This document shows, piece by piece, positions 1 through 64,000 of a stretch of DNA of 64,000 bases; position 1 is the stretch's first letter, and each line of letters begins with the position of its first letter. A program made the position numbers and the translations under genes. The notes beneath the pieces are model-generated. The model made no database searches, was not told where the DNA came from, and was given only the letters and a program-made list of their open reading frames with translations. Where the stretch lies: contig JAFDYT010000008.1 in assembly GCA_018266055.1 (NCBI GenBank), positions 90,862 to 154,861 on the forward strand. The letters are read 5' to 3'. Source of the DNA: Bacteroidota bacterium. Lineage in GTDB: Bacteria; Bacteroidota; Bacteroidia; Cytophagales; Cyclobacteriaceae.

Positions 1-929
1 ACACTGTACAGACTTATCCCCGCAATCTCACATCTTATCTGGTAAAGCCAACGACAAAGATTCGGTCGATGCCGTTTCGTTTGACATACCCGCAGAATAT
101 TACGCATCGCATAAAACTTAACATGCCCGAGAAATGGAGCGTTGAGGAAGGAGGAAAAACAATTGAATCAAAGGGATTGATTTTTAATCGCACATATTCA
201 TTGAGTGACAATGATAAAACGATTAACCTGAATTACTCCTTTCGCACTAAAAAGGAGTTCCTTGAACCTAATGAAATCAAAGAGCACACTCAGAAAATTG
301 ATGAGATTTACAATCAACTTACTTTTGATATATCCTATTCCAAAGGGCTATCACGCACCGATACTTCGGTAAACAAAGCGTACGTGGTCATCGGCCTCAT
401 CGCGGTTGGGCTTTGTGTATTAGGCCTGCGCAAGTTGAACGAATACGATCCGGAACCTAAACCTGCTGAGGTTCAGTACGACCAGATCGGCGGATGGCTT
501 ATTGTGGTGGCACTGATATTATTTTTTAATCCGATCCGTATGGCGATTGATTTTTCGAACGGGTCTTACTTCCAACATTTTCAGTGGCGGATTTTGACCG
601 ATCAGTCCTATGGCTCTTACAATCCCAAACTCGGCATGTATGTGATGGTCGAGTTTGTAGTAAATATCATGCTGCTCTGCTATTCTGTTTTTCTATGCAG
701 TATATTCATTACACGCAGATCCAGCTTCCCCACGTTCATGGTTATCTATCTGCTCGCAAACCTATCCATCCGGTTTTTGGATGTTGTCGTCGCTTCTTCG
801 ATGGGATTGCTTGAGATGAACTCGAAAACTAGCAGTATGGTGCTTGGTTCTCTGATGTCGGCAGTAATCTGGGTGCCTTACTTCCTGAAGTCCGAACGCG
901 TGAAAGGCACATTTATAAACCGGTATTGA
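1..929 (+). CDS. DUF3857/transglutaminase-like protein with C-terminal DUF2569 membrane domain (5' end cut by window)
   Basis: The reading frame is open from base 3, upstream of the first in-window ATG at 69, so the gene starts outside the window. The visible N-terminal part (about 90 residues after that ATG) is the beta-rich segment that ends DUF3857 transglutaminase-like proteins of Bacteroidota. A membrane segment follows at about residues 103-121 (counting from base 69). A DUF2569 domain then begins at GGWLIVVAL, with about four hydrophobic helices running to the C-terminus. These are envelope proteins of unknown substrate. The family assignment rests on motif memory and the fold pattern; no catalytic Cys-His-Asp is visible because that part lies outside the window. 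Confidence 0.7.
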   Translation, partial: TVQTYPRNLTSYLVKPTTKIRSMPFRLTYPQNITHRIKLNMPEKWSVEEGGKTIESKGLIFNRTYSLSDNDKTINLNYSFRTKKEFLEPNEIKEHTQKIDEIYNQLTFDISYSKGLSRTDTSVNKAYVVIGLIAVGLCVLGLRKLNEYDPEPKPAEVQYDQIGGWLIVVALILFFNPIRMAIDFSNGSYFQHFQWRILTDQSYGSYNPKLGMYVMVEFVVNIMLLCYSVFLCSIFITRRSSFPTFMVIYLLANLSIRFLDVVVASSMGLLEMNSKTSSMVLGSLMSAVIWVPYFLKSERVKGTFINRY

Positions 930-1480
930 TTACCTGATCGCAGACTTGAATGGTGGTGGCAGGTAAATCACTTCCGGATACAGTATAGTCAACTTATTGT
1001 TTCTCAACGCGATCTGCGTCTTAAGTATCGGCGTTCCCGGTGTAGCAATGGAAACATACCGAACCAAAAAGTAATCATCCCGAAGGATGTTTCGAACATA
1101 GTGAAGCGGTGGATGATTTCAAAGTGTTTTGACGAACGAATCGTCATGCAAGTGAATGGGCGAGGAGTGCGAATACGATCAAAAAATCAATCATCAGCTT
1201 ACGGTTAAGGCGGTTCCCTAATCGGGTTGATTTTGAAATTGGTACTATACTAATGGGAACAGGCTTTATTCTATGGAATGATACTCGAAACCAAAGGGAC
1301 CGTTGAACTATTCTCGAATACTACGGGAGAGGCGTCCATCGACAGCGAATTAAGAGCCTCGAACGAAAGTTACTTGACGTCGCACCCGACATGCATCAGC
1401 TTATCTTAAATCAATGCGAATAAAGTCCGCAGCGATTTCGACTACATCTTAACATCTTTTTTTGTTCAAATGGGGTCAAG
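930..1480. other. Intergenic region with two possible gene remnants
   Basis: No intact gene is seen. On the minus strand a stop-free stretch of 62 codons (930-1118) reads like the C-terminus of a protein (YFLVRYVSIATPGTPILK, ending PPPFKSAIR-stop) but has no ATG and a stop just upstream. On the plus strand 1310-1423 reads ILEYYGRGVHRQRIKSLER and ends at TAA, again without a start. Both have protein-like composition, so I read the area as decayed coding DNA, but I recognise neither family. Confidence 0.3.
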
Positions 1481-3682
1481 CTATCTTACGATCAATGTGT
1501 GTACATATTTCAGATTGGCGGTCCAATCTGTAATGTGGGATTGTGGCGATGGTGTTAGATTCGAATCGGTATCCAGAGCCTGATTAAATGTAATGTAGAG
1601 ATCTCTTCCTTCCTTTGGGTTGTACCTAAATCTGAAATTCGACAATAGATTTTTATCAAGCGTCGTAAATTGAGCGTAGACAGCGAGGGAGAATTTCGTG
1701 TCCAGCATAAGTAGTGTCTTTACCCTGATGAGGTGACTATATTTACCTACTTCTTCACTTCCCACTACAATATGGTCAAGCTGGTACCCTGCTTCAAACT
1801 CGATATGTCGCGAGACATTCCATATTGGTTGTACGGTGAGCGACGTGCGCTTACCGTCGTAAAAAGTACCGCCTCTCACTTCGGCAGCCAGGTAAAAAGG
1901 TTTGATCGACGGCGTTGAAATATTTAAGGCCGCTTCATGGAAGGGGTAACTACCAGCGCCAACCCTCAGGTCGTTCAAGAACATTAGGGAGTCAGCGACA
2001 TATTCTTTTCTTAACGACGAGGTGGTGGAAAAACTCCAACCCGATTTTGTTTCCACCGTAAATGTCAAAGGGATGGTCGATGATTGGAGACGACCGTCAT
2101 CATTTCCATAAAGCAACAAGGGATTTAACCCGAACGATGTACGGTAGATCCCATTGTCTTTTTTTGAAAACCAGCGATACGACAGTTTCATATTCTCTGC
2201 GTAGTAATTCGTTCGATTCTCAAAACCCAGGCCGGGGTTGTAGGCACCCCCAACGGAAAATAGGGAAAGTGAATATCCGAAACCGGTGGTTGCACGTCGT
2301 TCTATATTCGCGTAATACCGCGATGAGTTCTTGGAAAAGATGCCCGAAAGCGCATTGGTCCCCTGGCTTTGCGCCGCAGCAAGTTTGATGTAAACGTCTT
2401 TCCCTATAGCAAAGAGTCCGTCAACACCATATACGATATTCGAGTCACCCTTACCGCCCATTCGAGTTGTCGCGATACCACCGACGAATGAATTCCGATT
2501 GAGGATCTGCTGTTTCACACGTATTACGCCGAGATTCCTCGAATTAATGGAATCGTAACCCAATGTTTGCATGTTAAGCAAACCGACGTCGGTCTTACGG
2601 AATCTCATCACCGACCGTGCACCTCCGATTATCCTTATGAGGCGGCCATTGTCTATACCGATCCGTCGACTATAGAACACTTGGTTAGAGCCGTCAAACG
2701 TAAAATCGAAACTTCGCGACCGCTCCTGGAAGAACTGCCTTTTTTCCGGTAGAAAATATGAATAACGCTCGAGGGTAACGATGCGGTCATCTACTTCAAC
2801 CTGCGAGAAGTCAGTGTTCACTGTTAAATCGACCGTCGCGTTTTTCGACGGGGCAAACTTAACGTCGAGACCTGCTTCTGCTCTTGATTCATATGACTTC
2901 GCGCGCTCCCCAGCCATAGTTTCATTCGAAGAGTTCATACTGCGTGCAACAAGCCCGTAAGGAGAAAAGTAAACTGGCCGTGGTGACTTAATATCTTCAA
3001 AATAGATTTCCTGCGCTTTAGATACCTTATAGAAGCTGGCAGGGCCCCATTCGTCGGAGATCGCAGGGAAAATGCTCCATTCATTTTTCCGTGCAAGCAA
3101 TCTCCACGAGATCAATCCCATGGTGACCACGCCATTTTTTTCAGAGAATCTCAAACTCGAAAGCGGTATCTGGAATTCGGCAAACCAGCCTTCACTGTTT
3201 TTACTGGTAGCAACCTGCCAGTATGTGTTCCAATTGTTGTTAACGACGATCCCGCCTGTGCCTTCCACAATTGTAGCGTCCCATCGTAACCCGGTTGGAG
3301 TCGTAAAAAAAGCCACCGCATTTTCCTTATCGTTGTAAGTATCCAGTGCGAGCCCAAACCACTCGCTGTTGGCCTTATCACTATCGCGTTTAAACGAAGT
3401 AGCTTGTATCTTTTCTGGCTCACTATCGAACAACTTCCCGCTGACGTAAAGAAATTTTTCATTGTAGCCAATCCGTAGTTCCGTTCCTTCGGTAGGTGCC
3501 TTGCCAAACACGGGCTTTTGCATGATGAAACGTATCGGGCTGATCTGAGTCCATGCTTGCTCATCGACGACGCCGTCGATGACTATCGGATCAGTGATCT
3601 TGGAGATTCGGATCGCATCCTGTGCAAAAAGAGAGTCAGGTAATAAAACGGCTAGTAACCAGGGCAGGGCGGTTAACCTCAT
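1481..3682 (-). CDS. DUF5916 outer-membrane protein with N-terminal CBM9-like domain
   Basis: The 733-residue exported protein has a signal peptide at residues 1-20 (ends LFAQ). Residues about 23-200 form a carbohydrate-binding family 9-like domain (DPIVIDGVVDEQAW, then ELRIGYNEKFLYVSG). A long beta-strand-rich region (about 230-733), with alternating aromatic strands and a C-terminal hydrophobic strand, is predicted to be an outer-membrane barrel. This order is typical of DUF5916 proteins of Bacteroidota, whose substrate is unknown; a role in glycan or surface-ligand handling is inference from the CBM9 fold. It is transcribed alone or as the last gene after the AraC gene 128 bp upstream. Confidence 0.85.
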   Translation of the reverse strand: MRLTALPWLLAVLLPDSLFAQDAIRISKITDPIVIDGVVDEQAWTQISPIRFIMQKPVFGKAPTEGTELRIGYNEKFLYVSGKLFDSEPEKIQATSFKRDSDKANSEWFGLALDTYNDKENAVAFFTTPTGLRWDATIVEGTGGIVVNNNWNTYWQVATSKNSEGWFAEFQIPLSSLRFSEKNGVVTMGLISWRLLARKNEWSIFPAISDEWGPASFYKVSKAQEIYFEDIKSPRPVYFSPYGLVARSMNSSNETMAGERAKSYESRAEAGLDVKFAPSKNATVDLTVNTDFSQVEVDDRIVTLERYSYFLPEKRQFFQERSRSFDFTFDGSNQVFYSRRIGIDNGRLIRIIGGARSVMRFRKTDVGLLNMQTLGYDSINSRNLGVIRVKQQILNRNSFVGGIATTRMGGKGDSNIVYGVDGLFAIGKDVYIKLAAAQSQGTNALSGIFSKNSSRYYANIERRATTGFGYSLSLFSVGGAYNPGLGFENRTNYYAENMKLSYRWFSKKDNGIYRTSFGLNPLLLYGNDDGRLQSSTIPLTFTVETKSGWSFSTTSSLRKEYVADSLMFLNDLRVGAGSYPFHEAALNISTPSIKPFYLAAEVRGGTFYDGKRTSLTVQPIWNVSRHIEFEAGYQLDHIVVGSEEVGKYSHLIRVKTLLMLDTKFSLAVYAQFTTLDKNLLSNFRFRYNPKEGRDLYITFNQALDTDSNLTPSPQSHITDWTANLKYVHTLIVR

Positions 3683-3810
3683 GGAATAGTTTTTTACCCA
3701 AATGACTTCGCGTTCAGGTTTGCGTTCGACCGGCCCGATGGGGTTGTACCTATTTCATGCTTTTTTTAAGAAGTTTTAACAAAATTGTGGGCACCGCTGT
3801 AAGCGGCAAT

Positions 3811-4896
3811 CTATTCCGCTATTGAATTACGGAACTGGCTGGGGGTTGTTCCGGTGTGCTTTTTGAATGCATGGTTGAATGTCGACTTCGAAGTGAATCC
3901 GACATCGTAGAGGATCGCAAGTATTGTCATTTGCTGCGAGTTGGGCTCCTGCAACAGACGTTTACTTTCTTCGACCCTGTAGCGGTTCACAAAATCGATG
4001 AAGCTCTGCTGAAGGGAGGAGTTCAGGACCTGCGACACGTGGCGCGAGGGAATGCCCGTATGTTGAGCCAGTTGTTGAAGCGTGAAGTCTGGTTGGATGA
4101 AAGGTTTTTCGTTTTGCATGTAAGCCAGGATTCGGGAAACATAGATATTTTTTTGCTCCTCCGTCAGTTGATCTTTAGCGTATTTTGTTTTCATCGCTTT
4201 CTCAAGCCATTCGGGCGAACGCTTAAGACTCAGGAATACGATTACGTTAATTAGGAAAAATTGCGCAACCACAACGACGATCTTCAGTTTGCAGAACAGT
4301 AGAGCGTTTGTCAGAAATGCAAAGGAAAGGGCAAACTCACAAATCCATAATATTATGGATCCGTAGATAAACAGCAGCAACCCCGACGGGATGCCAGCCA
4401 ATTTCGCATTTTGTCTTTTAATGAACAAAATGGACGCGCACAAATATATTCCGGTGATCAGGTAGAAGAACACAAGACCCGCGACGGATGTTACGCGAAG
4501 ATCTGAGGATGGGGTAAACAGGAAATAGTCTGTGCTTGGCACTTTAAAGATCATCACATTAGCGACGAGCGCAATTGCGATTGTTACCAGGTGATATAAG
4601 TCTTTCCGTTCTAATTGTAGTTGAGTGTGTGACAGCCGGGTAAATAGGTAGATCGCGGGGCCTATTGAAAACGAAAAAGCAAAAATCGCGTAAGAGAATG
4701 AATCCAGGCGAATTGCCACATATGGATCCAGTCCGTAGAAGATCCCTGTGAGTATGAAACATCCCTGCGCGATGGCAAATACAGATAAAAGAAATCTTCT
4801 CGACGAAAGTGGACGATGAGAGATGAGTCCGCTGAAAAGTATGAGCAGCTGTAGAGAGCTGAAAAGCCGGATAAGGTCGAACCCGCTAAGTTTCAT
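3811..4896 (-). CDS. Membrane-anchored AraC-family transcriptional regulator
   Basis: Residues about 1-225 contain seven or so hydrophobic helices. Residues about 250-358 are an AraC-type double helix-turn-helix (LTLQQLAQHTGIPSRHVSQVLN and TILAILYDVGFTSKSTFNHAFKK). A membrane sensor joined directly to an AraC DNA-binding domain is a common Bacteroidota arrangement; the signal is unknown. It lies 14 bp downstream of a LytTR response regulator on the same strand, so it is probably the third gene of the kinase / regulator / AraC operon at 6851-3811. Its target is not shown; the DUF5916 gene just downstream is a reasonable guess. Confidence 0.85.
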   Translation of the reverse strand: MKLSGFDLIRLFSSLQLLILFSGLISHRPLSSRRFLLSVFAIAQGCFILTGIFYGLDPYVAIRLDSFSYAIFAFSFSIGPAIYLFTRLSHTQLQLERKDLYHLVTIAIALVANVMIFKVPSTDYFLFTPSSDLRVTSVAGLVFFYLITGIYLCASILFIKRQNAKLAGIPSGLLLFIYGSIILWICEFALSFAFLTNALLFCKLKIVVVVAQFFLINVIVFLSLKRSPEWLEKAMKTKYAKDQLTEEQKNIYVSRILAYMQNEKPFIQPDFTLQQLAQHTGIPSRHVSQVLNSSLQQSFIDFVNRYRVEESKRLLQEPNSQQMTILAILYDVGFTSKSTFNHAFKKHTGTTPSQFRNSIAE

Positions 4897-4910
4897 AGAT
4901 TATCAGATTA

Positions 4911-5699
4911 TCAAATGTCAGGTGCAGCGATAATAATTTTAAGTTTTTCTTTATAGTTCCTACTCAATTTAACGGCGTCGCCATTTTTCAAGGTAATGTG
5001 ATATTCCCCGTTGAAATAGGGTTGGAGGTTTCGGATAGAATCAAGGTGAATGATTGTGGAACGATGGATGCGAACGAAATGCTCTGGGTCAAGCTTAGGT
5101 TCGAGCGTACCGAGATTTTCGTTAATATAATGTTTGCCCTTTTCCATATGGGCGATCACATGGTCGCCGGACGCTTCGAACCAAACTACATCTGAAGGCT
5201 TGATAAAAAAGTATTTCTTATTTTCTTTGATCAGTATCCTCGAGAGATATCTCTTTGTCGAGTTGTTTCTCAACTGGTCGTACGATTCAATAAGCTTCAT
5301 CAAATTAATACCTTCACTTTGGGAGGAGGTACTGCCAAGATATCGCATAGCCTTGGCAATGGAATTGTTGAACCGCGACTGATCAATTGGTTTGAGGATA
5401 TAATCTACCGCGTTCGCTTCGAATGCCTGCAGCGCAAAATTGTCGTGTGCGGTGATGAAAATAGTAAGAGGTATAGTTGCAGGATCAAGTTCTGCCAGTA
5501 GTTGGAAGCCGTTCATTTCCGGCATTTCTATGTCGAGGAGAAGTAGATCTGGCTTGAATTGACGGATCGCGCGAAGTATATCTTGAGATTGGCCACATTG
5601 GGCAACCACTTCGAATTCGCTGAACGCCGAGAGATATTTAGCAATTGCCTTTCGCGCCAAAGGCTCGTCGTCTGCGATCACAACCGTAAACTTCTTCAT
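4911..5699 (-). CDS. LytTR-family response regulator
   Basis: The N-terminal receiver domain has acidic pocket D10-D11, phosphoacceptor D56 in LLLLDIEMP, the T/S position in ITAHD, and K in LKP. The C-terminal LytTR DNA-binding domain (about residues 150-260) includes VWFEASGDHVIAHM and FVRIHRSTIIHLDSI. It is the cytoplasmic partner of the LytS-like kinase that ends 12 bp upstream. An AraC regulator follows 14 bp downstream, so the three are likely co-transcribed. The 262-residue length is normal for the family. Confidence 0.92.
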   Translation of the reverse strand: MKKFTVVIADDEPLARKAIAKYLSAFSEFEVVAQCGQSQDILRAIRQFKPDLLLLDIEMPEMNGFQLLAELDPATIPLTIFITAHDNFALQAFEANAVDYILKPIDQSRFNNSIAKAMRYLGSTSSQSEGINLMKLIESYDQLRNNSTKRYLSRILIKENKKYFFIKPSDVVWFEASGDHVIAHMEKGKHYINENLGTLEPKLDPEHFVRIHRSTIIHLDSIRNLQPYFNGEYHITLKNGDAVKLSRNYKEKLKIIIAAPDI

Positions 5700-5711
5700 T
5701 TTCTACAATTT

Positions 5712-6851
5712 TTATACAGTGCCGTTTTTGGAATAGTTCACAGCCGGGATATCCATAAACGCTTCCACGCCTTCACCGTTGCGGTTTTTCAATTCTAATA
5801 CGAAATCGTTTCCGAAGAGTTCCCGAAGTCTTGCAGTGATGTTCTGCAAGCCAATCCCATGTCCTGTTCGACCAGTCTCCATCGACGGCCCCGAATTGAA
5901 AATAGTAATCATTAGTCTTTCTCGCAACAACTCTGCTGTCACTTCGATTTTTCCGGGGAGTAATGATCGTGCAATCCCATGTTGGATTGCGTTTTCGACG
6001 AGCGGTTGCAAAATGAACGGGGGTACCCATGCATTCCTGAGCTGGTAAGGGATATTCAAAGAAAAATTTAATCTGTCGCTGAACCGGTATCGCTGGATCT
6101 CCAGGTACGAACGGATGATGGACAATTCACGTTCAAGGCTGATGAAATTCTCTTCCGAAATTTCGAGCGTCGCTCTGAGCAGTTCGCTTAGTTTCACCAG
6201 CATCCTCGTTGCATTTTCTGTATTGTACTCCAACATAAGGCTGATCACCGACTGGTGAGCATTGAATAAGAAATGCGGCTGGATCTGCATTTTCAGTGCC
6301 CGCACCTTGGCATCCGCCAACTGCGCCTGGAGTTTCGCAGTGTTTAGTTCGAATTTCTTTGCGACAGAAAAATAACGGAATGCCGAAGTAATTGACACCA
6401 GGAGGCAATAGATTAACAATCGTATATGGATAGAAAGCAGGATATATGAGGAAATTCTCTGCTGTGTTTCAGCGATGTCGAAAAGTAGATAACTGGATGC
6501 CAGGAGAAAGGCCACTTCTATGACAAGACTGGTCACAGAGATCGAAATGAAAAATATGAAGTGCTTAATAATTTTGTCCGCAGATGGGGACGTGATCGAC
6601 TGTCGTACCGAAAATCGAATCACCAATGGAGTCAAAAATATCCAGGTTACCCATCGGACCATGAAGATCGATGAATATCCGAGTTGTAACGGACGTCCTT
6701 CGAGTAACATTACAAGCTTGTCGTTTCCGTAAACGAACAATGCAAGTGAGACCCAGAAAATGAAGACAAGTATCTTGAACTTCTTTGTCCGCGTCAGGTC
6801 AATCAATTCATCGAAATTCAACTCGGCCAGGAAATCCATAACTACCGACAC
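5712..6851 (-). CDS. LytS-like sensor histidine kinase (His_kinase/PF06580 type)
   Basis: The 379-residue protein has about four transmembrane helices (residues 27-155), a short coiled coil (165-188), and the His_kinase motif QIQPHFLFNAHQ with phosphoacceptor H193. The GHKL ATPase follows, with its N-box LQPLVENAIQHG and a glycine-rich loop GHGIGLQN. Kinases of this type have no periplasmic sensor domain and feed LytTR regulators; the adjacent regulator 12 bp downstream fits. ATG codons at 6851 or 6839 could start it; the difference is four residues. Confidence 0.92.
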   Translation of the reverse strand: MSVVMDFLAELNFDELIDLTRTKKFKILVFIFWVSLALFVYGNDKLVMLLEGRPLQLGYSSIFMVRWVTWIFLTPLVIRFSVRQSITSPSADKIIKHFIFFISISVTSLVIEVAFLLASSYLLFDIAETQQRISSYILLSIHIRLLIYCLLVSITSAFRYFSVAKKFELNTAKLQAQLADAKVRALKMQIQPHFLFNAHQSVISLMLEYNTENATRMLVKLSELLRATLEISEENFISLERELSIIRSYLEIQRYRFSDRLNFSLNIPYQLRNAWVPPFILQPLVENAIQHGIARSLLPGKIEVTAELLRERLMITIFNSGPSMETGRTGHGIGLQNITARLRELFGNDFVLELKNRNGEGVEAFMDIPAVNYSKNGTV

Positions 6852-6981
6852 ACAGGACCCATTCTTGGAAAGGATGTGAAGGCGATGATAACGGGTTTCA
6901 TTTTCTCCCGTCGTCGTAATAAGGTGAGAAGTGATAAAGTTCGTTTGGAACGTTCTTTTTTTCCTGTGAATCGTTTAAAAA

Positions 6982-7461
6982 CTATTGGTGATCGGGGATG
7001 TAAGGCCCTTTAGGAACACCCCAGTCCCACGACGGCATCGGTTCGTGCGTAGGTACATCCAGCTTTTCGTTTTGAGAATTGATGACAGCGATCCGACTGC
7101 CCCATTCGAGATAGCCGACGAGCGCCGACCGAAACTCAGGGTCGGTAGGTATCCCTAGCTCATCAGCCGTGTCGAGGAACAATGCCATCCAACGCCGACG
7201 CATTTCCTCGGTCAAATGGCGGTTAAGGTGTCGTACCATCATTCCATAATGACTTCCATTGTCATCTTCTGTATAGATTTTAGGTCCTCCAAACACCTCG
7301 GCAATAAAGTGAGCCACGTGAAGCTGATGTTGTTTTGACATGTTCTTAAAAACCGGTTCCAGCAACGGATCTTTCAACACTTTTTTATAAAACTGTTCGG
7401 TAAGTTTTTCAAATGCCTCCAGGCCACCGGCCCATTCGTACAGCGTCGGAATTTTTTTCAT
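6982..7461 (-). CDS. Group II truncated haemoglobin
   Basis: The protein (159 residues from the chosen start) has the two-over-two globin pattern: helix B with F..Y (LTEQFYKKVL), the DPLL.PVF motif, an E-helix segment HVAHFIAEVFGGP, and the proximal-histidine region HYGMMVRHLNRHLTEEMRRRWM. The C-terminal tail ends in SWDWGVPKGPY, usual for Bacteroidota members. Role: cytoplasmic haem protein binding O2 or NO; the exact ligand is not shown. I use the ATG at 7461 (MKKIPTLYEWAGG), which leaves 10 bp after the upstream gene. An in-frame ATG at 7485 would overlap it and add eight unconserved residues. Confidence 0.88.
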   Translation of the reverse strand: MKKIPTLYEWAGGLEAFEKLTEQFYKKVLKDPLLEPVFKNMSKQHQLHVAHFIAEVFGGPKIYTEDDNGSHYGMMVRHLNRHLTEEMRRRWMALFLDTADELGIPTDPEFRSALVGYLEWGSRIAVINSQNEKLDVPTHEPMPSWDWGVPKGPYIPDHQ

Positions 7462-7471
7462 AGTGTGTATT

Positions 7472-8332
7472 TTACCTGCCGCCAATCACGTCGATTACTA
7501 GTTTCCAGTCACCCTTCTCATCGAGCATCCATATTCGTAGGAAATTCGCTTCCCTGGCGCTACCCGGGGCAAGGTTTGTAACGAACCCATACGTATAAGC
7601 AAGGTCCCCCGATTCACCAATCCACGTTTCAGCGGTCCTGTATGATGCAACATTAGAAGATTTTTCCAAATATTTAATTACCCCGCCGATGCCGACAACC
7701 GGATATATTCCGGGCCGATATAATCTCATTCGGGTTCCTCCAAAATGCTGATAGGCGCTGGTCTTATCGTGGTCGAGCATCGATATGAAGTTGCGTTCTG
7801 TCACTTCGATGGTCTCTTTCATGATCCCTTGGCCAACCTTGCGCGGCCCGGCTGCAAAATAGATCGTGCTGTCACGTTCAGTCGGCTCGCCAGGTACGGA
7901 GATACCGATGTCAAGGATTACTTTCCAGGTCCCGTCTTTCTTTTTCCAGATACTGTTATAGTAACCGAAATCGGAATAGGCTTTTTCATCACGATTCTCT
8001 TTGTAAAACCATGGACCACTGGTAAATGCTACATCGCCGGCATTTGCACTCCCGGCGACAACCGGAAACCAAAACAATTCACTGCCGTCAGCCGTCCTTT
8101 TTTTCCATGATTCATATCCATTGATGATTTTACCTTCACTGAATATCAAGGCCTCGTCGGAGAAATAGTGAACGAAGGCGTCTCGCGTATTAGAAGATTT
8201 GGAGAGTGCCGCAAAATTTCTCTCTTCCTGTGCAACCTCGAGGACATGCTTACCGACTTGAGCGATTGACGACGATGAGAATGCGAGGTATATTAAGAGA
8301 AGAATAACACCTCTTTGATATTTAATATCCAT
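7472..8332 (-). CDS. Exported protein with two SnoaL/DUF4440 (NTF2-like) domains
   Basis: A signal peptide (about residues 1-24, ending SSIAQ) is followed by two copies of an NTF2-like cone fold, about residues 28-145 and 165-286. Each copy ends in a W-K-W/L-V-I-D strand (GTWKVILDIG and GDWKLVIDVIGG). The duplication is clear from the matching ends and spacing. The fold serves enzymes and binding proteins alike, so no reaction can be named; it likely acts in the periplasm. It overlaps or abuts the truncated haemoglobin gene and is probably co-transcribed with it. Confidence 0.8.
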   Translation of the reverse strand: MDIKYQRGVILLLIYLAFSSSSIAQVGKHVLEVAQEERNFAALSKSSNTRDAFVHYFSDEALIFSEGKIINGYESWKKRTADGSELFWFPVVAGSANAGDVAFTSGPWFYKENRDEKAYSDFGYYNSIWKKKDGTWKVILDIGISVPGEPTERDSTIYFAAGPRKVGQGIMKETIEVTERNFISMLDHDKTSAYQHFGGTRMRLYRPGIYPVVGIGGVIKYLEKSSNVASYRTAETWIGESGDLAYTYGFVTNLAPGSAREANFLRIWMLDEKGDWKLVIDVIGGR

Positions 8333-8591
8333 AGCTCGTCATTCCCGATGCGGGCGTGTATTGTGATAGGGTCAAAGGAACAGGGTGTTGATTCGAACTT
8401 CGATTCAATTGATCTGGATCGATCAAATTAACAGTTTAAGTGCCCAATATCCCCGCTAAAAGGATGACGTAAGTTATTGCTCGTTTTGTTCCACGTATGC
8501 CTGTCGATGTTTTCGAACCGTCTGTTCTGAAAATAGAGCGTTGTGCCTTTTTTTGTTCGGCACGTTCAAATCGTGATGATATCTTTACACG

Positions 8592-10028
8592 ATGCGAAAA
8601 GTTATTGTCGTATTTCTTTGGAGTGTGATCATTTGTGATGGTCACCTGGCTCTGGCGCAATCAAGCCTTGCGATATTGGATTCCGTGCGAAAGCATTATG
8701 CCATTGAACGGCAAACCTTGTGTTATCAATACCGGGTTACTGGCTTCCAGAAAGGAGAGTGGCAATCGTATTATCCAGGGCGTCGGGAACGATCTCCCTT
8801 TTCACAGGAGATGCGCCTGGATCTACGGAGGCGTTTATTCAGCATCGATGCTCAAACGGAATTTCCGGGAGGATATAAATTTAGAACAGTCCTCCTTGGT
8901 AACGATACCGTCGCCTATACTTTCGATATAAATCAGAATCGGTTTGGCAAAGAAGTTCGAACCGGAAATCCCGCGGCAGTTGATGCCGGCATCACTAACA
9001 TAAAAGATGACCTGCCTTTCCTTTACCTCATCGATATTGAAGAGGAGAACCTTATAACTGAAACTCATGATGCATTGCATGGTCTGATACAGCTGCGTAT
9101 CAACACACCCGCGAACGGACTTTCCTTGTTTGTTGATCCGAGAACGAATTATATCACCCGGATCGAACGGATAGCACCGTCGTTCCCGGGTGTCGTTTTG
9201 CAAAGCATCCGGTACTCCGACTATAAAAAGGTGGATGGTGTTCCAATCGCTACATCCATTGCAATCTATGAAAATGACAGACTGGTACAGAAAAGAGCGA
9301 TCGCTGGTATGGAGGTAAACAAGAAAGAACTGGAATATCCACGCTGGCCTGAAAACTACCGGGTGAGTTCGGGCGCTCGCGGACCATTAGTTGCGTCAAA
9401 AGTGGGAAACTTCACGTATCTGATCGCGGGCATTCCTGGCGATCGAAATACTGTTTTTGTCGACATGGGTAACTACGTGGTGGTAATGGAAAGCCCTTTG
9501 AATGACGAGTTTGAATTGCGCGTGATCCGGTTGATCAAAGAGACATTGCCGGGCAAGCCGATTCGATATCTTTTTCTGACACACTTTCATAACGATCACA
9601 TTTCAGGTGTCCGAAGTTTTGTTGCTGAAGGGGCAACCATCATCGTGTCCAACCCAACTAAGAAAATGGTAAGTCGTCTTTTGAATATTACCTTTTCGAA
9701 GGATAGTCCTGGGACGTCAGTTCAGCAGAAGGTCTCTTACGCAACTTACAGGCGGCATTTTAGATTGAAGAACGAAGAATGCGCGATAGACTTTTGGAGC
9801 GTGAGGAACAGTCACGCACGAGGATTGAGCTTTGCCTCCGTACCAACGGAGCGATTCGTTTATCAAGGGGATCTTCTCAGCATTCCGGCAGACGGAACGT
9901 TGACCCCGCCGATAGACGTTAATATTCAATTCTATCATTTTTTAAAAAGGAAAAAGATCTCATTCGAAAGAATGGTGTCTCATCACGGCCATAATTTTAT
10001 TACCCCATCGATGATCTCTTTTAACTGA
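8592..10028 (+). CDS. Exported metallo-beta-lactamase-fold hydrolase
   Basis: Signal peptide 1-23 (ends LALAQ). Residues about 25-245 form a beta-rich domain like outer-membrane lipoprotein-sorting/DUF4412 folds. Residues about 260-478 are a metallo-beta-lactamase domain with the zinc motif THFHNDH (H331, H333, D335, H336), a later NSHARG histidine and YQGDLL aspartate, and a terminal SHHGHNF. The substrate is unknown; SoxH-like or quinoprotein-relay-associated MBL proteins share the layout. It is divergent from the NTF2-like gene; the 259-bp gap contains TATCTTTA just before the ATG, a weak match to the -7 box. Confidence 0.8.
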   Translation: MRKVIVVFLWSVIICDGHLALAQSSLAILDSVRKHYAIERQTLCYQYRVTGFQKGEWQSYYPGRRERSPFSQEMRLDLRRRLFSIDAQTEFPGGYKFRTVLLGNDTVAYTFDINQNRFGKEVRTGNPAAVDAGITNIKDDLPFLYLIDIEEENLITETHDALHGLIQLRINTPANGLSLFVDPRTNYITRIERIAPSFPGVVLQSIRYSDYKKVDGVPIATSIAIYENDRLVQKRAIAGMEVNKKELEYPRWPENYRVSSGARGPLVASKVGNFTYLIAGIPGDRNTVFVDMGNYVVVMESPLNDEFELRVIRLIKETLPGKPIRYLFLTHFHNDHISGVRSFVAEGATIIVSNPTKKMVSRLLNITFSKDSPGTSVQQKVSYATYRRHFRLKNEECAIDFWSVRNSHARGLSFASVPTERFVYQGDLLSIPADGTLTPPIDVNIQFYHFLKRKKISFERMVSHHGHNFITPSMISFN

Positions 10029-10140
10029 ATTGGCTCACGTTTTTGCATTTGGTGAGTTTGGCACATGAAGATCACAACGGTGTATATCATTTTTGGGTCT
10101 ATCAGTCATGGGTATTCAAGAATCTAAACTTAAAAAAATT

Positions 10141-10659
10141 ATGAAAGCCATGACAATCACCTTGGTCTTAGTATGTGCAATGATCTCGTGTTCAGAGCCC
10201 ATGCCTGCTAAGAAGAATTCGGACCAGGCGCTAACGGTTGAAGCGACTGACAAAGGAAATTTCATGTTCTACGACAGCGCAGACGTTATCGATCAAATGA
10301 TCGCTGGGCAAGACGACCGGGATTCTATCAATCAACCTTTCGAGATCGTCGAGTTTAGCAGAGAGGGAAATGTTATCGTAGCTACCATGGCGTATGCTCC
10401 ATCTTGCGTAGACGTAAAATTTATGATTGCGATGAGTAACCAACAGACCTTGATCTATCCGCAGATTATTACTCTTGTAGCAATGCTTTCCGCAAAACAT
10501 TGTGGCGAGGAGGAAAAATCCGAACACACAACACTGAGAATCGATTTAAAAGAATTGACGGATCAAACGATCGATGACGAAACAAAAGTGGTATTAAAGA
10601 ACCTTTCTTCAGCTCAACACGCCGAGTTGCAGGGTCAGATAAGTTCTATAGGGGATTGA
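10141..10659 (+). CDS. Small lipoprotein of unknown function
   Basis: From the ATG at 10141 the product (172 residues) has an N-terminal hydrophobic stretch and a lipobox-like AMISC, followed by a polar, acidic chain with two conserved-looking cysteines (SCVDVKF and KHCGEEE). I do not recognise the family. Upstream in-frame ATGs at 10093 and 10108 would place the signal sequence internally, so I reject them. The gene is followed by a strong intrinsic terminator. Confidence 0.6.
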   Translation: MKAMTITLVLVCAMISCSEPMPAKKNSDQALTVEATDKGNFMFYDSADVIDQMIAGQDDRDSINQPFEIVEFSREGNVIVATMAYAPSCVDVKFMIAMSNQQTLIYPQIITLVAMLSAKHCGEEEKSEHTTLRIDLKELTDQTIDDETKVVLKNLSSAQHAELQGQISSIGD

Positions 10660-10685
10660 GTTTATCAGGCGTGGCGGAAAGAGGT

Positions 10686-10735
10686 AAGGCGTTGTTGTTG
10701 TCGACTGGTAAGACAGCAGCACGCCTTTTTTTTTT
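10686..10735 (+). terminator. Rho-independent terminator
   Basis: An AAGGCG...CGCCTT stem, extended by GTTGTTGTTGTC pairing imperfectly with GACAGCAGCAC, is followed directly by an uninterrupted run of T. It lies 26 bp after the lipoprotein stop codon and 14 bp before the next ATG, so the hydrolase downstream needs its own start signal or read-through. Confidence 0.8.
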
Positions 10736-10748
10736 GTGAGTTCAAATT

Positions 10749-11963
10749 ATGAGTAAGGACATAGGACAAAGACATAGCGGCCGTTTTCATTTCAGGGATG
10801 GGTTAATGGATTTTAACTTCGGCTGGGCATTAGGCAACACCCGATTTGGCGGATTATCCATAGGAGAACTTTTTTACCACGCCAATCGCATACACGACGG
10901 TGACGTTGCGTCATGGACGCACGAATTCCAGTCGCTCATGGAAGCCCAGTTCACGCTTGCCGAGCGCTCTCTCAGGCACGGTAGTTTTAACATGGCTGCG
11001 GAACGATACTTAGCTGCGTCGCAGTCCGCCCGGTACGCGTTGCATTTTACGGAGAGAGACGAGAAGGGGAGGGGTCTGATTTACTTAATGGAGTTGGGTT
11101 TCCAGAACTTCCTTCGATACTCCGGTACTAACCTGAAGTCTTTTGATTTCCAGTTTAAAGAAAAGCATCTTCCAGCGTACGTCAGCAAGCGCTGGGATAG
11201 TACGATGCCCATTTGTGTTGTGATCGGCGGAGGAGACACTTTCCGCGAAGATCTTTTTTACCTGGGTGGATATCCGGCACTCAACGAGCAATATAATGTT
11301 GTGCTGGTGGATCTTCCAGGTCAGGGTAAAACACCGTATTCAAAACTGTTTTTCGGAATGGATACGATTGAAGCTGTTTCCGTTGTACTCGACACTATTG
11401 AAAAGTGGAGCGCAGCAACTCCCGTAGTTTTATTAGGCTTCAGCGGTGGAGGTTTCATAACAACGTATGCGGCAATCAGTGAGCCGCGCGTCTTCGCCTG
11501 GGCTGCAAGCACACCTATCTATGATTTCGCACATCTATTTGAAAAAGCTTTCCCGTCCTTATTCAAAAAAACTGGAACAAGCTTTTTAATAAAATGGATC
11601 TTCAAGTTCATGGGAAAGCTCTCGACGCCTCGGAGCCTTGCGATGCGTACGTACCAGTGGCAATTCGGGGTTAAAGAATTGAGCGAAGTAATAACAAGCT
11701 TCAGAGAGCTCGGAAAACTGGACTACCACAAGATATCTCGCCCCGGACTTGTCCTGATCGGCGAAAGTGAGGATGTAGAACTGAAAGAACAGGCAAACGA
11801 TATATTTGAAGACCTGGTTCGGCGAGTGCCGTCATCTCGGAAGGTTGTTTTTCCAGTGGGGAGTGGCGCAGATGCACATTGTCAGGTTCATAATCTGCAA
11901 TCTGCGCAGTATGAGATATTCACATGGTTTAATACAATTTGTAAGTCTGCGGAATCAAAGTAA
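10749..11963 (+). CDS. Alpha/beta hydrolase (FrsA / 2,6-dihydropseudooxynicotine hydrolase-like)
   Basis: The 404-residue cytoplasmic enzyme begins with a helical cap (about residues 20-130: N-terminal helices with FNMAAERYLAASQSARYA). The hydrolase core contains VVLVDLPGQGKT, the nucleophile elbow LLGFSGGGF (S232), an acid position in LIGESEDVE, and a terminal histidine in ADAHCQVHN. A helical N-terminal cap before the core is the pattern of the FrsA/DHPON group, which cleaves C-C or ester bonds; the substrate is not known. There is no signal peptide. Confidence 0.8.
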   Translation: MSKDIGQRHSGRFHFRDGLMDFNFGWALGNTRFGGLSIGELFYHANRIHDGDVASWTHEFQSLMEAQFTLAERSLRHGSFNMAAERYLAASQSARYALHFTERDEKGRGLIYLMELGFQNFLRYSGTNLKSFDFQFKEKHLPAYVSKRWDSTMPICVVIGGGDTFREDLFYLGGYPALNEQYNVVLVDLPGQGKTPYSKLFFGMDTIEAVSVVLDTIEKWSAATPVVLLGFSGGGFITTYAAISEPRVFAWAASTPIYDFAHLFEKAFPSLFKKTGTSFLIKWIFKFMGKLSTPRSLAMRTYQWQFGVKELSEVITSFRELGKLDYHKISRPGLVLIGESEDVELKEQANDIFEDLVRRVPSSRKVVFPVGSGADAHCQVHNLQSAQYEIFTWFNTICKSAESK

Positions 11964-11983
11964 TAGTTCTGTAGAATAACGGT

Positions 11984-12859
11984 TTACGAAGACAATACGG
12001 TTGAAGATGCATTGGGCCTTTTGCCTTGCCTGTACGATTCAGGATTGACGCCGACAGAATTCTTGAAGAGTCGACTAAAAGAACTGTGATTTTGAAACCC
12101 CACCCTCATAACAATATCGTGAACCTTTAGATTGGTTTCTGCCAACAGGAGCCTTGCAATATCGATCCTGTCTGCCGCGATATCCTTACTCGGAGTTTCA
12201 TGGAAGATCAGCTTGTAATTCCTGAGCAGATGATTTAAGGACATTGAGGAATGCCGACCGATTGACATCAGGTTGATTGGACGGTTGAGATGAACGCGCA
12301 TGTAAGAGCGGGCATTGATTATCTTTGTTGCGATATCGAGTCGAGTTGAATGCCGGCTTGAAGGTAATTTTTTCGCGTAGGCTCGAATCAACTGTTGCAG
12401 CGCTTCTTCCAAGTCCCTCATTAGCAGATGAGCATTCAGATAAGAAGAGTCGAACGCTTGTATGAGCGCCGGCGGCATCCCCTCGCGAAGTAGAAATCCC
12501 CCGGGATTTCGACGGAGAAACTTATCATAGATTATTCCATCGCGTGTGATCATATTGGACGTACAATGCACGTAACAGATCCTGGATGAGTATTTCGTGT
12601 CGTTTTTAAGATAATGTTCTCTTCCCGGTACAGCGCAAACTATTGCCAGTTCCTCCTTCTTTTGATTAAAGGTATCGTACGAAGATATGTGTGACAATAG
12701 CCTCTCTGTGCGAATCATACCGCAAACGTCGTTTCCCTGGAATCGCAGGTGATGCCGTTGGCCCGGGGCGAGCGTGACTTCGTTTACTTTGGTGTAATGT
12801 AAATCCGATGGTTCACCCAATGTCAGGGCCGCATGGGCTGGGGATGCGAAGGAATTCAT
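11984..12859 (-). CDS. AraC-family transcriptional regulator
   Basis: The 291-residue soluble protein has an N-terminal effector-like region (about 1-175) and a C-terminal AraC domain (about 190-282) with both helix-turn-helices: INLMSIGRHSSMSLNHLLRN and VHDIVMRVGFQNHSSFSRLF. It ends convergently with the hydrolase gene (20-bp gap) and lies downstream of a permease and a histidine kinase on the same strand. That kinase has no LytTR partner nearby, so this regulator may substitute for it; this is inference. Confidence 0.85.
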   Translation of the reverse strand: MNSFASPAHAALTLGEPSDLHYTKVNEVTLAPGQRHHLRFQGNDVCGMIRTERLLSHISSYDTFNQKKEELAIVCAVPGREHYLKNDTKYSSRICYVHCTSNMITRDGIIYDKFLRRNPGGFLLREGMPPALIQAFDSSYLNAHLLMRDLEEALQQLIRAYAKKLPSSRHSTRLDIATKIINARSYMRVHLNRPINLMSIGRHSSMSLNHLLRNYKLIFHETPSKDIAADRIDIARLLLAETNLKVHDIVMRVGFQNHSSFSRLFKNSVGVNPESYRQGKRPNASSTVLSS

Positions 12860-12983
12860 AAGGATTTAATCCTGCATAAATTCGGTCGCAGTTCGACGAT
12901 GTTAAATGGATAAATAGCGAAGGGTTTAAAAATCGCTTCGTGTTGCACTTTTTTTCCTTCGATCCGAAGGTGTGAATACGGAG

Positions 12984-14072
12984 TTATGCCCTGATCAATG
13001 GGATATCTAACTCGACGTCCGTTCCCCTGGATTGGTTGTTCTTCAAGCGAAGATGGAAGTCATCCTGGTACACATGCGATAGTCGCGAGTACACATTGCT
13101 GAGGCCGATGCCTACTTTGAAATTCGGCTTCACCGGGATACCAGCACCGTCGTCGCGGATGTTGATACGAACGCGGTCAGCTTCCTGCCTTACGATGACC
13201 TCTATCAGACAGTTGTGAGCGTTCTTAGAGAAACCGTGCTGGAATGCATTCTCAACGAGCGGTTGCAATATAAAAGGTGGCAATTGGGCATCAAGAAGGT
13301 CTTGCTGAGCGTCGATGTTTATCTTGAGGCGATCGGAGAATCTTATTTGCTGGATCGACAAGTACTGTCGCGTTATATCCAACTCGTGGCTCAACGAAAT
13401 GAATTGTTCCTCAGCTATATCGAGAGTTTGCCGCAGCAATGAACTAAGATTTGTTAACATCGCAATCGCTTTGTCATTCTCTTTGTCGAGGAGCATTCCG
13501 ACGATGGCCTGGTGCGTGTTGAAAAGAAAATGCGGCTGCACCTGCATTTTGAGCGCTTTTAATTGGGAGATGATCACCTGTGATTGTAGGGCCAGATTTT
13601 GAAAATTCACCTGCTGGGTATATTCAACATAGGCGATACCTTGCGCTAACACAACAATCGCACTGTACACGACTAACCTCGTACCAAACCCTTCCGGGAA
13701 CAGCGTAGTGAATATTTCACTAATTCCGATCGGCAAATGAATAGCGTAGCGAATGCAGTAGTTGGCGAACGATTCAAGGCTAAAAAATACGATCAAGGTT
13801 CCGACCGCATGCAACACATGATACGAGATTTTTTGGGCGAGAAGCGGAGGTTGTAGAAGATAGCCCAGGGAGAATTGAATAACACGAGGTGCCAGGACGA
13901 TCCAGACTAGCCACGGAAGGAACAGGAAGATGATTGAAGGTATGTCTGGCCATCCCTGGTGGTTAAAGATTCTGAAAATAATATTCCCCGAAACATAAAG
14001 CAGTCCAATTAATATCCATACGGGAACCTGGTAACGCATCGAAATAAGTTGACTCGGCTTTGTCATTGTCAT
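12984..14072 (-). CDS. LytS-like sensor histidine kinase, no LytTR partner adjacent
   Basis: The 362-residue protein has about four membrane helices (residues 16-145), the motif QVQPHFLFNTHQ (H181), N-box LQPLVENAFQHGF and glycine loop KVGIGLSNVYSRL. It is closely related in layout to the kinase at 5712-6851. It lies 46 bp downstream of the preceding permease gene and is likely co-transcribed with it. The expected response regulator is missing; the next gene (124 bp downstream) encodes an AraC protein. Confidence 0.9.
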   Translation of the reverse strand: MTMTKPSQLISMRYQVPVWILIGLLYVSGNIIFRIFNHQGWPDIPSIIFLFLPWLVWIVLAPRVIQFSLGYLLQPPLLAQKISYHVLHAVGTLIVFFSLESFANYCIRYAIHLPIGISEIFTTLFPEGFGTRLVVYSAIVVLAQGIAYVEYTQQVNFQNLALQSQVIISQLKALKMQVQPHFLFNTHQAIVGMLLDKENDKAIAMLTNLSSLLRQTLDIAEEQFISLSHELDITRQYLSIQQIRFSDRLKINIDAQQDLLDAQLPPFILQPLVENAFQHGFSKNAHNCLIEVIVRQEADRVRINIRDDGAGIPVKPNFKVGIGLSNVYSRLSHVYQDDFHLRLKNNQSRGTDVELDIPLIRA

Positions 14073-14118
14073 TGTACTATCCGGTGGTTGTCAATTCTAG
14101 TTAAGGTGTTTTTTTTGT

Positions 14119-16485
14119 TTATCGTGTGCCATTTCCACCATTCACAAAGATTGGATCGCCTTTCGGATATAGGTTCGCAAGTCTCCATCCGGCCACCCGA
14201 TAGATGAGCAGGATAAGGGAAAGTTCCAGAACGCCCACAACGACAAAAACCAGTGGGTTGAGTGGCGCATAGACGGCGTATTGATTAAGCCAGAACAACA
14301 TCATCCCGAGTGAAGCAGGCAAAGCCAGGACGACTGCCACGACAACGGCTCTGATGTCCGGTTCTTCGAAGCTAAAAGAAATCAATCTCTCACCTGCAAC
14401 CCCAAGTAATGTGAATATCAACGCAAAAGCTGCAAAACAAAATAGCACATTATTAAACTGGGCCTCTTTGCAGTAAAGGTCTTCGATGTACACTTTCATG
14501 GGTGTCAACTCGAAGTCAAATTTTACGTCACTTTTAATTGCGACCATCGCCTGGCGCAGTGTGGAAAAATCTGCATTGGATTTTATGAAAAAGAACCTGG
14601 GAGGAGCGTTCGATTGTATGAACATGATGGATTTCAGTGGCTCTTTTATTGAGTTGTAAAAGAAATCATCGACAACACCCGTCACTGATAATGGAATCAA
14701 CCGGTCGTCGTTATCCCAGTATAAATTATTAATGGCGATGTGCTGCCGTTCTAGTTGTGCCTCGGCTTGATGGTTTAGCCATGCTGTTTGAACAGGGTTC
14801 GTCGGATCAATTACATCATTGTTCGGACTTCTGGGCTGAACATGTAACCCGAAAATCCGAAAAAATCCGCTATCAATTCTAAGTTCACTCACGCTGAGCT
14901 GCATTTTCCGGGTTCCATCAAATACCGGGTTCCGATTCAAATAGCCTCCTGGAATATTGCTTACTCCTGTTATGCCGGTGACTCCGGGAAGTTGCCTGAC
15001 TGCCGAGGTAAATGCGATCGATTCGCTGGGTTTCATACCCGGTGAACGAATGGTTACCAGGTAAATATCTTCTCTTGCCAGGCTGGCTGCGGGCGAAGTC
15101 ATAAATTTTCGTTGCTTCCAGACACCCAGCGAGAAGCACACCAGGCATGTTGTACTGAATATTTGAATTGCCAGGAGCATTCTTGAAACATAAAGGCCGG
15201 GCGTTTTGGTGACAACTGCATTCGGAGACCTGCCATCACGCGTGTATCGCATTACGTAAAGAAAGTATGCGATGCTTCCGGAGAATAGCAAGAGCATACA
15301 AATGGCAACGATGCGGCAAAGGAACAGCCATGCAGAAATGGAAGAATAAAAAGGCGGTAGTTCGACGATATAATAAACTAAGGGATTGAACGCGTAGAGA
15401 AAAATAGTTGCGAGTACAAACGAGATCGATGGAAGTAAGAACACTTCCGGTAGGAAATTAAGAATCAATTGAGGGTCCGATGCGCCAATGGATCTATGTA
15501 AGATGACATTTTTGATTTGAACCTGTGTAATCCGGATCCAGTAAGTCAGGTAGTTGACGGTGCCAGCGAGAAGGATCAGGAACAGCGCGCCTCCAATAGT
15601 GTAAAGGTATCTTAGACTGATGGTGTCGTGGAGTTCCCAAAGGATTGTGCTGGTGGTGTGTATTTCATCGAGTGGTTGGAGCTTGAAACCGTATTGTTTT
15701 TGAATGATCGTTGCCTCTTGTGACTTTGCGAAATCATTGGCGGCTATAAGCGCGCCGGTCATATTCTTCTCGATGTCGTTTATGTTTGCCTTTTGATCGA
15801 GTTCTACATAAATATAATGCCCGAAATCTGGCCACTGAAAAAATGACTCCCGTTCGAATTCACGGCGAAGCCATTCATACGAAATCACGGCATCGAATCG
15901 CAGATGGGAGCCGTAACCGATATCTTCGAAAACACCTGCGACTTCGAACGGCGTTTCGATTGCATCTAATTTGAGAAGTTTGCCGGTTGCACTTTGATTT
16001 CCAAAATATTTGCGGGCGGTCGTGCGCGAGATCATCAGTCGCGGACCTTGGGTAGTGAGGCTGTCTGCGTTTCCGTCTACAAGGTTGAAATCGAAGACCC
16101 GGAAGAAATCATGATCCACCGCGATGATATTTTTCTCTTCAGATGCCAGGCCATTGGCAGGATTTTCAAAACGCACAGTTCTTCTATTCAGTCCCTCAAC
16201 CCAAAGTGGCGTGAGCGAGGTAGCTCCTTTAACTCCGGGTTGCGACCGTAACACTTTGACGAGTGGATACGGAGTGCGGGACTGGGAAGAGCTATCGCTC
16301 CAGATAACGCGATAAATGAGATCGTGATTTTTGTGAAACTCTTCGAAACTGGTCTCTGTGTCAACGTAGCACCAAAGCCAGGCACTTACCATCCATGTTA
16401 GTGATAGGCCGGCGACCATGATAAGGCTTAGGGTCTGATTTGCACGCAAAGAACGCCAGGCTGTTCTGAAATATAGAAGGTCCAT
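14119..16485 (-). CDS. MacB/FtsX-family ABC transporter permease, divergent, with shortened C-terminal FtsX domain
   Basis: From ATG 16485 the protein (788 residues) has the double MacB layout: TM1, MacB periplasmic domain, FtsX helices, TM, second periplasmic domain, FtsX helices. The first FtsX block keeps a worn version of the coupling loop (NVILHRSIGASD in place of the usual EIGVRKSVGA). In the second block the loop that normally reads like KEIGIRKVLGA followed by a helix is missing: LLGVAGERLISF runs straight into FEEPDIRAVVV. The intact paralogues at 21645 and 45667 retain it. It has no ATPase neighbour. An upstream in-frame ATG at 16524 adds unconserved residues. Confidence 0.88.
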   Translation of the reverse strand: MDLLYFRTAWRSLRANQTLSLIMVAGLSLTWMVSAWLWCYVDTETSFEEFHKNHDLIYRVIWSDSSSQSRTPYPLVKVLRSQPGVKGATSLTPLWVEGLNRRTVRFENPANGLASEEKNIIAVDHDFFRVFDFNLVDGNADSLTTQGPRLMISRTTARKYFGNQSATGKLLKLDAIETPFEVAGVFEDIGYGSHLRFDAVISYEWLRREFERESFFQWPDFGHYIYVELDQKANINDIEKNMTGALIAANDFAKSQEATIIQKQYGFKLQPLDEIHTTSTILWELHDTISLRYLYTIGGALFLILLAGTVNYLTYWIRITQVQIKNVILHRSIGASDPQLILNFLPEVFLLPSISFVLATIFLYAFNPLVYYIVELPPFYSSISAWLFLCRIVAICMLLLFSGSIAYFLYVMRYTRDGRSPNAVVTKTPGLYVSRMLLAIQIFSTTCLVCFSLGVWKQRKFMTSPAASLAREDIYLVTIRSPGMKPSESIAFTSAVRQLPGVTGITGVSNIPGGYLNRNPVFDGTRKMQLSVSELRIDSGFFRIFGLHVQPRSPNNDVIDPTNPVQTAWLNHQAEAQLERQHIAINNLYWDNDDRLIPLSVTGVVDDFFYNSIKEPLKSIMFIQSNAPPRFFFIKSNADFSTLRQAMVAIKSDVKFDFELTPMKVYIEDLYCKEAQFNNVLFCFAAFALIFTLLGVAGERLISFSFEEPDIRAVVVAVVLALPASLGMMLFWLNQYAVYAPLNPLVFVVVGVLELSLILLIYRVAGWRLANLYPKGDPIFVNGGNGTR

Positions 16486-16688
16486 AAACGGTACGGGCTT
16501 ACAGCGCATTAAAATTACGCGCACGATGCCAGATATACAATCTGTCTATTGCAATCCATCCGAATTAAAATTGCGAGTCTTCCCGCCAACAACTTTACTG
16601 GTCGTCGTATATCGCCATGGTAATTTTCTTTTCCTGGTTTCTTTAGAAAAAATCGCTTACCCCGATCTTAAAATTTCCCGTAAAGTCT

Positions 16689-16714
16689 TATTTTTGACAC
16701 ACACACACATACAC
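16689..16714 (+). promoter_or_regulatory. Candidate -7 box and CA-repeat leader before the membrane-protein gene
   Basis: TATTTTTG at 16689-16696 matches the Bacteroidota -7 consensus TAnnTTTG. It is followed at once by a short (CA)n tract ending at 16714, 17 bp before the ATG at 16731. No TTTG is present at the right distance upstream, so the call is weak. Confidence 0.35.
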
Positions 16715-16730
16715 TTATACACGCCGAATC

Positions 16731-17345
16731 ATGGAAAGAAAATTACTTCGTTACGGATATTTCGTCCATATTTGTGCATGGCTCCTGGTGCCTGTTTTTA
16801 TATTCATCGTTATGCCGCGATGGGGTATGACACTCGCTGATTTGAATGACGGACAGGTCGTTCTCGATACCCTCGAACAACATCCGCTTCTCGTGGTCTT
16901 TCCGGGACTCGACCTGGCTCTCGGACTCTCACTGATGATAGTTACTGTTGCATTGCACCGGCAGCTGGAAAATTCGGTGTGGAACGATCTTCAAAAAATA
17001 TTTGGATTAATAGCAGGCATGCTTTTCATCTACGGCGCCTTTTCAAGGATAACCACATTTGCTAATCTCATCGTTGACCCGCATGTGGAGGAATTGAGAT
17101 TTTTTGGTTACAGTGTTGTGAATTACCTCCAGCTGGGAAATAGTCATGCTGTGCAGTTTTTCCTGGCGGCATGGTTAGTTACAAGTAACGCATTGCGCTT
17201 TACGACAGGGAAGCGCAGTGTGTTACTCTTCATCATAATCATGATGTCTGTGGTGAGTCTTCTGGCACCTTTTCTCGCACCGATCGCAGGTGTACTGATG
17301 ATAACGAATCTCACCTCAAGTATCTATTGGATCGCCAAGGCCTGA
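16731..17345 (+). CDS. Integral membrane protein of unknown function
   Basis: The 204-residue protein is almost entirely hydrophobic, with about six transmembrane helices (near residues 10-30, 50-72, 85-105, 112-130 weakly, 145-162 and 168-200). It resembles DUF4386-like or other small Bacteroidota membrane proteins in general pattern only; I cannot name a family. The gene stands alone, divergent from the permease gene and convergent with the exported protein at 17366. Confidence 0.6.
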   Translation: MERKLLRYGYFVHICAWLLVPVFIFIVMPRWGMTLADLNDGQVVLDTLEQHPLLVVFPGLDLALGLSLMIVTVALHRQLENSVWNDLQKIFGLIAGMLFIYGAFSRITTFANLIVDPHVEELRFFGYSVVNYLQLGNSHAVQFFLAAWLVTSNALRFTTGKRSVLLFIIIMMSVVSLLAPFLAPIAGVLMITNLTSSIYWIAKA

Positions 17346-17365
17346 AGATTTTATCGTTAGTGACC

Positions 17366-18106
17366 TCAGTATAGTAATATTTTGTATCGCACCCTTCCAT
17401 TGAAGAATTCGCGCATTTTCAACATGTCGCGGCCCTTATCTGAGATCCAGAATTTTGCGAAGTTCCCATTCCCATAGTCGATGTTCAGTACCCAGCAGTC
17501 AATGGATGAAGCGGTGGTAACATTCAATGTTGTCCGATCTTCTACGGTTAGCAGGTAGTATCTTCCTGAAGGCCGGCCCGGCTCGTAGTAGGCTATGTAT
17601 GCCTTCTGACCTTTTTTCTTAAAAGGAAAACACTGGAATATTTCGAGATCCATCGGGAACGCATAAGCCGGGATGCCGAAATCGAAGCCGACACTATCCT
17701 TCGGAGTACGCCACATAGGCTTCTGCAAGCGGATATGTTGTTTGTCGAATTCATACCCAGCTTTGCCGCGTTTTTTCCAATCCGATATGTGTTGGATCGG
17801 GGAGAGGTTCTTCAACGAGCCGATTGTCTCAGTTTCTGAAATAAGACTGTCCTTCTGGTACCACTTCCAGCTAAACTTAAATGTGTCGTTCGCCTTTTCG
17901 ATTGACCTTGTCCAAATTGCCACCGGACCGTTGATGTTGTCGAGCGTATCGGTATAGTATACAATATACTTTTTCGAAGAATTTTTGAACGCAGACATAT
18001 TCAGATGATTTTGTCGTGTGTCGAGCGTGTCTATTTGTCCGAAGCCTTTAAGATTCAAGATAACGAGAACCATTAAAATGAAATACCGATGAAAGTTTAA
18101 TTGCAT
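17366..18106 (-). CDS. Exported protein of unknown function
   Basis: I start at the ATG at 18106 (MQLNFHRYFILMVLVILNL), which gives a signal peptide ending about LKGFGQ; an upstream in-frame ATG at 18163 would bury it. The mature part (about 225 residues) is rich in aromatic residues and beta strands (YIVYYTDTLDNINGPVAIWT, FKFSWKWYQKD). It has a pattern often seen in periplasmic DUF3108-like proteins, but I cannot assign one. No neighbours on the same strand. Confidence 0.6.
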   Translation of the reverse strand: MQLNFHRYFILMVLVILNLKGFGQIDTLDTRQNHLNMSAFKNSSKKYIVYYTDTLDNINGPVAIWTRSIEKANDTFKFSWKWYQKDSLISETETIGSLKNLSPIQHISDWKKRGKAGYEFDKQHIRLQKPMWRTPKDSVGFDFGIPAYAFPMDLEIFQCFPFKKKGQKAYIAYYEPGRPSGRYYLLTVEDRTTLNVTTASSIDCWVLNIDYGNGNFAKFWISDKGRDMLKMREFFNGRVRYKILLY

Positions 18107-18373
18107 GGGTGATATAGATATTTGTTTAAGCTTAATTATACAGGTCGGTCGCGCTGCATCCATTGATTTTAACTGGAGCGTGCTTTTTATACAACGGTAC
18201 GTTTGGATATGCAGTTAAGGAGCAGATAATATTTTTTTGCGTTTGGTATGCGATCGTTTTTTCGGCCTTGCATATCATCCGAAAATGGTGAGGCGCGCAT
18301 ACGATAAAGTTCAATAGCAGTTTTATTGTTGCCAATGAACAGTCTACCTTCGACGGTAAAAACACGAGCAACC

Positions 18374-19207
18374 ATGAAAACACGCTCCACCCTCTGTTTC
18401 TTACTACTTGCTTTATCTTTTACACAACGCTGTTGGGCACAAACAGGGCCGACGGTGTTCAAGTGGCCGAATGGCGCCCGGGCCGCGATATGCCTCACAT
18501 TCGATGATGCGCTCTCAAGCCAGATTAAGGTAGCAGTGCCGCTGCTTAATAGATACAAACTTAAAGCGACGTTCTTTCCGACAATCGCTTCCGGATCTTT
18601 TCGGGAAGATGTTAGTCGGTGGAAGGCCGTGGCCAAACAGAATCACGAAATCGGAAATCACTCGTTGTATCACCCTTGCCAAAAGTCTGCACCCGGCATG
18701 GATTGGGTTGCGCCATATCACGATCTCGATACATACAGTATTCAACAATTTATGGAAGAGTTGTCCATCGCTGACGTGGTCATTCAATTGATGGGTGGGA
18801 GGAAAAACCGGACGTTTGCTTATCCGTGTTCTCATTTTATGATCGGTGGCGTTGACGTTACTGATTCTATCCGTCACCATTATTTGTCGGCGCGTGACAG
18901 TGATGAGACTATGCCACGCAATATTGTTCCAGTAGATCAACTGGATCTGCATCATATTCCATCATGGGCCCCGTCGGGCAACAGCGCCCAGGAGCTGATT
19001 GGGTACGTTGAACTGGTAAAAGGTGCGGGCTTATTGGGAGTATTTACGTTTCATGGAATCGGTGGCGATCATATGACGACTGAAACATCGGACTTCGAGC
19101 AACTTTTGCAATATCTAGTCGATAATCGCAAAAGCGTATGGGTCACGACTTTTGAGGAAGCCTCCGAATATATACAAAGGCACCGTGCAAGTTTGAATCC
19201 AAGATAA
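18374..19207 (+). CDS. Exported polysaccharide deacetylase family protein (NodB domain)
   Basis: Signal peptide 1-23 from the ATG at 18374 (ends RCWAQ). The NodB domain shows motif 1 AICLTFDDA (catalytic and metal Asp pair), motif 2 EIGNHSLYHP (two metal histidines four apart), and a later TFAYPCSHF and GVFTFHGIGGDH. Enzymes of this family remove N- or O-acetyl groups from glycans outside the cytoplasm; the particular glycan is unknown. An upstream ATG at 18326 would add 16 residues before the signal peptide and is less likely. Confidence 0.85.
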   Translation: MKTRSTLCFLLLALSFTQRCWAQTGPTVFKWPNGARAAICLTFDDALSSQIKVAVPLLNRYKLKATFFPTIASGSFREDVSRWKAVAKQNHEIGNHSLYHPCQKSAPGMDWVAPYHDLDTYSIQQFMEELSIADVVIQLMGGRKNRTFAYPCSHFMIGGVDVTDSIRHHYLSARDSDETMPRNIVPVDQLDLHHIPSWAPSGNSAQELIGYVELVKGAGLLGVFTFHGIGGDHMTTETSDFEQLLQYLVDNRKSVWVTTFEEASEYIQRHRASLNPR

Positions 19208-19215
19208 TTGACACG

Positions 19216-20787
19216 TTAGTATCGAGCGTTGATCATCGTGAGTACCATGTCGAGATCGGTGTCGCGTCGATTAAGTATGTCTGTTAAACGGATCGATGTT
19301 GCGATATCGGGACAAACCCGGTCGGTACTTTTGCCGGAGGGAGGTAACACATATCCTGTCGAAACTTGTATCAACGTGGAGGATCGGGGAAGAAGAATAG
19401 AGTTGTAAATAGATTGCGTAGGAATGTTGTTACCGGTGCATGAACCGATGAGTTGACCCAAATGGTTTTCCTGCACGAGCATCGCCAACAGACTACCGGC
19501 GCTGAAAGTTGCCGGGCCCGTTAATACATAAAGATTTCCCTTGAATTTCGGGATGGCTGAGTTAACGTGAAAATTCTTGTTGGCCAACAGGTCGTCGTAG
19601 AAGTGTGCTCCCTGAAATTTTTCGTTTATGTAAAGCAAATCCGGATGATCTGCATCATAGCTCGCGTATGGTCCACGCTGTTTTTTATACTTTTTAACGA
19701 ATGTCTTTTGATACACCTCATTCATCCAGATGTATCTTTTTTCGTCGTTTACTTTCTCAGCTGAAGCGAGGTAGTATAAAAACTGTTTGTTTAGGAGCGG
19801 CTCGCCGCCCGTATTGTAACGCAGATCGAGTACGATATTGCCGATCTTATTTTTGTCGATTTCTGTGAAGAAACTTTCGATTGTATGCCCAAAGTCGGTG
19901 GGTAGTTTTTTCTTCGCCAGCCTCAATGCAAACCATTTGGCCGGAAAAACAAGATAACCATCGATCGAGTTTTTGAGCGATGGATAGTCGAAATTGGTAT
20001 TCATTTGAAGATAAGCATAGTCGCTGGCTGAATCGATGTTTGTGCTGAAGCTGGCCTTTTTCCGGAACGAGTCGCTTCCCAAAGAATTCATCTTGAGCTC
20101 TCGAGGAGTTTGAGATGCTAGCGTTACGCTAGAGATCGTTTCGTTTTTCTCCACGACGATTTGAAGAGTGTCGTGATGAGAAAGCCCAATAGCCTTCCAA
20201 TATCCGGGGAAAGCAAATTTTCCACGCGCCACCTGGAGTTTCCAATCGATGTTTTCACCTGATTCATAATTTCCTACCCGCGCGATGATTGATGCGACCG
20301 ACACCCCATTTATAGAGCGTATTTTAGCCCCGATCAAAGAGGAGTCGTAATTTGATCCGATGTTGCTGATGAAGATTTCGTTTTGGATCGGCAGTAGTCT
20401 CCATGGAAATATCCTGCCTGTCGGCGTTGAATAGTCAATGCCTGTGACGAAAGTATGGCCGTCTTTAAGCTTTGCGAGAAACCGTTGAGTGCAAAATCTG
20501 AATTCATTAGTTGTTGCTGCAGTCCGAACTTCGGCACGAAAGGCGTTTGCTGCCGAATCGAACAGCGACGAAGACATCTTGACCTCCGCAAGCGGATAAG
20601 CTTTTTGGATGTAACCGATCAACAGTTCGGCATCTTGTTCGAACGCCGGAAGCTTTTCATAACGCTCGCCAGTACGGGGAACGGCAGCCGCTTTTTTTAG
20701 AAGACGTTGCTGACTGCATCCCCACGCAAGGATGCAAAAGAAAAATAGACACGCGTATTTCGCGCGAACAAGTTTGGCAGAGGTCAT
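19216..20787 (-). CDS. S41-family (tail-specific type) peptidase, lipoprotein
   Basis: From the ATG at 20787 the N-terminus has a hydrophobic stretch and lipobox LAWGC, so it is a predicted lipoprotein. Residues about 40-110 resemble the N-terminal helical domain of Bacteroidota S41 proteins; a PDZ-like segment follows (IGAKIRSINGVSVASIIARV). The catalytic domain contains NIVLDLRYNTGGEP and the serine in ATFSAGSLLAML. The residue expected as general base is not obvious to me, so activity is likely but not proven. It ends 8 bp from the convergent deacetylase gene. Confidence 0.85.
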   Translation of the reverse strand: MTSAKLVRAKYACLFFFCILAWGCSQQRLLKKAAAVPRTGERYEKLPAFEQDAELLIGYIQKAYPLAEVKMSSSLFDSAANAFRAEVRTAATTNEFRFCTQRFLAKLKDGHTFVTGIDYSTPTGRIFPWRLLPIQNEIFISNIGSNYDSSLIGAKIRSINGVSVASIIARVGNYESGENIDWKLQVARGKFAFPGYWKAIGLSHHDTLQIVVEKNETISSVTLASQTPRELKMNSLGSDSFRKKASFSTNIDSASDYAYLQMNTNFDYPSLKNSIDGYLVFPAKWFALRLAKKKLPTDFGHTIESFFTEIDKNKIGNIVLDLRYNTGGEPLLNKQFLYYLASAEKVNDEKRYIWMNEVYQKTFVKKYKKQRGPYASYDADHPDLLYINEKFQGAHFYDDLLANKNFHVNSAIPKFKGNLYVLTGPATFSAGSLLAMLVQENHLGQLIGSCTGNNIPTQSIYNSILLPRSSTLIQVSTGYVLPPSGKSTDRVCPDIATSIRLTDILNRRDTDLDMVLTMINARY

Positions 20788-20913
20788 GGAGAAATGTTTC
20801 GGATTAGTCAACGAAGGTACAAGGCCCGATATGAATGAATTATGCCCACATCACCAATCATCAAACCATTCAAAATAAACTGCCAACAAAATCAAGTGGC
20901 ACGAAGCCGAACC

Positions 20914-21432
20914 TTACGAATGTTTTGATTTCGAAACGTCGGGACCAAGCATATGAAGGGGAACGAATACGGCGCCAATCAGGATAAGTGCTATGAATGT
21001 CCATAGCATATATTCTGTAAATGAAAATGGATGGTGCGTTAGAAATCGATCGAGTACGAATTTTGCATAAGCGAGGCTGATGAACACTGTGATGAGGCCC
21101 GGGGTATATTTTCTGAATAGTATAGACTGCACGCTATGCCAAAACAGGTGTATCGTGTAAGCCACAAACAAACCAATCCACAACGATACGAATCCGAAGT
21201 ACGCAGCAGAGATGCCGACCGCCGTAAAAATGATGAACTCAGCCATCACAATACAAGCGAACCATTCGGTGGATATGCTGCTGAAACGGGTGATCAGCGT
21301 GTGTGCAAATTTAGGAGTCTTCTGGATCATGGCTGACTTGTTGTTTGTTATCCAATGTTTCACCGTAATGATCTCCTCAAGATCGTGCAATATGAAGACA
21401 ATTGGTAAGAGTAGGAAAAAGGCACTGTTCAT
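20914..21432 (-). CDS. HXXEE-domain membrane protein
   Basis: The 172-residue protein has about five transmembrane helices, with the defining HDLEE motif in the first (FILHDLEEII) and a second histidine-bearing helix (IHLFWHSVQSILFRKY). The two motifs and the length match the HXXEE family, whose function is unknown; the conserved His/Glu suggest metal binding in the membrane (inference). Confidence 0.85.
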   Translation of the reverse strand: MNSAFFLLLPIVFILHDLEEIITVKHWITNNKSAMIQKTPKFAHTLITRFSSISTEWFACIVMAEFIIFTAVGISAAYFGFVSLWIGLFVAYTIHLFWHSVQSILFRKYTPGLITVFISLAYAKFVLDRFLTHHPFSFTEYMLWTFIALILIGAVFVPLHMLGPDVSKSKHS

Positions 21433-21644
21433 GATTTATTCGAAAATTTGACTGCAAGAGAACGGAGTTTCAAGGAGCTTCACAATATCTTTTGTCAGGT
21501 TAAAAGGTGATTTGAATCAGCTTTGAAAAAGCACTTTCGCCAAATCGGAAAAAAGCAACGGTTCGTATAGTTTTTAGAACGTACCGGAAGAATGGAGATC
21601 GGGTTACTATGCGGAAATGCTTAGTTCAAGTTTCCTCTTGCCAT

Positions 21645-24041
21645 ATGATTCGAAATTATCTCCTTACCTTTTTCCGGAACCTTGCCGCTAATAAGTTATT
21701 CTCCGCGCTCAATATTTTCGGGCTGATGCTTGGATTGATCTCCGTGTATTTCATTGGAATTTATCTCGTCAGGGAAATGTCGTTCGACGATTTTCATACA
21801 AATTCAGACGACTTATACCGTGTCGTTTGGATCAGCAAGTCGTCACAAACACGCACGCCCCATCCGCTTGCCCAGGAGATGGTACGCGATTTTCCGGAAG
21901 TGCAAAGTGCTGTCAGCCTTTCACCGCTTTGGGGTCCTGGCTTAACGCGGCGAACATTTTCGATACGCAACCGCGATACTGACGTACGGTTTGACGAGTC
22001 GTCCATCCTCGCCGTCGATAGTACCTTTTTCTCCGTGTTTGACTTCAAGCTTCTTAAAGGTGATGCAAAAACGGTACTTACGCGCCCGGGAGGAATACTC
22101 CTGTCGCAGGCTGCTGCTTTTCGTTATTTCGGAAAAGAAGATCCGATCGGCAAAACTCTCTCGATCAATGGAAATGAAGGGTTGCTGTCAGTTGTTGGTG
22201 TATTCAAAGACGTACCGGAACTCTCACATTTTCATTTCGACTTTCTTATTTCTTACGTAACTCAAAAGGCGCAAGATCCGGATGATAGTTTTTTCAAATG
22301 GGAGGACTTTGGGCATTATAACTATATCCGCCTGAATGCGAATGCGGACCCGAAAAAAGTTGAAGAACGATTAATGGCGTGGAGCAGGAAGTATATCAAC
22401 TTTTCGGCGCAGGATTATGCGTACTTGCAATCCAACAACTTCGGTTTTAAACTCCAGCCGATCCGCGATATTCATCTTCGATCCAATCTTCGTTGGGAGC
22501 TCGAAACGAACGGGAATATCGACTACGTGATTATGATGGGATCGGCAGCATTACTCTTGCTCATCGTCGTTTCTTTTAATTTTATCAATCTTTCTGGCGC
22601 GCGAGCTATTCATCGTGCTAGAGAAATAGGAGTTCGGAAAAGTGTTGGTGCTACCCGCAGCCGTGTAGCGCTGCAATTTCTTGTTGAAGCCATCTTAACG
22701 GCGTTGATCAGCGGGTTTGTTGCTATAGGCGCCATTATTCTCCTTACGCCCTGGTTCAATTCATTTATCAATGCCCAGCACGACACGCCGTTGTACCTGA
22801 GTGTCTTTGCGATAGTTTCCCTATGCCTCGTCATCGGCGTCTTTGCCGGTGTTTACCCGGCATTAACGTTATCGTCGGTGAAAGCGACGCAAGCATTAAA
22901 AGGTTTTTTGACAAAAGGACCGACAGGAAGGAAAGTACAAAACGGTATGCTGTTCATTCAATTTGTAGCGTCGCTATTGCTCCTTTTCTGCTGCACAATA
23001 ATTTATAGTCAATTGTCGCTCATCCGGGAACAACCCCTGGGTTTCGACCACGAGTCTACCATTGTTATCCCAATAAAATCAACTTCATTTCCTGCAGATG
23101 CTTTTCTGAAAGAAGTGCAAAGAATACCAGGTGTTTCGTCGGTAACGACTGTATCCAACATTCCCGGTAAAGGATTCAATCAGAACTCCATCTCACCGAA
23201 AGACGATCCTCAGCATACACTTGATGCTTCAGAGTTTTTTGTCGATTACGACTTCATTTCAGCAATGGGTTTGGAATTGTCGGCCGGTCGGACATTTGAC
23301 CGTACCAACGCTGCCGATGTGGATGCATTCATGTTGAATGAAACGGCCGCTCGGAAATTAAACATTGGCGATGCTGTCGGGAAAGAGATTGTTTGGGATA
23401 ATGACGGGGAGAGAATTTCTGGCAGAGTGATTGGGATCGTAGCTGACTTTAACTTTCAATCACTACACGAGGTAATTCAGCCATTGATGATTCGTGTTTC
23501 GACCGATCGCTTTAACTATGTTATTGTTCGCACCGCCGATCGAGGTGAGATAGTTCCTGCTGTTGAAAAGACCTGGAAGAAGTTTGAAAACAACTTTGCC
23601 TTTCAGTTTTCATTCATGTCCGACGAAGTTGCGTTCCAATACCGCAATGAAGAAAAAGCGGCCACCCTGCTGTCTATTTTTGCTATCATCGCGGTGGCTG
23701 TTGCTATCATTGGTCTCGTCGGTGTCGCATCTGTAACGTTAAGAGCAAAAGTTAAAGAGATAAGCATTCGGAAATTCCTCGGCGCAAAAAGCGGCTCCAT
23801 TATCGTGTTGCTTACGCGGCCTTACGTCATCACGCTTTGCACTGCCACTATTGTAGCCATTCCGGCCGCTGTAATTTTGATGGGTGAGTGGCTGGATAAT
23901 TTTTCCTATCGGACTAGCATAAGGTATCTACCGATGATTGTTGTGATTGTGTCCCTGGCATTCATTACCGGACTTTCGTTGGTTGTTATGGTTTTGAAAG
24001 TGGCAAAGAGTGCTTCGACGCAAACGCTCAGATCCGAATAA
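21645..24041 (+). CDS. MacB/FtsX-family ABC transporter permease
   Basis: From ATG 21645 (MIRNYLLTFFRNLAANK) the protein has 798 residues and the complete double MacB architecture. The first FtsX block has the coupling loop REIGVRKSVGATR; the second has KEISIRKFLGAKSG. Two periplasmic MacB-type domains sit between. Such permeases in Bacteroidota are usually encoded without an ATPase, as here, and their substrates are unknown. The start at 21609 would put twelve extra residues before the conserved MIRNY start. Confidence 0.93.
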   Translation: MIRNYLLTFFRNLAANKLFSALNIFGLMLGLISVYFIGIYLVREMSFDDFHTNSDDLYRVVWISKSSQTRTPHPLAQEMVRDFPEVQSAVSLSPLWGPGLTRRTFSIRNRDTDVRFDESSILAVDSTFFSVFDFKLLKGDAKTVLTRPGGILLSQAAAFRYFGKEDPIGKTLSINGNEGLLSVVGVFKDVPELSHFHFDFLISYVTQKAQDPDDSFFKWEDFGHYNYIRLNANADPKKVEERLMAWSRKYINFSAQDYAYLQSNNFGFKLQPIRDIHLRSNLRWELETNGNIDYVIMMGSAALLLLIVVSFNFINLSGARAIHRAREIGVRKSVGATRSRVALQFLVEAILTALISGFVAIGAIILLTPWFNSFINAQHDTPLYLSVFAIVSLCLVIGVFAGVYPALTLSSVKATQALKGFLTKGPTGRKVQNGMLFIQFVASLLLLFCCTIIYSQLSLIREQPLGFDHESTIVIPIKSTSFPADAFLKEVQRIPGVSSVTTVSNIPGKGFNQNSISPKDDPQHTLDASEFFVDYDFISAMGLELSAGRTFDRTNAADVDAFMLNETAARKLNIGDAVGKEIVWDNDGERISGRVIGIVADFNFQSLHEVIQPLMIRVSTDRFNYVIVRTADRGEIVPAVEKTWKKFENNFAFQFSFMSDEVAFQYRNEEKAATLLSIFAIIAVAVAIIGLVGVASVTLRAKVKEISIRKFLGAKSGSIIVLLTRPYVITLCTATIVAIPAAVILMGEWLDNFSYRTSIRYLPMIVVIVSLAFITGLSLVVMVLKVAKSASTQTLRSE

Positions 24042-24061
24042 AAATACTAAACATATTTCCA

Positions 24062-24664
24062 ATGAATTTAAAGAACGCTTTGTTCGACATTTTATCCAAC
24101 AGACTTCTGCCCGGTAACAAATGGCTACTTGATATTCTTCCAGCGATGGGCTTGATTTCTTTCTTTCTTGTTACCTTCTTCCTGTACAGGAACGTCAATA
24201 TTTTTTTCTCATTAATATTTGGTATAAGTATGGCCAATCGGAAATTCTTTTTCCGGTCGCTTGTTCTTTATCTGGCGATGCTGACATCATGGGATATAGC
24301 GACCTTAGGTTTTACACACTTAAGTTCACCCGATGTTTTCCGTCAACTTTCGATTTCATACATATTGCTTTTTGGTTGCTTCGCGATGGTTAGAATTTTA
24401 CCGGGCCAAAAGATGATCCCCTACGCATTGGTCGCTGGTGGCGTAAGCGTGTTGTTGTTCCACCTTTTCTCGAACGGCATTGTATGGTTGAATGGCTATT
24501 ACTCTAGCGACGCCGGCGGACTACTTCAATGTTATATCGCCGCTTCTCCGTTTATCGTAAAGGACCTTTTGATCACTATAAGTATCAATCTCATTTTTGT
24601 CTTCGTAAAAATTGCATACAATGCTCGCAGAACTCATAGACCGGCAGTCGCTTTTATTCAATAG
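24062..24664 (+). CDS. DUF6580-like small membrane protein
   Basis: The 200-residue protein has about five hydrophobic helices. The C-terminal third carries the FHLFSNGIVWL ... YYSSDAGGLLQCYIAASPF pattern seen in DUF6580 membrane proteins of Bacteroidota; the N-terminus is less typical. Function unknown. Its 3' end overlaps the next gene by 44 bp in another frame, suggesting translational coupling with the dioxygenase candidate. Confidence 0.6.
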   Translation: MNLKNALFDILSNRLLPGNKWLLDILPAMGLISFFLVTFFLYRNVNIFFSLIFGISMANRKFFFRSLVLYLAMLTSWDIATLGFTHLSSPDVFRQLSISYILLFGCFAMVRILPGQKMIPYALVAGGVSVLLFHLFSNGIVWLNGYYSSDAGGLLQCYIAASPFIVKDLLITISINLIFVFVKIAYNARRTHRPAVAFIQ

Positions 24665-25556
24665 GACGACGCCCGTCACCTCCAATTTTGTAGTCGACAG
24701 CGATGATATTTCCGTTCGGCGGTTTGCGCTCGACGGATTTGACCTGGTTGACGGGCTGCCGGATATATTTGCCGCACTCGCGTATCTTGAACGGTACCTC
24801 GGGCTATATCTTCGACAATATGCATCCGTTCACGATCCTTTCGCTTCCGAGATACGGCTGGCCAAAGTTGATAGGATCCCTGTATGTTCTCCCGCGATCA
24901 GTGAAAGCTTCCAGGCGCTGCACTTCGATATGGGATTGCCGCTCGATCCAGATCTTGCTGCGGGCTCTTCACTTTTTAACTTCGCAGCGCTCTACGTTCC
25001 TTACAATGTTGTCAATCCTCACGCGTCGACGCGGTTACTTCCGTTGAGACGTCTGTCGCTCTCCCCGGATAGAGCTCTTGCATCAAAACTTGACGTGTAT
25101 GTGAAGGAATACGGCGATGGTTGGGCCAAACCTTCTTACGTGAACACCGGTCGATTGGGATCTCTTGCCAGGGTCCTGGACAGCCTGAATGCAGAGCCTC
25201 AGCTTACGGATTACTACAACAAGGCCGTTTGGGAATGGTTCAACGAAATTCCTTCTGAGGATGGACTTATAGAATATCAGCGTGAAGCCGAGTTCTTTCG
25301 GCAATTCGAAATCGATATTGAAACGCTTGAAGACAGGGTGCAGCTTGTTCCCGGGCAGTTGTTGATCATCGATAATATTTCTTGTGTTCATGGTCGGGTT
25401 GGGAGACGACAATTCGAGGAAGTCTACCAGGTTCTATACGGTTCACCATCCGTTAGTCAAACGCAAATCATCCACATCAAAGATCATCTCGTTGCAAGCA
25501 TGGAATCTTCCAGGCAAAAGAACGAGTCAAAACAGAGATACGGTTTCGCTGTATAA
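24621..25556 (+). CDS. Fe(II)/2-oxoglutarate-dependent dioxygenase candidate (TauD/clavaminate-synthase-like)
   Basis: The 311-residue cytoplasmic protein has an iron-ligand motif H-x-D in LHFDMGLPL (about residue 110), a distal histidine in NISCVHGRVGRR (about residue 260), and an arginine shortly after it that could bind 2-oxoglutarate. The spacing of about 150 residues between HxD and the distal H-x-R segment fits the TauD/TfdA and clavaminate-synthase-like fold. The substrate is unknown; related proteins often hydroxylate amino acids. ATG 24621 is used; one three codons upstream is possible. It overlaps the preceding membrane gene. Confidence 0.65.
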   Translation: MLAELIDRQSLLFNRTTPVTSNFVVDSDDISVRRFALDGFDLVDGLPDIFAALAYLERYLGLYLRQYASVHDPFASEIRLAKVDRIPVCSPAISESFQALHFDMGLPLDPDLAAGSSLFNFAALYVPYNVVNPHASTRLLPLRRLSLSPDRALASKLDVYVKEYGDGWAKPSYVNTGRLGSLARVLDSLNAEPQLTDYYNKAVWEWFNEIPSEDGLIEYQREAEFFRQFEIDIETLEDRVQLVPGQLLIIDNISCVHGRVGRRQFEEVYQVLYGSPSVSQTQIIHIKDHLVASMESSRQKNESKQRYGFAV

Positions 25557-25658
25557 TTCAGGTTCTGTCCATTCCGGGCAGTGTTTTGTCCACTTCGATA
25601 TGCTTTCCAATGCCGCTTCCCTCGGGCCAGGCTATTATTGCTAAAAATCAAACTGACT

Positions 25659-26036
25659 ATGAAATGGATATCCACACTCCACTTGTCTCTTATCATGATG
25701 GTGCTTTGTATGATTGGCAACCAGGGGATGGCGCAAACGGAGACAAGCTTGGCGGGATCCTGGGTAAACGAGCAAGGAACACGCAAGGCTGATTTCTACG
25801 TGGAGAACGATAAGACCTTCGGGAAACTGACATGGGTGCAGGACGACTCTAAGTTAAAGGCAGGGCATATTTTATTTAAGAATCTCGTTTGGGACGGCAA
25901 ACGATACAACGGACAAGCAGTAACAGCCAGGGGGACTGTAGACTGCGCGATCTCTTTCGATGGTGCTAATAAAATAAAAGTCAGTGGCTCAAAGGGAGGC
26001 ATGTCAAAGACAGTCTATTGGACACGCATAAAGTAG
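25659..26036 (+). CDS. DUF2147 exported protein
   Basis: From the ATG at 25659 the product has 125 residues with a signal peptide (ends QGMAQ) and the DUF2147 pattern: LAGSWVNEQGTRKADFYV, then GHILFKNLVWDGKRYNGQ and a closing W-T-R strand. DUF2147 is a small lipocalin-like beta barrel of unknown ligand, periplasmic. It is the first gene of a tightly packed operon: the TolC gene begins 2 bp after its stop codon. Confidence 0.85.
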   Translation: MKWISTLHLSLIMMVLCMIGNQGMAQTETSLAGSWVNEQGTRKADFYVENDKTFGKLTWVQDDSKLKAGHILFKNLVWDGKRYNGQAVTARGTVDCAISFDGANKIKVSGSKGGMSKTVYWTRIK

Positions 26037-26038
26037 AT

Positions 26039-27361
26039 ATGGATCGGGTCGTTGTTGTCTTGTTTTTTTTAGTTGCATCCGTAAGCCATACCCTGGCGCA
26101 AATCTCGTTCGGCTCAGTCGAGGATCTTTGGAGGTTTGCCGATGAGCATAACGTTGATCTACTGGCAGGTGGTCTCCAGCGTCAAGTGGCCACGGCCAGC
26201 GTGAAGCAGGCAAAGAATAACTTCTTACCGGTTGTCAGTGTAACAAGCGCCTTTACGGATAACATAGAGATTCAACCAACTCTTGTGCCTGCTGAATTGT
26301 TCGGTGGTCCTCCAGGCACTTATACCGAAGAGAAATTCGGGAAACGTTACAACTACAATTTCGGCGTCAATGCACAATACGACTTATTGAATTTGCAAAA
26401 CTGGTTCGAGTTGAGAAGCGCCCATTATAACGAGAGTGCTACGAATTTTGGATCTGAGTTCAACCGGCAAAAGATATACAACGAAATTTCATCGGCATAT
26501 TTTTCATACTACCTGATGTCCGAAACCGAGAAGTTCGCCTTTCAGAATATGCAGACGTCGCAGCAGATGGAGCAGCATTCGAGGAATCTCTTTCGTGAAG
26601 GAATCATTAGCGAGCCCACGTTGAATTCTGCTATCATCTACAGGAAGACTTCGTCGATCACGTTACTCAATTCCCGGCGAAACCAGGAAACGGCAATGAG
26701 TCGACTCAAACAGTTGCTGAATCTTGACGTCGCAGACTCTATTCAACTCTCGGCTCGATTCGAATTTGTTGAGTTAGATCATGATGAATTGCAATCTCTG
26801 GTGCAGTCTGTCAGCGCCAATGTTAAGCTTGCCCACGCTCAATTACTGTCGGCACGAAGCGCTCTCGATGGGGCAAATGCCTCGTTTGCTCCAACATTGT
26901 CGTTGGTTTATGGTTACAACCAACAAATAACTGGAAATAGTTTCTGGAGTTTCACGGGTACCAATAACCTCCCGCAACAATACTGGGGGCTTCGCCTTTC
27001 AATACCGGTTCTGTCTCACGGATCCAGGTCGTTCAGCGTCACCCGTTCGCGATTGGACTATGAAACGCGAAAAATGAATTATGAAAGTGCACGTCGACGT
27101 GCTTCTCTTGAAGATCAGGAGCTGGTCCGGAACTATACGGCTTCGATGCAAAAGGTAGCCACAGCGAAAGAGATCGTGGACTTATACAAGAAAAACGATT
27201 TCCACGCTGCGCGACAACTCGAGGATGGCCAGCTTTCTATGGACGGACGACTTCGTGTATTCCAGGAATACCTTTCCTATCAGGGAGAATACATTCATGC
27301 TCTTTCTGATTTTCTCACCAGCTATGCAGCGCTCGTCGTTCGACAAACAACTTCCAAATGA
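26039..27361 (+). CDS. TolC-family outer-membrane channel
   Basis: Starting at ATG 26039 the protein (440 residues) has a signal peptide ending HTLAQ. Two long helical repeats typical of outer-membrane efflux proteins follow (about residues 20-230 and 235-440), with barrel strands near NYNFGVNAQYDLLNLQNW and YWGLRLSIPVLSHG. It would provide the outer-membrane exit duct for the adaptor, permease and ATPase encoded downstream. The ATG of the adaptor gene overlaps its stop codon (ATGA). It is shorter in its N-terminal part than E. coli TolC but normal for Bacteroidota. Confidence 0.9.
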   Translation: MDRVVVVLFFLVASVSHTLAQISFGSVEDLWRFADEHNVDLLAGGLQRQVATASVKQAKNNFLPVVSVTSAFTDNIEIQPTLVPAELFGGPPGTYTEEKFGKRYNYNFGVNAQYDLLNLQNWFELRSAHYNESATNFGSEFNRQKIYNEISSAYFSYYLMSETEKFAFQNMQTSQQMEQHSRNLFREGIISEPTLNSAIIYRKTSSITLLNSRRNQETAMSRLKQLLNLDVADSIQLSARFEFVELDHDELQSLVQSVSANVKLAHAQLLSARSALDGANASFAPTLSLVYGYNQQITGNSFWSFTGTNNLPQQYWGLRLSIPVLSHGSRSFSVTRSRLDYETRKMNYESARRRASLEDQELVRNYTASMQKVATAKEIVDLYKKNDFHAARQLEDGQLSMDGRLRVFQEYLSYQGEYIHALSDFLTSYAALVVRQTTSK

Positions 27362-28452
27362 AAGTCCTTACCTCTTACATTTTAAGTGCATTGTTCCTCT
27401 TCTCGTGTCAACGACAGGAGAATTGGGTTCATCCCAAATACGCTCCAATCACAGAGGCTTTGTTTGCATCTGGACATATCGAGCCAGTTAACCAGGTTGT
27501 GATGACATCTTTTTGTGACGGCTACCTGGTAGAGTCGCGAGTGCATGAGTCCGATCTGGTGGGAGAGGATCAGTTACTTTTTTCTATTGACAATAGAGTA
27601 AGAGCTGCTGAAGAAGGTTCAAGTATGAAAAGTCTCGATATCGCCCGGCTAAATGCATCAGATCAGTCGCCGGTTTTACAAATGTTGCGTAGCGAGGAAA
27701 GGATGGCTCAGAAGAAACTTACCCGCGATTCTTTGCAATGGGTAAGAATGAGCCGGTTGTTTGAATCGCAGTCTGTATCCCGCCAGGACCTCGACAATAT
27801 ACTATTGCAATATCAAACAGATGTGGATAACCTGAAATCCATTCGTGCCAACCTGGCCGCCACTCGACTCAGTTTGAAACAGTCACTCATCCAGGCAGAA
27901 AGTCAATACACTAACTCGAACCTCAACAATCAATATTACGAGCTAAGATCGATCAAACGCTCCAGAGTTTATCAGGTGTATAAAAAGCCGGGTGAAATGT
28001 TGCGGAAAGGGGAGGCAGTGGCCTTGCTCGGTAATCCAGATTCACTGGTGGTCGTAATCATGATGGACGAGTCGGGGATATCAAAAGTGAAAGTCGGGCA
28101 GCAGGTCCTCGTTGAGTTAAATACTAATAAGGGAAGTACGTTGAATGCACACGTTTCGAAGATCTATCCCTATTTCGATAATGCCAGTCAGTCCTATAAA
28201 GTAGAAGCATCATTCGATCGTGGTATTGAAAATGTAATCGCTGGAACGCTTTTGCAGGCAAACATTATTGTCGCGAAAAAAGACAAAGCACTACTCATTC
28301 CAAGGTCCAGTCTTGCTCCCGATGGATCTGTTACGATAAAGAAGGAGGGGGATCCGATAAAGACCAGGGTGAAAACCGGTGTAGGGTCCACAGAATGGGT
28401 TGAAGTGATCGATGGGCTGGACGAGGGAGATCAGGTACTTGATATGTTCTAA
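27358..28452 (+). CDS. Periplasmic adaptor (HlyD/membrane-fusion family), lipoprotein
   Basis: The 364-residue protein has a lipobox (ALFLFSC), a split biotinyl-lipoyl domain (VNQVVMTSFCDGYLVESRVHESDLV and VYQVYKKPGEMLRKGEAVALLG), and a helical hairpin between them (about residues 95-205). A beta-barrel (VVVIMMDESGISKVKVGQQV) and a membrane-proximal domain follow. It bridges the inner-membrane permease and the TolC channel. Start and stop overlap the neighbouring genes closely, consistent with one operon. Confidence 0.9.
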   Translation: MKVLTSYILSALFLFSCQRQENWVHPKYAPITEALFASGHIEPVNQVVMTSFCDGYLVESRVHESDLVGEDQLLFSIDNRVRAAEEGSSMKSLDIARLNASDQSPVLQMLRSEERMAQKKLTRDSLQWVRMSRLFESQSVSRQDLDNILLQYQTDVDNLKSIRANLAATRLSLKQSLIQAESQYTNSNLNNQYYELRSIKRSRVYQVYKKPGEMLRKGEAVALLGNPDSLVVVIMMDESGISKVKVGQQVLVELNTNKGSTLNAHVSKIYPYFDNASQSYKVEASFDRGIENVIAGTLLQANIIVAKKDKALLIPRSSLAPDGSVTIKKEGDPIKTRVKTGVGSTEWVEVIDGLDEGDQVLDMF

Positions 28453-28456
28453 TCGT

Positions 28457-29797
28457 ATGAATCGAATCCTCTTATTATTTTTTGCATTCCTGGTATGTAT
28501 ACATGCCAACGCACAGTCAGATACCACGTCGCGTAAGCAGTGGAAGTTTGATATGACCGGTGGTGCATTCTATCAGCAGTCGCTGACGCCTGGAACGCCG
28601 GAATTCAAAGCGCCTCAATACCTTGAGCTTAGACGACCGGTGGAACCAGAATTGGCGAACCGCTGGGGGCTACGCAACAATAAGAATGTTACCGACAATC
28701 CACTTGGACACGGTCCCATGTATATCCGACCACACGTATGGTATCACCCCAAGCCGTCGCTCGAACTGTACGCATCACTTGCGGTGGATCATCGTGGTGC
28801 TTCCTGGGGACCTTATAATACAGACAACATAGCCTGGGTACCGCGCTTTCATGGGAAGTATGATGACTGGAAAGAGTTAAAGAATGGAGACAGCATTCGT
28901 GTGTTCGGAAAGATGGGGTACTTCGAAGACTATCGGCTCAACGAAGGGCTGATGCTTTATAACATCGATGTGCAGGGATTGATGATGGGTATTCAATTGG
29001 GGAATTTTACCTTTTCAACATCGAGAATGGGTGACCTTATCAGGGCATATGGCCTTGGCATCGATGGACTCACTGATTATCAATTTTCGTGGACTGGTAT
29101 ACCAATCTTAATATCCAATAAACTGGACGTAAGGATGGGACTCCACAAGATGATCGGTTTCCCTTCAACTGGCGGAGACCAGCGTATACCCACCGTGTCT
29201 GCCGCCATCTACAACAATCGATTCAGGTTGTACGCGGAAGCAGGGTACAGAAGAACGGATTTTTCTCCGGCGAGGAATATGGCTGCGGTCGTAGGCATTA
29301 GCGATAAAAACAGGACAAGGAGATTTTCTATGGAATGGCGATTCGAGTATCGCTACTATGGAGGGGGATTCAATTATCAATTCCGGAACGAAGAAGCAAC
29401 ACACTTTCGCGATACGGGAAGACCTGCGGGTAGCAACTTTATAGGAGAGGCCGTTTATCCATTGAGTTTTCTGGGAAGGCCTTTTAGTCAGTGGGCGGTC
29501 TTCACCGAATATGACAAACCATGGGTACAAGGCTTGACTTTCTTTGGAAAGCCGGTATTCGAACTATCGAAGAATACATCGGTGTTCGCGGATATCGACG
29601 TGAACGTCATTATCGCTAGCGGAGAAGATCCTTTCTGCTACCCATTTTATAACTCGGGCTTCCGTTTCAATGTCGATGCCCGATCATTTCTTTCGGTTTC
29701 ATTGACCAATCGCACGATGAACCTTGATAAGCACTATACAACGTATTACCTGGTCACCTCGCCGATATTTCAATTCGAAGTAAAAAGAACACTCTGA
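28457..29797 (+). CDS. Predicted outer-membrane beta-barrel protein of unknown family
   Basis: From the ATG at 28457 (446 residues) there is a signal peptide ending HANAQ. Many alternating aromatic strands follow (RPHVWYHPKPSLELYASLAV, FRLYAEAGYRRTDFSP, MEWRFEYRYYGGGFNYQF), ending in a strand with a penultimate aromatic pattern, QFEVKRTL. The look is of a roughly 16-18-strand barrel, distantly like Wzi-type capsule-associated barrels, but I cannot confirm a family. Its place inside the exporter operon suggests an accessory outer-membrane role. The next gene overlaps its stop by one base (TGATG). Confidence 0.65.
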   Translation: MNRILLLFFAFLVCIHANAQSDTTSRKQWKFDMTGGAFYQQSLTPGTPEFKAPQYLELRRPVEPELANRWGLRNNKNVTDNPLGHGPMYIRPHVWYHPKPSLELYASLAVDHRGASWGPYNTDNIAWVPRFHGKYDDWKELKNGDSIRVFGKMGYFEDYRLNEGLMLYNIDVQGLMMGIQLGNFTFSTSRMGDLIRAYGLGIDGLTDYQFSWTGIPILISNKLDVRMGLHKMIGFPSTGGDQRIPTVSAAIYNNRFRLYAEAGYRRTDFSPARNMAAVVGISDKNRTRRFSMEWRFEYRYYGGGFNYQFRNEEATHFRDTGRPAGSNFIGEAVYPLSFLGRPFSQWAVFTEYDKPWVQGLTFFGKPVFELSKNTSVFADIDVNVIIASGEDPFCYPFYNSGFRFNVDARSFLSVSLTNRTMNLDKHYTTYYLVTSPIFQFEVKRTL

Positions 29798-30777
29798 TGA
29801 GACGAATGCTAATAGTCATTTTGGTATCCACTGCGGCGTTTGCTTGTGAAGGCCCAACTTACCCCTTGTCAAATCGATGTGGTGCACCCGGTATTTCGGT
29901 TTATGCCGATCCGACTTACGATTTTCTTTTTAAAGGTCCCATTTCAAGCGGGGAGATCAACAGTGTGGTCGAGTGGAACGCAAAGAAGATATGGTTGATG
30001 TCAAATGTAAAATTGAACACGGCAAATGGTGAGAAATCTTTCAAAAATTACGTGGTGGTATCCGATGGTAACGACGTGGATATAAAATATACGCTACCTG
30101 ATCCCGATGACACTCACTTCTATACCATTAACCAGGGAATTGCATCTGATGAAAAAATTGAATTGATCGTTTCACTCTGGAGAGACACTGGAAAAGGACG
30201 GGGAGGAGCAGTCCATGAAGCAGATTTTATATACGTGTTGTCGACAGACGAATGGAAGGCAACCAGGGTCAGGGTCATCGACGCACCAGTCGATGTGGTG
30301 TTTGGATCGGCGTTAATGCTGGATGAATCATACTATTATATATATGCAACGCGCAATGCATTTTGGAATAAGGATGCGCTGATTGCCAGGGTCTCGGGGA
30401 GTTTCCTTAATGCGTGGGAATTTTACGACGGGTATAATTGGGTTTCAAACGCAGATACCATGCGCCCGGTCATCAGTGGCGTTACCGACTTCTTTTCAGT
30501 TTTTAAGGAGGGCGACAGTTACTATGCAGTTAGCTACGGCGCCTTATTCTCACAAGAGATACAACTGCTTCGAGCGTATCTTCCATACGAAGGATGGGCG
30601 GTCAAAAAGATTCTGTATTGCAGCTCGCCGGTGGATCATGTTATTGATGCCAACGGTATTGTTCTAGATCATTCAGGTTCCACGCTTAACTGTAGCTATA
30701 ATAGGATAGATCAGTCGCTGGAAAATTTCAGCAACAATAGTCCGGGTTTCATCGACATAAATAACTGGAACTATTAA
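29797..30777 (+). CDS. Exported protein, possible five-bladed beta-propeller (DUF4185-like)
   Basis: The 326-residue protein has an N-terminal signal with lipobox-like AAFAC. Repeated strand blocks follow (NSVVEWNAKKIWLMSNVKLN, EKIELIVSLWRD, DSYYAVSYGALFSQEIQLL), resembling the blades of DUF4185/glycoside-hydrolase-like propellers. The match is by general pattern only; no catalytic residues are recognised. It lies between the barrel gene and the permease gene in the exporter operon, so it may sit on the cell surface with the barrel. Confidence 0.5.
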   Translation: MRRMLIVILVSTAAFACEGPTYPLSNRCGAPGISVYADPTYDFLFKGPISSGEINSVVEWNAKKIWLMSNVKLNTANGEKSFKNYVVVSDGNDVDIKYTLPDPDDTHFYTINQGIASDEKIELIVSLWRDTGKGRGGAVHEADFIYVLSTDEWKATRVRVIDAPVDVVFGSALMLDESYYYIYATRNAFWNKDALIARVSGSFLNAWEFYDGYNWVSNADTMRPVISGVTDFFSVFKEGDSYYAVSYGALFSQEIQLLRAYLPYEGWAVKKILYCSSPVDHVIDANGIVLDHSGSTLNCSYNRIDQSLENFSNNSPGFIDINNWNY

Positions 30778-30788
30778 AGTTCGTAGGT

Positions 30789-32033
30789 ATGAACCTCCAA
30801 ATCAACAGCGAGATAGCCTTCACCTATTTGGTGGCAAGGAAGAAGCAAACACTGGTGGCATCACTGGGTGTAATGTTTGGTATCAGTATGTACATTTTTA
30901 TGAATTCATTGATCAGTGGTACCAACGAATATTTTGAAAAGATGACATTGAGTTCCACTCCGCATATCCGACTATACAAAGATCATGAAACCAGCAATTC
31001 TGCAATGCTGGACCAGTCAATAGGGGACTCGACGGTCAACCTGATCGTCAATCCAAGGTTGATTAAAAGCGATGACCGTTTGATCAATCCGGTCGGCCTC
31101 GTACAATTCATTCGATCCGTTTCTTCGGTGACGGCGGCATCTCCGCAGGTAACGGCGACGGTCATCTGCTCGAACGGCACCGTTCAAAGCAATGGTGTGG
31201 TATCTGGTATCGATATAATTGAGCAGGACAAAATGTTCGACATCACGTCGACGATGATCGCCGGCAGCGTTAAAGACCTTTACATCAATCCGAATGGTAT
31301 CATCATCGGGTCGGTCATGGCGCATAACCTGAATATTAATCTAGAAGATGATGTCACGGTCACGGCATCCAACGGCTCCGTCAAAGTTCTTCATGTGGTC
31401 GGAATTTTTCAGACAACAATAAAGAATGTTGACCAGACTAAGTGCTATTCGAATGTGTCGGTTGTGCAACAGTTGTTGAAAAAAGACCGGGGGTATATAA
31501 CAGACATTTATATCAACATTAAAGATCATAATGAAGCCAATGTTGTTGCGTCCAGTATTGCAAAAGTTACGGGATATAACGTGGAAACCTGGCAATCGGC
31601 AAACGAGCAAGCCATTGCCGCACGAACCATCCGTGACACCATTGCAAACTCGGTCGTAGTTACCATTTTGCTGGTCGCCGGTTTTGGTATTTATAACATT
31701 TTAAATATGATGATCTATGAGAAGATCAAGGAGATCGCCATTTTAAAAGCAACAGGATTTGCCGGACAACATGTGATTTCCATTTTTATCATCCAGGCTT
31801 TGCTTATCGGAATGATCGGTGTCGTCGCAGGTCTCGGATTCGGCTGGCTCGTTTCCAAAACAGTATCGATGATCTATATCGGAAAAGGGAACCTGGAGTA
31901 TTTACCTGTTTCATTTTATGCGAAGCACTATGTGCAAGGATCGGCCTTCGGGATATTGACAGCATTTTTCGCCGGATATATACCTGCCGTACGTGCGTCC
32001 GATGTAGACCCGGTTCAGATTATTCGAGGATAA
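30789..32033 (+). CDS. FtsX-type ABC exporter permease (MacB/LolE/DevC-like)
   Basis: The 414-residue protein has TM1 (about 18-38), a long periplasmic MacB-type domain (about 45-275), and three C-terminal helices of the FtsX domain. The coupling loop between the first two reads YEKIKEIAILKATGFAGQ; the protein ends VDPVQIIRG, as in LolC/E and DevC-type permeases. The ATPase gene begins one base after its stop. With the upstream TolC and adaptor it completes a tripartite exporter for a periplasmic substrate or lipid/peptide; the cargo is unknown. Confidence 0.92.
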   Translation: MNLQINSEIAFTYLVARKKQTLVASLGVMFGISMYIFMNSLISGTNEYFEKMTLSSTPHIRLYKDHETSNSAMLDQSIGDSTVNLIVNPRLIKSDDRLINPVGLVQFIRSVSSVTAASPQVTATVICSNGTVQSNGVVSGIDIIEQDKMFDITSTMIAGSVKDLYINPNGIIIGSVMAHNLNINLEDDVTVTASNGSVKVLHVVGIFQTTIKNVDQTKCYSNVSVVQQLLKKDRGYITDIYINIKDHNEANVVASSIAKVTGYNVETWQSANEQAIAARTIRDTIANSVVVTILLVAGFGIYNILNMMIYEKIKEIAILKATGFAGQHVISIFIIQALLIGMIGVVAGLGFGWLVSKTVSMIYIGKGNLEYLPVSFYAKHYVQGSAFGILTAFFAGYIPAVRASDVDPVQIIRG

Positions 32034-32034
32034 T

Positions 32035-32718
32035 ATGATAGAACTTAAGGCAACCGGGATCAATAAGTCTTTCTATGCACCCGAGCGCTTCCAGGTACTC
32101 AATAACATTTCGTTTGAAATAACCCGTGGTGAGTTTATCTCTATCACCGGCAAGTCGGGATGTGGTAAATCCACCTTGCTTTATATTTTGTCGACCATGG
32201 ACACCGACTATGAGGGTACGCTGGAATTGGGGGGCGAACTGGTAACAGGAAAGGGGCAACGTGAATTAGCCGCGTTCAGGAACGCGCGACTAGGGTTTGT
32301 ATTCCAGTTTCACTACTTGTTACCCGACTTCACATGCCTCAACAACGTGATGATCCCGGGCTTGCGACTAGGAAAACTTTCCAGGAAGGAAGTCGAACAC
32401 AATGCTTATGAAAAACTAAAGCTTCTCGGTGTTGGTGATCAGGCCCTGAAGCGGGCATCGCGCATATCCGGTGGCCAACAGCAACGGGTTGCGATCGCCC
32501 GTGCACTCATCAACAATCCGGACATTATTATGGGTGACGAGCCAACCGGAAATCTCGACACACGTAATACCGAGATCGTTTTTGAAATGTTGAATAAACT
32601 TAGCCTCGAAGAACAGAAGACCATCATTACCGTCACACACGACAAAGACTTCGCATCCCGTTCAAACAGGATCATCGAGATGTCCGACGGAGCCATCATC
32701 AATCAGCAAAAAAGATGA
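32035..32718 (+). CDS. ABC transporter ATPase (LolD/MacB-type)
   Basis: All nucleotide-binding motifs are intact: Walker A GKSGCGKST (39-47), Q-loop Q91, signature ISGGQQQR (S145-G147), Walker B IIMGDEP (D168, E169) and switch H202. The 227-residue length and signature are those of the LolD/MacB/FtsE group that works with FtsX-fold permeases. It energises the permease encoded one base upstream. The next gene overlaps its stop codon (ATGA). Confidence 0.95.
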   Translation: MIELKATGINKSFYAPERFQVLNNISFEITRGEFISITGKSGCGKSTLLYILSTMDTDYEGTLELGGELVTGKGQRELAAFRNARLGFVFQFHYLLPDFTCLNNVMIPGLRLGKLSRKEVEHNAYEKLKLLGVGDQALKRASRISGGQQQRVAIARALINNPDIIMGDEPTGNLDTRNTEIVFEMLNKLSLEEQKTIITVTHDKDFASRSNRIIEMSDGAIINQQKR

Positions 32719-33893
32719 TTCGTATTGTATCGGTCCTGTTGATGACGATTGCATTTTGTCTTACAAGCTATGGTCAACGTGTCTTTTCGGTCGACGTCGA
32801 CAGCATCACACGGTCGTATCTTTTAACAGCGCCGAACGATGCCGGTGCCATGAAGTTGCCGTTGATCATCTTGTTGCATGGTGAGGGCGCGACACCATAT
32901 GCGCTTTCCAGGTTGAATTGGGCTGCGCTCCGGCAACCGGCGGTGATCGCTTTCCCGGTGGCTATTGGAAACAAATGGTCATGTGGCGACCCTGGATACT
33001 CAGTTGATGAATCTTTCCTGATGCGATTGATTTTCCAGATTCATCACAATTTTAATACAGACGCGTCACGTGTTTTCATCGTTGGGATGGGAACGGGAAT
33101 ATGCTTCGCCGAAAGATTTGCTTCAAGGCACCCCGCCTTAGTCCGATCCGCAGTCAGTTGGACGCCACGTACACCGCCGCCCGGCGTCGGGCCAGGGCCC
33201 CCTAAAGAAGTCGACTCGCTGGTAATAACGAATCCCGCGGTCAAATCCGAAATTCCTACAGGAACAGAACAGAAGAGTAGAATGGACTATGACCCCACAG
33301 GTAAAACGATACTGACCTTCCTTTTCGGAAGTTGGAATCAATCATCAGCCAGCAGAACGGAACCTGATACACTCACTTTGACAGATCTAAGCAAATATCA
33401 TTTCAAATTCGGCTTTGACATCGCTTATCATCTTTCGAAACGTTTGTCTGTGTTCATCGAGAGTGACTTTATGATCATTCGAAAAGAACGTCAAATCAAA
33501 AGTTTGGCATGGACCGGCAATGGAATCCATGTAACGGCTACTGGAAAAGGCGGCATCGTAATTCCATATGGGGCAGGGGTGCGCTACTTTATGTCGTACG
33601 GAAGAGTCAGCCCTTTTTTATTTGCTTCTGCAGGCTCTACGTTCATGTTCATAGGAGGCGGAAGTGCATCCGGTGGGTTCGGTAGCATCAACAAGAAGAT
33701 CACCAAGAGAAAGGAGAATGTCTTTCGTTACTCTGTGGGAGCAGGCGTCGATGTTCGTTTTTCTTCCACCGTCTCATTCCAGGCACGGTCCAGTTATTCC
33801 TTCAGTACCATGATAGAACCGCCACTGGCTTCAGTCGATCGTTTTGAAGGAATTTCGATATCCGCAGGATTATCATTTACCACTGGCAGATGA
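32715..33893 (+). CDS. Non-catalytic half alpha/beta hydrolase fused to an outer-membrane barrel
   Basis: The 392-residue exported protein (signal ends SYGQ) starts with the first half of a polyhydroxybutyrate-depolymerase/LpqC-like hydrolase: LPLIILLHGEG oxyanion strand, then DASRVFIVGMGTG where the nucleophile elbow should be G-x-S-x-G. The serine is a glycine, and the half of the fold that carries the acid and histidine is absent. After a proline-rich linker (PRTPPPGVGPGPPKEVD) residues about 195-392 form a small outer-membrane barrel (HFKFGFDIAYHL ... SISAGLSF). It likely binds rather than cleaves its ligand (inference). Confidence 0.7.
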   Translation: MIRIVSVLLMTIAFCLTSYGQRVFSVDVDSITRSYLLTAPNDAGAMKLPLIILLHGEGATPYALSRLNWAALRQPAVIAFPVAIGNKWSCGDPGYSVDESFLMRLIFQIHHNFNTDASRVFIVGMGTGICFAERFASRHPALVRSAVSWTPRTPPPGVGPGPPKEVDSLVITNPAVKSEIPTGTEQKSRMDYDPTGKTILTFLFGSWNQSSASRTEPDTLTLTDLSKYHFKFGFDIAYHLSKRLSVFIESDFMIIRKERQIKSLAWTGNGIHVTATGKGGIVIPYGAGVRYFMSYGRVSPFLFASAGSTFMFIGGGSASGGFGSINKKITKRKENVFRYSVGAGVDVRFSSTVSFQARSSYSFSTMIEPPLASVDRFEGISISAGLSFTTGR

Positions 33894-34792
33894 AAAAGGT
33901 GTTGCTTTTATTTTTGGTGACGTGCAATGGGCTTGCAAATGCCCAACAAGAAAAACAACTGTTTGATTTTCACTACAATCTTTCACCCTTATCGTTCCAG
34001 GGTCAGAAAGATCTGATGCAGACAGTTGAGATGAACTTCCGATACCCATTCCTGATCACGAGCAAGACGATCGTGGCCGGGGGCATCGGTTACGAAACAT
34101 TGTTCACCAACCAGTATCCGCTCTTTGGAGGCGATCGGGTCTCGGGGCTTTCCACTCAGTGGTTCCTTAACAGGAAGCTGAACAACAGGAACTCGTTGCT
34201 TCTTATCGGGTCCGGAGGAATCTACTCCGACTTCAAAGACATCTCTATGGAAGATGTTCGGTATTCAATCGGCTTCCGATATAAGACAAGTTATCACGAG
34301 CGCTTTACAACTTCGTACGGTCTTGGCCTCAGCCGGCAGTTTTTTGGACTCATGGTCGTTCCATTTATCGACTTCGACTGGAAGCTATCGGAACGCCTTC
34401 GTATCTCGGGTCCCGTGCCGTTAAACACGCGAATGAGATACATCGTAAACAAACGAATGCAAGTATCGATCTTCCTGCGGCCCGATAACAGCACCTGTCG
34501 ACTTTCTGCGACACGGAACGAATCGAGGTATTTTCAGAAGAAGCAATGGAATAGTGGTCTGGGAGCCGATTATATTTTTGGAAAGCATTGGCTCATGAGC
34601 GCCAAATTGGCTTACCCGCTCAGACGGAAGCTCGAAATATATGATGCCCCCACAACGCCCGTTTTGAGTATCTTAACCTTCGAGCTTCGAGGCGACAAGG
34701 GAACTCCTCATTTGGAATATACGACAAGATCGATTTTTTTGGGTTTCAGTATTGCCTGGATATTGTCCGGGGATCATATTAACGACAATTGA
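33890..34792 (+). CDS. DUF6268-like outer-membrane barrel protein
   Basis: Signal peptide ends LANAQ; the rest (about 280 residues) is barrel strands with the DUF6268 pattern: LFDFHYNLSPLSF, KTIVAGGIGYETLF, and the final LGFSIAWIL. Family members are outer-membrane proteins of unknown role. Its ATG overlaps the stop of the hydrolase-barrel gene, and the kinase gene's TTG start overlaps its own stop, so it is firmly inside the exporter operon. Confidence 0.75.
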   Translation: MKKVLLLFLVTCNGLANAQQEKQLFDFHYNLSPLSFQGQKDLMQTVEMNFRYPFLITSKTIVAGGIGYETLFTNQYPLFGGDRVSGLSTQWFLNRKLNNRNSLLLIGSGGIYSDFKDISMEDVRYSIGFRYKTSYHERFTTSYGLGLSRQFFGLMVVPFIDFDWKLSERLRISGPVPLNTRMRYIVNKRMQVSIFLRPDNSTCRLSATRNESRYFQKKQWNSGLGADYIFGKHWLMSAKLAYPLRRKLEIYDAPTTPVLSILTFELRGDKGTPHLEYTTRSIFLGFSIAWILSGDHINDN

Positions 34793-35808
34793 AAACACCT
34801 AAGACATATAGAATTACAATTGGTACGATCGTATCGTTATTCGTCGCATTGCTTGCGTCCGTCCCCAGGATACTGAAGGCGGATGACTTTGCCCTGGATA
34901 CCCTGCTTATAAATATTGGATATACATTCTTCCTGTCTATGTTTTGCTGGGTGTTCCACCATTTTGTCGTTTACTCACGCGCACCGTGGTCCTGGATGGA
35001 CATCGCGTGGTCCAAGTTTTTACTTAGTGTTTCGTTTTGCGTATTCGTCTCAATTGGATATCACCACCTTGTCAGCAAGGTTATTCATACCGCTCCGTTT
35101 CTTCTGGAGAACGTAGCCGGCGACCGCAAGTTACTCACCTTGATTTTTCGTGGAAGCCTGATCAGTGGCTTCATGTTTTTTGTTACCTATTATCTTCATC
35201 TTTCTTCGCTCACACAGCAGTCGAGAATTGAAAATGAAAGGTTGAAAAAGGAGAAACTTCATGCAAGGCTGGAATCGCTCAAACAACAGATTAGTCCACA
35301 CTTTCTTTTCAACACGTTGAACACATTGAGCACGTTAACGAAGGAGCCCAGGGTGAAGGAATATATCTCGCAGATATCGAATGTGTATCGTTATCTGTTA
35401 AAATATAAGGATAGCGACACGGTCAGAGTTTCCGACGAACTCGATTTTATCGAATCGTACCTGTATATTCTCCGGCAGCGCTTCGAAGAAGGATTGTTGG
35501 TCACTTTTGATGTTGCAAATAGCGTTCGTAATTCTTCATTGCCACCGCTTGCACTCCAGACGCTGGTGGAGAACGCTGTGAAGCATAACATTGTTGCCGT
35601 GACGAGGCCGCTGCACATCACTATTGTGGACGAGGACGATTTTATCGTGGTGTCCAATAACATACAGTTAAGACAATCTATTGGATATGAATCGTCCCGG
35701 AGCGGTTTAAATAATATAAGTGAACGGTACAGGTTGTTGGCCGACAGGGATATATTGATCGAAAAAACGGAGACAGAATTTACGGTTAAACTTCCCATAC
35801 TGCGATGA
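34789..35808 (+). CDS. LytS-like sensor histidine kinase with TTG start
   Basis: Translation probably starts at a TTG (34789) that overlaps the preceding stop as TTGA. The 339-residue product has about four membrane helices (residues 10-138), a basic coiled coil (145-168), the motif QISPHFLFNTLNT (H171), and N-box LQTLVENAVKHN; the glycine loop is worn (SGLNNISERY). It signals to the LytTR regulator whose ATG overlaps its stop. The pair closes the 11-gene exporter operon and probably controls it. Confidence 0.9.
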   Translation: MKTPKTYRITIGTIVSLFVALLASVPRILKADDFALDTLLINIGYTFFLSMFCWVFHHFVVYSRAPWSWMDIAWSKFLLSVSFCVFVSIGYHHLVSKVIHTAPFLLENVAGDRKLLTLIFRGSLISGFMFFVTYYLHLSSLTQQSRIENERLKKEKLHARLESLKQQISPHFLFNTLNTLSTLTKEPRVKEYISQISNVYRYLLKYKDSDTVRVSDELDFIESYLYILRQRFEEGLLVTFDVANSVRNSSLPPLALQTLVENAVKHNIVAVTRPLHITIVDEDDFIVVSNNIQLRQSIGYESSRSGLNNISERYRLLADRDILIEKTETEFTVKLPILR

Positions 35809-36569
35809 CCGCACTTATCATTGAAGATGAGCCTAAGGCCGTCCTTGAGTTAAAACAAATCCTGGCAACATTGCGCCCCGAACTGGTTGTGGTGGAAATG
35901 ATAGGATCAGTGGAGGAAGCGATCAACTGGTTCCAGCATCACCAATCACCAGACCTTGTATTTTCCGATATCCAGCTTTCTGACGGTGATAGCTTCGAAA
36001 TTTTTCGGAAAGTGAAAGTGAAAACGCCCATTATCTTTTGCACTGCCTTTGATGAATACATGCAGAATGCCTTCGAGGTGAACGGCATCGCATATCTCCT
36101 GAAACCCATTGTGGCGACGAAGGTTGATGAAAGCCTCCGCAAATATGATCAACTGAAGGCCTCATTTTCCAGTGCGGTACCTGACTATGCGGAGCAGATG
36201 AAGAACTTCCTGGCTCAGCTCCGTCCGAATTATCAGTCTTCGTTGCTGGTTCATGTACGTGAAAAGATAATACCTGTTAAGGTCAATGACATCAGTTTTT
36301 TTTACTACAGCAATGGAGTGGTATCGATTGGTTTATCTAATGGACAGTCACACTTTGTCGGTGAACAAATGGATACGCTGGAAAGCAAGCTCGATCCATC
36401 CAATTTTTTTCGCGTTAATCGCCAATACATCATTAACCGGAATAGTATTGCAGAAATTGAACGATATTTTTCGAGGAAACTTTCAGTTCGACTTACACGC
36501 AATGTTCCGGAACCTATAACGATAGGAAAATTGAAGGTTACTTCATTCCTGGAATGGATGAAGAAATAA
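35805..36569 (+). CDS. LytTR-family response regulator
   Basis: Receiver domain with E7-D8 pocket, phosphoacceptor D55 (LVFSDIQLSDGD), T in FCTAFD and K in LKP. The C-terminal LytTR domain (about 145-250) includes FYYSNGVVSIGL and FFRVNRQYIINRNSI. It pairs with the kinase encoded immediately upstream (ATGA overlap) and is the last gene of the operon that starts at 25659. LytTR proteins activate promoters through paired direct repeats; I could not identify such sites upstream of 25659 by eye. Confidence 0.92.
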   Translation: MTALIIEDEPKAVLELKQILATLRPELVVVEMIGSVEEAINWFQHHQSPDLVFSDIQLSDGDSFEIFRKVKVKTPIIFCTAFDEYMQNAFEVNGIAYLLKPIVATKVDESLRKYDQLKASFSSAVPDYAEQMKNFLAQLRPNYQSSLLVHVREKIIPVKVNDISFFYYSNGVVSIGLSNGQSHFVGEQMDTLESKLDPSNFFRVNRQYIINRNSIAEIERYFSRKLSVRLTRNVPEPITIGKLKVTSFLEWMKK

Positions 36570-36612
36570 TCAAACCGTTGACCCCTTTTGTATTATCCAT
36601 CATAAAAGAACA

Positions 36613-36628
36613 CGTTGTTTAAACAACG
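36613..36628. promoter_or_regulatory. Perfect 16-bp palindrome between operon end and next gene
   Basis: CGTTGTTTAAACAACG is fully self-complementary and lies 44 bp after the regulator stop codon and 100 bp before the next ATG. No T-run follows, so it is not a standard terminator. It could be an operator for the downstream gene or a transcript-end hairpin. Confidence 0.4.
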
Positions 36629-36728
36629 AATTCGCTTCATAAAACACCATTATTCTTCTTTCAGGCAATAAGTGATTTTCGCAAACTCAAGAAAAGAGAA
36701 TCTCTCTTTCTTGCGAAAAAAATCACAC

Positions 36729-37892
36729 ATGAAACATAATCGAAAGAGTGTCGGCATGCTGACGCTGTTGTTGTTTTTGTTCGCTGTTGCGAGAGCTCAA
36801 AACATCTTTATTGCTGCCGGAAAGCAGATCGTTAATACGCCTGACGGCGGAACGACATGGGCGCAGGTTTGGGATGGAACAATGGAATCTAAGTTGTCGG
36901 ATCCCACCCTTACGTCGATTACTTATGGCAATGGAAAGATTGTGGCTGCAGGAGGTACCTTAGTTATCTCCAGCGATAACGGAAAGTCATGGAAGGAAAT
37001 AAAGATCGGTTCTCATACTGGTGAGAACCTTCTATCGAAGTATACAACAGCCGTTGCGTACGGAGACGGTATGTTTGTGCTTGCATTTCCCCTCCGTGTT
37101 TTGTATTCGACTGACGGCGAGAATTGGTCATATGTTGGTGCCCCCGCACCTTCGGGTTCTGCCGCGTCTGGTGGAGACGGAAAGAAAGGTGGCGGCCTTG
37201 GCAGGTTGAAAAACCTCGCCGACAATCTGAATAAGGTGACGTCCTCTTCAGGTTCTTCGTCTGGCAGCGCTACCGGGTCATCGCAAGCAAATCCAGCTGG
37301 ACTCGACAAAGCAACGGACATTGTGAAAACTCCCATGGAGGTGAGTTTCATTAATGGAAAGTTTTTCGTAACCGGTGGAAACCGGAGCATGGAAATGGCG
37401 GTCCTGGTTAAATCAGGCTCAGAGCTTAAACTTGAAAAACTTTACGACTTATATGCTGAATACGGCAATGCAGCGACGCTGCCTACAGGCGGTTTGGCTT
37501 CGATGGCTACCGACGGAAAAGCTATTGTTGTCGCAGCACGGGGATCAAGCAAAAGCGCCACTTCACTCGATGGCGGGGCTACGTGGAAGTTCTTCCGTAA
37601 TCCACAGGACAAACAGACGAACAGCATCTGTTATGGCAATGGAACGTTCGTTGGAGTGAATGGCTTCGGCGAAGTGCTATTGACTTCGACTCCTGCGACT
37701 GGCTGGTCAGGCTCATCGAAATTCTACAGAGGGTTAATGAGCGGTAACAAAGTAATGTACGATGGAAGTAAGTATTGGGTGTTCTGCCACGATAGCCAGG
37801 TATTCACTTCAACCGATGCCAAAGAATGGACACAAGTGGAACTTGAAAGAAGCTTTGGTGTGAATTACTGGGACGCCATCGTGGTAAAGTAG
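36729..37892 (+). CDS. Secreted BNR/sialidase-like beta-propeller protein with low-complexity insert
   Basis: From ATG 36729 (387 residues) there is a signal peptide ending ARAQ. Propeller-type repeats follow, with the Asp-box-like motif S/T-x-D-x-G-x-(S/T)-W appearing several times: NTPDGGTTWAQV, SSDNGKSWKEI, YSTDGENWSYV, SLDGGATWKFF and TSTDAKEWTQV. A Gly/Ser-rich insert (about residues 140-200, SAASGGDGKKGGG ... SSSGSSSGSATG) splits the repeats. Such propellers bind ligands or carry glycosidase activity; no catalytic set is recognised. It is a single-gene unit with its own terminator. Confidence 0.75.
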   Translation: MKHNRKSVGMLTLLLFLFAVARAQNIFIAAGKQIVNTPDGGTTWAQVWDGTMESKLSDPTLTSITYGNGKIVAAGGTLVISSDNGKSWKEIKIGSHTGENLLSKYTTAVAYGDGMFVLAFPLRVLYSTDGENWSYVGAPAPSGSAASGGDGKKGGGLGRLKNLADNLNKVTSSSGSSSGSATGSSQANPAGLDKATDIVKTPMEVSFINGKFFVTGGNRSMEMAVLVKSGSELKLEKLYDLYAEYGNAATLPTGGLASMATDGKAIVVAARGSSKSATSLDGGATWKFFRNPQDKQTNSICYGNGTFVGVNGFGEVLLTSTPATGWSGSSKFYRGLMSGNKVMYDGSKYWVFCHDSQVFTSTDAKEWTQVELERSFGVNYWDAIVVK

Positions 37893-37907
37893 TCAAAACT
37901 TTTGGTG

Positions 37908-37940
37908 GAAGGTTGCCATGGAGGCGACCTTCTTCTTTTA
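37908..37940 (+). terminator. Rho-independent terminator
   Basis: GAAGGTTGCC and GGCGACCTTC form a 10-bp stem (one G-U pair) around a 5-base loop, followed by TTCTTTTA. It begins 16 bp after the propeller gene's stop codon. Confidence 0.8.
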
Positions 37941-38068
37941 TACCTGCGTCATCATCGTGAACGGTCTAACTGGATAAATGCCCTGTACATACGCCTACTG
38001 GTGCATCCTGGCACTTTGCATTCATCTTCGACGAATAGGAATGAATTTATTTGAGCAAATATTAACAC

Positions 38069-38866
38069 ATGAGAAAAATTGCAGCAGTCTTTGTTTTAAC
38101 ATGCATGTCCACCTGCCTGGTGTTGGCTCAACATCAGATCACATCAAAAGGAAAAATTCTTATGATAGCAGCAAACCCTTCTGTATCTGAGACAACCGGC
38201 TGGCCCATTGGATTCTGGGCAGCAGAGCTCACGCACCCTTACTGGGAATTTACACAGGCCGGTTACTCTATCGACATCGCAAGCCCCGCTGGCGGAAAAT
38301 TACAGTTCGATGGATATAGCGATCCCGAAGATCCAAGCGGCTATTCCGCGAGCGACCTCTTGTCGATGGGATGGAAGTACTCGCCAAAGTATATGGAGCT
38401 TATCAACAATAGTACGCCACTTTCACAGGTCAAAGCTGATCAATACGATGCCATATTTCTTGTTGGTGGACAGTCGCCGATGTATACATTTCGCGGAAAC
38501 AAGGAATTAATTGATTTCGTGGTGAAGTACTACCAGGGTGGTAAACCAACGGCGGTGGTTTGTCACGCAACCTGTATACTGCTGGAGGCTAAACTTCCGA
38601 ACGGAAAGTTTCTTGTGTCCGGAAAACGATGGACCGGTTTTGCCAACAGCGAAGAGGAGTTTGCCGACAAGTTCGTAGGCAAAAAGATTCAACCGTTCTG
38701 GATTGAAGACAAAGCACGCAAAATGGGCAACACCACCTTTGTTGTCAAACCTGCATTTACACCATTTGCAATCGAAGATGGAAATCTGATAACAGGTCAG
38801 CAGCAGAATTCAGGAGGTGAAGCTGCGAGACTTGTGATTAAATCATTGGAACATAAACGAAAATGA
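38069..38866 (+). CDS. Exported DJ-1/PfpI superfamily protein (Hsp31-like)
   Basis: Signal peptide ends LVLAQ. The rest matches the Hsp31/type-1 glutamine-amidotransferase-like branch: HPYWEFTQAGYSIDIASPAGG, FLVGGQSPMYTF, and a nucleophile elbow AVVCHATCILLEAKL followed by GKRWTGFANSEEEF. The elbow cysteine-histidine pair is present, although the usual CHG is CHA here. Cytoplasmic relatives are glyoxalases or protein-repair chaperones; this one is exported, so its role is open. The following gene overlaps its stop codon. Confidence 0.85.
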   Translation: MRKIAAVFVLTCMSTCLVLAQHQITSKGKILMIAANPSVSETTGWPIGFWAAELTHPYWEFTQAGYSIDIASPAGGKLQFDGYSDPEDPSGYSASDLLSMGWKYSPKYMELINNSTPLSQVKADQYDAIFLVGGQSPMYTFRGNKELIDFVVKYYQGGKPTAVVCHATCILLEAKLPNGKFLVSGKRWTGFANSEEEFADKFVGKKIQPFWIEDKARKMGNTTFVVKPAFTPFAIEDGNLITGQQQNSGGEAARLVIKSLEHKRK

Positions 38867-39282
38867 TGAAGAAGTACTTTAAAGTTCAATATCTCCTGGC
38901 GACGCTGTTGATCCTGATTGTCTCAGTGTCGTTTGGCCAGGCTAACATCAACGCTATGGAAAGAAATACATCATTCTCTACCGAGATTATCCGTTATAAA
39001 ATAGATCCTGAACGGCACGTGGCCTTTGAGGCGGCATATACGGAGGCGGGCTTGCTGTTGCAGCAATCACCGTATTGTCTTGGCTATAAGATCATCAAAG
39101 GCACCGAGGAACCGGAAAACTATATCGTCCAAATACAATGGACATCTGAGCAGGATCATCTCAACGGGTTCAGAAAGAGTTCTTCCTTTGGAAAATTTTT
39201 CTCATTGGTGAAACCTTATTATGCAGACATCCAGGAGATGAAGCACTATACGTTGATCGCGTCTTTTGATAAGAACGAATAA
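38863..39282 (+). CDS. Exported antibiotic-biosynthesis-monooxygenase (ABM)-like protein
   Basis: The 139-residue protein has a signal peptide (ends VSFGQ) and a single ABM dimeric alpha-beta barrel domain: EIIRYKIDPERHVAFEAAY, CLGYKIIKGTEEPENYIVQI, then HLNGFRKSSSFGKFF and YYADIQEMKHY. ABM proteins range from haem-degrading to quinone-forming enzymes; no cofactor residues are clear. Its ATG overlaps the DJ-1 stop, so the two exported proteins are co-translated. Confidence 0.8.
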   Translation: MMKKYFKVQYLLATLLILIVSVSFGQANINAMERNTSFSTEIIRYKIDPERHVAFEAAYTEAGLLLQQSPYCLGYKIIKGTEEPENYIVQIQWTSEQDHLNGFRKSSSFGKFFSLVKPYYADIQEMKHYTLIASFDKNE

Positions 39283-39379
39283 AGATAAGGGACATACTCA
39301 GGCGTGCTGAAAATGAGCGTGAAGAGAGCTCCACTGCATCGCTGTCAATATTATTAAAGCCTACGTGCAAGTACAGTTT

Positions 39380-40831
39380 ATGAGAATACGATTGTTAAAA
39401 TTCCTTACACACTGCTTCTTTATTTCATTTTCCTTCGTATGCTGCAAGTCCGACGAAATTCAGACGATGCCAGGGGTGAAATCTTTCCAGCTCCCGGATG
39501 TTGAAGTTGATATGACGATCAACCCCCTCCGCGGTTTGTACCGGTGGAGGGATATGGAACTGGCGCCTCAGAATGAACCGTCGAAGGATTCGTATCAACG
39601 TTACTATTGGCGAGACCTCGAGCCAGGCGAAGGACAATACGATTTTTCCATTGTATTACGCGATATGAATAAAGCCATCACAGAAGGAAGGAAATTTTCT
39701 TTTCGTATCCGTATGATGTCCGGATACGAAGATAACCAGGTATACATGCCTTCATGGCTGAAAGGACATGATAGATGTAAGGCCGGTTGTGGATGGTGGA
39801 CCGACACGGACACATCAAATGAAGGCAAAACGTTTATCCCAGACTGGAATGATCCATTCATCATTTCGAAGGCGGAAGCGCTGCTTGTTGAACTCAACAA
39901 AAATGTTACGTCCATCGGCTGGATTGATATAGGGATGTATGGACAGTATGGAGAGTGGGCATTATCGGGTGAAGTTGACTATTCGAACGCGCCTGCGAAT
40001 ATCTTTCCGGCCACACTGGAAACAAAAAAGAAATACATCGATATGCATATCAATGCGTTTCCAGGGAGGCAGTTTGTGATTGATATCGTTCGTCAGAATA
40101 TCGACGCAATTGTTTATGCAATAGATCGTACACCGGCGCGACCCGTCGGTCTAAGGCTCGATTGTCTGGGTGATGGATCATTCTTCAATCAATGGACCGA
40201 TCATCTTTCAGATTGGAATAAGATCAGAGACGCCTGGAAGAAAGCTCCTTTTATCTCCGAATTTTGCCCCTTCGAGGCGAGCACTGAACAACGCGGAATG
40301 TCGATAGCAATTGATCAGATCAAAGAATATCATATCTCGCTGGTAGGCAATGGAAACGTGGGCAAGAATAGTCTTGCGGTGGATCAACGCTGGCTGGCCT
40401 TACCGGAAGCAGACAAGAACGCCATGTTGACGATTGCGAAGATCAGCGGTTATCGGTACGGGATTACGTCAGGTTCCATTTCGCTGGGTAACGACAATAC
40501 GCTCGCTATTACGACTAACTGGGTTAACCAGGGTAACGCCCCCTTGTACGAACCCTACCAGGTAGAAATTCACCTGCAGCAAGGAACAGAAAGTAAGTCC
40601 GTATATAAATCATCGATCGTGCTTTCCGAATTGCTTGATCAATCGACAGGCGAGGTCAGGCAAGACGATGTTTTTTCTGTTGCCGGCTTGCCTGCCGGCA
40701 ATTACTCAGTAATGCTTCGGATTGTGAATTTGAAAAATGTGGACTCGGATCAGCAGAGACCTAATCTGCGCCTGGTGAATAGAGAAGTAGATGAGGCGGG
40801 GTGGTTGAAGTTAGGCGAAATCAGTTTATAA
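39380..40831 (+). CDS. DUF4832-domain lipoprotein
   Basis: From ATG 39380 (483 residues) the N-terminus has a lipobox-like SFVCC. A TIM-barrel-like region follows: NPLRGLYRWRDMEL, YYWRDLEPGEGQYDFS, RKFSFRIRMMSGY, and IGWIDIGMYGQYGEW. The C-terminal DUF4832 beta domain includes TTNWVNQGNAPLYEPY and AGNYSVMLRI. The layout is that of glycoside-hydrolase-like DUF4832 proteins of Bacteroidota, acting on an unknown glycan at the cell envelope. Starting five codons earlier (39365) is not supported. Confidence 0.8.
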   Translation: MRIRLLKFLTHCFFISFSFVCCKSDEIQTMPGVKSFQLPDVEVDMTINPLRGLYRWRDMELAPQNEPSKDSYQRYYWRDLEPGEGQYDFSIVLRDMNKAITEGRKFSFRIRMMSGYEDNQVYMPSWLKGHDRCKAGCGWWTDTDTSNEGKTFIPDWNDPFIISKAEALLVELNKNVTSIGWIDIGMYGQYGEWALSGEVDYSNAPANIFPATLETKKKYIDMHINAFPGRQFVIDIVRQNIDAIVYAIDRTPARPVGLRLDCLGDGSFFNQWTDHLSDWNKIRDAWKKAPFISEFCPFEASTEQRGMSIAIDQIKEYHISLVGNGNVGKNSLAVDQRWLALPEADKNAMLTIAKISGYRYGITSGSISLGNDNTLAITTNWVNQGNAPLYEPYQVEIHLQQGTESKSVYKSSIVLSELLDQSTGEVRQDDVFSVAGLPAGNYSVMLRIVNLKNVDSDQQRPNLRLVNREVDEAGWLKLGEISL

Positions 40832-40838
40832 TTTCGCC
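40814..40838. terminator. Stem-loop spanning the DUF4832 stop codon
   Basis: GGCGAAAT and ATTTCGCC form a perfect 8-bp stem that contains the stop codon in its second arm. A long T-run does not follow. It sits between convergent genes and could act as a weak bidirectional transcript end. Confidence 0.35.
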
Positions 40839-40857
40839 TACCTTCCAGGTCATTCTT

Positions 40858-41685
40858 TTATAGGAACCGGCTAACGTAGGCCATGCTCAGGTCCCATACC
40901 TTCTGAGCAGCTATCTTGTCATACGCCTGCGGTATTGGTTGATCTTCACGTTCATGGTATATGTATTTGCCGCTGAGTTGTTCCATCTCATAGCTTGTTG
41001 CAGCAAAGATCGTTGACCGCGCCCCATCAGCCGCGTCTGGAACATTATTCCAGTCGCGGTCGCCCATGTTTTTGAAAAGGTTACTTTTTACATATCCTGG
41101 ATGCACCGTGTTGACGGTCACACCGGTTCCTGCCAGCGCGTCAACCAATTTCAAGGAGAACAATAGATTACACAACTTCGACTGAGAATAGCTTTTGACA
41201 CCATCGTATGTCGAATGATTGAATTCGATATCGTCCAGTTGTAAAATGTTTCGCCGGTGCGCCATCGAAGACGTGTTAATTATCCTGGCGCCTTTGGTAC
41301 GGTAAAGTGTTGGCAGTAGTAACAATGTGAGAAGAAAAGGAGCCAGGTGATTCACCGCAAAATTCATTTCGATGTTGTCTGCGCTGAATTTGCGTTCCAT
41401 TTCCCATACTCCAGCATTGTTGATCAATACATCCAGTGTCTGATTGGTTGAAGCATACTCTTCTGCAAGCTTTTTAACCTGGGCTAAAGACGAGAGATCA
41501 GCCAGTATGAATTCAATATCCTTATTGCTCGAGATTTTTATGAGTTCATCCCTTGTGGAGATCGCCTTGCTTTCATCTCTTGCAGTGAACACGATCGTGT
41601 GGCCCATCCTCGCAAGGCCCATGGCTGCCGCCTTACCTATTCCAGACGTCGCACCCGTAATGAGAATCTTTTTTGGTGTCATCAA
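40858..41685 (-). CDS. Short-chain dehydrogenase/reductase (retinol-dehydrogenase-like)
   Basis: Classical SDR motifs: TGATSGIGKAAA (cofactor loop), D in ILADLSS, NNAG, catalytic S in NTSSMAH, Y-x-x-x-K in SYSQSKLCN, and HPGYVKS. The 275-residue length and the ARDESKA segment after the second strand suggest NADP(H) use. The substrate is unknown. It is a single gene, convergent with the DUF4832 gene. Confidence 0.92.
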   Translation of the reverse strand: MMTPKKILITGATSGIGKAAAMGLARMGHTIVFTARDESKAISTRDELIKISSNKDIEFILADLSSLAQVKKLAEEYASTNQTLDVLINNAGVWEMERKFSADNIEMNFAVNHLAPFLLTLLLLPTLYRTKGARIINTSSMAHRRNILQLDDIEFNHSTYDGVKSYSQSKLCNLLFSLKLVDALAGTGVTVNTVHPGYVKSNLFKNMGDRDWNNVPDAADGARSTIFAATSYEMEQLSGKYIYHEREDQPIPQAYDKIAAQKVWDLSMAYVSRFL

Positions 41686-41786
41686 TTTGAGTTTTGTGAT
41701 CCCGTAAAGATGGTGTGAAAATCACCATCGTAAATAAGAAACACTTATGCACAGCTCACAAAATTGACACACCCTAACAGATACTC

Positions 41787-42239
41787 TTAATTTTTTTCGT
41801 CAGGTACTTTTATTTCTGTGAGCTGGGTAAAGATAAGTTTCATTGTTCCACCGTCCGCGATGTATACTTCAGAGAAACGGAAACTACCCGTAATATCCCG
41901 GCCATGCAACGTCCCTTTGTCTTTGAAGTATCCATTGGCGGTCACAATATTCCCATCTGCCAACACCTGCTCGATTTTGTATTCATAGTGTTCGAACTTC
42001 GGCTCGTCCTGATTGAAATCTGCACTGATCATCCCATCCCGGGTAACCTTGTTGCCCCAAGGTGTTACAAGAACGTAAGATGGATGTATCATGTCTTCCA
42101 GCGCTTTTCGGTTTTTGGTTTTGAAAGCCTTTTCGAATCGCTCCTTAAAGTCAAAAACGATTTTCTCCTGGTCCGTAGATCTCGGCCCAGTGCAGCAAAA
42201 CATTGCTATGCAGACGTAGAAAATGTACACCTGTTTCAT
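41787..42239 (-). CDS. Exported NTF2-like (DUF4440) protein
   Basis: The 150-residue protein has an N-terminal signal with possible lipobox (IAMFCC) and one DUF4440/SnoaL-type cone: FKERFEKAFKTKNRKALEDMIHPSYVLVTPWG, EVYIADGGTMKLIFTQLT. Function unknown; likely a periplasmic ligand-binding or enzyme fold. It lies 101 bp upstream of the SDR gene on the same strand and may be co-transcribed. Confidence 0.75.
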   Translation of the reverse strand: MKQVYIFYVCIAMFCCTGPRSTDQEKIVFDFKERFEKAFKTKNRKALEDMIHPSYVLVTPWGNKVTRDGMISADFNQDEPKFEHYEYKIEQVLADGNIVTANGYFKDKGTLHGRDITGSFRFSEVYIADGGTMKLIFTQLTEIKVPDEKN

Positions 42240-42406
42240 GGTTTTTATTTTGATCCTTTTAATAAGTAACGAATTCAGTTAAAAATCTTGTAAGAACCCG
42301 ACGGCATTACGATTACTAGGTTGTGCCATACGCAGCCTGACGATTTTCCTTGAACACGGTTCATTTATAAAAATGAACCACTCGTCAGTTTTTACACACG
42401 AATCAT

Positions 42407-43306
42407 TTGGAAATCATTTCGAATACACCTTTAACATTTATGTTTAGTAACTCAAAGCTTTTTCGAAAGATGGTTAATACCACAGATGTTGAAGTGCGTA
42501 TGTACTACGCGGAGACGCCTCCTCCCGAGGATCTCAATCATGTCGTTAGCCGATTTTGGACATTGAATCGCCGGTATGACGATTCAAGAGGGAACTTTGA
42601 GCATCTGTGGTCGGACTGTTATTCTGAACTGATATTCGTGAAACAGGGTTCGTATCGTCGCACAGAGCATGACGGCAATACACTTTCAAGATGCTTCCTG
42701 GTTGGACCCTTGACAAGACATCACCGAATTTATGCTTCCGGAGATGTCACGATGTACGCAATTCGCTTCCAACCATGGGCAATTGCTCCATTTCTAAAAG
42801 TAATCATGACTCAGATCGTAGATTCACTCTACGAAGGATCAGAGATCTTTGTCACGAGGATAGATGATTCATGGGTGGATGACAGTTCGGGATTTGCCGA
42901 TGCGATTGTCAGTATGGAAAAAATTGTAAGAAAGATCCTGTCTCCGGTACGATGTGTATTTCAATCCAGACCAATCGTTGAGCGGATCTTGGAGGAACAT
43001 GGCAGGCTTTTAGTGTCGGAAATTGCGAGTGAACATGAGATATCCGAACGACAGTGTGGGCGCATATTCAACCGGGAAATTGGGATGCCTGTAAAATTAT
43101 TGTCGCGCATCGTGCGATTCAACTTCGCCCGCAAGATGCTCGAACAGCGACCAGATGCAGACATTGCATGGGTCAGTTACGAAGCGGGATATACAGATCA
43201 GGCCCATTTCAACAAGAATTTTCGAGAGATGCTGAATATGACTCCTTTCGAGTTCAAGAAATTTATAAAACGAAGGGCGGAGCATCGTAGTGAAATGCCG
43301 GTCTGA
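42407..43306 (+). CDS. AraC-family regulator with DUF6597-like N-terminal domain
   Basis: The 299-residue protein has an N-terminal beta-rich sensor region with a DUF6597 look (TPPPEDLNHVVSRFWTL, FLVGPLTRHHRIYASGDVTMYAIRFQPWA). The C-terminal AraC domain (about 190-290) has GRIFNREIGMPVKLLSRIVRF and IAWVSYEAGYTDQAHFNKNFRE. ATGs at 42407, 42440 and 42470 are possible starts; only the first is safely upstream of the domain. It may control the VOC/DUF1801 genes that follow on the same strand. Confidence 0.85.
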   Translation: MEIISNTPLTFMFSNSKLFRKMVNTTDVEVRMYYAETPPPEDLNHVVSRFWTLNRRYDDSRGNFEHLWSDCYSELIFVKQGSYRRTEHDGNTLSRCFLVGPLTRHHRIYASGDVTMYAIRFQPWAIAPFLKVIMTQIVDSLYEGSEIFVTRIDDSWVDDSSGFADAIVSMEKIVRKILSPVRCVFQSRPIVERILEEHGRLLVSEIASEHEISERQCGRIFNREIGMPVKLLSRIVRFNFARKMLEQRPDADIAWVSYEAGYTDQAHFNKNFREMLNMTPFEFKKFIKRRAEHRSEMPV

Positions 43307-43360
43307 ATTTTACAAGATAGTTCGCTAAACCGGTTGCTACTTTTATTGAAAGGTCTCATC

Positions 43361-43729
43361 ATGATAAGTAAAATTGCAACAGTAGGGATTTATGTGGCCG
43401 ACCAGGAAATTGCCGCCAGATTTTGGACCGATGTGATTGGTTTCGTGGTGACCAATCGCATCGGGATGGAGAATGGCCACGCATGGATTGAAGTCGGACC
43501 CGCAATGGATGCGTCGGCTTTGGTATTGTATCCCAAAAGTCTCGCGCCGGACTTTCAGAATTATAAGCCATCGATTGTCTTCGCTTGTTCTGACATTGAC
43601 AGATTTTATACGCAATTGCAATCGAAGGGCGTAGTGTTTCCTAAGCCGTTGTCGGAGACGCCCTGGGGAAAGTTTGCTTCATTCATTGATGAAGATGGAA
43701 ATGAATTTGGGCTCAAAGCACAAGGATGA
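43361..43729 (+). CDS. VOC-family (glyoxalase/bleomycin-resistance fold) protein
   Basis: From ATG 43361 (122 residues) two beta-alpha-beta-beta-beta units are visible: ATVGIYVADQEIAARFWTD with ENGHAWIEVGP, and IDRFYTQLQSKGVVF with WGKFASFIDEDGNEFGL. Metal-binding positions of the fold are plausibly H and E, but I cannot assign a reaction. Its stop overlaps the ATG of the DUF1801 gene (ATGA). Confidence 0.85.
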   Translation: MISKIATVGIYVADQEIAARFWTDVIGFVVTNRIGMENGHAWIEVGPAMDASALVLYPKSLAPDFQNYKPSIVFACSDIDRFYTQLQSKGVVFPKPLSETPWGKFASFIDEDGNEFGLKAQG

Positions 43730-44103
43730 AGGAAAGAGATGAAGTTATGATATTTCTTTCGGCGTATGATCCAGGGATTCAGCGTCACGCGCTGATGCTG
43801 CGGAAAATATTGTTCTCTCATCTGCCAGACATCGAGGAACGGCTCGATGCTCCGGCAAGGCTGATCGGTTACTGCTATGGCAATCGGTATACCGATATGA
43901 TCTGTACGTTGATACCGTCGAAGAAAGAACTGAAACTTGGCTTTTTCAATGGAGTTTCGTTACCTGATCCCTACCATCTGCTGAAAGGGGAGGGTAAAAA
44001 GTCGAGGTATGTGAAGATTATAAAAGAAGAAGACGCTCAGCATCCCGGAGTTCTCCAATTGTTGGATGAAGCACTAAAAGCTTACTATAATCGATTGAAG
44101 TAA
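43726..44103 (+). CDS. DUF1801-family protein
   Basis: The 125-residue protein shows the DUF1801 pattern: YDPGIQRHALMLRKILFSHLPDIEERL, GYCYGNRYTDMICTLIPSKKELKLGF, and a lysine-rich end VKIIKEEDAQHPGVLQLLDEALKA. The fold binds small ligands; the reaction is unknown. Translationally coupled to the preceding VOC gene. Confidence 0.85.
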   Translation: MKERDEVMIFLSAYDPGIQRHALMLRKILFSHLPDIEERLDAPARLIGYCYGNRYTDMICTLIPSKKELKLGFFNGVSLPDPYHLLKGEGKKSRYVKIIKEEDAQHPGVLQLLDEALKAYYNRLK

Positions 44104-44136
44104 TTTTAAATAATTGAATGCAGCTAACGACTGGTT

Positions 44137-44478
44137 ATGATTTCAGGTGTTCACGCAATTATCTATTCCCGTAACCCGGAGTTGGATAGGGTATTTCTTC
44201 GCGACGGTTTAAAGATGCATAGCATCGACGCTGGCGGTGGTTGGTTGATCTTTAAACTCCCACCTTCGGAAGTTGCGTTCCACCCCACAGACGGGGAGGA
44301 AAAACATGAGTTGTATTTTATGTGCGACGACATCACCGCGTTTGTTAAACGCATGAGTGACCTTAACGCCCATTGCACCGAAATACAGGAAGAAGGCTGG
44401 GGTAAGTTGGTTCAATTGACGCTTCCCGGAGGCGGCAAAGTCGGTGTATATGAGCCAACTCATGCACGTCCATCTTAG
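44137..44478 (+). CDS. Second VOC-family protein
   Basis: The 113-residue protein has the paired VOC units: VHAIIYSRNPELDRVFLRD with HELYFMCDDITAF, and ending GKLVQLTLPGGGKVGVYEP. H and E positions typical of the metal site are present (HAIIYS, HELYF, GVYEP), making metal binding plausible. It lies 33 bp after DUF1801 and forms a three-gene unit with it and the first VOC gene. Confidence 0.85.
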   Translation: MISGVHAIIYSRNPELDRVFLRDGLKMHSIDAGGGWLIFKLPPSEVAFHPTDGEEKHELYFMCDDITAFVKRMSDLNAHCTEIQEEGWGKLVQLTLPGGGKVGVYEPTHARPS

Positions 44479-44499
44479 ATGGCGTGTCTTAGAAACATT

Positions 44500-45348
44500 T
44501 CATAAACAGGTTTGGTAACTCTGAGGGTAAGGCTGTTGCCCATCGATGTCTTTAAAGTGATAAAGTAGTGCAAGTTCTGCACTTGTCACAACCGATCCTG
44601 AGAAACGTAAATAATTTGGATCATTGAATACATGTGCAATTGCCAGTCCCTGGAATTCGGGCGATTCTGAATTGCTTAAATCAAAATAGGATCTTGATTT
44701 CATAATCCCTTCCGTCCGGACAAGTCCCGGGTAGAGCACCATCGAACAGATACCAGAACGATTCAATTCCACGGCCATATCTGAACTCATTCGATTTACC
44801 GCACTCTTGGCTACGCCATATGGAACGTTAGCCATATACTTTTCTGCGGCCCAATAGGAGATATGAACGATGAGCCCTGAGTTAGTGAGTTGCATCATTG
44901 TTGCAGCGAACTGACTACAAATGAAATTCGAACGCACGCTTTCCATCATCGTATCAAACCTCCATAATGGCTGTTTCCAAAAGGGAAGGGGCCATGTGAA
45001 AACCGAACGGCCTCCAATGTTCTCGTGCATGGCCTCGTAACCACCCCATGCGTTATTAACAAGGATATCGAGTCGCCCGGTTTGCTCTTGAATGATGTTA
45101 AAGACTGTGGCTATATCCTCAGCGTTGCTATGATCGCAAAACAGTGGGATGCACGTGCCTCCTGACTTTTGGATCTCAGCCGCAGTATCCATCACCGATC
45201 GAGGAGAGCTTTCATCAGGGTGATGCGTCTGACACTGCCTTCCCGTTATGTAGACAGTTGCTCCAAGTTCAGCGAGTTGCTTCGCAATTCCTTTGCCCAC
45301 GCCGCGGCTCGCACCCGTCACCAGCGCAACTTTGTCTTCGAGCATCAT
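44500..45348 (-). CDS. Short-chain dehydrogenase/reductase
   Basis: SDR motifs: TGASRGVGKGIA, a basic residue at TGRQCQTH suggesting NADP(H), NNAWGG in the NNAG position, and catalytic tyrosine region SYWAAEKYMANVPYGVAKSA (Y-G-V-A-K). It then has LYPGLVRTEGI. It resembles the DHRS1-like branch, which has the NNAxGG motif. 282 residues. Convergent with the VOC gene. Confidence 0.9.
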   Translation of the reverse strand: MMLEDKVALVTGASRGVGKGIAKQLAELGATVYITGRQCQTHHPDESSPRSVMDTAAEIQKSGGTCIPLFCDHSNAEDIATVFNIIQEQTGRLDILVNNAWGGYEAMHENIGGRSVFTWPLPFWKQPLWRFDTMMESVRSNFICSQFAATMMQLTNSGLIVHISYWAAEKYMANVPYGVAKSAVNRMSSDMAVELNRSGICSMVLYPGLVRTEGIMKSRSYFDLSNSESPEFQGLAIAHVFNDPNYLRFSGSVVTSAELALLYHFKDIDGQQPYPQSYQTCL

Positions 45349-45666
45349 CGCATTTATTTATGTTTGAAAGTTGAGTTTTGAATGTATGGTCTTGCGGAAT
45401 TTAAAACATCGTTGATTATTTATCGTCTCCATTATCAAAAAAGTGAGTCTGGCATAGTCGCTGAAAAATGTAGAGTGTTTGAAAGGGAGAATTCATTGTT
45501 GGGGTTTGTTAGCCCGGGTCAGCTCGCCTTGTTGCGAAAAACAAGCTTTTCGCTGCATTGCCGCGCCGTTACCCGAATGATTCTCGTAATTAGATAACTA
45601 TAATCACCAATGACACAAGGCCCTGGGCATTCAATTGACGTGGGCTATAGAACAATTTAATATTAT
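45349..45666. other. Divergent intergenic region
   Basis: A 318-bp gap between the minus-strand SDR gene and the plus-strand permease gene. A 71-codon open stretch at 45382-45597 has no family features and no start context. The 3' part is AT-rich just before the permease ATG, where a promoter would be expected, but no clean TAnnTTTG box is seen. Confidence 0.4.
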
Positions 45667-48060
45667 ATGATCAGGATTACTTTTAAGTTATGGGTTCGAA
45701 AATTTTTAAGAAGCTTAGGCTACTCTTTGGTTAATACCATTAGCCTGGCGGTGGGGATTTCTGCCTTTTTACTCATAAGTTTTTTCCTTTGGCATGAGCT
45801 TTCCTATGAACATCACCTCACGCGATCAAAGTCGCTGTACCGGGTTAATTTCGTCAATGGCGACGGAGCGGAGTTCGCCAACACGCCGTCAGCATTGTCA
45901 GTACACCTGAGGAATGATCTTCCCGGGATTGCCGAAGTTGTCCGATTATATACGCCCTTTACACCTGAAAACCAGGCGCTGATCGAAATTGACGACAGGA
46001 TATTTTATGATCATGCGCTGGCCTATGTCGATACATCATTCTTAAAAGTATTCGAGATACAGTGGTTACAGGGCTCTTCGCGGAGCCTCGATGATCCAAA
46101 CAGCCTGGTGATTTCAGAATCCGCTGCAGAAAGGTGGTTCGGCCATTCCGATCCGGTCGGAAAAAATATTCGCATTGATGCAGCAAATGAATTCAAAGTT
46201 TCTGGTGTCTTTAAAGATTTTCCGTCAAATACGCATCTTCAGTTCAATGCGCTCCTGCCTTTTCACCGGAATCGGAATCTAATCTATCAATGGCAATACT
46301 GGGATGTCACAACATATATTCAACTAACACCCGGTGTCGAGGTTAGCCAGCTTCAGGCTAAGGTGAAGGGGTTACTCAAACAACATGCGGGCGCCTATTG
46401 GTTGGATTTTTGGAATAACTTTTCTTTTCATATTCAACCTTTACAGGAAATCCATTTGGCGCCAAACGTGAACTACGGATTAGGTACGCCGACAGCGCTT
46501 TCCAAATTGATATTCGTTTGGATAATCGCTGCCCTGGTTTTGTTGCTCTCTCTATCTAATTACCTCAGCCTTGCGATGGCTGGAACGGTCGACAGAATAA
46601 AAGAGCTGGCAATTATAAAATCGCTGGGTACAAGCAGGAAGATGTTGATTTTACAGGCCTTTTTTGAAAACACTATTACCACCGTCATTGCATCATTGCT
46701 TTCAGTTTTTATCATCGCGCTAATCTGGCCAACGTTCCGGTCTATAACTCAAGTTGCCTTTGATTTCGGCCTACCCGAGATTTATTTTTTCTCCGCGACA
46801 CTTATGGGGATAATGCTCTTGATAATTATGGTTGTAAGCTTATATCCGATCGGCGTCGTTAGCAGGATGCAACCGGGTTCTGTGCTACGAAGTCAATCCT
46901 CGGTCACTGCCCATAAAAGAGGTTTAAGATCCGTGCTTGTAGTTTTTCAAATAATGACGTTAAGCTTTCTTCTTGCATTCTCATGGATAATGAACAACCA
47001 GTTTTCTTTTATAACCGGAACCAATCCCGGTTTCGACAAAGAAAATGTTGTGTTGATTCGCATGAGACAGTTCACTGCGACCCAGCAGGTAACAATAAAG
47101 GAATTGATCAGGCAGATTCCAGGGGTCAATGGTGTAGCCAGAACGTCTACGCCACTCGGAAGTGAACCCGGCATGTGGGGATTTTCAACGCCAGGCATGC
47201 CTGCTAATGATCCGCGTGGAATCATGTATAATTCTTATGTTGATAGGAACTTTTTCGAGGTAGCAAAAATGCAACTGAAGGAGGGGAGGCTATTTGAAAG
47301 AGAGGAGATGCCCGCCGGCTTTCGCGAGTTTGTGGTGAATGAAGCGTTTGTGCGATCGCTTGATCTGAAGGATCCCCTCGATAGTCGGCTCCAGACAAAT
47401 GAAATGCAGGGAACCATCATCGGCGTTGTTCAGGATTTTAACTTTCTCTCGGTTGAACAGCCAATCATGCCTTTCGTTTTCTCGACACAGCCGTTAGGGG
47501 CGGAAGATACACGAGAGGCTCCATATCAATTTCTTATGGTGCGCATCAACGCCGGCATGGAGAAGGATGTCATTGACGAAGCACAGAAGATCTGGAAAGA
47601 AAACTATAGTGAACTGCCGTTTGAGTATTTTTTTCAGGACCGTTTTTTTGATAAACTTTTTGATAAACAGATGAGGATGAAACAGATATTTACGATCTGT
47701 GCGACCATAGCCGCTATTACTGGATTTTTCGGTCTCTTCGCTTTTACCTCTTACCAGTGCCGCCATGCCAGGCGAGAAATTGCGATCCGAAAGATTATGG
47801 GAGCATCGTCGGGGTTGATATTTACACTTGTTACGTTCAGAAGTTTACGGCTGGTTATGATTGCCTTGACCATCTCATTGCCAGCAGCTGCATATTTTCT
47901 TGAAAAATGGCTACAAGAGCAGACCCTGCGGATTGATTTGGACATCGTTACGTTTGTAACGCTTGGGACATCAATTGTCATCTTTTCCGTTCTCGTTATC
48001 CTGGTAGAAGTAGTTGTAGCCGCTCGACTTAATCCAGTTAAAGTAATCAGGGACAACTGA
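45667..48060 (+). CDS. MacB/FtsX-family ABC transporter permease
   Basis: The 797-residue protein has the complete double MacB layout with both FtsX coupling loops: KELAIIKSLGTSR in the first block and REIAIRKIMGASSG in the second, ending LNPVKVIRDN. Two periplasmic domains lie between the helices. It is encoded without an ATPase. A LytS-like kinase begins within its stop codon (TGATG) and a LytTR regulator follows, so permease, kinase and regulator form one operon; such pairings are known for antimicrobial-peptide sensing and detoxification modules (the link here is inference). Confidence 0.95.
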   Translation: MIRITFKLWVRKFLRSLGYSLVNTISLAVGISAFLLISFFLWHELSYEHHLTRSKSLYRVNFVNGDGAEFANTPSALSVHLRNDLPGIAEVVRLYTPFTPENQALIEIDDRIFYDHALAYVDTSFLKVFEIQWLQGSSRSLDDPNSLVISESAAERWFGHSDPVGKNIRIDAANEFKVSGVFKDFPSNTHLQFNALLPFHRNRNLIYQWQYWDVTTYIQLTPGVEVSQLQAKVKGLLKQHAGAYWLDFWNNFSFHIQPLQEIHLAPNVNYGLGTPTALSKLIFVWIIAALVLLLSLSNYLSLAMAGTVDRIKELAIIKSLGTSRKMLILQAFFENTITTVIASLLSVFIIALIWPTFRSITQVAFDFGLPEIYFFSATLMGIMLLIIMVVSLYPIGVVSRMQPGSVLRSQSSVTAHKRGLRSVLVVFQIMTLSFLLAFSWIMNNQFSFITGTNPGFDKENVVLIRMRQFTATQQVTIKELIRQIPGVNGVARTSTPLGSEPGMWGFSTPGMPANDPRGIMYNSYVDRNFFEVAKMQLKEGRLFEREEMPAGFREFVVNEAFVRSLDLKDPLDSRLQTNEMQGTIIGVVQDFNFLSVEQPIMPFVFSTQPLGAEDTREAPYQFLMVRINAGMEKDVIDEAQKIWKENYSELPFEYFFQDRFFDKLFDKQMRMKQIFTICATIAAITGFFGLFAFTSYQCRHARREIAIRKIMGASSGLIFTLVTFRSLRLVMIALTISLPAAAYFLEKWLQEQTLRIDLDIVTFVTLGTSIVIFSVLVILVEVVVAARLNPVKVIRDN

Positions 48061-49115
48061 TGAAGATAACGCCTCCGTACTTCTTTTTGACATGGTTAGT
48101 TGCGGGACTGGTGTATGGTCTTCAAAGTTATTTCTCCTACGCCATGAGAGGAGTGTCTTGCAGCTTCTTTGGAACGCTGATCTACGAAGTTCCCAATTTT
48201 ATACTTTGGGGTCTGTACACGCCTTTTATTTTTTATTTATTCAGGCAATCGCGTCGAAATAAGAAATGGTACTTTTTCGCTGCGTATCATTTCCCCGCAG
48301 TGGTCCTGATCAGCTCTATACATATACTGTTACTATCCCTTTATCATTTTTATCTCAAGATCGACCCCGTTGAACGTAGTTTCACGGAACTGGTCTCGTT
48401 CTATTTCAGTGGATGGATATATCTGCAGTTTGTATTCTACACCATTGTGCTGCTGGCAGCATATATGTTGGACTTCTACTCGCGTTTTTTGATGGAACGC
48501 GAAAATACCCTTCGCCTCGAAAAACAGGTTGCGAATGCGGAGTTGAGAACTCTTAAAAGTCAACTTCAGCCTCATTTTATGTTCAATACACTGAACACAA
48601 TTAGCGTACTGGTCCGGAGTAACGAGAATTCCAAGGCAATCGATGTTATTTCGAGCTATAGTCAGATGCTGAGGAAATTACTTGATCATCAATCGCTGCA
48701 ATTTGTCGATTTTAAAAATGAGCTGGAATTAGTCGAGGAATATCTTTCGATTGAGGCCGTTCGATTTCACGAGCGATTTGAATACAGGATCGATGCCGAG
48801 GTGGATACTTTGTTTATGAAGATTCCTCATATGATTTTGCAACCTGTTGTTGAAAATGCATTTAAGCATGGATTCGTTAATTCATCTTCAAGAAATCGTA
48901 TCGAGATCTCTGCGCGGGTGCAAACGGATTGTTTGTCAATCACAATTACCAATAATGGAAGTTTGCTCGATCCTCATCGAAAGATCGAATACGGTGTCGG
49001 CTTGGCCAATGTGGAGAATAGGCTTCAATCTATCTACAATGGACGCTCATCATTTTCATTGGAAAATTCTCTCGGCAAAGTAAAAGCAATATTTAAAATA
49101 CCGGTTCTTCAGTAG
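48060..49115 (+). CDS. LytS-like sensor histidine kinase
   Basis: The 351-residue protein has four membrane helices (about residues 8-28, 40-62, 72-98, 117-140), a coiled coil (146-165), QLQPHFMFNTLNT (H172), N-box LQPVVENAFKHGF and GVGLANVENRL. Its start overlaps the permease stop by one base, and the LytTR regulator begins 5 bp after its own stop. Confidence 0.93.
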   Translation: MKITPPYFFLTWLVAGLVYGLQSYFSYAMRGVSCSFFGTLIYEVPNFILWGLYTPFIFYLFRQSRRNKKWYFFAAYHFPAVVLISSIHILLLSLYHFYLKIDPVERSFTELVSFYFSGWIYLQFVFYTIVLLAAYMLDFYSRFLMERENTLRLEKQVANAELRTLKSQLQPHFMFNTLNTISVLVRSNENSKAIDVISSYSQMLRKLLDHQSLQFVDFKNELELVEEYLSIEAVRFHERFEYRIDAEVDTLFMKIPHMILQPVVENAFKHGFVNSSSRNRIEISARVQTDCLSITITNNGSLLDPHRKIEYGVGLANVENRLQSIYNGRSSFSLENSLGKVKAIFKIPVLQ

Positions 49116-49120
49116 CTGTA

Positions 49121-49873
49121 ATGGATATACGATGTTTGATAATCGACGATGAACCGTTTGCCCGCCGTGGCCTCGAGATGCTTCTTGAACTACAGGAGGG
49201 CTTCACCCTGATTCCGAATGATTCGTTTGGTGAAGAGGCCCTGAAGGTGATAGCCGATACGAAGCCCGACGTGCTGCTGTTAGATATCCAGATGCCGGGT
49301 TTAACCGGTTTTGATTTGCTCGAAGCCATAGATCCCAGGCATCGTCCTCTTGTTGTATTCATAACAGCCTTTGATCAGTTCGCAGTCGACGCATTTAAGG
49401 CCAATGCTATTCATTATATCCTGAAACCTGTTCGGACCGAGGACTTTGCGGGAGTTATTGAACGGATACGGGAGCGAATGGCTATTCAACCGGCTCAAGA
49501 AGCTAAAACTGATATCTTTCAGAACCCCGGCTATCCTGAAACCAGACCCGCCAGGCTGTTAATCAAAGAGAAAGGAAGGGAGATATTCATCTCCTTTGAA
49601 GAGATAAAATACATCGAGGCCAGAAGTTACTACCTCGTAATACATACCAATCAAAAACAATTTTTACTTCGGGACACACTTGCGAATATCGAACAGAAGC
49701 TTGATCCCCATATGTTTTTCCGTATTCACAGATCGACGGTGCTCCGAAAAGATACGATTAGGTCAATCAGTATTATATCAGGTAGTAAATTCCAAGTTTC
49801 GACAGTCGACGGAAGAGAATTTAGTTTAAGCCGCGACAGAAAGAAAGAATTGAGTGATTGGCTAAGAAAGTAG
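49121..49873 (+). CDS. LytTR-family response regulator
   Basis: Receiver domain with D9-D10, phosphoacceptor D55 (LLLDIQMPG), T in FITAFD and K in LKP. The LytTR domain (about 150-250) includes KYIEARSYYLVIHT and FFRIHRSTVLRKDTI. It is the last gene of the permease / kinase / regulator operon. The 3' end lies next to the broken Shedu-like gene on the other strand. Confidence 0.93.
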   Translation: MDIRCLIIDDEPFARRGLEMLLELQEGFTLIPNDSFGEEALKVIADTKPDVLLLDIQMPGLTGFDLLEAIDPRHRPLVVFITAFDQFAVDAFKANAIHYILKPVRTEDFAGVIERIRERMAIQPAQEAKTDIFQNPGYPETRPARLLIKEKGREIFISFEEIKYIEARSYYLVIHTNQKQFLLRDTLANIEQKLDPHMFFRIHRSTVLRKDTIRSISIISGSKFQVSTVDGREFSLSRDRKKELSDWLRK

Positions 49874-49950
49874 ATCCATAATCGTCTGTAATAAATGAGT
49901 TTTGCACAGGGGAGTTTTAGCCGCAGCCGTAAAAATGACAATTGCCTTTT

Positions 49951-50517
49951 TTAACCAGGCGACGGTGAATGAAGTGAAATCTGCTCTTGCCTCCAGGGTT
50001 CGGATGTGTGCTTCGATCTGGATAATTGTGGTTCCGTTTTCCCTCGAAGCAGTGCAAAGTTGTCTTTAAATCCAGTTTCGAAAAGAAAATCCACGATGCG
50101 TCCCTCGTCGTTCTCGAATGTCTTGCCGCCAACGTACGCTTTGCCTTTACTTAAAATCACCTCATATGGAAACAAGTGTGTGAGCGTCCACGTGTGGCTT
50201 TGAAAGAATTGTTGCCATTTCTCTTCTTCGGTTGGACTATTCTTTAGTAGCGACTGGTATTGATTTATAATATCCTCAAGATAAATCACGTCCATCTTCT
50301 CCTTGGTTTTTACAACATGCGATGTGGAGGTGATCTTAGTCGTAGGCAGATCGGATAATACAGCCGTCAAAGCATCGATATCTTTGACTGATATCTTATT
50401 GTAAGAGTCAAATTGGCCGAGAAAGTCTTCTAGCTCACCTGACTTAAGTGTGCGAGGTATTTTTGATTGGTTTGGGATGCTACTTCCCAATACAAAACTT
50501 TGAAAAGATGTTAGCAA
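49951..50517 (-). pseudogene. Truncated Shedu-type (DUF4263) defence gene remnant
   Basis: Residues about 80-160 match the DUF4263/Shedu nuclease family: EEEKWQQFFQSHTWTLTHLF, then GKAYVGGKTFENDEGRIVDFLFE and DNFALL. At the place where Shedu proteins carry the catalytic E-x-K (as in IEIKTP) this reads LLRGKTEP, and the frame stops 30 residues later; the remaining C-terminal nuclease half is missing. The N-terminus overlaps mnmE by 38 bp in another frame and has no family features, so the original 5' part is lost too. Shedu is an established single-gene anti-phage system; this copy is very likely dead. Confidence 0.65.
50480..50497 (-). other. mnmE 3'-end sequence resembling the SGI1-family attachment site
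   Basis: The last 18 bases of mnmE, TTTTGTATTGGGAAGTAG on the minus strand, encode F-C-I-G-K-stop. This is the same position as the 18-bp attB of the SGI1 island family (TTCTGTATTGGTAAGTAA in trmE/mnmE). The similarity follows from protein conservation, so it marks a potential site only. I found no second copy in the window. Confidence 0.3.
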
Positions 50518-51841
50518 GCAGATCGTCGGTGGTGACTTCGCCGGTGATTTCGCCGAGGTAATGCAGCGCTTGCCGGATGTCCATCGCCAGGAAATCGCCG
50601 GTGATGCCGCCGTCCATTCCTGACAGCACGCGGTTCAGTGCGTCGTCGGTTTGTTTCAAACTTTGGTAATGCCGCACGTTGGTCACCAGCACGTCGCCTT
50701 GCTTTACTTGGATGTGAAAACGCGAAAGGATCTTGTCTTTCAGTGCCTGAATATTTTTTTTCTGCGACGCAGAGATCAATACAAAATCTTCTTGCTCTAC
50801 TTGCTTCAGCAGGGCAGGAGATGCTCCGTCCATTTTGTTGCCTACATAAATCACCGGAATATTAAGCTGACGGATTTCGTCAGCCTCATGCCTGATTTCT
50901 TCGATGGAGGATTGGGTGAGGTCGAACAAATATAAAATCAGCGAAGCTTTGCGCAGACTTTCGCGCGTGCGCTCTACGCCGATGGCCTCGATTACGTCGC
51001 TAGTTTCACGCAGCCCGGCGGTATCCATAAACCGGAAGCTTATCCCGCCAAGGATCATTTCATCTTCAATCACGTCGCGGGTGGTGCCGGGAATATCCGA
51101 CACGATGGCTCGCTCTTCGTTGAGCAGCGCATTGAGCAGTGTTGATTTCCCCGCGTTGGGTTTTCCTGCAATCACTGTGGGGATACCGTTTTTAATCACG
51201 TTGCCCTGATCGAACGAGCCGATCAACGAACGGAGATACTGCCGGATGTTGTGAATGAGTTTTTTCAGGTCGTCGCGTTTGGCAAACTCTACATCTTCTT
51301 CGCCAAAGTCGAGCTCCAGTTCGATCAGCGAGGCGAAGTGGATGAGCTCTTCGCGCAGGTGTTGAATTTCTTTAGAGAATCCGCCGCGCATCTGGTTGAG
51401 TGCGGCCTGCCTGGCGTTGTCGGTTTCGGCGTGGATGATGTCGGCCACAGCTTCGGCTTGCGCCAGATCGAAGCGACCGTTGAGGAAAGCGCGTTTGGTA
51501 AACTCGCCGGGCGTAGCAAGGCGCGCTCCATTCTTCAGCAGCACTTTGATAATCTCTTTGACAATCACCGGCGAACCGTGACAGGATATCTCAATGCTGT
51601 TTTCTTTCGTAAACGAGTTCGGCTCACGGAAAACGGAGACCAACACTTCATCGATGGGTTTATCGCCGTTGTGTATGGTGCCAAAGTGCAGCGTATGCGA
51701 GGGTTGTTGCGTAAGATCTTTTCCTTTGAAAACCTTTTGCACCAGGCTGATGCAATCCTTGCCCGACAAGCGGATCACCGCGATGGCGCTTATGCCCTGG
51801 GCGGTGGCAAGGGCTACAATAGTTTCGTCGAAGGTGCTCAA
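50480..51841 (-). CDS. mnmE: tRNA modification GTPase MnmE
   Basis: With MnmG it installs the carboxymethylaminomethyl group on wobble uridine 34 of certain tRNAs in the cytoplasm. The 453-residue protein has the N-terminal folate-binding domain (IAVIRLSGKDC, HGSPVIVKEI), helical domain, and GTPase domain with G1 GKPNAGKSTLL, DTAGLR, GNKMD, and the C-terminal catalytic FCIGK. The only in-frame start before an upstream stop is a TTG at 51841. G+C is richer than in the genes to the left. The remnant Shedu gene abuts its 3' end. Confidence 0.97.
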   Translation of the reverse strand: MSTFDETIVALATAQGISAIAVIRLSGKDCISLVQKVFKGKDLTQQPSHTLHFGTIHNGDKPIDEVLVSVFREPNSFTKENSIEISCHGSPVIVKEIIKVLLKNGARLATPGEFTKRAFLNGRFDLAQAEAVADIIHAETDNARQAALNQMRGGFSKEIQHLREELIHFASLIELELDFGEEDVEFAKRDDLKKLIHNIRQYLRSLIGSFDQGNVIKNGIPTVIAGKPNAGKSTLLNALLNEERAIVSDIPGTTRDVIEDEMILGGISFRFMDTAGLRETSDVIEAIGVERTRESLRKASLILYLFDLTQSSIEEIRHEADEIRQLNIPVIYVGNKMDGASPALLKQVEQEDFVLISASQKKNIQALKDKILSRFHIQVKQGDVLVTNVRHYQSLKQTDDALNRVLSGMDGGITGDFLAMDIRQALHYLGEITGEVTTDDLLANIFSKFCIGK

Positions 51842-51860
51842 AGGAAGCTGGTTAAAGTCA

Positions 51861-51868
51861 CAAAGCTA
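51861..51868 (-). promoter_or_regulatory. Candidate -7 promoter box for mnmE
   Basis: On the minus strand TAGCTTTG matches the Bacteroidota -7 consensus TAnnTTTG and lies 19 bp before the TTG start of mnmE, within the 3' neighbourhood of the transporter gene. No TTTG is seen at the -33 position. Confidence 0.4.
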
Positions 51869-51873
51869 GTCAA

Positions 51874-53757
51874 CTATCGCACGATGAGTACAGGGATGTG
51901 TACGCGGTGTCGTACAATATCTACCGTAGTGCCAAACACCAGATCTTTGGCCCAGTTGTGTCCGTGGGCGCCCATCACGAGCAGATCCGCTTCGAAGTTG
52001 TTGACGATCTCAGGAATGGTGCGGCGCGGGTTGCCATAGCCAACTTTTACTTCCACGCGGTAGCCTTGCGCCTGCAATTGCGCGGCGTAGTCGTTGAGGG
52101 CAGAGGCATCTTCATCCGCTTCGCGGTCGGCAATTTCACTTCCATACCACATGGCGCCGGCTGTTTCTACAATGTGCATCAGGATGTACGAAGCATTTGG
52201 TCCACCTTGAGCCAAGGCGCTTTGAATCGTTTTAGCATCTACCGAACTAAAGTCTAAGGTGATAGCGATCTTTTGATATACCGGTCGCACCAGTTGGCTA
52301 AGGTCTACGGCCGTGCCGTGCGGCAAACTGTTTTTGTCTTGTCTGCGCCGGTCGAGGATAGGCTTGAAGGTGATGTACAATAATAATGCACCAATCGCCA
52401 GACACGCCGGAATCACCAGCAGCCAGATGATCCATTCGTATTCGCCGCTGTTGGCAAGCCAGTTCATAATTTCCTGCATCACCAGCTTCACATTCAGTCC
52501 GATAATAATCGCCGCGATAGCCCATGCGCAGATTTTCATCCACGGTTTGATGACAAACACGCCCATCTTCTCTTTGTCGCTGGTGAAGTGGATGAGCGGA
52601 ATGATGGCGAAACCTAATTGCAAGCTGAGGATCACCTGACTGAGTACGAGCAGCGAACCAGTTTTGTCTTCTCCATAATATAGGATCACAAAATAGGCCG
52701 GGGTAATAGCGATCAGTCGGGTGATGAGGCGACGCAGCCATGGTGCAATGCGCAGGTTGAGATAACCTTCCATGACTACTTGTCCCGCAAGGGTTCCTGT
52801 AATGGTCGAAGATTGCCCCGCTGCGACGAGCGCTACACCAAAAAGAATAGAGGCCCAGTTGGTGCCTAATAAGGGAGCGAGGAATTTGTATGAATCCTGT
52901 ATGTCGGACACTTCGTACATGCCTGCGCGGAAAAAGGTAGAAGCCGCAAGGATGAGAATCGCCGAGTTGACAAAGAATGCTGCGTTGAGCGCGATGGTAG
53001 AGTCGATGAGGTTGTATTTAATAGCCGACCAGATTCCTTTTTCGCTGGTGTCGAAGCGACGCGTTTGCACCAGCGAGGAGTGGAGGTAAAGATTGTGCGG
53101 CATGACTGTGGCGCCGATAATCCCGATGGCGATGTACAGCGCTTCGTTGGTAGGCAGCGACGGGATAAATCCTTTCGCCAACTCGTCCACCGCAGGTTTT
53201 GCCCAGATCATCTCCATGAGAAAGGAAACACCGATGATCGCGACAAGCGCAATGATAAAGGCTTCGATCTTGCGCATGCCGTAGCTCTGCAGAATGAGCA
53301 GCAGCAAAGTGTCAAGCACGGTAAGGGTGACGCCCCAGATCAGCGAAAGTCCGAACAACAACTTTAATCCGATGGCCATGCCCAATACTTCGGCGAGATC
53401 GCAGGCGGCGATGGCAATTTCGGCCAATATCCACAGGCAGAAGTTAACGCCGGGATGATAGGTAGTGCGCGAGGCTTGCGCCAGATCGAGTTGTCGCACT
53501 ACGCCGAGCCGCGCGCTGAGGCTTTGCAGCAGCAATGCCATCAGGTTAGACATCAGCAACACCCAGATCAGTGCGTACCCAAACTTACTGCCGCCAGCAA
53601 TATCCGTAGCCCAGTTGCCGGGGTCCATGTAGCCTACGCTGACGAGGTAGGCCGGCCCCAGAAACGCCAGAAGCTTACGCCATCCTTTGCGGCTGGTCAC
53701 ATCTACCGACGAGTGTACTTCACTCAGTGATTTTCGTTGTGTAAAGGCGCCGTTCAT
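51874..53757 (-). CDS. mntH: Nramp-family divalent metal transporter fused to a universal stress protein domain
   Basis: Residues about 25-455 are an Nramp transporter with eleven or so helices: DPGNW (45-49) in TM1 and MPHNLYLHSS (M219-H221) in TM6 supply the metal site for Mn2+/Fe2+ import driven by protons. Residues 496-627 form a cytoplasmic UspA domain ending GAHGHNWAKDLVFGTT, which fits the ATP-binding G-x2-G-x9-G-T motif. The fusion suggests nucleotide- or stress-dependent control of uptake (inference). It begins one base after the mntR stop codon, so the two are one operon. Confidence 0.93.
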   Translation of the reverse strand: MNGAFTQRKSLSEVHSSVDVTSRKGWRKLLAFLGPAYLVSVGYMDPGNWATDIAGGSKFGYALIWVLLMSNLMALLLQSLSARLGVVRQLDLAQASRTTYHPGVNFCLWILAEIAIAACDLAEVLGMAIGLKLLFGLSLIWGVTLTVLDTLLLLILQSYGMRKIEAFIIALVAIIGVSFLMEMIWAKPAVDELAKGFIPSLPTNEALYIAIGIIGATVMPHNLYLHSSLVQTRRFDTSEKGIWSAIKYNLIDSTIALNAAFFVNSAILILAASTFFRAGMYEVSDIQDSYKFLAPLLGTNWASILFGVALVAAGQSSTITGTLAGQVVMEGYLNLRIAPWLRRLITRLIAITPAYFVILYYGEDKTGSLLVLSQVILSLQLGFAIIPLIHFTSDKEKMGVFVIKPWMKICAWAIAAIIIGLNVKLVMQEIMNWLANSGEYEWIIWLLVIPACLAIGALLLYITFKPILDRRRQDKNSLPHGTAVDLSQLVRPVYQKIAITLDFSSVDAKTIQSALAQGGPNASYILMHIVETAGAMWYGSEIADREADEDASALNDYAAQLQAQGYRVEVKVGYGNPRRTIPEIVNNFEADLLVMGAHGHNWAKDLVFGTTVDIVRHRVHIPVLIVR

Positions 53758-53758
53758 G

Positions 53759-54412
53759 TTACTCGGTAACTAAAAGGTTTTTTGAAACTTCTTTAGATAG
53801 GAATACCCGCTGTCCGTCGAGCAGGGCTTCCATCGATTCGTCGTAGGCTTCACGAGCCAGGATTTTGATTTTCTTCCCCGGTCGTGCGCCGATTTTGTCG
53901 AGCAACTTGAGCAGGGAAGAGTCTGAATCTTTCACCGCGGTGATCACCGCCTGCCGACCTTCTTTTAGTTGATCGCAGCCGATGGTGTTTTGCTGCGGCA
54001 ATTTTCCTTTGCTGTCGGGGATGGGATCGCCGTGCGGATCGGTTTTAGGATAGTTGAGAAACTCATCCAGTTTCTGAATGAGCAACAACGACTGAATGTG
54101 CTCCAATTGTTCGGCTACGTCGTGTACTTCGTCCCAGGCAAACCCCAGCTTCTGCACCAGAAAGGTTTCCCAAAGGCGATGCTTGCGGATGACCGTAAGC
54201 GCCTCGGCTTTCCCTTTTGCAGTCAGGTTAGCGCCGTAATATTTTTCGTAGCTGATGAATTTCTTGACGGCAAGCTTTTTTACCATGTCCGTAGCCGATG
54301 CTGCTTTGGTACTCATGGCTTCCGCCAGATGGTTGGTCAGCACCGGTTTGGAGCCAGCGTCAGACAAGTGGTAAATCGCCTTGAGGTAGTTCTCTTCTGT
54401 GAAACTGGGCAT
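53759..54412 (-). CDS. mntR: DtxR/MntR-family metal-dependent repressor
   Basis: The 217-residue protein has an N-terminal winged helix (MPSFTEENYLKAIYHLSDAG ... KAASATDMVKKLAVKKF), the dimerisation/metal domain (HRLWETFLVQKLGFAWDEVHDVAEQLEHI, with the usual H/E/C-type ligand positions), and a C-terminal FeoA/SH3-like domain (KKIKILAREAYD). The ATG at 54412 is chosen over the TTG at 54418. It most likely represses its own operon, which continues into the Nramp transporter, when Mn2+ or Fe2+ is plentiful; a matching operator lies just upstream. Confidence 0.93.
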   Translation of the reverse strand: MPSFTEENYLKAIYHLSDAGSKPVLTNHLAEAMSTKAASATDMVKKLAVKKFISYEKYYGANLTAKGKAEALTVIRKHRLWETFLVQKLGFAWDEVHDVAEQLEHIQSLLLIQKLDEFLNYPKTDPHGDPIPDSKGKLPQQNTIGCDQLKEGRQAVITAVKDSDSSLLKLLDKIGARPGKKIKILAREAYDESMEALLDGQRVFLSKEVSKNLLVTE

Positions 54413-54430
54413 ACCCAATAATTTGATTCA

Positions 54431-54458
54431 CAAAAGTAATAATTTAGACGGGTCTAAA
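54431..54458 (-). promoter_or_regulatory. mntR-mntH promoter with DtxR/MntR-type operator
   Basis: On the minus strand TTTAGACCCGTCTAAA (54443-54458) has perfect 7-bp arms around a 2-base centre, the form of DtxR/MntR/IdeR boxes. Immediately downstream, TACTTTTG (54431-54438) matches the Bacteroidota -7 consensus. The operator thus occupies the spacer between -33 and -7, where a bound repressor would exclude RNA polymerase. It overlaps the last codons of the upstream glycosyltransferase gene. Confidence 0.7.
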
Positions 54459-55566
54459 AAAGTCGATCCACAAGGGTAAGCAACTTCTGCTCTTCGGAAG
54501 TCCAGGTTACGTCTTGGGGATTGGAAGTAAAGAAACGAGCGGAACGCATTTGATCGAGCAACGTGTTCGGATCGGGGTGGAGAAAATCAACGGACAAGGA
54601 AGCCGAATACGGCGCACAGAGATCCGTCCATGGCCGGTGATTTTGCAAAAGAATGGGAAGCCGAAGCGCGAGGTATTCGAAGAGTTTAGTCGGAGTTTTA
54701 TTTTCCAGATGAGGCGACATCGGGTAATAAATGATTCCAAAATCGGCGTGAGCAATGGCGTCTATTATGATAGAATGCGGCACCAGATTTTTGCCTCCCG
54801 TAAGGGTAATGAACGAGTTAGCCGCGACTTCTTTTTCGATCAACTTGAGCACGTCAGGTTGCTGGCAATATCCCACGATGTGAAGCTGAATTTTGGGCTC
54901 AATCGCATGAAGCATTTTGGCCAGTTGAATCGCTTCCAGCACACCGGTGCTGTCGGCGAGGGTGCCGGTAAAAACCAACCGAAACCGATCGGGTGAACCA
55001 GATCGAATAAATCCCTCCGGAACGCGGCATTTGTTTTCAATAATGGTGAATTTATTTTTCACGAAAGTGAGCTCGTCGCGATAGCTTTTTTCGGCCAAAA
55101 TAAACTGCGAAATGAACCCCGCACTCACCCGTTCTTTCAGCCGAACCAGGCCGGCAATCAGCGCTCGTGTTCCTCTCGGAAAGGCATTCGTAAAGCGGAT
55201 ATTCCGGCTGTAATTCTCCTGGACGTCATAGAAAATCTTCGTCCCAAATAATATTCTGTTTGCTATCGCAACTCCCAGTAATTCATGGGTAGTAACAATC
55301 AATAGCTCGGGTCTTACTTTAAGGGTAATTTCGAGGGTTTTTAGCCTTGCCATCAACCTCCCGAGGCTAATTCTTCCGAATGCCGGGAACGCATGAAATT
55401 GAATCCGGTCGTCGCTGATTCGCTCGGCTGAAGGGTAGCCAATCACGTGCACCTCATGCTTTCCGGAAGCGGCCAACGTCGCCGCCATTTTTTCGGTCAT
55501 GCGTGTATCGTTCACCGGCTTCAACACCGAGGCAAGGACTATTCTCCTTTTTTTCATTTCTTGCAT
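54454..55566 (-). CDS. Glycosyltransferase (GT-B fold, family 4-like)
   Basis: The 370-residue cytoplasmic enzyme has the GT-B pattern: N-terminal Rossmann half with LIVTTHELLGVA and IFYDVQENY, then the C-terminal donor half with FRLVFTGTLADSTGVLEAIQLAK, IQLHIVGYC, and the E-x7-E-like segment PHLENKTPTKLFEYLALRLPIL. The donor and acceptor sugars are unknown. It is divergent from dapD with only 24 bp between the start codons, so their promoters must overlap coding DNA. Confidence 0.9.
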   Translation of the reverse strand: MQEMKKRRIVLASVLKPVNDTRMTEKMAATLAASGKHEVHVIGYPSAERISDDRIQFHAFPAFGRISLGRLMARLKTLEITLKVRPELLIVTTHELLGVAIANRILFGTKIFYDVQENYSRNIRFTNAFPRGTRALIAGLVRLKERVSAGFISQFILAEKSYRDELTFVKNKFTIIENKCRVPEGFIRSGSPDRFRLVFTGTLADSTGVLEAIQLAKMLHAIEPKIQLHIVGYCQQPDVLKLIEKEVAANSFITLTGGKNLVPHSIIIDAIAHADFGIIYYPMSPHLENKTPTKLFEYLALRLPILLQNHRPWTDLCAPYSASLSVDFLHPDPNTLLDQMRSARFFTSNPQDVTWTSEEQKLLTLVDRLF

Positions 55567-55590
55567 CCTAGTTTAAAAGTAAAACATAAA

Positions 55591-56403
55591 ATGCAACTCC
55601 AGGAACAAATCGAAAAAGCGTGGGCAGATCGTGAGCTACTCAAGTCGGCAGAAACTCAAGCCGTTATCCGCGAAGTAGTGAACCAATTAGACAAAGGAAA
55701 ACTTCGGGTGGCGGAGCCCACCGGCGACGGCTGGAAGGTAAATGAGTGGGTGAAAAAAGCAGTGATTTTGTACTTCCCGATTCAGCAGATGGAAACCATT
55801 GAAGTGGGGCCTTTTGAGTTTCATGATAAGATTGCGTTGAAGAGAAATTATAAAGAATTGGGTGTGCGCGTGGTGCCTCATGCGGTGGCGCGTCACGGCT
55901 CGTTTATCAGCAAAGGCGTAATCATGATGCCGTCGTATGTAAACATCGGCGCGTATGTAGACGAGGGTACTATGGTGGACACCTGGGCTACGGTAGGAAG
56001 CTGCGCACAGATCGGTAAGAACGTTCACCTGAGTGGTGGCGTGGGTATCGGTGGCGTGCTTGAGCCGGTACAAGCTGCTCCCGTGATTGTGGAAGACAAT
56101 GCGTTCATCGGATCGCGCTGTATTATTGTGGAAGGGGTGCGCATCGGCACCGAAGCCGTACTTGGCGCCAACGTGGTGCTTACCGGTAGTTCTAAGATTA
56201 TCGACGTAACAGGCCCCGAGCCGGTTGAATACAAAAACTATGTGCCGGCACGTTCCGTAGTTATTCCGGGTACTATTCCCAAGCAATTTCCGGCCGGCGA
56301 ATTTCAGGTTCCCTGCGCGCTGATTATCGGAAAACGCAAGGAAAGCACCGACAAAAAGACATCGCTGAACGATGCGTTACGCGAAAATCAAATTTCGGTG
56401 TAG
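55591..56403 (+). CDS. dapD: 2,3,4,5-tetrahydropyridine-2,6-dicarboxylate N-succinyltransferase
   Basis: Transfers succinyl from succinyl-CoA to tetrahydrodipicolinate in the lysine/diaminopimelate pathway (cytoplasm). From ATG 55591 the protein has 270 residues, the normal DapD length: helical N-terminus (MQLQEQIEKAWADRELLKSA), then a left-handed beta helix of hexapeptide repeats (VIMMPSYVNIGAYVDEGTMV, GVGIGGVLEP, FIGSRCIIVEGVRIG) and the C-terminal KQFPAGEFQVPCALIIGKR. The open frame extends upstream to 55447 but that part overlaps the divergent glycosyltransferase and is not conserved. Confidence 0.97.
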   Translation: MQLQEQIEKAWADRELLKSAETQAVIREVVNQLDKGKLRVAEPTGDGWKVNEWVKKAVILYFPIQQMETIEVGPFEFHDKIALKRNYKELGVRVVPHAVARHGSFISKGVIMMPSYVNIGAYVDEGTMVDTWATVGSCAQIGKNVHLSGGVGIGGVLEPVQAAPVIVEDNAFIGSRCIIVEGVRIGTEAVLGANVVLTGSSKIIDVTGPEPVEYKNYVPARSVVIPGTIPKQFPAGEFQVPCALIIGKRKESTDKKTSLNDALRENQISV

Positions 56404-56415
56404 CTCGGCACGACC

Positions 56416-56447
56416 TTTGATTCTATGTAGAACTAACTTTAGATTTG
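56416..56447 (+). promoter_or_regulatory. Bacteroidota-type promoter, probably giving a leaderless mRNA
   Basis: TTTG (56416-56419) and TAGATTTG (56440-56447) match the -33 and -7 consensus with a 20-base spacer. The ATG of the DUF3108 gene starts only four bases after the -7 box, so transcription would begin at or next to the start codon. Confidence 0.6.
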
Positions 56448-56451
56448 TAGT

Positions 56452-57261
56452 ATGCGTTGGTCACTGATTGTCATAATCGCCCTGTTCTTTCTCTCCTTTA
56501 CCGATGAGCGGAAGGTAAAGCAAGCGCGCGTGAGCGCCAGCATCACCACCGGCGAGCGGCTCGATTACCGCATGTATCTCGGCTACTTCACCGTAGGGAA
56601 GGGATCGACCATGACCGACAAACGTCTTCATATTAAGAATGATCGGGCGTGCTTCAAAGTAGATGCCTACATGGAAACGCTGGGTATGGCTACCTGGATT
56701 TCGAAAGTAAATGACAACTGGGGTGCGTATGTGGATACCACCGAACTGGTGACGCAGGAGTCGTATCGCAAACTGCACGAAGGCAAATACAAACTGCACG
56801 AAGTGATTACCTACAATCCCGACAGCGACATTGCGGTGGTGAATGTGGCCGACAAGAAAACCGGCAAATTCGGTACACCGAAAGTTTATTCTACGCCTGA
56901 TCGCGTGCGCGACATCGTCGCCGGATTTATGTACCTGCGGATCATCGACTTCTCTAAATACAAAGTGAAAGACACCCTTACCGTGTCCGGATTTTTTGAA
57001 GACAAATCGTATTCATTCAAGATCATCTATTTCGGAAAGGAAGTGGTAGAGACGGAGGTAGGCAAAATCCCCTGTCATAAGCTAATCCCCATCATGCCCG
57101 ACAACGAACTGTTTCGCGGCGAGAATTCCATTACCGCCTGGCTTTCTGCCGATGGCAATCAGATTCCCGTAAAGGTGGATGCGAAGATGTTCATCGGCCA
57201 TGCCGGTACGGAATTGGTGGCCTTCAAAGGGCTGCGCAACCAGCTGAAGATCGTGCAGTAG
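56452..57261 (+). CDS. DUF3108 exported protein
   Basis: The 269-residue protein has an N-terminal hydrophobic signal (about residues 3-17). The DUF3108 pattern follows: ERLDYRMYLGYFTVGKGSTM, CFKVDAYMETLGMATWISKVND, DIVAGFMYLRIIDFSKYKV, and VGKIPCHKLIPIMP. It is a periplasmic beta-rich protein of unknown role, common downstream of envelope genes in Bacteroidota. It has its own promoter, lies after dapD, and is followed by mscL 72 bp downstream. Confidence 0.88.
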   Translation: MRWSLIVIIALFFLSFTDERKVKQARVSASITTGERLDYRMYLGYFTVGKGSTMTDKRLHIKNDRACFKVDAYMETLGMATWISKVNDNWGAYVDTTELVTQESYRKLHEGKYKLHEVITYNPDSDIAVVNVADKKTGKFGTPKVYSTPDRVRDIVAGFMYLRIIDFSKYKVKDTLTVSGFFEDKSYSFKIIYFGKEVVETEVGKIPCHKLIPIMPDNELFRGENSITAWLSADGNQIPVKVDAKMFIGHAGTELVAFKGLRNQLKIVQ

Positions 57262-57333
57262 CCGTCGCTTTTCGTTGGCCTTGAACCCAATCTTTGTTTA
57301 CTTTTAAGGCATTAACCACAAACCTAACTCTAT

Positions 57334-57708
57334 ATGTTAAAGGAATTCAAAGCTTTTGCCATGCGTGGCAATGTAGTCGACCTGGCTGTCGGTGTGATTA
57401 TCGGCGGCGCCTTCGGCAAAATCGTCGGCTCACTCATCGACGACGTGATTACTCCCTTGTTGTTGAAACCGGCACTCGATGCCGCTAACCTGTCGCACCT
57501 CAATGAACTTACGGTATTCGGTACGGTAAAATACGGTGTGTTTCTTTCGGCGGTGATCAACTTCATCATTGTGGCGTTTATTCTGTTCCTGATCATTAAA
57601 GGAATGAACGCTGCCCAACGCAAGGAAGAAGCTAAACCGGCAGCTCCGGCGCCACCGCCTGCCGACATTCAGTTGCTGACAGAGATTCGCGACTTGCTGA
57701 AAAAATAA
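57334..57708 (+). CDS. mscL: Large-conductance mechanosensitive channel
   Basis: MscL opens under membrane tension to release solutes at osmotic downshock. The 124-residue inner-membrane protein has the conserved N-terminal amphipathic helix and TM1 (FKAFAMRGNVVDLAVGVIIG, then GAFGKIVGSLIDDVITPL), a periplasmic loop, TM2 (VINFIIVAFILFLIIKG), and a C-terminal helix (TEIRDLLKK) after an Ala/Pro-rich linker. A terminator follows at once. The leader contains TACTTTTA, a near match to the -7 box, at 57299-57306. Confidence 0.97.
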   Translation: MLKEFKAFAMRGNVVDLAVGVIIGGAFGKIVGSLIDDVITPLLLKPALDAANLSHLNELTVFGTVKYGVFLSAVINFIIVAFILFLIIKGMNAAQRKEEAKPAAPAPPPADIQLLTEIRDLLKK

Positions 57709-57719
57709 AGTACACCAAC

Positions 57720-57752
57720 GTCCTGCATCACCACGGTGCAGGACTTTTTTTT
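57720..57752 (+). terminator. Rho-independent terminator of mscL
   Basis: GTCCTGCA and TGCAGGAC form a perfect 8-bp stem with a 9-base loop, followed by eight T. The next gene's ATG begins one base after the T-run, so read-through or a start within the hairpin would be needed for its transcription from upstream. Confidence 0.9.
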
Positions 57753-57753
57753 G

Positions 57754-58155
57754 ATGAAAGACCTTTTCAAACCGGGTGACCAGAAATCCTTTTCCCGCAA
57801 AGTGGAGGAAAGCGATTGCGCCATATTCAATGGCGAGTTGCTGCACCGGGTGTTTTCTACCTTTTCGCTGGCGCGCGATTTCGAATGGTCGTCGCGACTC
57901 TTTTTTCTTGAACTGAAAGACGACGACGAAGAAGGGGTGGGCACCATGCTTTCCATCGAACACCGAAGTCCGGCGTTTGTGGGCGAAGAAGTACACTTTA
58001 CGGCGACGGTAGAGAAGATTGAAAAAAACGAACTGATCTGCACGATCGAAGCCACAGTAGGCGCCCGCCAGATCGCCGTAGGCAAAACCGGACAAAAAAT
58101 GCTGAAGAAGGAGAAGCTGAGGAGGTTGTTTGGGGAGGGAGGAGATAGGAGGTAG
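57754..58155 (+). CDS. FlK-like hotdog-fold thioesterase
   Basis: From ATG 57754 (133 residues) the protein has the hotdog pattern of the fluoroacetyl-CoA-thioesterase-like family: HRVFSTFSLARDFEWSSRLF, GVGTMLSIEHRSPAFVGEEVHFTATV, then CTIEATVGARQIAVGKTGQ. It would hydrolyse an acyl-CoA in the cytoplasm; the substrate is unknown. The last residues (GEGGDRR) and the stop codon come from the purine-rich repeat that follows, so its 3' end has been replaced or extended by repeat DNA. Confidence 0.8.
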   Translation: MKDLFKPGDQKSFSRKVEESDCAIFNGELLHRVFSTFSLARDFEWSSRLFFLELKDDDEEGVGTMLSIEHRSPAFVGEEVHFTATVEKIEKNELICTIEATVGARQIAVGKTGQKMLKKEKLRRLFGEGGDRR

Positions 58156-58217
58156 GAGTTAGTAGGTAGTAGGTAGTAGATAGTGGAAGTAGAAAGAGGA
58201 AAGTGAAAAGTAGATAG
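58138..58217 (+). repeat. Purine-rich low-complexity repeat (GGTAGTAGGTAG type)
   Basis: Irregular short units such as GTAGGTAGTAG and AGTAGAAAGAGGAAAGT run through the end of the thioesterase gene and beyond. A related stretch occurs at 59262-59300. All are G/A-biased on the plus strand. Confidence 0.75.
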
Positions 58218-58290
58218 TTCGTTGCACACTCCAATTTGAAACCTCATCTTCTCATTTAGTTGTCTTGCCGGACAGCACAAGCGTGGGGCA

Positions 58291-58344
58291 CGTGTGCGAT
58301 CCGGCATCCCGTTCGGGCGTGTGCGATCCGGCATCCCGTTCGGG
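58291..58344 (+). repeat. Tandem 27-bp direct repeat (two perfect copies)
   Basis: 58291-58317 and 58318-58344 are identical; the unit begins CGTGTGCGATCCGG and ends CATCCCGTTCGGG. It lies in the 320-bp gap between the thioesterase and lipoprotein genes. The rest of that gap (58218-58475) holds no gene; a TAGATTTG -7-like box lies at 58437-58444 before the next ATG, without a proper -33 element. Confidence 0.9.
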
Positions 58345-58475
58345 TGAGACTGAATTCTGAATTCATTTAACCGCAATGACTGCAGAGGATCGCAGAGAGA
58401 TTTGGTTAAAGGCTAAGATTGCCGGCAACAAAATATTAGATTTGATACGTTCTAGAGAAATGGAAGGTTTCGAAT

Positions 58476-59045
58476 ATGAAAATGCGATTTGTTATTTCAA
58501 CTGTCCTTATCCTTGCTGTGAGTTGCTCAGGGGATGACAATACTGCAGAAAATTACAAGAAGTTTTTTGTAAAAATATACAACGACCTAAACGATAAGAT
58601 TGAGGTTGTACATGCCAGCTTTGAAAAAATCGATAAGCATTTGGAGATTCATCATATAGTTGACTCTGCTGTTGTAGATACCTGTTTAAATTTTGTCGAG
58701 CGAGTTCAATCCGAACTTAACGCAATTAAATTAAACGTAGAGGCGTCAAAGACCTTTAAAAATGATGGTGAACTAATAGCCGTCACCAGCGCCTATATAA
58801 GTACAATGCTCGCTAAAGTAATTCCTGTGTATCGTGGCTATTACAATAGTATTAAGGAGGAGTATGCTAGAAAGCCGTTTAGTGTAAAGAATGAACATGA
58901 ATGGAAAGAAGCAAATCGGCGCATGATGAAAGTTCACCTTAGCCTTGCCGATGTGATAAAGCTTCGGTATAGATTGAACAAAGAATATAAAAATGTCATA
59001 AACAATTGGACAAGGAAACACGGTAGGGCTAATCCTCTTTCTTAG
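58476..59045 (+). CDS. Helical lipoprotein of unknown function
   Basis: The 189-residue protein has a signal with lipobox LAVSC and then a helix-rich, charged chain (VHASFEKIDKHLEIHHIVDSAV, EWKEANRRMMKVHLSLADVIKLR). It is more AT-rich than the genes to its left, which suggests recent acquisition. No family recognised. Confidence 0.6.
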   Translation: MKMRFVISTVLILAVSCSGDDNTAENYKKFFVKIYNDLNDKIEVVHASFEKIDKHLEIHHIVDSAVVDTCLNFVERVQSELNAIKLNVEASKTFKNDGELIAVTSAYISTMLAKVIPVYRGYYNSIKEEYARKPFSVKNEHEWKEANRRMMKVHLSLADVIKLRYRLNKEYKNVINNWTRKHGRANPLS

Positions 59046-59047
59046 GG

Positions 59048-59094
59048 ACACCGGATCACGCGCACTCCTCTGCACAAACCCGTCCGGTGTGACA
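59048..59094. repeat. Inverted repeat after the lipoprotein gene
   Basis: ACACCGGA and TCCGGTGT are perfect complements around a loop of about 30 bases, starting 3 bp after the stop codon. There is no T-run. It may cap the transcript or be one end of a small mobile repeat. Confidence 0.45.
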
Positions 59095-59199
59095 GCGTAA
59101 TGGGGAGGGCTTAGCTTTTGCATAAGCACTCAAGCAGTACACAGCACATCTTTTACGACCGCACTCTGAGAAGTCAATTCACTCGACAGCATTAAAGAA

Positions 59200-59255
59200 G
59201 AAACGGCGCGTTGGCCCGGAAAAAAAGCGGGCGTGCGATGGCATGTGCGTGAGGA
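59200..59255 (+). repeat. 56-bp direct repeat, copy 1
   Basis: Begins GAAACGGCGCG and ends ATGTGCGTGAGGA; a second copy of the same length with about eight mismatches lies at 59373-59428. Both are followed by different low-complexity DNA. Confidence 0.85.
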
Positions 59256-59261
59256 GAAAAT

Positions 59262-59300
59262 AGTAGAAAGTAGAAAGAGGAGAGTAGAAAGAGGAAAGTA
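59262..59300 (+). repeat. Purine-rich GTAGAAAGAGG-type repeat
   Basis: Several TAGAAAG/AGG units in a row, related to the repeat at 58138-58217, directly after the first 56-bp repeat copy. Confidence 0.7.
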
Positions 59301-59372
59301 GCCCCAAGTAAACCACACGATTTGTTTACACCGTAATCTGCACTTCAACTCCACTCCAAATCTCATTCGAAG

Positions 59373-59428
59373 GAAACGGCGCGTCGGCCCGACAGAAAGG
59401 CGGGCGTGCGATGGAATGTGCGGCAGGA
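59373..59428 (+). repeat. 56-bp direct repeat, copy 2
   Basis: Begins GAAACGGCGCG and ends ATGTGCGGCAGGA; same length as the copy at 59200-59255, start-to-start distance 173 bp. It shares the GCGGGCGTGCGATGG core. Confidence 0.85.
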
Positions 59429-59444
59429 GCATCTTTCTTCCCGA

Positions 59445-59462
59445 TCCCGATAGCTATCGGGA
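59445..59462. repeat. Perfect 18-bp palindrome TCCCGATAGCTATCGGGA
   Basis: Fully self-complementary and followed by a partial further copy (CTATCGGGATT). Palindromes of this form recur between genes in many Bacteroidota genomes, so it is probably one copy of a dispersed repeat. Confidence 0.8.
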
Positions 59463-59618
59463 CTATCGGGATTGATCTTTTTTCGTTCTTTTTTGTATCA
59501 AGACAAAAAAGAACAAGAGTATTGAAGTGCATAGCACTTTGTTGGTAAGCACCCCTTGTCTCTGTGAAAACAAACTTCAAGCACTATTATGAAACCTTTG
59601 CCCAAGTGTTGCCCTTAC

Positions 59619-59642
59619 GCGGAGTCCGAAGCGAGACTCCGC
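59619..59642. repeat. Inverted repeat GCGGAGTC / GACTCCGC
   Basis: A perfect 8-bp stem with an 8-base loop in otherwise gene-free DNA. The whole stretch 59046-59912 holds repeats and hairpins but no supported gene; open frames there have no start or family features. Confidence 0.6.
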
Positions 59643-59912
59643 TGGGAAAGAATTTGTTAAGAACGATTCTTTTTCATCCTCTTCAAATTCCTTACCGGTG
59701 CGCACTACTATATATAGAGTATTGCGGAGAAGCACACGGACGCCATGCGTCAGCGTAGTAAAAGGCAGCCTCCGGAAAGAGAACCTCAGCGTCAGAAAAT
59801 AAATACTACTGAGACAAAGTATAGGTGAGACCTTTATTCCCTGCCCCGGTTGCCTTAAAAACCAAGAAACCCCTTCTTTTTTGCATCCGCAACCCACTTT
59901 TACACAAGTCCG

Positions 59913-60458
59913 ACCGAAAACTGTAGAACTCGTACCGACTTGTGTAGAAGTTGTACCGACTTCTGTAAAAGTTGTACCGAAAAGTGTAGAAGTCGTACCG
60001 AAAACTGTAGAACTCGCACCGACTTCTGTAGAAGTTGCGCCGAAAACTGTAGAACTCGTACCGACTTGTGTAGAAGTTGTACTGAAAAGTGTAGAAGTCG
60101 TACCGGAAAGTGTAGAAGTCGTACCGACTTCTGTAGAAGTTGTATCGAAAACTGTAGAAACCGTACCGAAAAGTGTAGAAGTCGTACCGAGAACTGTAGA
60201 AGTCGTACTGAAAAGTGTAAAAGTTGTACCGACTTTTGTAAAAGTTGTACCGAAAAGTGTAGAAGTTGTACCGAAAACTGTAGAAATCGCACCGACTTGT
60301 GTAGAAGTCGTACCGAGAACTATAGAAGTTGTACCGGAAAGTGTAGAAGTTGCACCGACTTGTGCAGAAGTTGTACCGACTTCTGTAGAAGTCGCACCGA
60401 AAACTGTAGAAATCGTACCAACTTCTATAGTTGTGCGACGGGAAACTGTAGAAATCGT
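59913..60458. repeat. Minisatellite: 26 exactly phased copies of a 21-bp unit
   Basis: Every unit is 21 bp with no insertion or deletion over 546 bp. The general form is ACCG, then a variable 5-base block (AAAAG, AAAAC, ACTTG, ACTTC, GAAAG or GAGAA type), then TGTAGAAGT or close to it, then a 3-base end such as CGT/TGT/CGC. Two flavours alternate irregularly; in ACTTC units ACTTCT-GT-AGAAGT is a small hairpin. Because 21 is a multiple of three, at least four of six frames stay open. Plus-strand readings include heptads V-P-K/T-S-V-E-V; minus-strand readings include G-T-T-S-T-x-x. No start signal or export sequence supports any reading as a gene. Confidence 0.95.
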
Positions 60459-60956
60459 ACCGACATTCAAAAAAGGCCTTCAGGATTGAAAATTGGGGCT
60501 TCCCGCCCTTATTGCATCGCTACCGGGGCGAGTAGTGGTGCGCGCCACCTGAGTTTGTCCGTATGTCAGGTTAATGGTATCCGTAATGGAACTAAGTATG
60601 GTACGTCTTTGCATTCAGTGAGTACAGCCTCCTGTGATTGCGCCCGTGCCGGAAAGAATAATGATTGGGCTGGCAACCACAGACTATGCAAAGAGCCGGT
60701 TGAAAACCACGCCCGGTAAATAATATGTATAGAGTGATTCATTCAATCATCCAATCATTCGTCATTCATTCATTGCTTCTTGCCAAATTCTACCTCATCC
60801 CCGCCAATTACCTGCCCAAACCTGCCGAATGCTAAGTGGCGTTGGAGAGGAGAAGATAAAGAGGTATTTTGGAGGAAGGAATTTCAAGCCTAATACACCT
60901 AATTATGTCAAGTAAATATTGATAGTTACTAATGCCAGGTCTATTAAAATAAGGTA
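60459..60956. other. Gene-free region after the minisatellite with a short ATTC/AATC tract
   Basis: About 500 bp. One plus-strand frame that runs through the array continues to 60719 (GTSLHSVSTASCDCARAGKN) but looks like decayed coding DNA. A simple-sequence tract of ATTC and AATC units lies at 60736-60774. The sequence becomes AT-rich from about 60880, ahead of the ATPase gene; no clear promoter box is seen. Confidence 0.5.
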
Positions 60957-62252
60957 ATGATGAGAAAAATAAAAAAAGTACGAATTGATGGGTTCTGGGG
61001 AGATAAGTCTGTCTCACTCAATTTCACAAAGGACATAAATTTTTTAATAGGTGTAAACGGGTCTGGGAAGACAACCATAATTAATTTAATAGCAGCTAGT
61101 TTAAATGCGGATTTCGCGACACTAGATAAAGCTCAGTTTACAAATATACGTGTTGACTTTTTTGATGCAGACGATAAGCAGGACAAGTCAACAACTTATA
61201 TTGTAGTTGAAAAAACTGATAAGGAGAATTCTCCTTATTCTAATATTATTTTTAGAATAAAGACACCTAGTGAAACTAAAGTTAAAACGTTTAAGCTTAA
61301 CGAACTCGAAGAAGAAGGCTTATTTCGATATCCAAAGGATTATTTAATCCATAAAATACACATGCAAAGCGGACAAATAGAAAGAGATATAAATATCTCC
61401 TTAAAAGATATTGTTAATTTAACTTGGCTATCCATTCACCGTACGAGTGGGCATAATCGTACAATCGACGATAAAAGCTTTGAATCGACAATTGATCAAA
61501 AAATAAAAGAACTTTCAACGGACTTGATTAAATATTTCGGAGTTCTTGATAGAAGATACTCCTTGGAAACTGAAAAATTCCAGAAAAATATTTTTATGTC
61601 ACTAATTGAAGAAGAAAAAGAGGCTAATGTTCTTAAAACTGATGATCTCGAATCCGAAAAGGAAAGAGAATCATTACGTCAAATTTTTCTATTATTTAAA
61701 TTGAAAGAGTCGGAATTTTCACAAAAGCTGGATTCGCATTTTAAGAATTTTGAAAATGCAAAAGAAGAATGGGCTAATAATAAGGCCATAGATACAAAAA
61801 AACTAACTTATATCTTAGGTACAAGAAGAATACACTCTATAGTTCAAGAATGGAATAGATTGAATGAAAAGAAGAACAATATAAATAAACCCAAATTCAC
61901 TTTTCTAGAAGAGGTTAACCAACTATTTAGAAGGAAAAAAATATTTATAAACGAGCGTAATGAATTGTTAGTAGAAACGCAGAGTGGGAAAATATTTCCA
62001 TTAATACACCTTTCCTCTGGAGAAAAACAATTGTTAATTATTCTTGGACAGGGCCTACTTCAGGAAAACAATAGTCACGTTTATATTGCTGATGAGCCAG
62101 AATTATCTCTTCATGTTGAATGGCAAGAAAAATTGGTAAGTAGTCTTAAAAATGTTAACCCTAATTCACAAATAATATTTGCAACTCATTCGCCTGATAT
62201 TGTTGGTAGATTTAGCGAGTCTGTAATTAAGGTGGAGGAGGCGATAAAATGA
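60957..62252 (+). CDS. AAA-family ATPase of a PARIS-like (AriA-type) defence pair
   Basis: The 431-residue protein is an ABC/SMC-like AAA ATPase: Walker A GVNGSGKT (32-39), central helical region (about 150-330), signature LSSGEKQ (352-358), Walker B IADEPE (D379, E380), and switch H411 in ATHSP. This is the layout of AAA_15 and AriA proteins. In PARIS the ATPase forms a cage that holds the AriB effector and releases it on sensing a phage anti-restriction protein. The next gene, whose ATG overlaps its stop (ATGA), encodes a DUF4435 protein as required. Codons are strongly AT-rich, unlike the genes at 50-58 kb, pointing to horizontal transfer. Confidence 0.8.
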   Translation: MMRKIKKVRIDGFWGDKSVSLNFTKDINFLIGVNGSGKTTIINLIAASLNADFATLDKAQFTNIRVDFFDADDKQDKSTTYIVVEKTDKENSPYSNIIFRIKTPSETKVKTFKLNELEEEGLFRYPKDYLIHKIHMQSGQIERDINISLKDIVNLTWLSIHRTSGHNRTIDDKSFESTIDQKIKELSTDLIKYFGVLDRRYSLETEKFQKNIFMSLIEEEKEANVLKTDDLESEKERESLRQIFLLFKLKESEFSQKLDSHFKNFENAKEEWANNKAIDTKKLTYILGTRRIHSIVQEWNRLNEKKNNINKPKFTFLEEVNQLFRRKKIFINERNELLVETQSGKIFPLIHLSSGEKQLLIILGQGLLQENNSHVYIADEPELSLHVEWQEKLVSSLKNVNPNSQIIFATHSPDIVGRFSESVIKVEEAIK

Positions 62253-63139
62253 GTGGATTTAGAAGAACAATTGGCGGCCTTAGTAATCAACATTTATTTT
62301 TTAACGTTGATTTGATAGTGTTTGTAGAGGGTGGCAGCATGCAATTCAATAAAGAACAAGTTTATGCTGGCAGATATTCTGATGATACTGAGGACATAAT
62401 TTTTTGGGATAATATTTTTAAAAAATTTAGGCCTGACCTGAAAATTAAATTTAAATCAATTGGCTCAAAAAAAACCATCAGTGATATAGTTTTGGATTTA
62501 ATTGAAGGAGAATTAAAGACAGTTATGGTTGCTATGGATAGCGAGTTTGATGAATTGTTGAATAGAAAAACTGAGTACCCTGGTATTTTTTATACTTATG
62601 GTTATAGCTGGGAAAATGATGTTTGGAATCAGGATGTTATAAAAGCTATTATTGAAGAGTTAACTGCTGTAAAAATTGAAAACCAGGACATTGAAAATAA
62701 TTTTAATGATTTTTTAGATAAGATTAAAGTAGCTGTTTATGCTGATGCTTATTTATTCAAGGATAATTCTTCGTTTTTCAATAGAAAAAAAGGCCTAATG
62801 TTTTGTGTTGATTGTGACCCTGTTGATTTACCTTTAGTTCAATCGATAAAGATTGACGATAAATTCAATGAAAAAGGAATTACAAAAAGAAAGGCAATGA
62901 GGTATGGCAACAAAATGGGCATTAATACTTTACAATTTTGCTACGGACATTTGCTTGCAGATTATTGCTGTCTAGTGGTTCACCATTATTTAAAAAAGAG
63001 GCATTCATTGACGAATTTATCAAATGCAATAATATATAGAATGAGCATTAAAAAACATTTTGACCTCAGATTTGATGGTAGCAACTTGCATGCATATTAC
63101 TCAGATCAGTTTAAAAAAATTGGAACTAACCCCAACTAG
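62249..63139 (+). CDS. DUF4435 TOPRIM-like effector of a PARIS-like (AriB-type) defence pair
   Basis: The 296-residue protein carries the DUF4435/TOPRIM signature: catalytic glutamate E27 in IVFVEGGS, then an acidic D-x-E-x-D set at D97, E99, D101 (AMDSEFDEL), and YSWENDVWN, followed by a helical C-terminal domain. In PARIS, AriB is a nuclease that, once released, cleaves a host tRNA and aborts infection. All acidic residues expected for activity are present. It overlaps the ATPase gene by four bases; a 25-bp dispersed repeat includes its stop codon. Composition is strongly AT-rich. Confidence 0.78.
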   Translation: MSGFRRTIGGLSNQHLFFNVDLIVFVEGGSMQFNKEQVYAGRYSDDTEDIIFWDNIFKKFRPDLKIKFKSIGSKKTISDIVLDLIEGELKTVMVAMDSEFDELLNRKTEYPGIFYTYGYSWENDVWNQDVIKAIIEELTAVKIENQDIENNFNDFLDKIKVAVYADAYLFKDNSSFFNRKKGLMFCVDCDPVDLPLVQSIKIDDKFNEKGITKRKAMRYGNKMGINTLQFCYGHLLADYCCLVVHHYLKKRHSLTNLSNAIIYRMSIKKHFDLRFDGSNLHAYYSDQFKKIGTNPN

Positions 63140-63159
63140 CGCAAGTCTTAAGCAAGTGC
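63135..63159 (+). repeat. 25-bp dispersed repeat, copy 1
   Basis: Begins ACTAGCGCAAGTC and ends AAGTGC; includes the stop codon of the DUF4435 gene. A second copy with three mismatches lies at 63844-63868, after the next lipoprotein gene. Confidence 0.75.
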
Positions 63160-63317
63160 ACGTGCATGAGCGTGACTTATGCCTTTATCACCACTCTTTA
63201 CATCCGTTGATTAAGCTGTTTCAAAATGGTACCTTGGCAAAGCGTAAAAGGTATATGCAATATTGCATTGAGCTGGATGTTATGTGCAAGTTTGCCGACT
63301 ATTAGATAAAACAAAAT

Positions 63318-63833
63318 ATGAGACGACTGATTATCATTTGCTTCTCTCTTTCTTTATTTGCTTGCGGGCAACGAGAAAATAAATCGACTTCTAATTTAAA
63401 TGCAGAGCCAGACAGTGTTTCTCATATTCAATTTGATCCTGACGGATATTATTATTCCAAGGACACATTGAGATATAAACAATATGAATTAGGACGGAGC
63501 GCTTTAGATTTTTTTATCATTGACACAAAGTCAAAAGACAAATTTAAGAGACGCCCAAAGGACTCGGTTTTTATAGCGGTAAATTTTCGTGACACTATTA
63601 CTAACACGGAGATCAGAATTAAAACAACAGATTTTTTAATAACTAAGGACACATTAGCTCTTCAATTTCACGACAATCAAATAGGGAACATACTAGTTAT
63701 CGGGCATTTTACTGGTAACAAGGGACCGTATTATGATAATGTTGAAGTTTTTAAAACGATCGTCTTAAAAGCAAAATTAATTTTCAAGGACACTACTTTC
63801 GTGACAGACTTTACATGGTGGGAAGGGGATTAA
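63318..63833 (+). CDS. Lipoprotein of unknown function
   Basis: The 171-residue protein has a lipobox (SLFAC) and a beta-rich body (FDPDGYYYSKDTLRYKQYEL, TEIRIKTTDFLITKDTLALQF, ending DFTWWEGD). It is moderately AT-rich. It lies between two copies of the 25-bp repeat. No family recognised; a link to the defence pair is not shown. Confidence 0.65.
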   Translation: MRRLIIICFSLSLFACGQRENKSTSNLNAEPDSVSHIQFDPDGYYYSKDTLRYKQYELGRSALDFFIIDTKSKDKFKRRPKDSVFIAVNFRDTITNTEIRIKTTDFLITKDTLALQFHDNQIGNILVIGHFTGNKGPYYDNVEVFKTIVLKAKLIFKDTTFVTDFTWWEGD

Positions 63834-63843
63834 AAAAAGATAC

Positions 63844-63868
63844 ACTAGCGCAAGTCCTAAGTAGGTGC
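63844..63868 (+). repeat. 25-bp dispersed repeat, copy 2
   Basis: Begins ACTAGCGCAAGTC and ends TAGGTGC; three mismatches to the copy at 63135-63159. It lies 11 bp after a lipoprotein stop codon and 14 bp before the next ATG. Confidence 0.75.
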
Positions 63869-63881
63869 GAAATTTACCAGC

Positions 63882-64000
63882 ATGAAAAGAATATTTACCG
63901 TTGCAATTTTAATACTCGTTGTTTCGTGCAGACAAAGACAAAATGAAAAGCTAATTGCGGACTCTGTAACGACAGACAAGGCCACAACTTCAACTGTTAA
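63882..64000 (+). CDS. Lipoprotein, 3' end cut by window
   Basis: An ATG at 63882 opens a frame of 39 codons to the window edge. It begins with a charged start, hydrophobic core and lipobox (AILILVVSC), followed by a polar, Thr/Asp-rich sequence. The signal sequence and spacing from the repeat copy make it a credible gene; its family cannot be told. Confidence 0.6.
   Translation, partial: MKRIFTVAILILVVSCRQRQNEKLIADSVTTDKATTSTV

Follow-up and report, generated by a model that had tools for sequence, protein, structure and literature searches.

The closest described system is PARIS, in which the ATPase AriA and the nuclease AriB are encoded side by side and whose mechanism is set out in PMC11455837. 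An excerpt of Rousset et al. (2022; PMC9122126) gives Pfam cut-offs for PARIS of 32 bits for AAA_15, 27 for AAA_21 and 27 for DUF4435. For the E. coli system, the sections of PMC12409363 consulted state that the AriB substitution E26A abolishes tRNA cleavage, that K60 and K64 are required for defence, and that R28 contacts tRNA in the published AriB model. The second body of relevant work concerns integrons, whose integrase IntI is defined by an additional domain (passages of PMC2426708 and PMC9668308). Integrons have been termed biobanks of phage defence in Vibrio in the part of a review consulted (PMC12409362), which also cites the defence cassettes of Vibrio and of mobile integrons (Darracq, Kieffer, Getz 2025), while a survey with IntegronFinder 2, again seen as an excerpt (PMC9024848), reports that integrons are rare in Bacteroidetes.

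The locus described here lies near the right end of the window, the whole 64-kb stretch of DNA that was analysed. Its two genes resemble PARIS of E. coli B185 in their order, in pairing an ABC ATPase with a DUF4435/TOPRIM protein, in carrying equivalents of E26, D90 and E92 and in passing the Pfam cut-offs; they differ from it in being distant in sequence, in an insertion within AriB, in the lack of a K60 counterpart and in a putative cassette setting. Fused AriAB (PADLOC PDLC02982) has the same two domains and occurs as cassettes at two loci (L117, L118) from members of the window's class and phylum, but as one polypeptide, whereas the window has two genes. We read the pair as a divergent PARIS system, with AriA as sensor ATPase and AriB as TOPRIM nuclease, that was probably gained as a single cassette of two genes within an integron-like array, and we place the probability of this reading at about 0.65.

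Identity and genomic setting of the gene pair

A preliminary description had assigned the pair to the AriA/AriB architecture and proposed a comparison with AriA and AriB profiles. In that comparison the best PADLOC match of the ATPase was AriA (E 5e-41), with PtuA next (E 3.8e-25), and the best match of the DUF4435 protein was AriB (E 1.5e-12). The ATPase scored 73.4 bits on AAA_21 and 68.8 on AAA_15 and the second protein 42.6 on DUF4435, all above the published cut-offs, which were applied together with the requirement that the genes lie side by side. A search of the PDB with the ATPase retrieved solved AriA (8ux9_B, E 2.9e-17). The corresponding single-sequence search with the DUF4435 protein found no AriB, and a profile of 16 DUF4435 relatives matched solved AriB (8ux9_A, E 1e-5). 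AlphaFold models of AriB built from a single sequence and from three sequences had pLDDT values of 35.6 and 37.8, too poor for use or for searching. The assignment to AriA and AriB is supported by the profile matches, and there is good support for regarding the pair as PARIS-like and divergent.

Conservation was examined in two alignments that included the window proteins. Among 12 ATPases, the Walker A residues G32, N34, G35, G37 and K38, the signature (L352-E356) and Walker B (D379-E382) were invariant, in agreement with the intact motifs noted earlier. Among 16 DUF4435 proteins, E27, D97 and E122 were invariant, while E99 and D101 were present in the window AriB and variable elsewhere; the four acidic residues pointed out before (E27, D97, E99 and D101) are thus all there, and E122 had been absent from that list. 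Window E27, D97 and E99 align with E26, D90 and E92 of solved AriB, the numbers being counted from the printed alignment, and D90 and E92 are probably catalytic. By the same kind of count, E. coli K64 aligns with window K74 and the K60 segment has no counterpart. The insertion of 18 residues directly follows E27. An insertion of some length at this place was observed in 4 of the 16 proteins and was absent from the other 12; those of two relatives (L005 and L007) equal the window's within about a residue, and that of a Pantoea protein (L012) is shorter. Because the insertion adjoins the place of R28, the tRNA-touching residue of the published model, it is reasonable to guess at an altered choice of tRNA by the window AriB, and the insertion and the missing K60 segment together suggest that this choice may differ from that of the E. 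coli enzyme. By homology, AriA rings would keep AriB inactive until AriA binds a phage-encoded protein that is probably a DNA mimic with anti-restriction function; AriB would then be freed, and its dimers would cleave host tRNA and stop translation.

Both genes lie on the + strand and overlap by ATGA. Their G+C contents are 31.4% (AriA) and 30.5% (AriB), compared with 50.7% at 50480-58155 and 45.3% in the whole window. The repeat-rich zone beside them, at 59906-60463, is a 21-bp tandem array of 26.6 copies that is open in several frames; a repetitive stretch at L074 4362-4903, upstream of the integrase on contig C12 described below, looks similar to it. Four genomes of the same genus (L142-L145) remain syntenic with the window up to about 58131 (two genomes), 57710 (one) or 57261 (one), and the shorter scattered matches past these points are read as chance. 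Since synteny ends before the pair, the pair lies in accessory DNA. An empty-site comparison provided only this left limit: 10 of 60 genomes had the right-hand gene, and where both genes occurred, our own genome apart, the listed places were on other contigs or far apart. The overlapping genes, their low G+C content relative to the genes at 50-58 kb and the neighbouring repeat zone had all been reported in the preliminary description and were found again, and the lateral acquisition that it proposed is supported. Its interpretation is thus supported in part, for the identity of the pair and for its acquisition, and the att-type repeats downstream and the cassette array had gone unnoticed.

Borders of the unit and tests of the window copy

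Features of the window around the AriAB unit
Feature	Position	Strand	Basis
Leader (attI-side flank), common to three other places in the genome	60778..60882	+	identity matches
Left border and 5' leader of the AriAB unit	60883..60956	+	comparison with L076
AriA-like ABC/AAA ATPase, 431 aa	60957..62252	+	PADLOC AriA; Pfam AAA_21/AAA_15; PDB 8ux9_B
AriB-like DUF4435/TOPRIM protein, 296 aa	62249..63139	+	PADLOC AriB; DUF4435; profile match to 8ux9_A
18-residue insertion, AriB residues 28-45	62330..62383	+	16-protein alignment
First half of dispersed repeat, starts TAGCGCAAGTCTTAAG	63137..63205	+	7 matches in 20 kb
Second half of repeat, related to 3' end of C12 integrase gene	63200..63284	+	match to L074
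att-core-like site TATATGCAATATTGCATTGAGCTGGATGTT, 3 mismatches in 30 to consensus	63252..63281	+	consensus scan
Next array unit, lipoprotein-like ORF (by eye), 171 aa	63318..63833	+	no Pfam match at E 1

The leader upstream of the pair recurs twice on contig C20, at L076 2344-2448 (84.8% identity over 105 bases) and near 185.5 kb (L078; 87.1% over 62 bases), and once on C8 (L079; 86.1% over 101 bases). All three matches stop at 60882, which marks a sharp border, and the genes that follow differ from place to place: L076 has a unit behind an intact core (site folding z +0.47), and L078 and L079 have ORFs with signal-peptide-like starts, as judged by eye. As the leader is shared and other genes stand behind it elsewhere, AriAB occupies the first position behind a shared leader, with AriA starting 74 bases past it. 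In these 74 bases the att core expected by comparison with L076 was not found at up to 9 mismatches. A cassette start at GTTGGAG (60838) was considered and dropped, this stretch being part of the shared leader.

On the right-hand side, the AriB stop codon TAG constitutes bases 1-3 of the repeat (start TAGCGCAAGTC). In the 20-kb region L037 this repeat had seven matches at up to 3 mismatches, the AriB copy included, where 0.32 were expected. All seven are on the + strand; by position, five follow a + strand ORF, one follows a - strand ORF (10469-10951) and one has no ORF of its own, and the ORF at 7883-8668 has no copy behind it. A search of the genome with one copy gave 28 matches over nine contigs. 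Over its second half the repeat corresponds to the tyrosine integrase gene of C12 at its 3' end, together with the att-like site that follows: the window copy is 70.8% identical to L074 2729-2824 over 96 bases (E 5.9e-5) and a sister copy matches at 78.7% (E 3e-14), and tblastn with the integrase end matched sister copies and not the window copy. The att-core-like site within this half is the only one at up to 9 mismatches on both strands of the 64 kb, against a best of 9-12 mismatches in ten Markov control sequences of 14 kb each, with a consensus that was picked by eye after reading the sequences and statistics that lean towards the cassette claim to that extent. The candidate att-type flanks of the unit are a leader without a recognisable core on the left and a core on the right.

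The window copy itself gave negative results in the cassette tests. Its ends were not complementary, ranking 11 of 11 cassettes (p 0.97 versus shuffles), and its repeat folded no better than shuffled sequences (z +1.13 for the window and +0.22 for L037). The 11 cassettes of the ranking were chosen by eye, and their permutation result (0 of 20000) leans towards the cassette claim. No integrase of the C12 type was found near the window on C20, and the one proposed to have acted is on C12. On the preferred reading, a tyrosine integrase of this kind would have inserted the cassette behind the shared att leader and the insertion site would have decayed since; the copy in the window looks decayed. 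The pair may be a mere neighbour of the array, but its arrival as a cassette is likely.

PARIS relatives in cassette arrays

A pattern scan of genome contigs found three loci with a close AriB (61-66% identity; L005, L006 and L007), and in each of them AriA precedes AriB. The named relatives are Bacteroidota MAGs, which points to this phylum for the window's genome as well. In overlapping samples of 194 relatives, 395 members of the class and 395 members of the phylum, no other close AriB was found and matches were weak and partial. Peptide patterns revealed no close relatives in viral contigs, none was found in phage records, and a plasmid search gave four distant records.

In L007 an integrase (3544-4587) is directly followed by AriA, which begins at 4718. 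The cassette ends GTTATGCCCCATTTT and AAAACGGGGCATAAC match at 14 of 15 bases, and the locus's own end ranked 1 of 11 with p 0.024 versus shuffles, a value uncorrected for its being one of 16 loci tested (18 given); the folding z was -3.10. The interval between the integrase stop and the AriAB cassette (4588-4680) contains a very stable hairpin (z -5.70). The pair of L005 has attC-like palindromes on both sides, as seen by eye, with weak folding (z -1.71 and -1.04) and ends that ranked 4 of 11 (p 0.289 versus shuffles), and at E 0.001 its AriB had no match among the PADLOC families. Between L005 and L006, AriAB (4500-7100) is identical, and the two sequences are near-identical from about 3.1 kb onwards. 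They are not one contig, as the upstream parts differ and the first kilobase has no match; this could reflect the swapping of a unit upstream, a recent transfer or faulty binning. The two contigs are filed under Chitinophaga and Chryseobacterium MAGs. At another locus (L002), a strong inverted match (score 29) was rejected as cassette ends, its letters being read as an intrinsic terminator.

The fused form was found in two arrays. L118 has a canonical IntI (401.8 bits versus the NCBIfam cut-off of 265), attC repeats and nine pattern-found cassettes, all with matching ends, one of which is the fused AriAB. Here the cassette ends averaged 7.78 of 8 compared with 4.18 for other ends (0 of 20000 permutations), in a test with fixed patterns that were themselves written after reading that array. 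By its IntI, attC repeats and complementary ends, the fused AriAB of L118 is an integron cassette. In L117 repeat copies flank the fused AriAB, and the integrase in front of it shares 64% identity with the L007 integrase; a rule-based test caught three cassettes there, missed the AriAB one and found no excess (6533 of 20000). L117 also contains two copies of an element with a 512-aa ORF (11604-13448 and 14054-15899; 98.6% identical) at attC-like repeats, one of which directly follows the AriAB cassette.

A wider survey found 26 other DUF4435 loci, of which L011 was dropped for three stops in frame. Among the remaining 25, some of whose regions end at contig ends, 2 (L117 and L118) lie in arrays that have an integrase no more than about 10 kb away. 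L134 had a weak integrase match (31%, E 5.5e-11). L132 and L141, in which repeat copies flank the DUF4435 gene, were rejected as cassettes: neither an integrase match nor cassette-type ends were seen.

A candidate integrase platform and the alternative readings

Behind the C12 integrase stand units of one ORF each; each lies between long palindromes, and the complementary ends are specific to the cassette (z -4.32 for the folding of one such site). An array of the same form in genome G008 includes one cassette with 17 of 18 matching end bases and a hairpin site (z -2.37). Integrases of the C12 type were detected in 42 of 62 same-genus genomes, our own included (E 1e-40). The 54 matches listed include 35 in minus orientation, and for 16 of the 35 fewer than 500 bases separate the end of the match from the contig start, which is the side on which cassettes would lie; none of the 19 listed plus-strand matches begins that near a contig start. 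Such a pile-up is what would be expected if repeats behind the integrase broke the assembly. Further arrays of the window's genome, in which ORFs are followed by copies of the att core and of the integrase 3' end, were observed at G000:C10:210280-212548, C19:1-14000 and C20:1-9200, and one of the C19 copies codes for 23 residues that agree exactly with the end of the C12 integrase.

These arrays share with canonical chromosomal integrons (IntI, attI, attC) an integrase followed by ORFs, palindromic sites between them and ends complementary at GTT/AAC. They differ in the integrase: those of C12, L007 and L117 leave about 60 residues of IntI4 unmatched before position 243, between two aligned stretches, and score 196, 203.9 and 211.4 bits on TIGR02249, all under the cut-off of 265; they lack the IntI-specific segment. 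The G008 integrase reaches 225.2 bits on this model in two stretches, and that of L117 exceeds the cut-off of NF040815 ('site-specific tyrosine recombinase/integron integrase') with 231.6 versus 220. We see roughly even odds that these arrays represent an integron-related cassette-capture platform, common in the genus and present in other members of the phylum, whose Xer-like tyrosine integrase lacks the IntI-specific domain. The integrase gene would hold the att site at its 3' end, and the platform would have carried complete PARIS operons from one lineage to another.

Two alternatives concern the setting of the pair. It could be a PARIS operon of the ordinary kind, located in AT-rich accessory DNA of lateral origin that happens to adjoin the repeat array, the array having had no part in its arrival. 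The failure of the window copy in the tests of terminal complementarity and folding is consistent with this, as are the 23 of 25 other DUF4435 loci that lack an array plus integrase. Yet the pair is bordered by the shared leader on one side and, on the other, by the first copy of the repeat, which takes in the AriB stop codon; the relative in L007 adjoins an integrase and has cassette ends that match. We regard an ordinary operon as unlikely. The downstream repeats might instead be miniature or relic elements spread by some other process rather than recombination sites, as their dispersal over nine contigs and the lack of hairpin folding in the window type could indicate. This has a similarly low chance of being correct: in its second half the repeat agrees with the integrase 3' end and the att site next to it, and in the related arrays of C12 and G008 the attC-like sites are of the hairpin type and the cassette ends match.

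The remaining alternative concerns function. An ABC ATPase with a DUF4435 nuclease could serve a non-PARIS role, acting on a different nucleic acid or responding to a different signal in the manner of OLD-, Septu- or retron-type systems, and the additional matches to PtuA profiles, a likeness to solved AriB at the profile level only, the 18 extra residues next to the active site and the lack of a K60 segment all leave room for it. We consider this slightly less probable than either alternative above, since AriA and AriB are the best PADLOC matches, the AriA match of the ATPase lies 16 orders of magnitude above that to PtuA, and E26, D90 and E92 are kept. Acquisition of a divergent PARIS system as a cassette thus remains the preferred reading, and the position of the pair at the head of an integron-like array suggests that such defence may be gained and passed on in this form.

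As in the integrons of Vibrio and the mobile integrons, insofar as the excerpts describe them, anti-phage genes would here be kept as cassettes; the hosts are different, the unit is a two-gene PARIS system, and the integrases of L007, L117 and C12 are without the IntI-specific segment. In the parts of the open-access literature consulted, no description was found of PARIS as an integron cassette, and the 2025 integron-defence papers cited in PMC12409362 may contain PARIS; nor was a description found, for this phylum, of such integrases without the IntI-specific domain. If a two-gene abortive-infection system does travel as one cassette, the biobank idea would come to include PARIS and a further phylum. 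Cassette movement by the platform without the IntI domain is putative: if such integrases move cassettes, searches that require the domain would miss a whole set of arrays.
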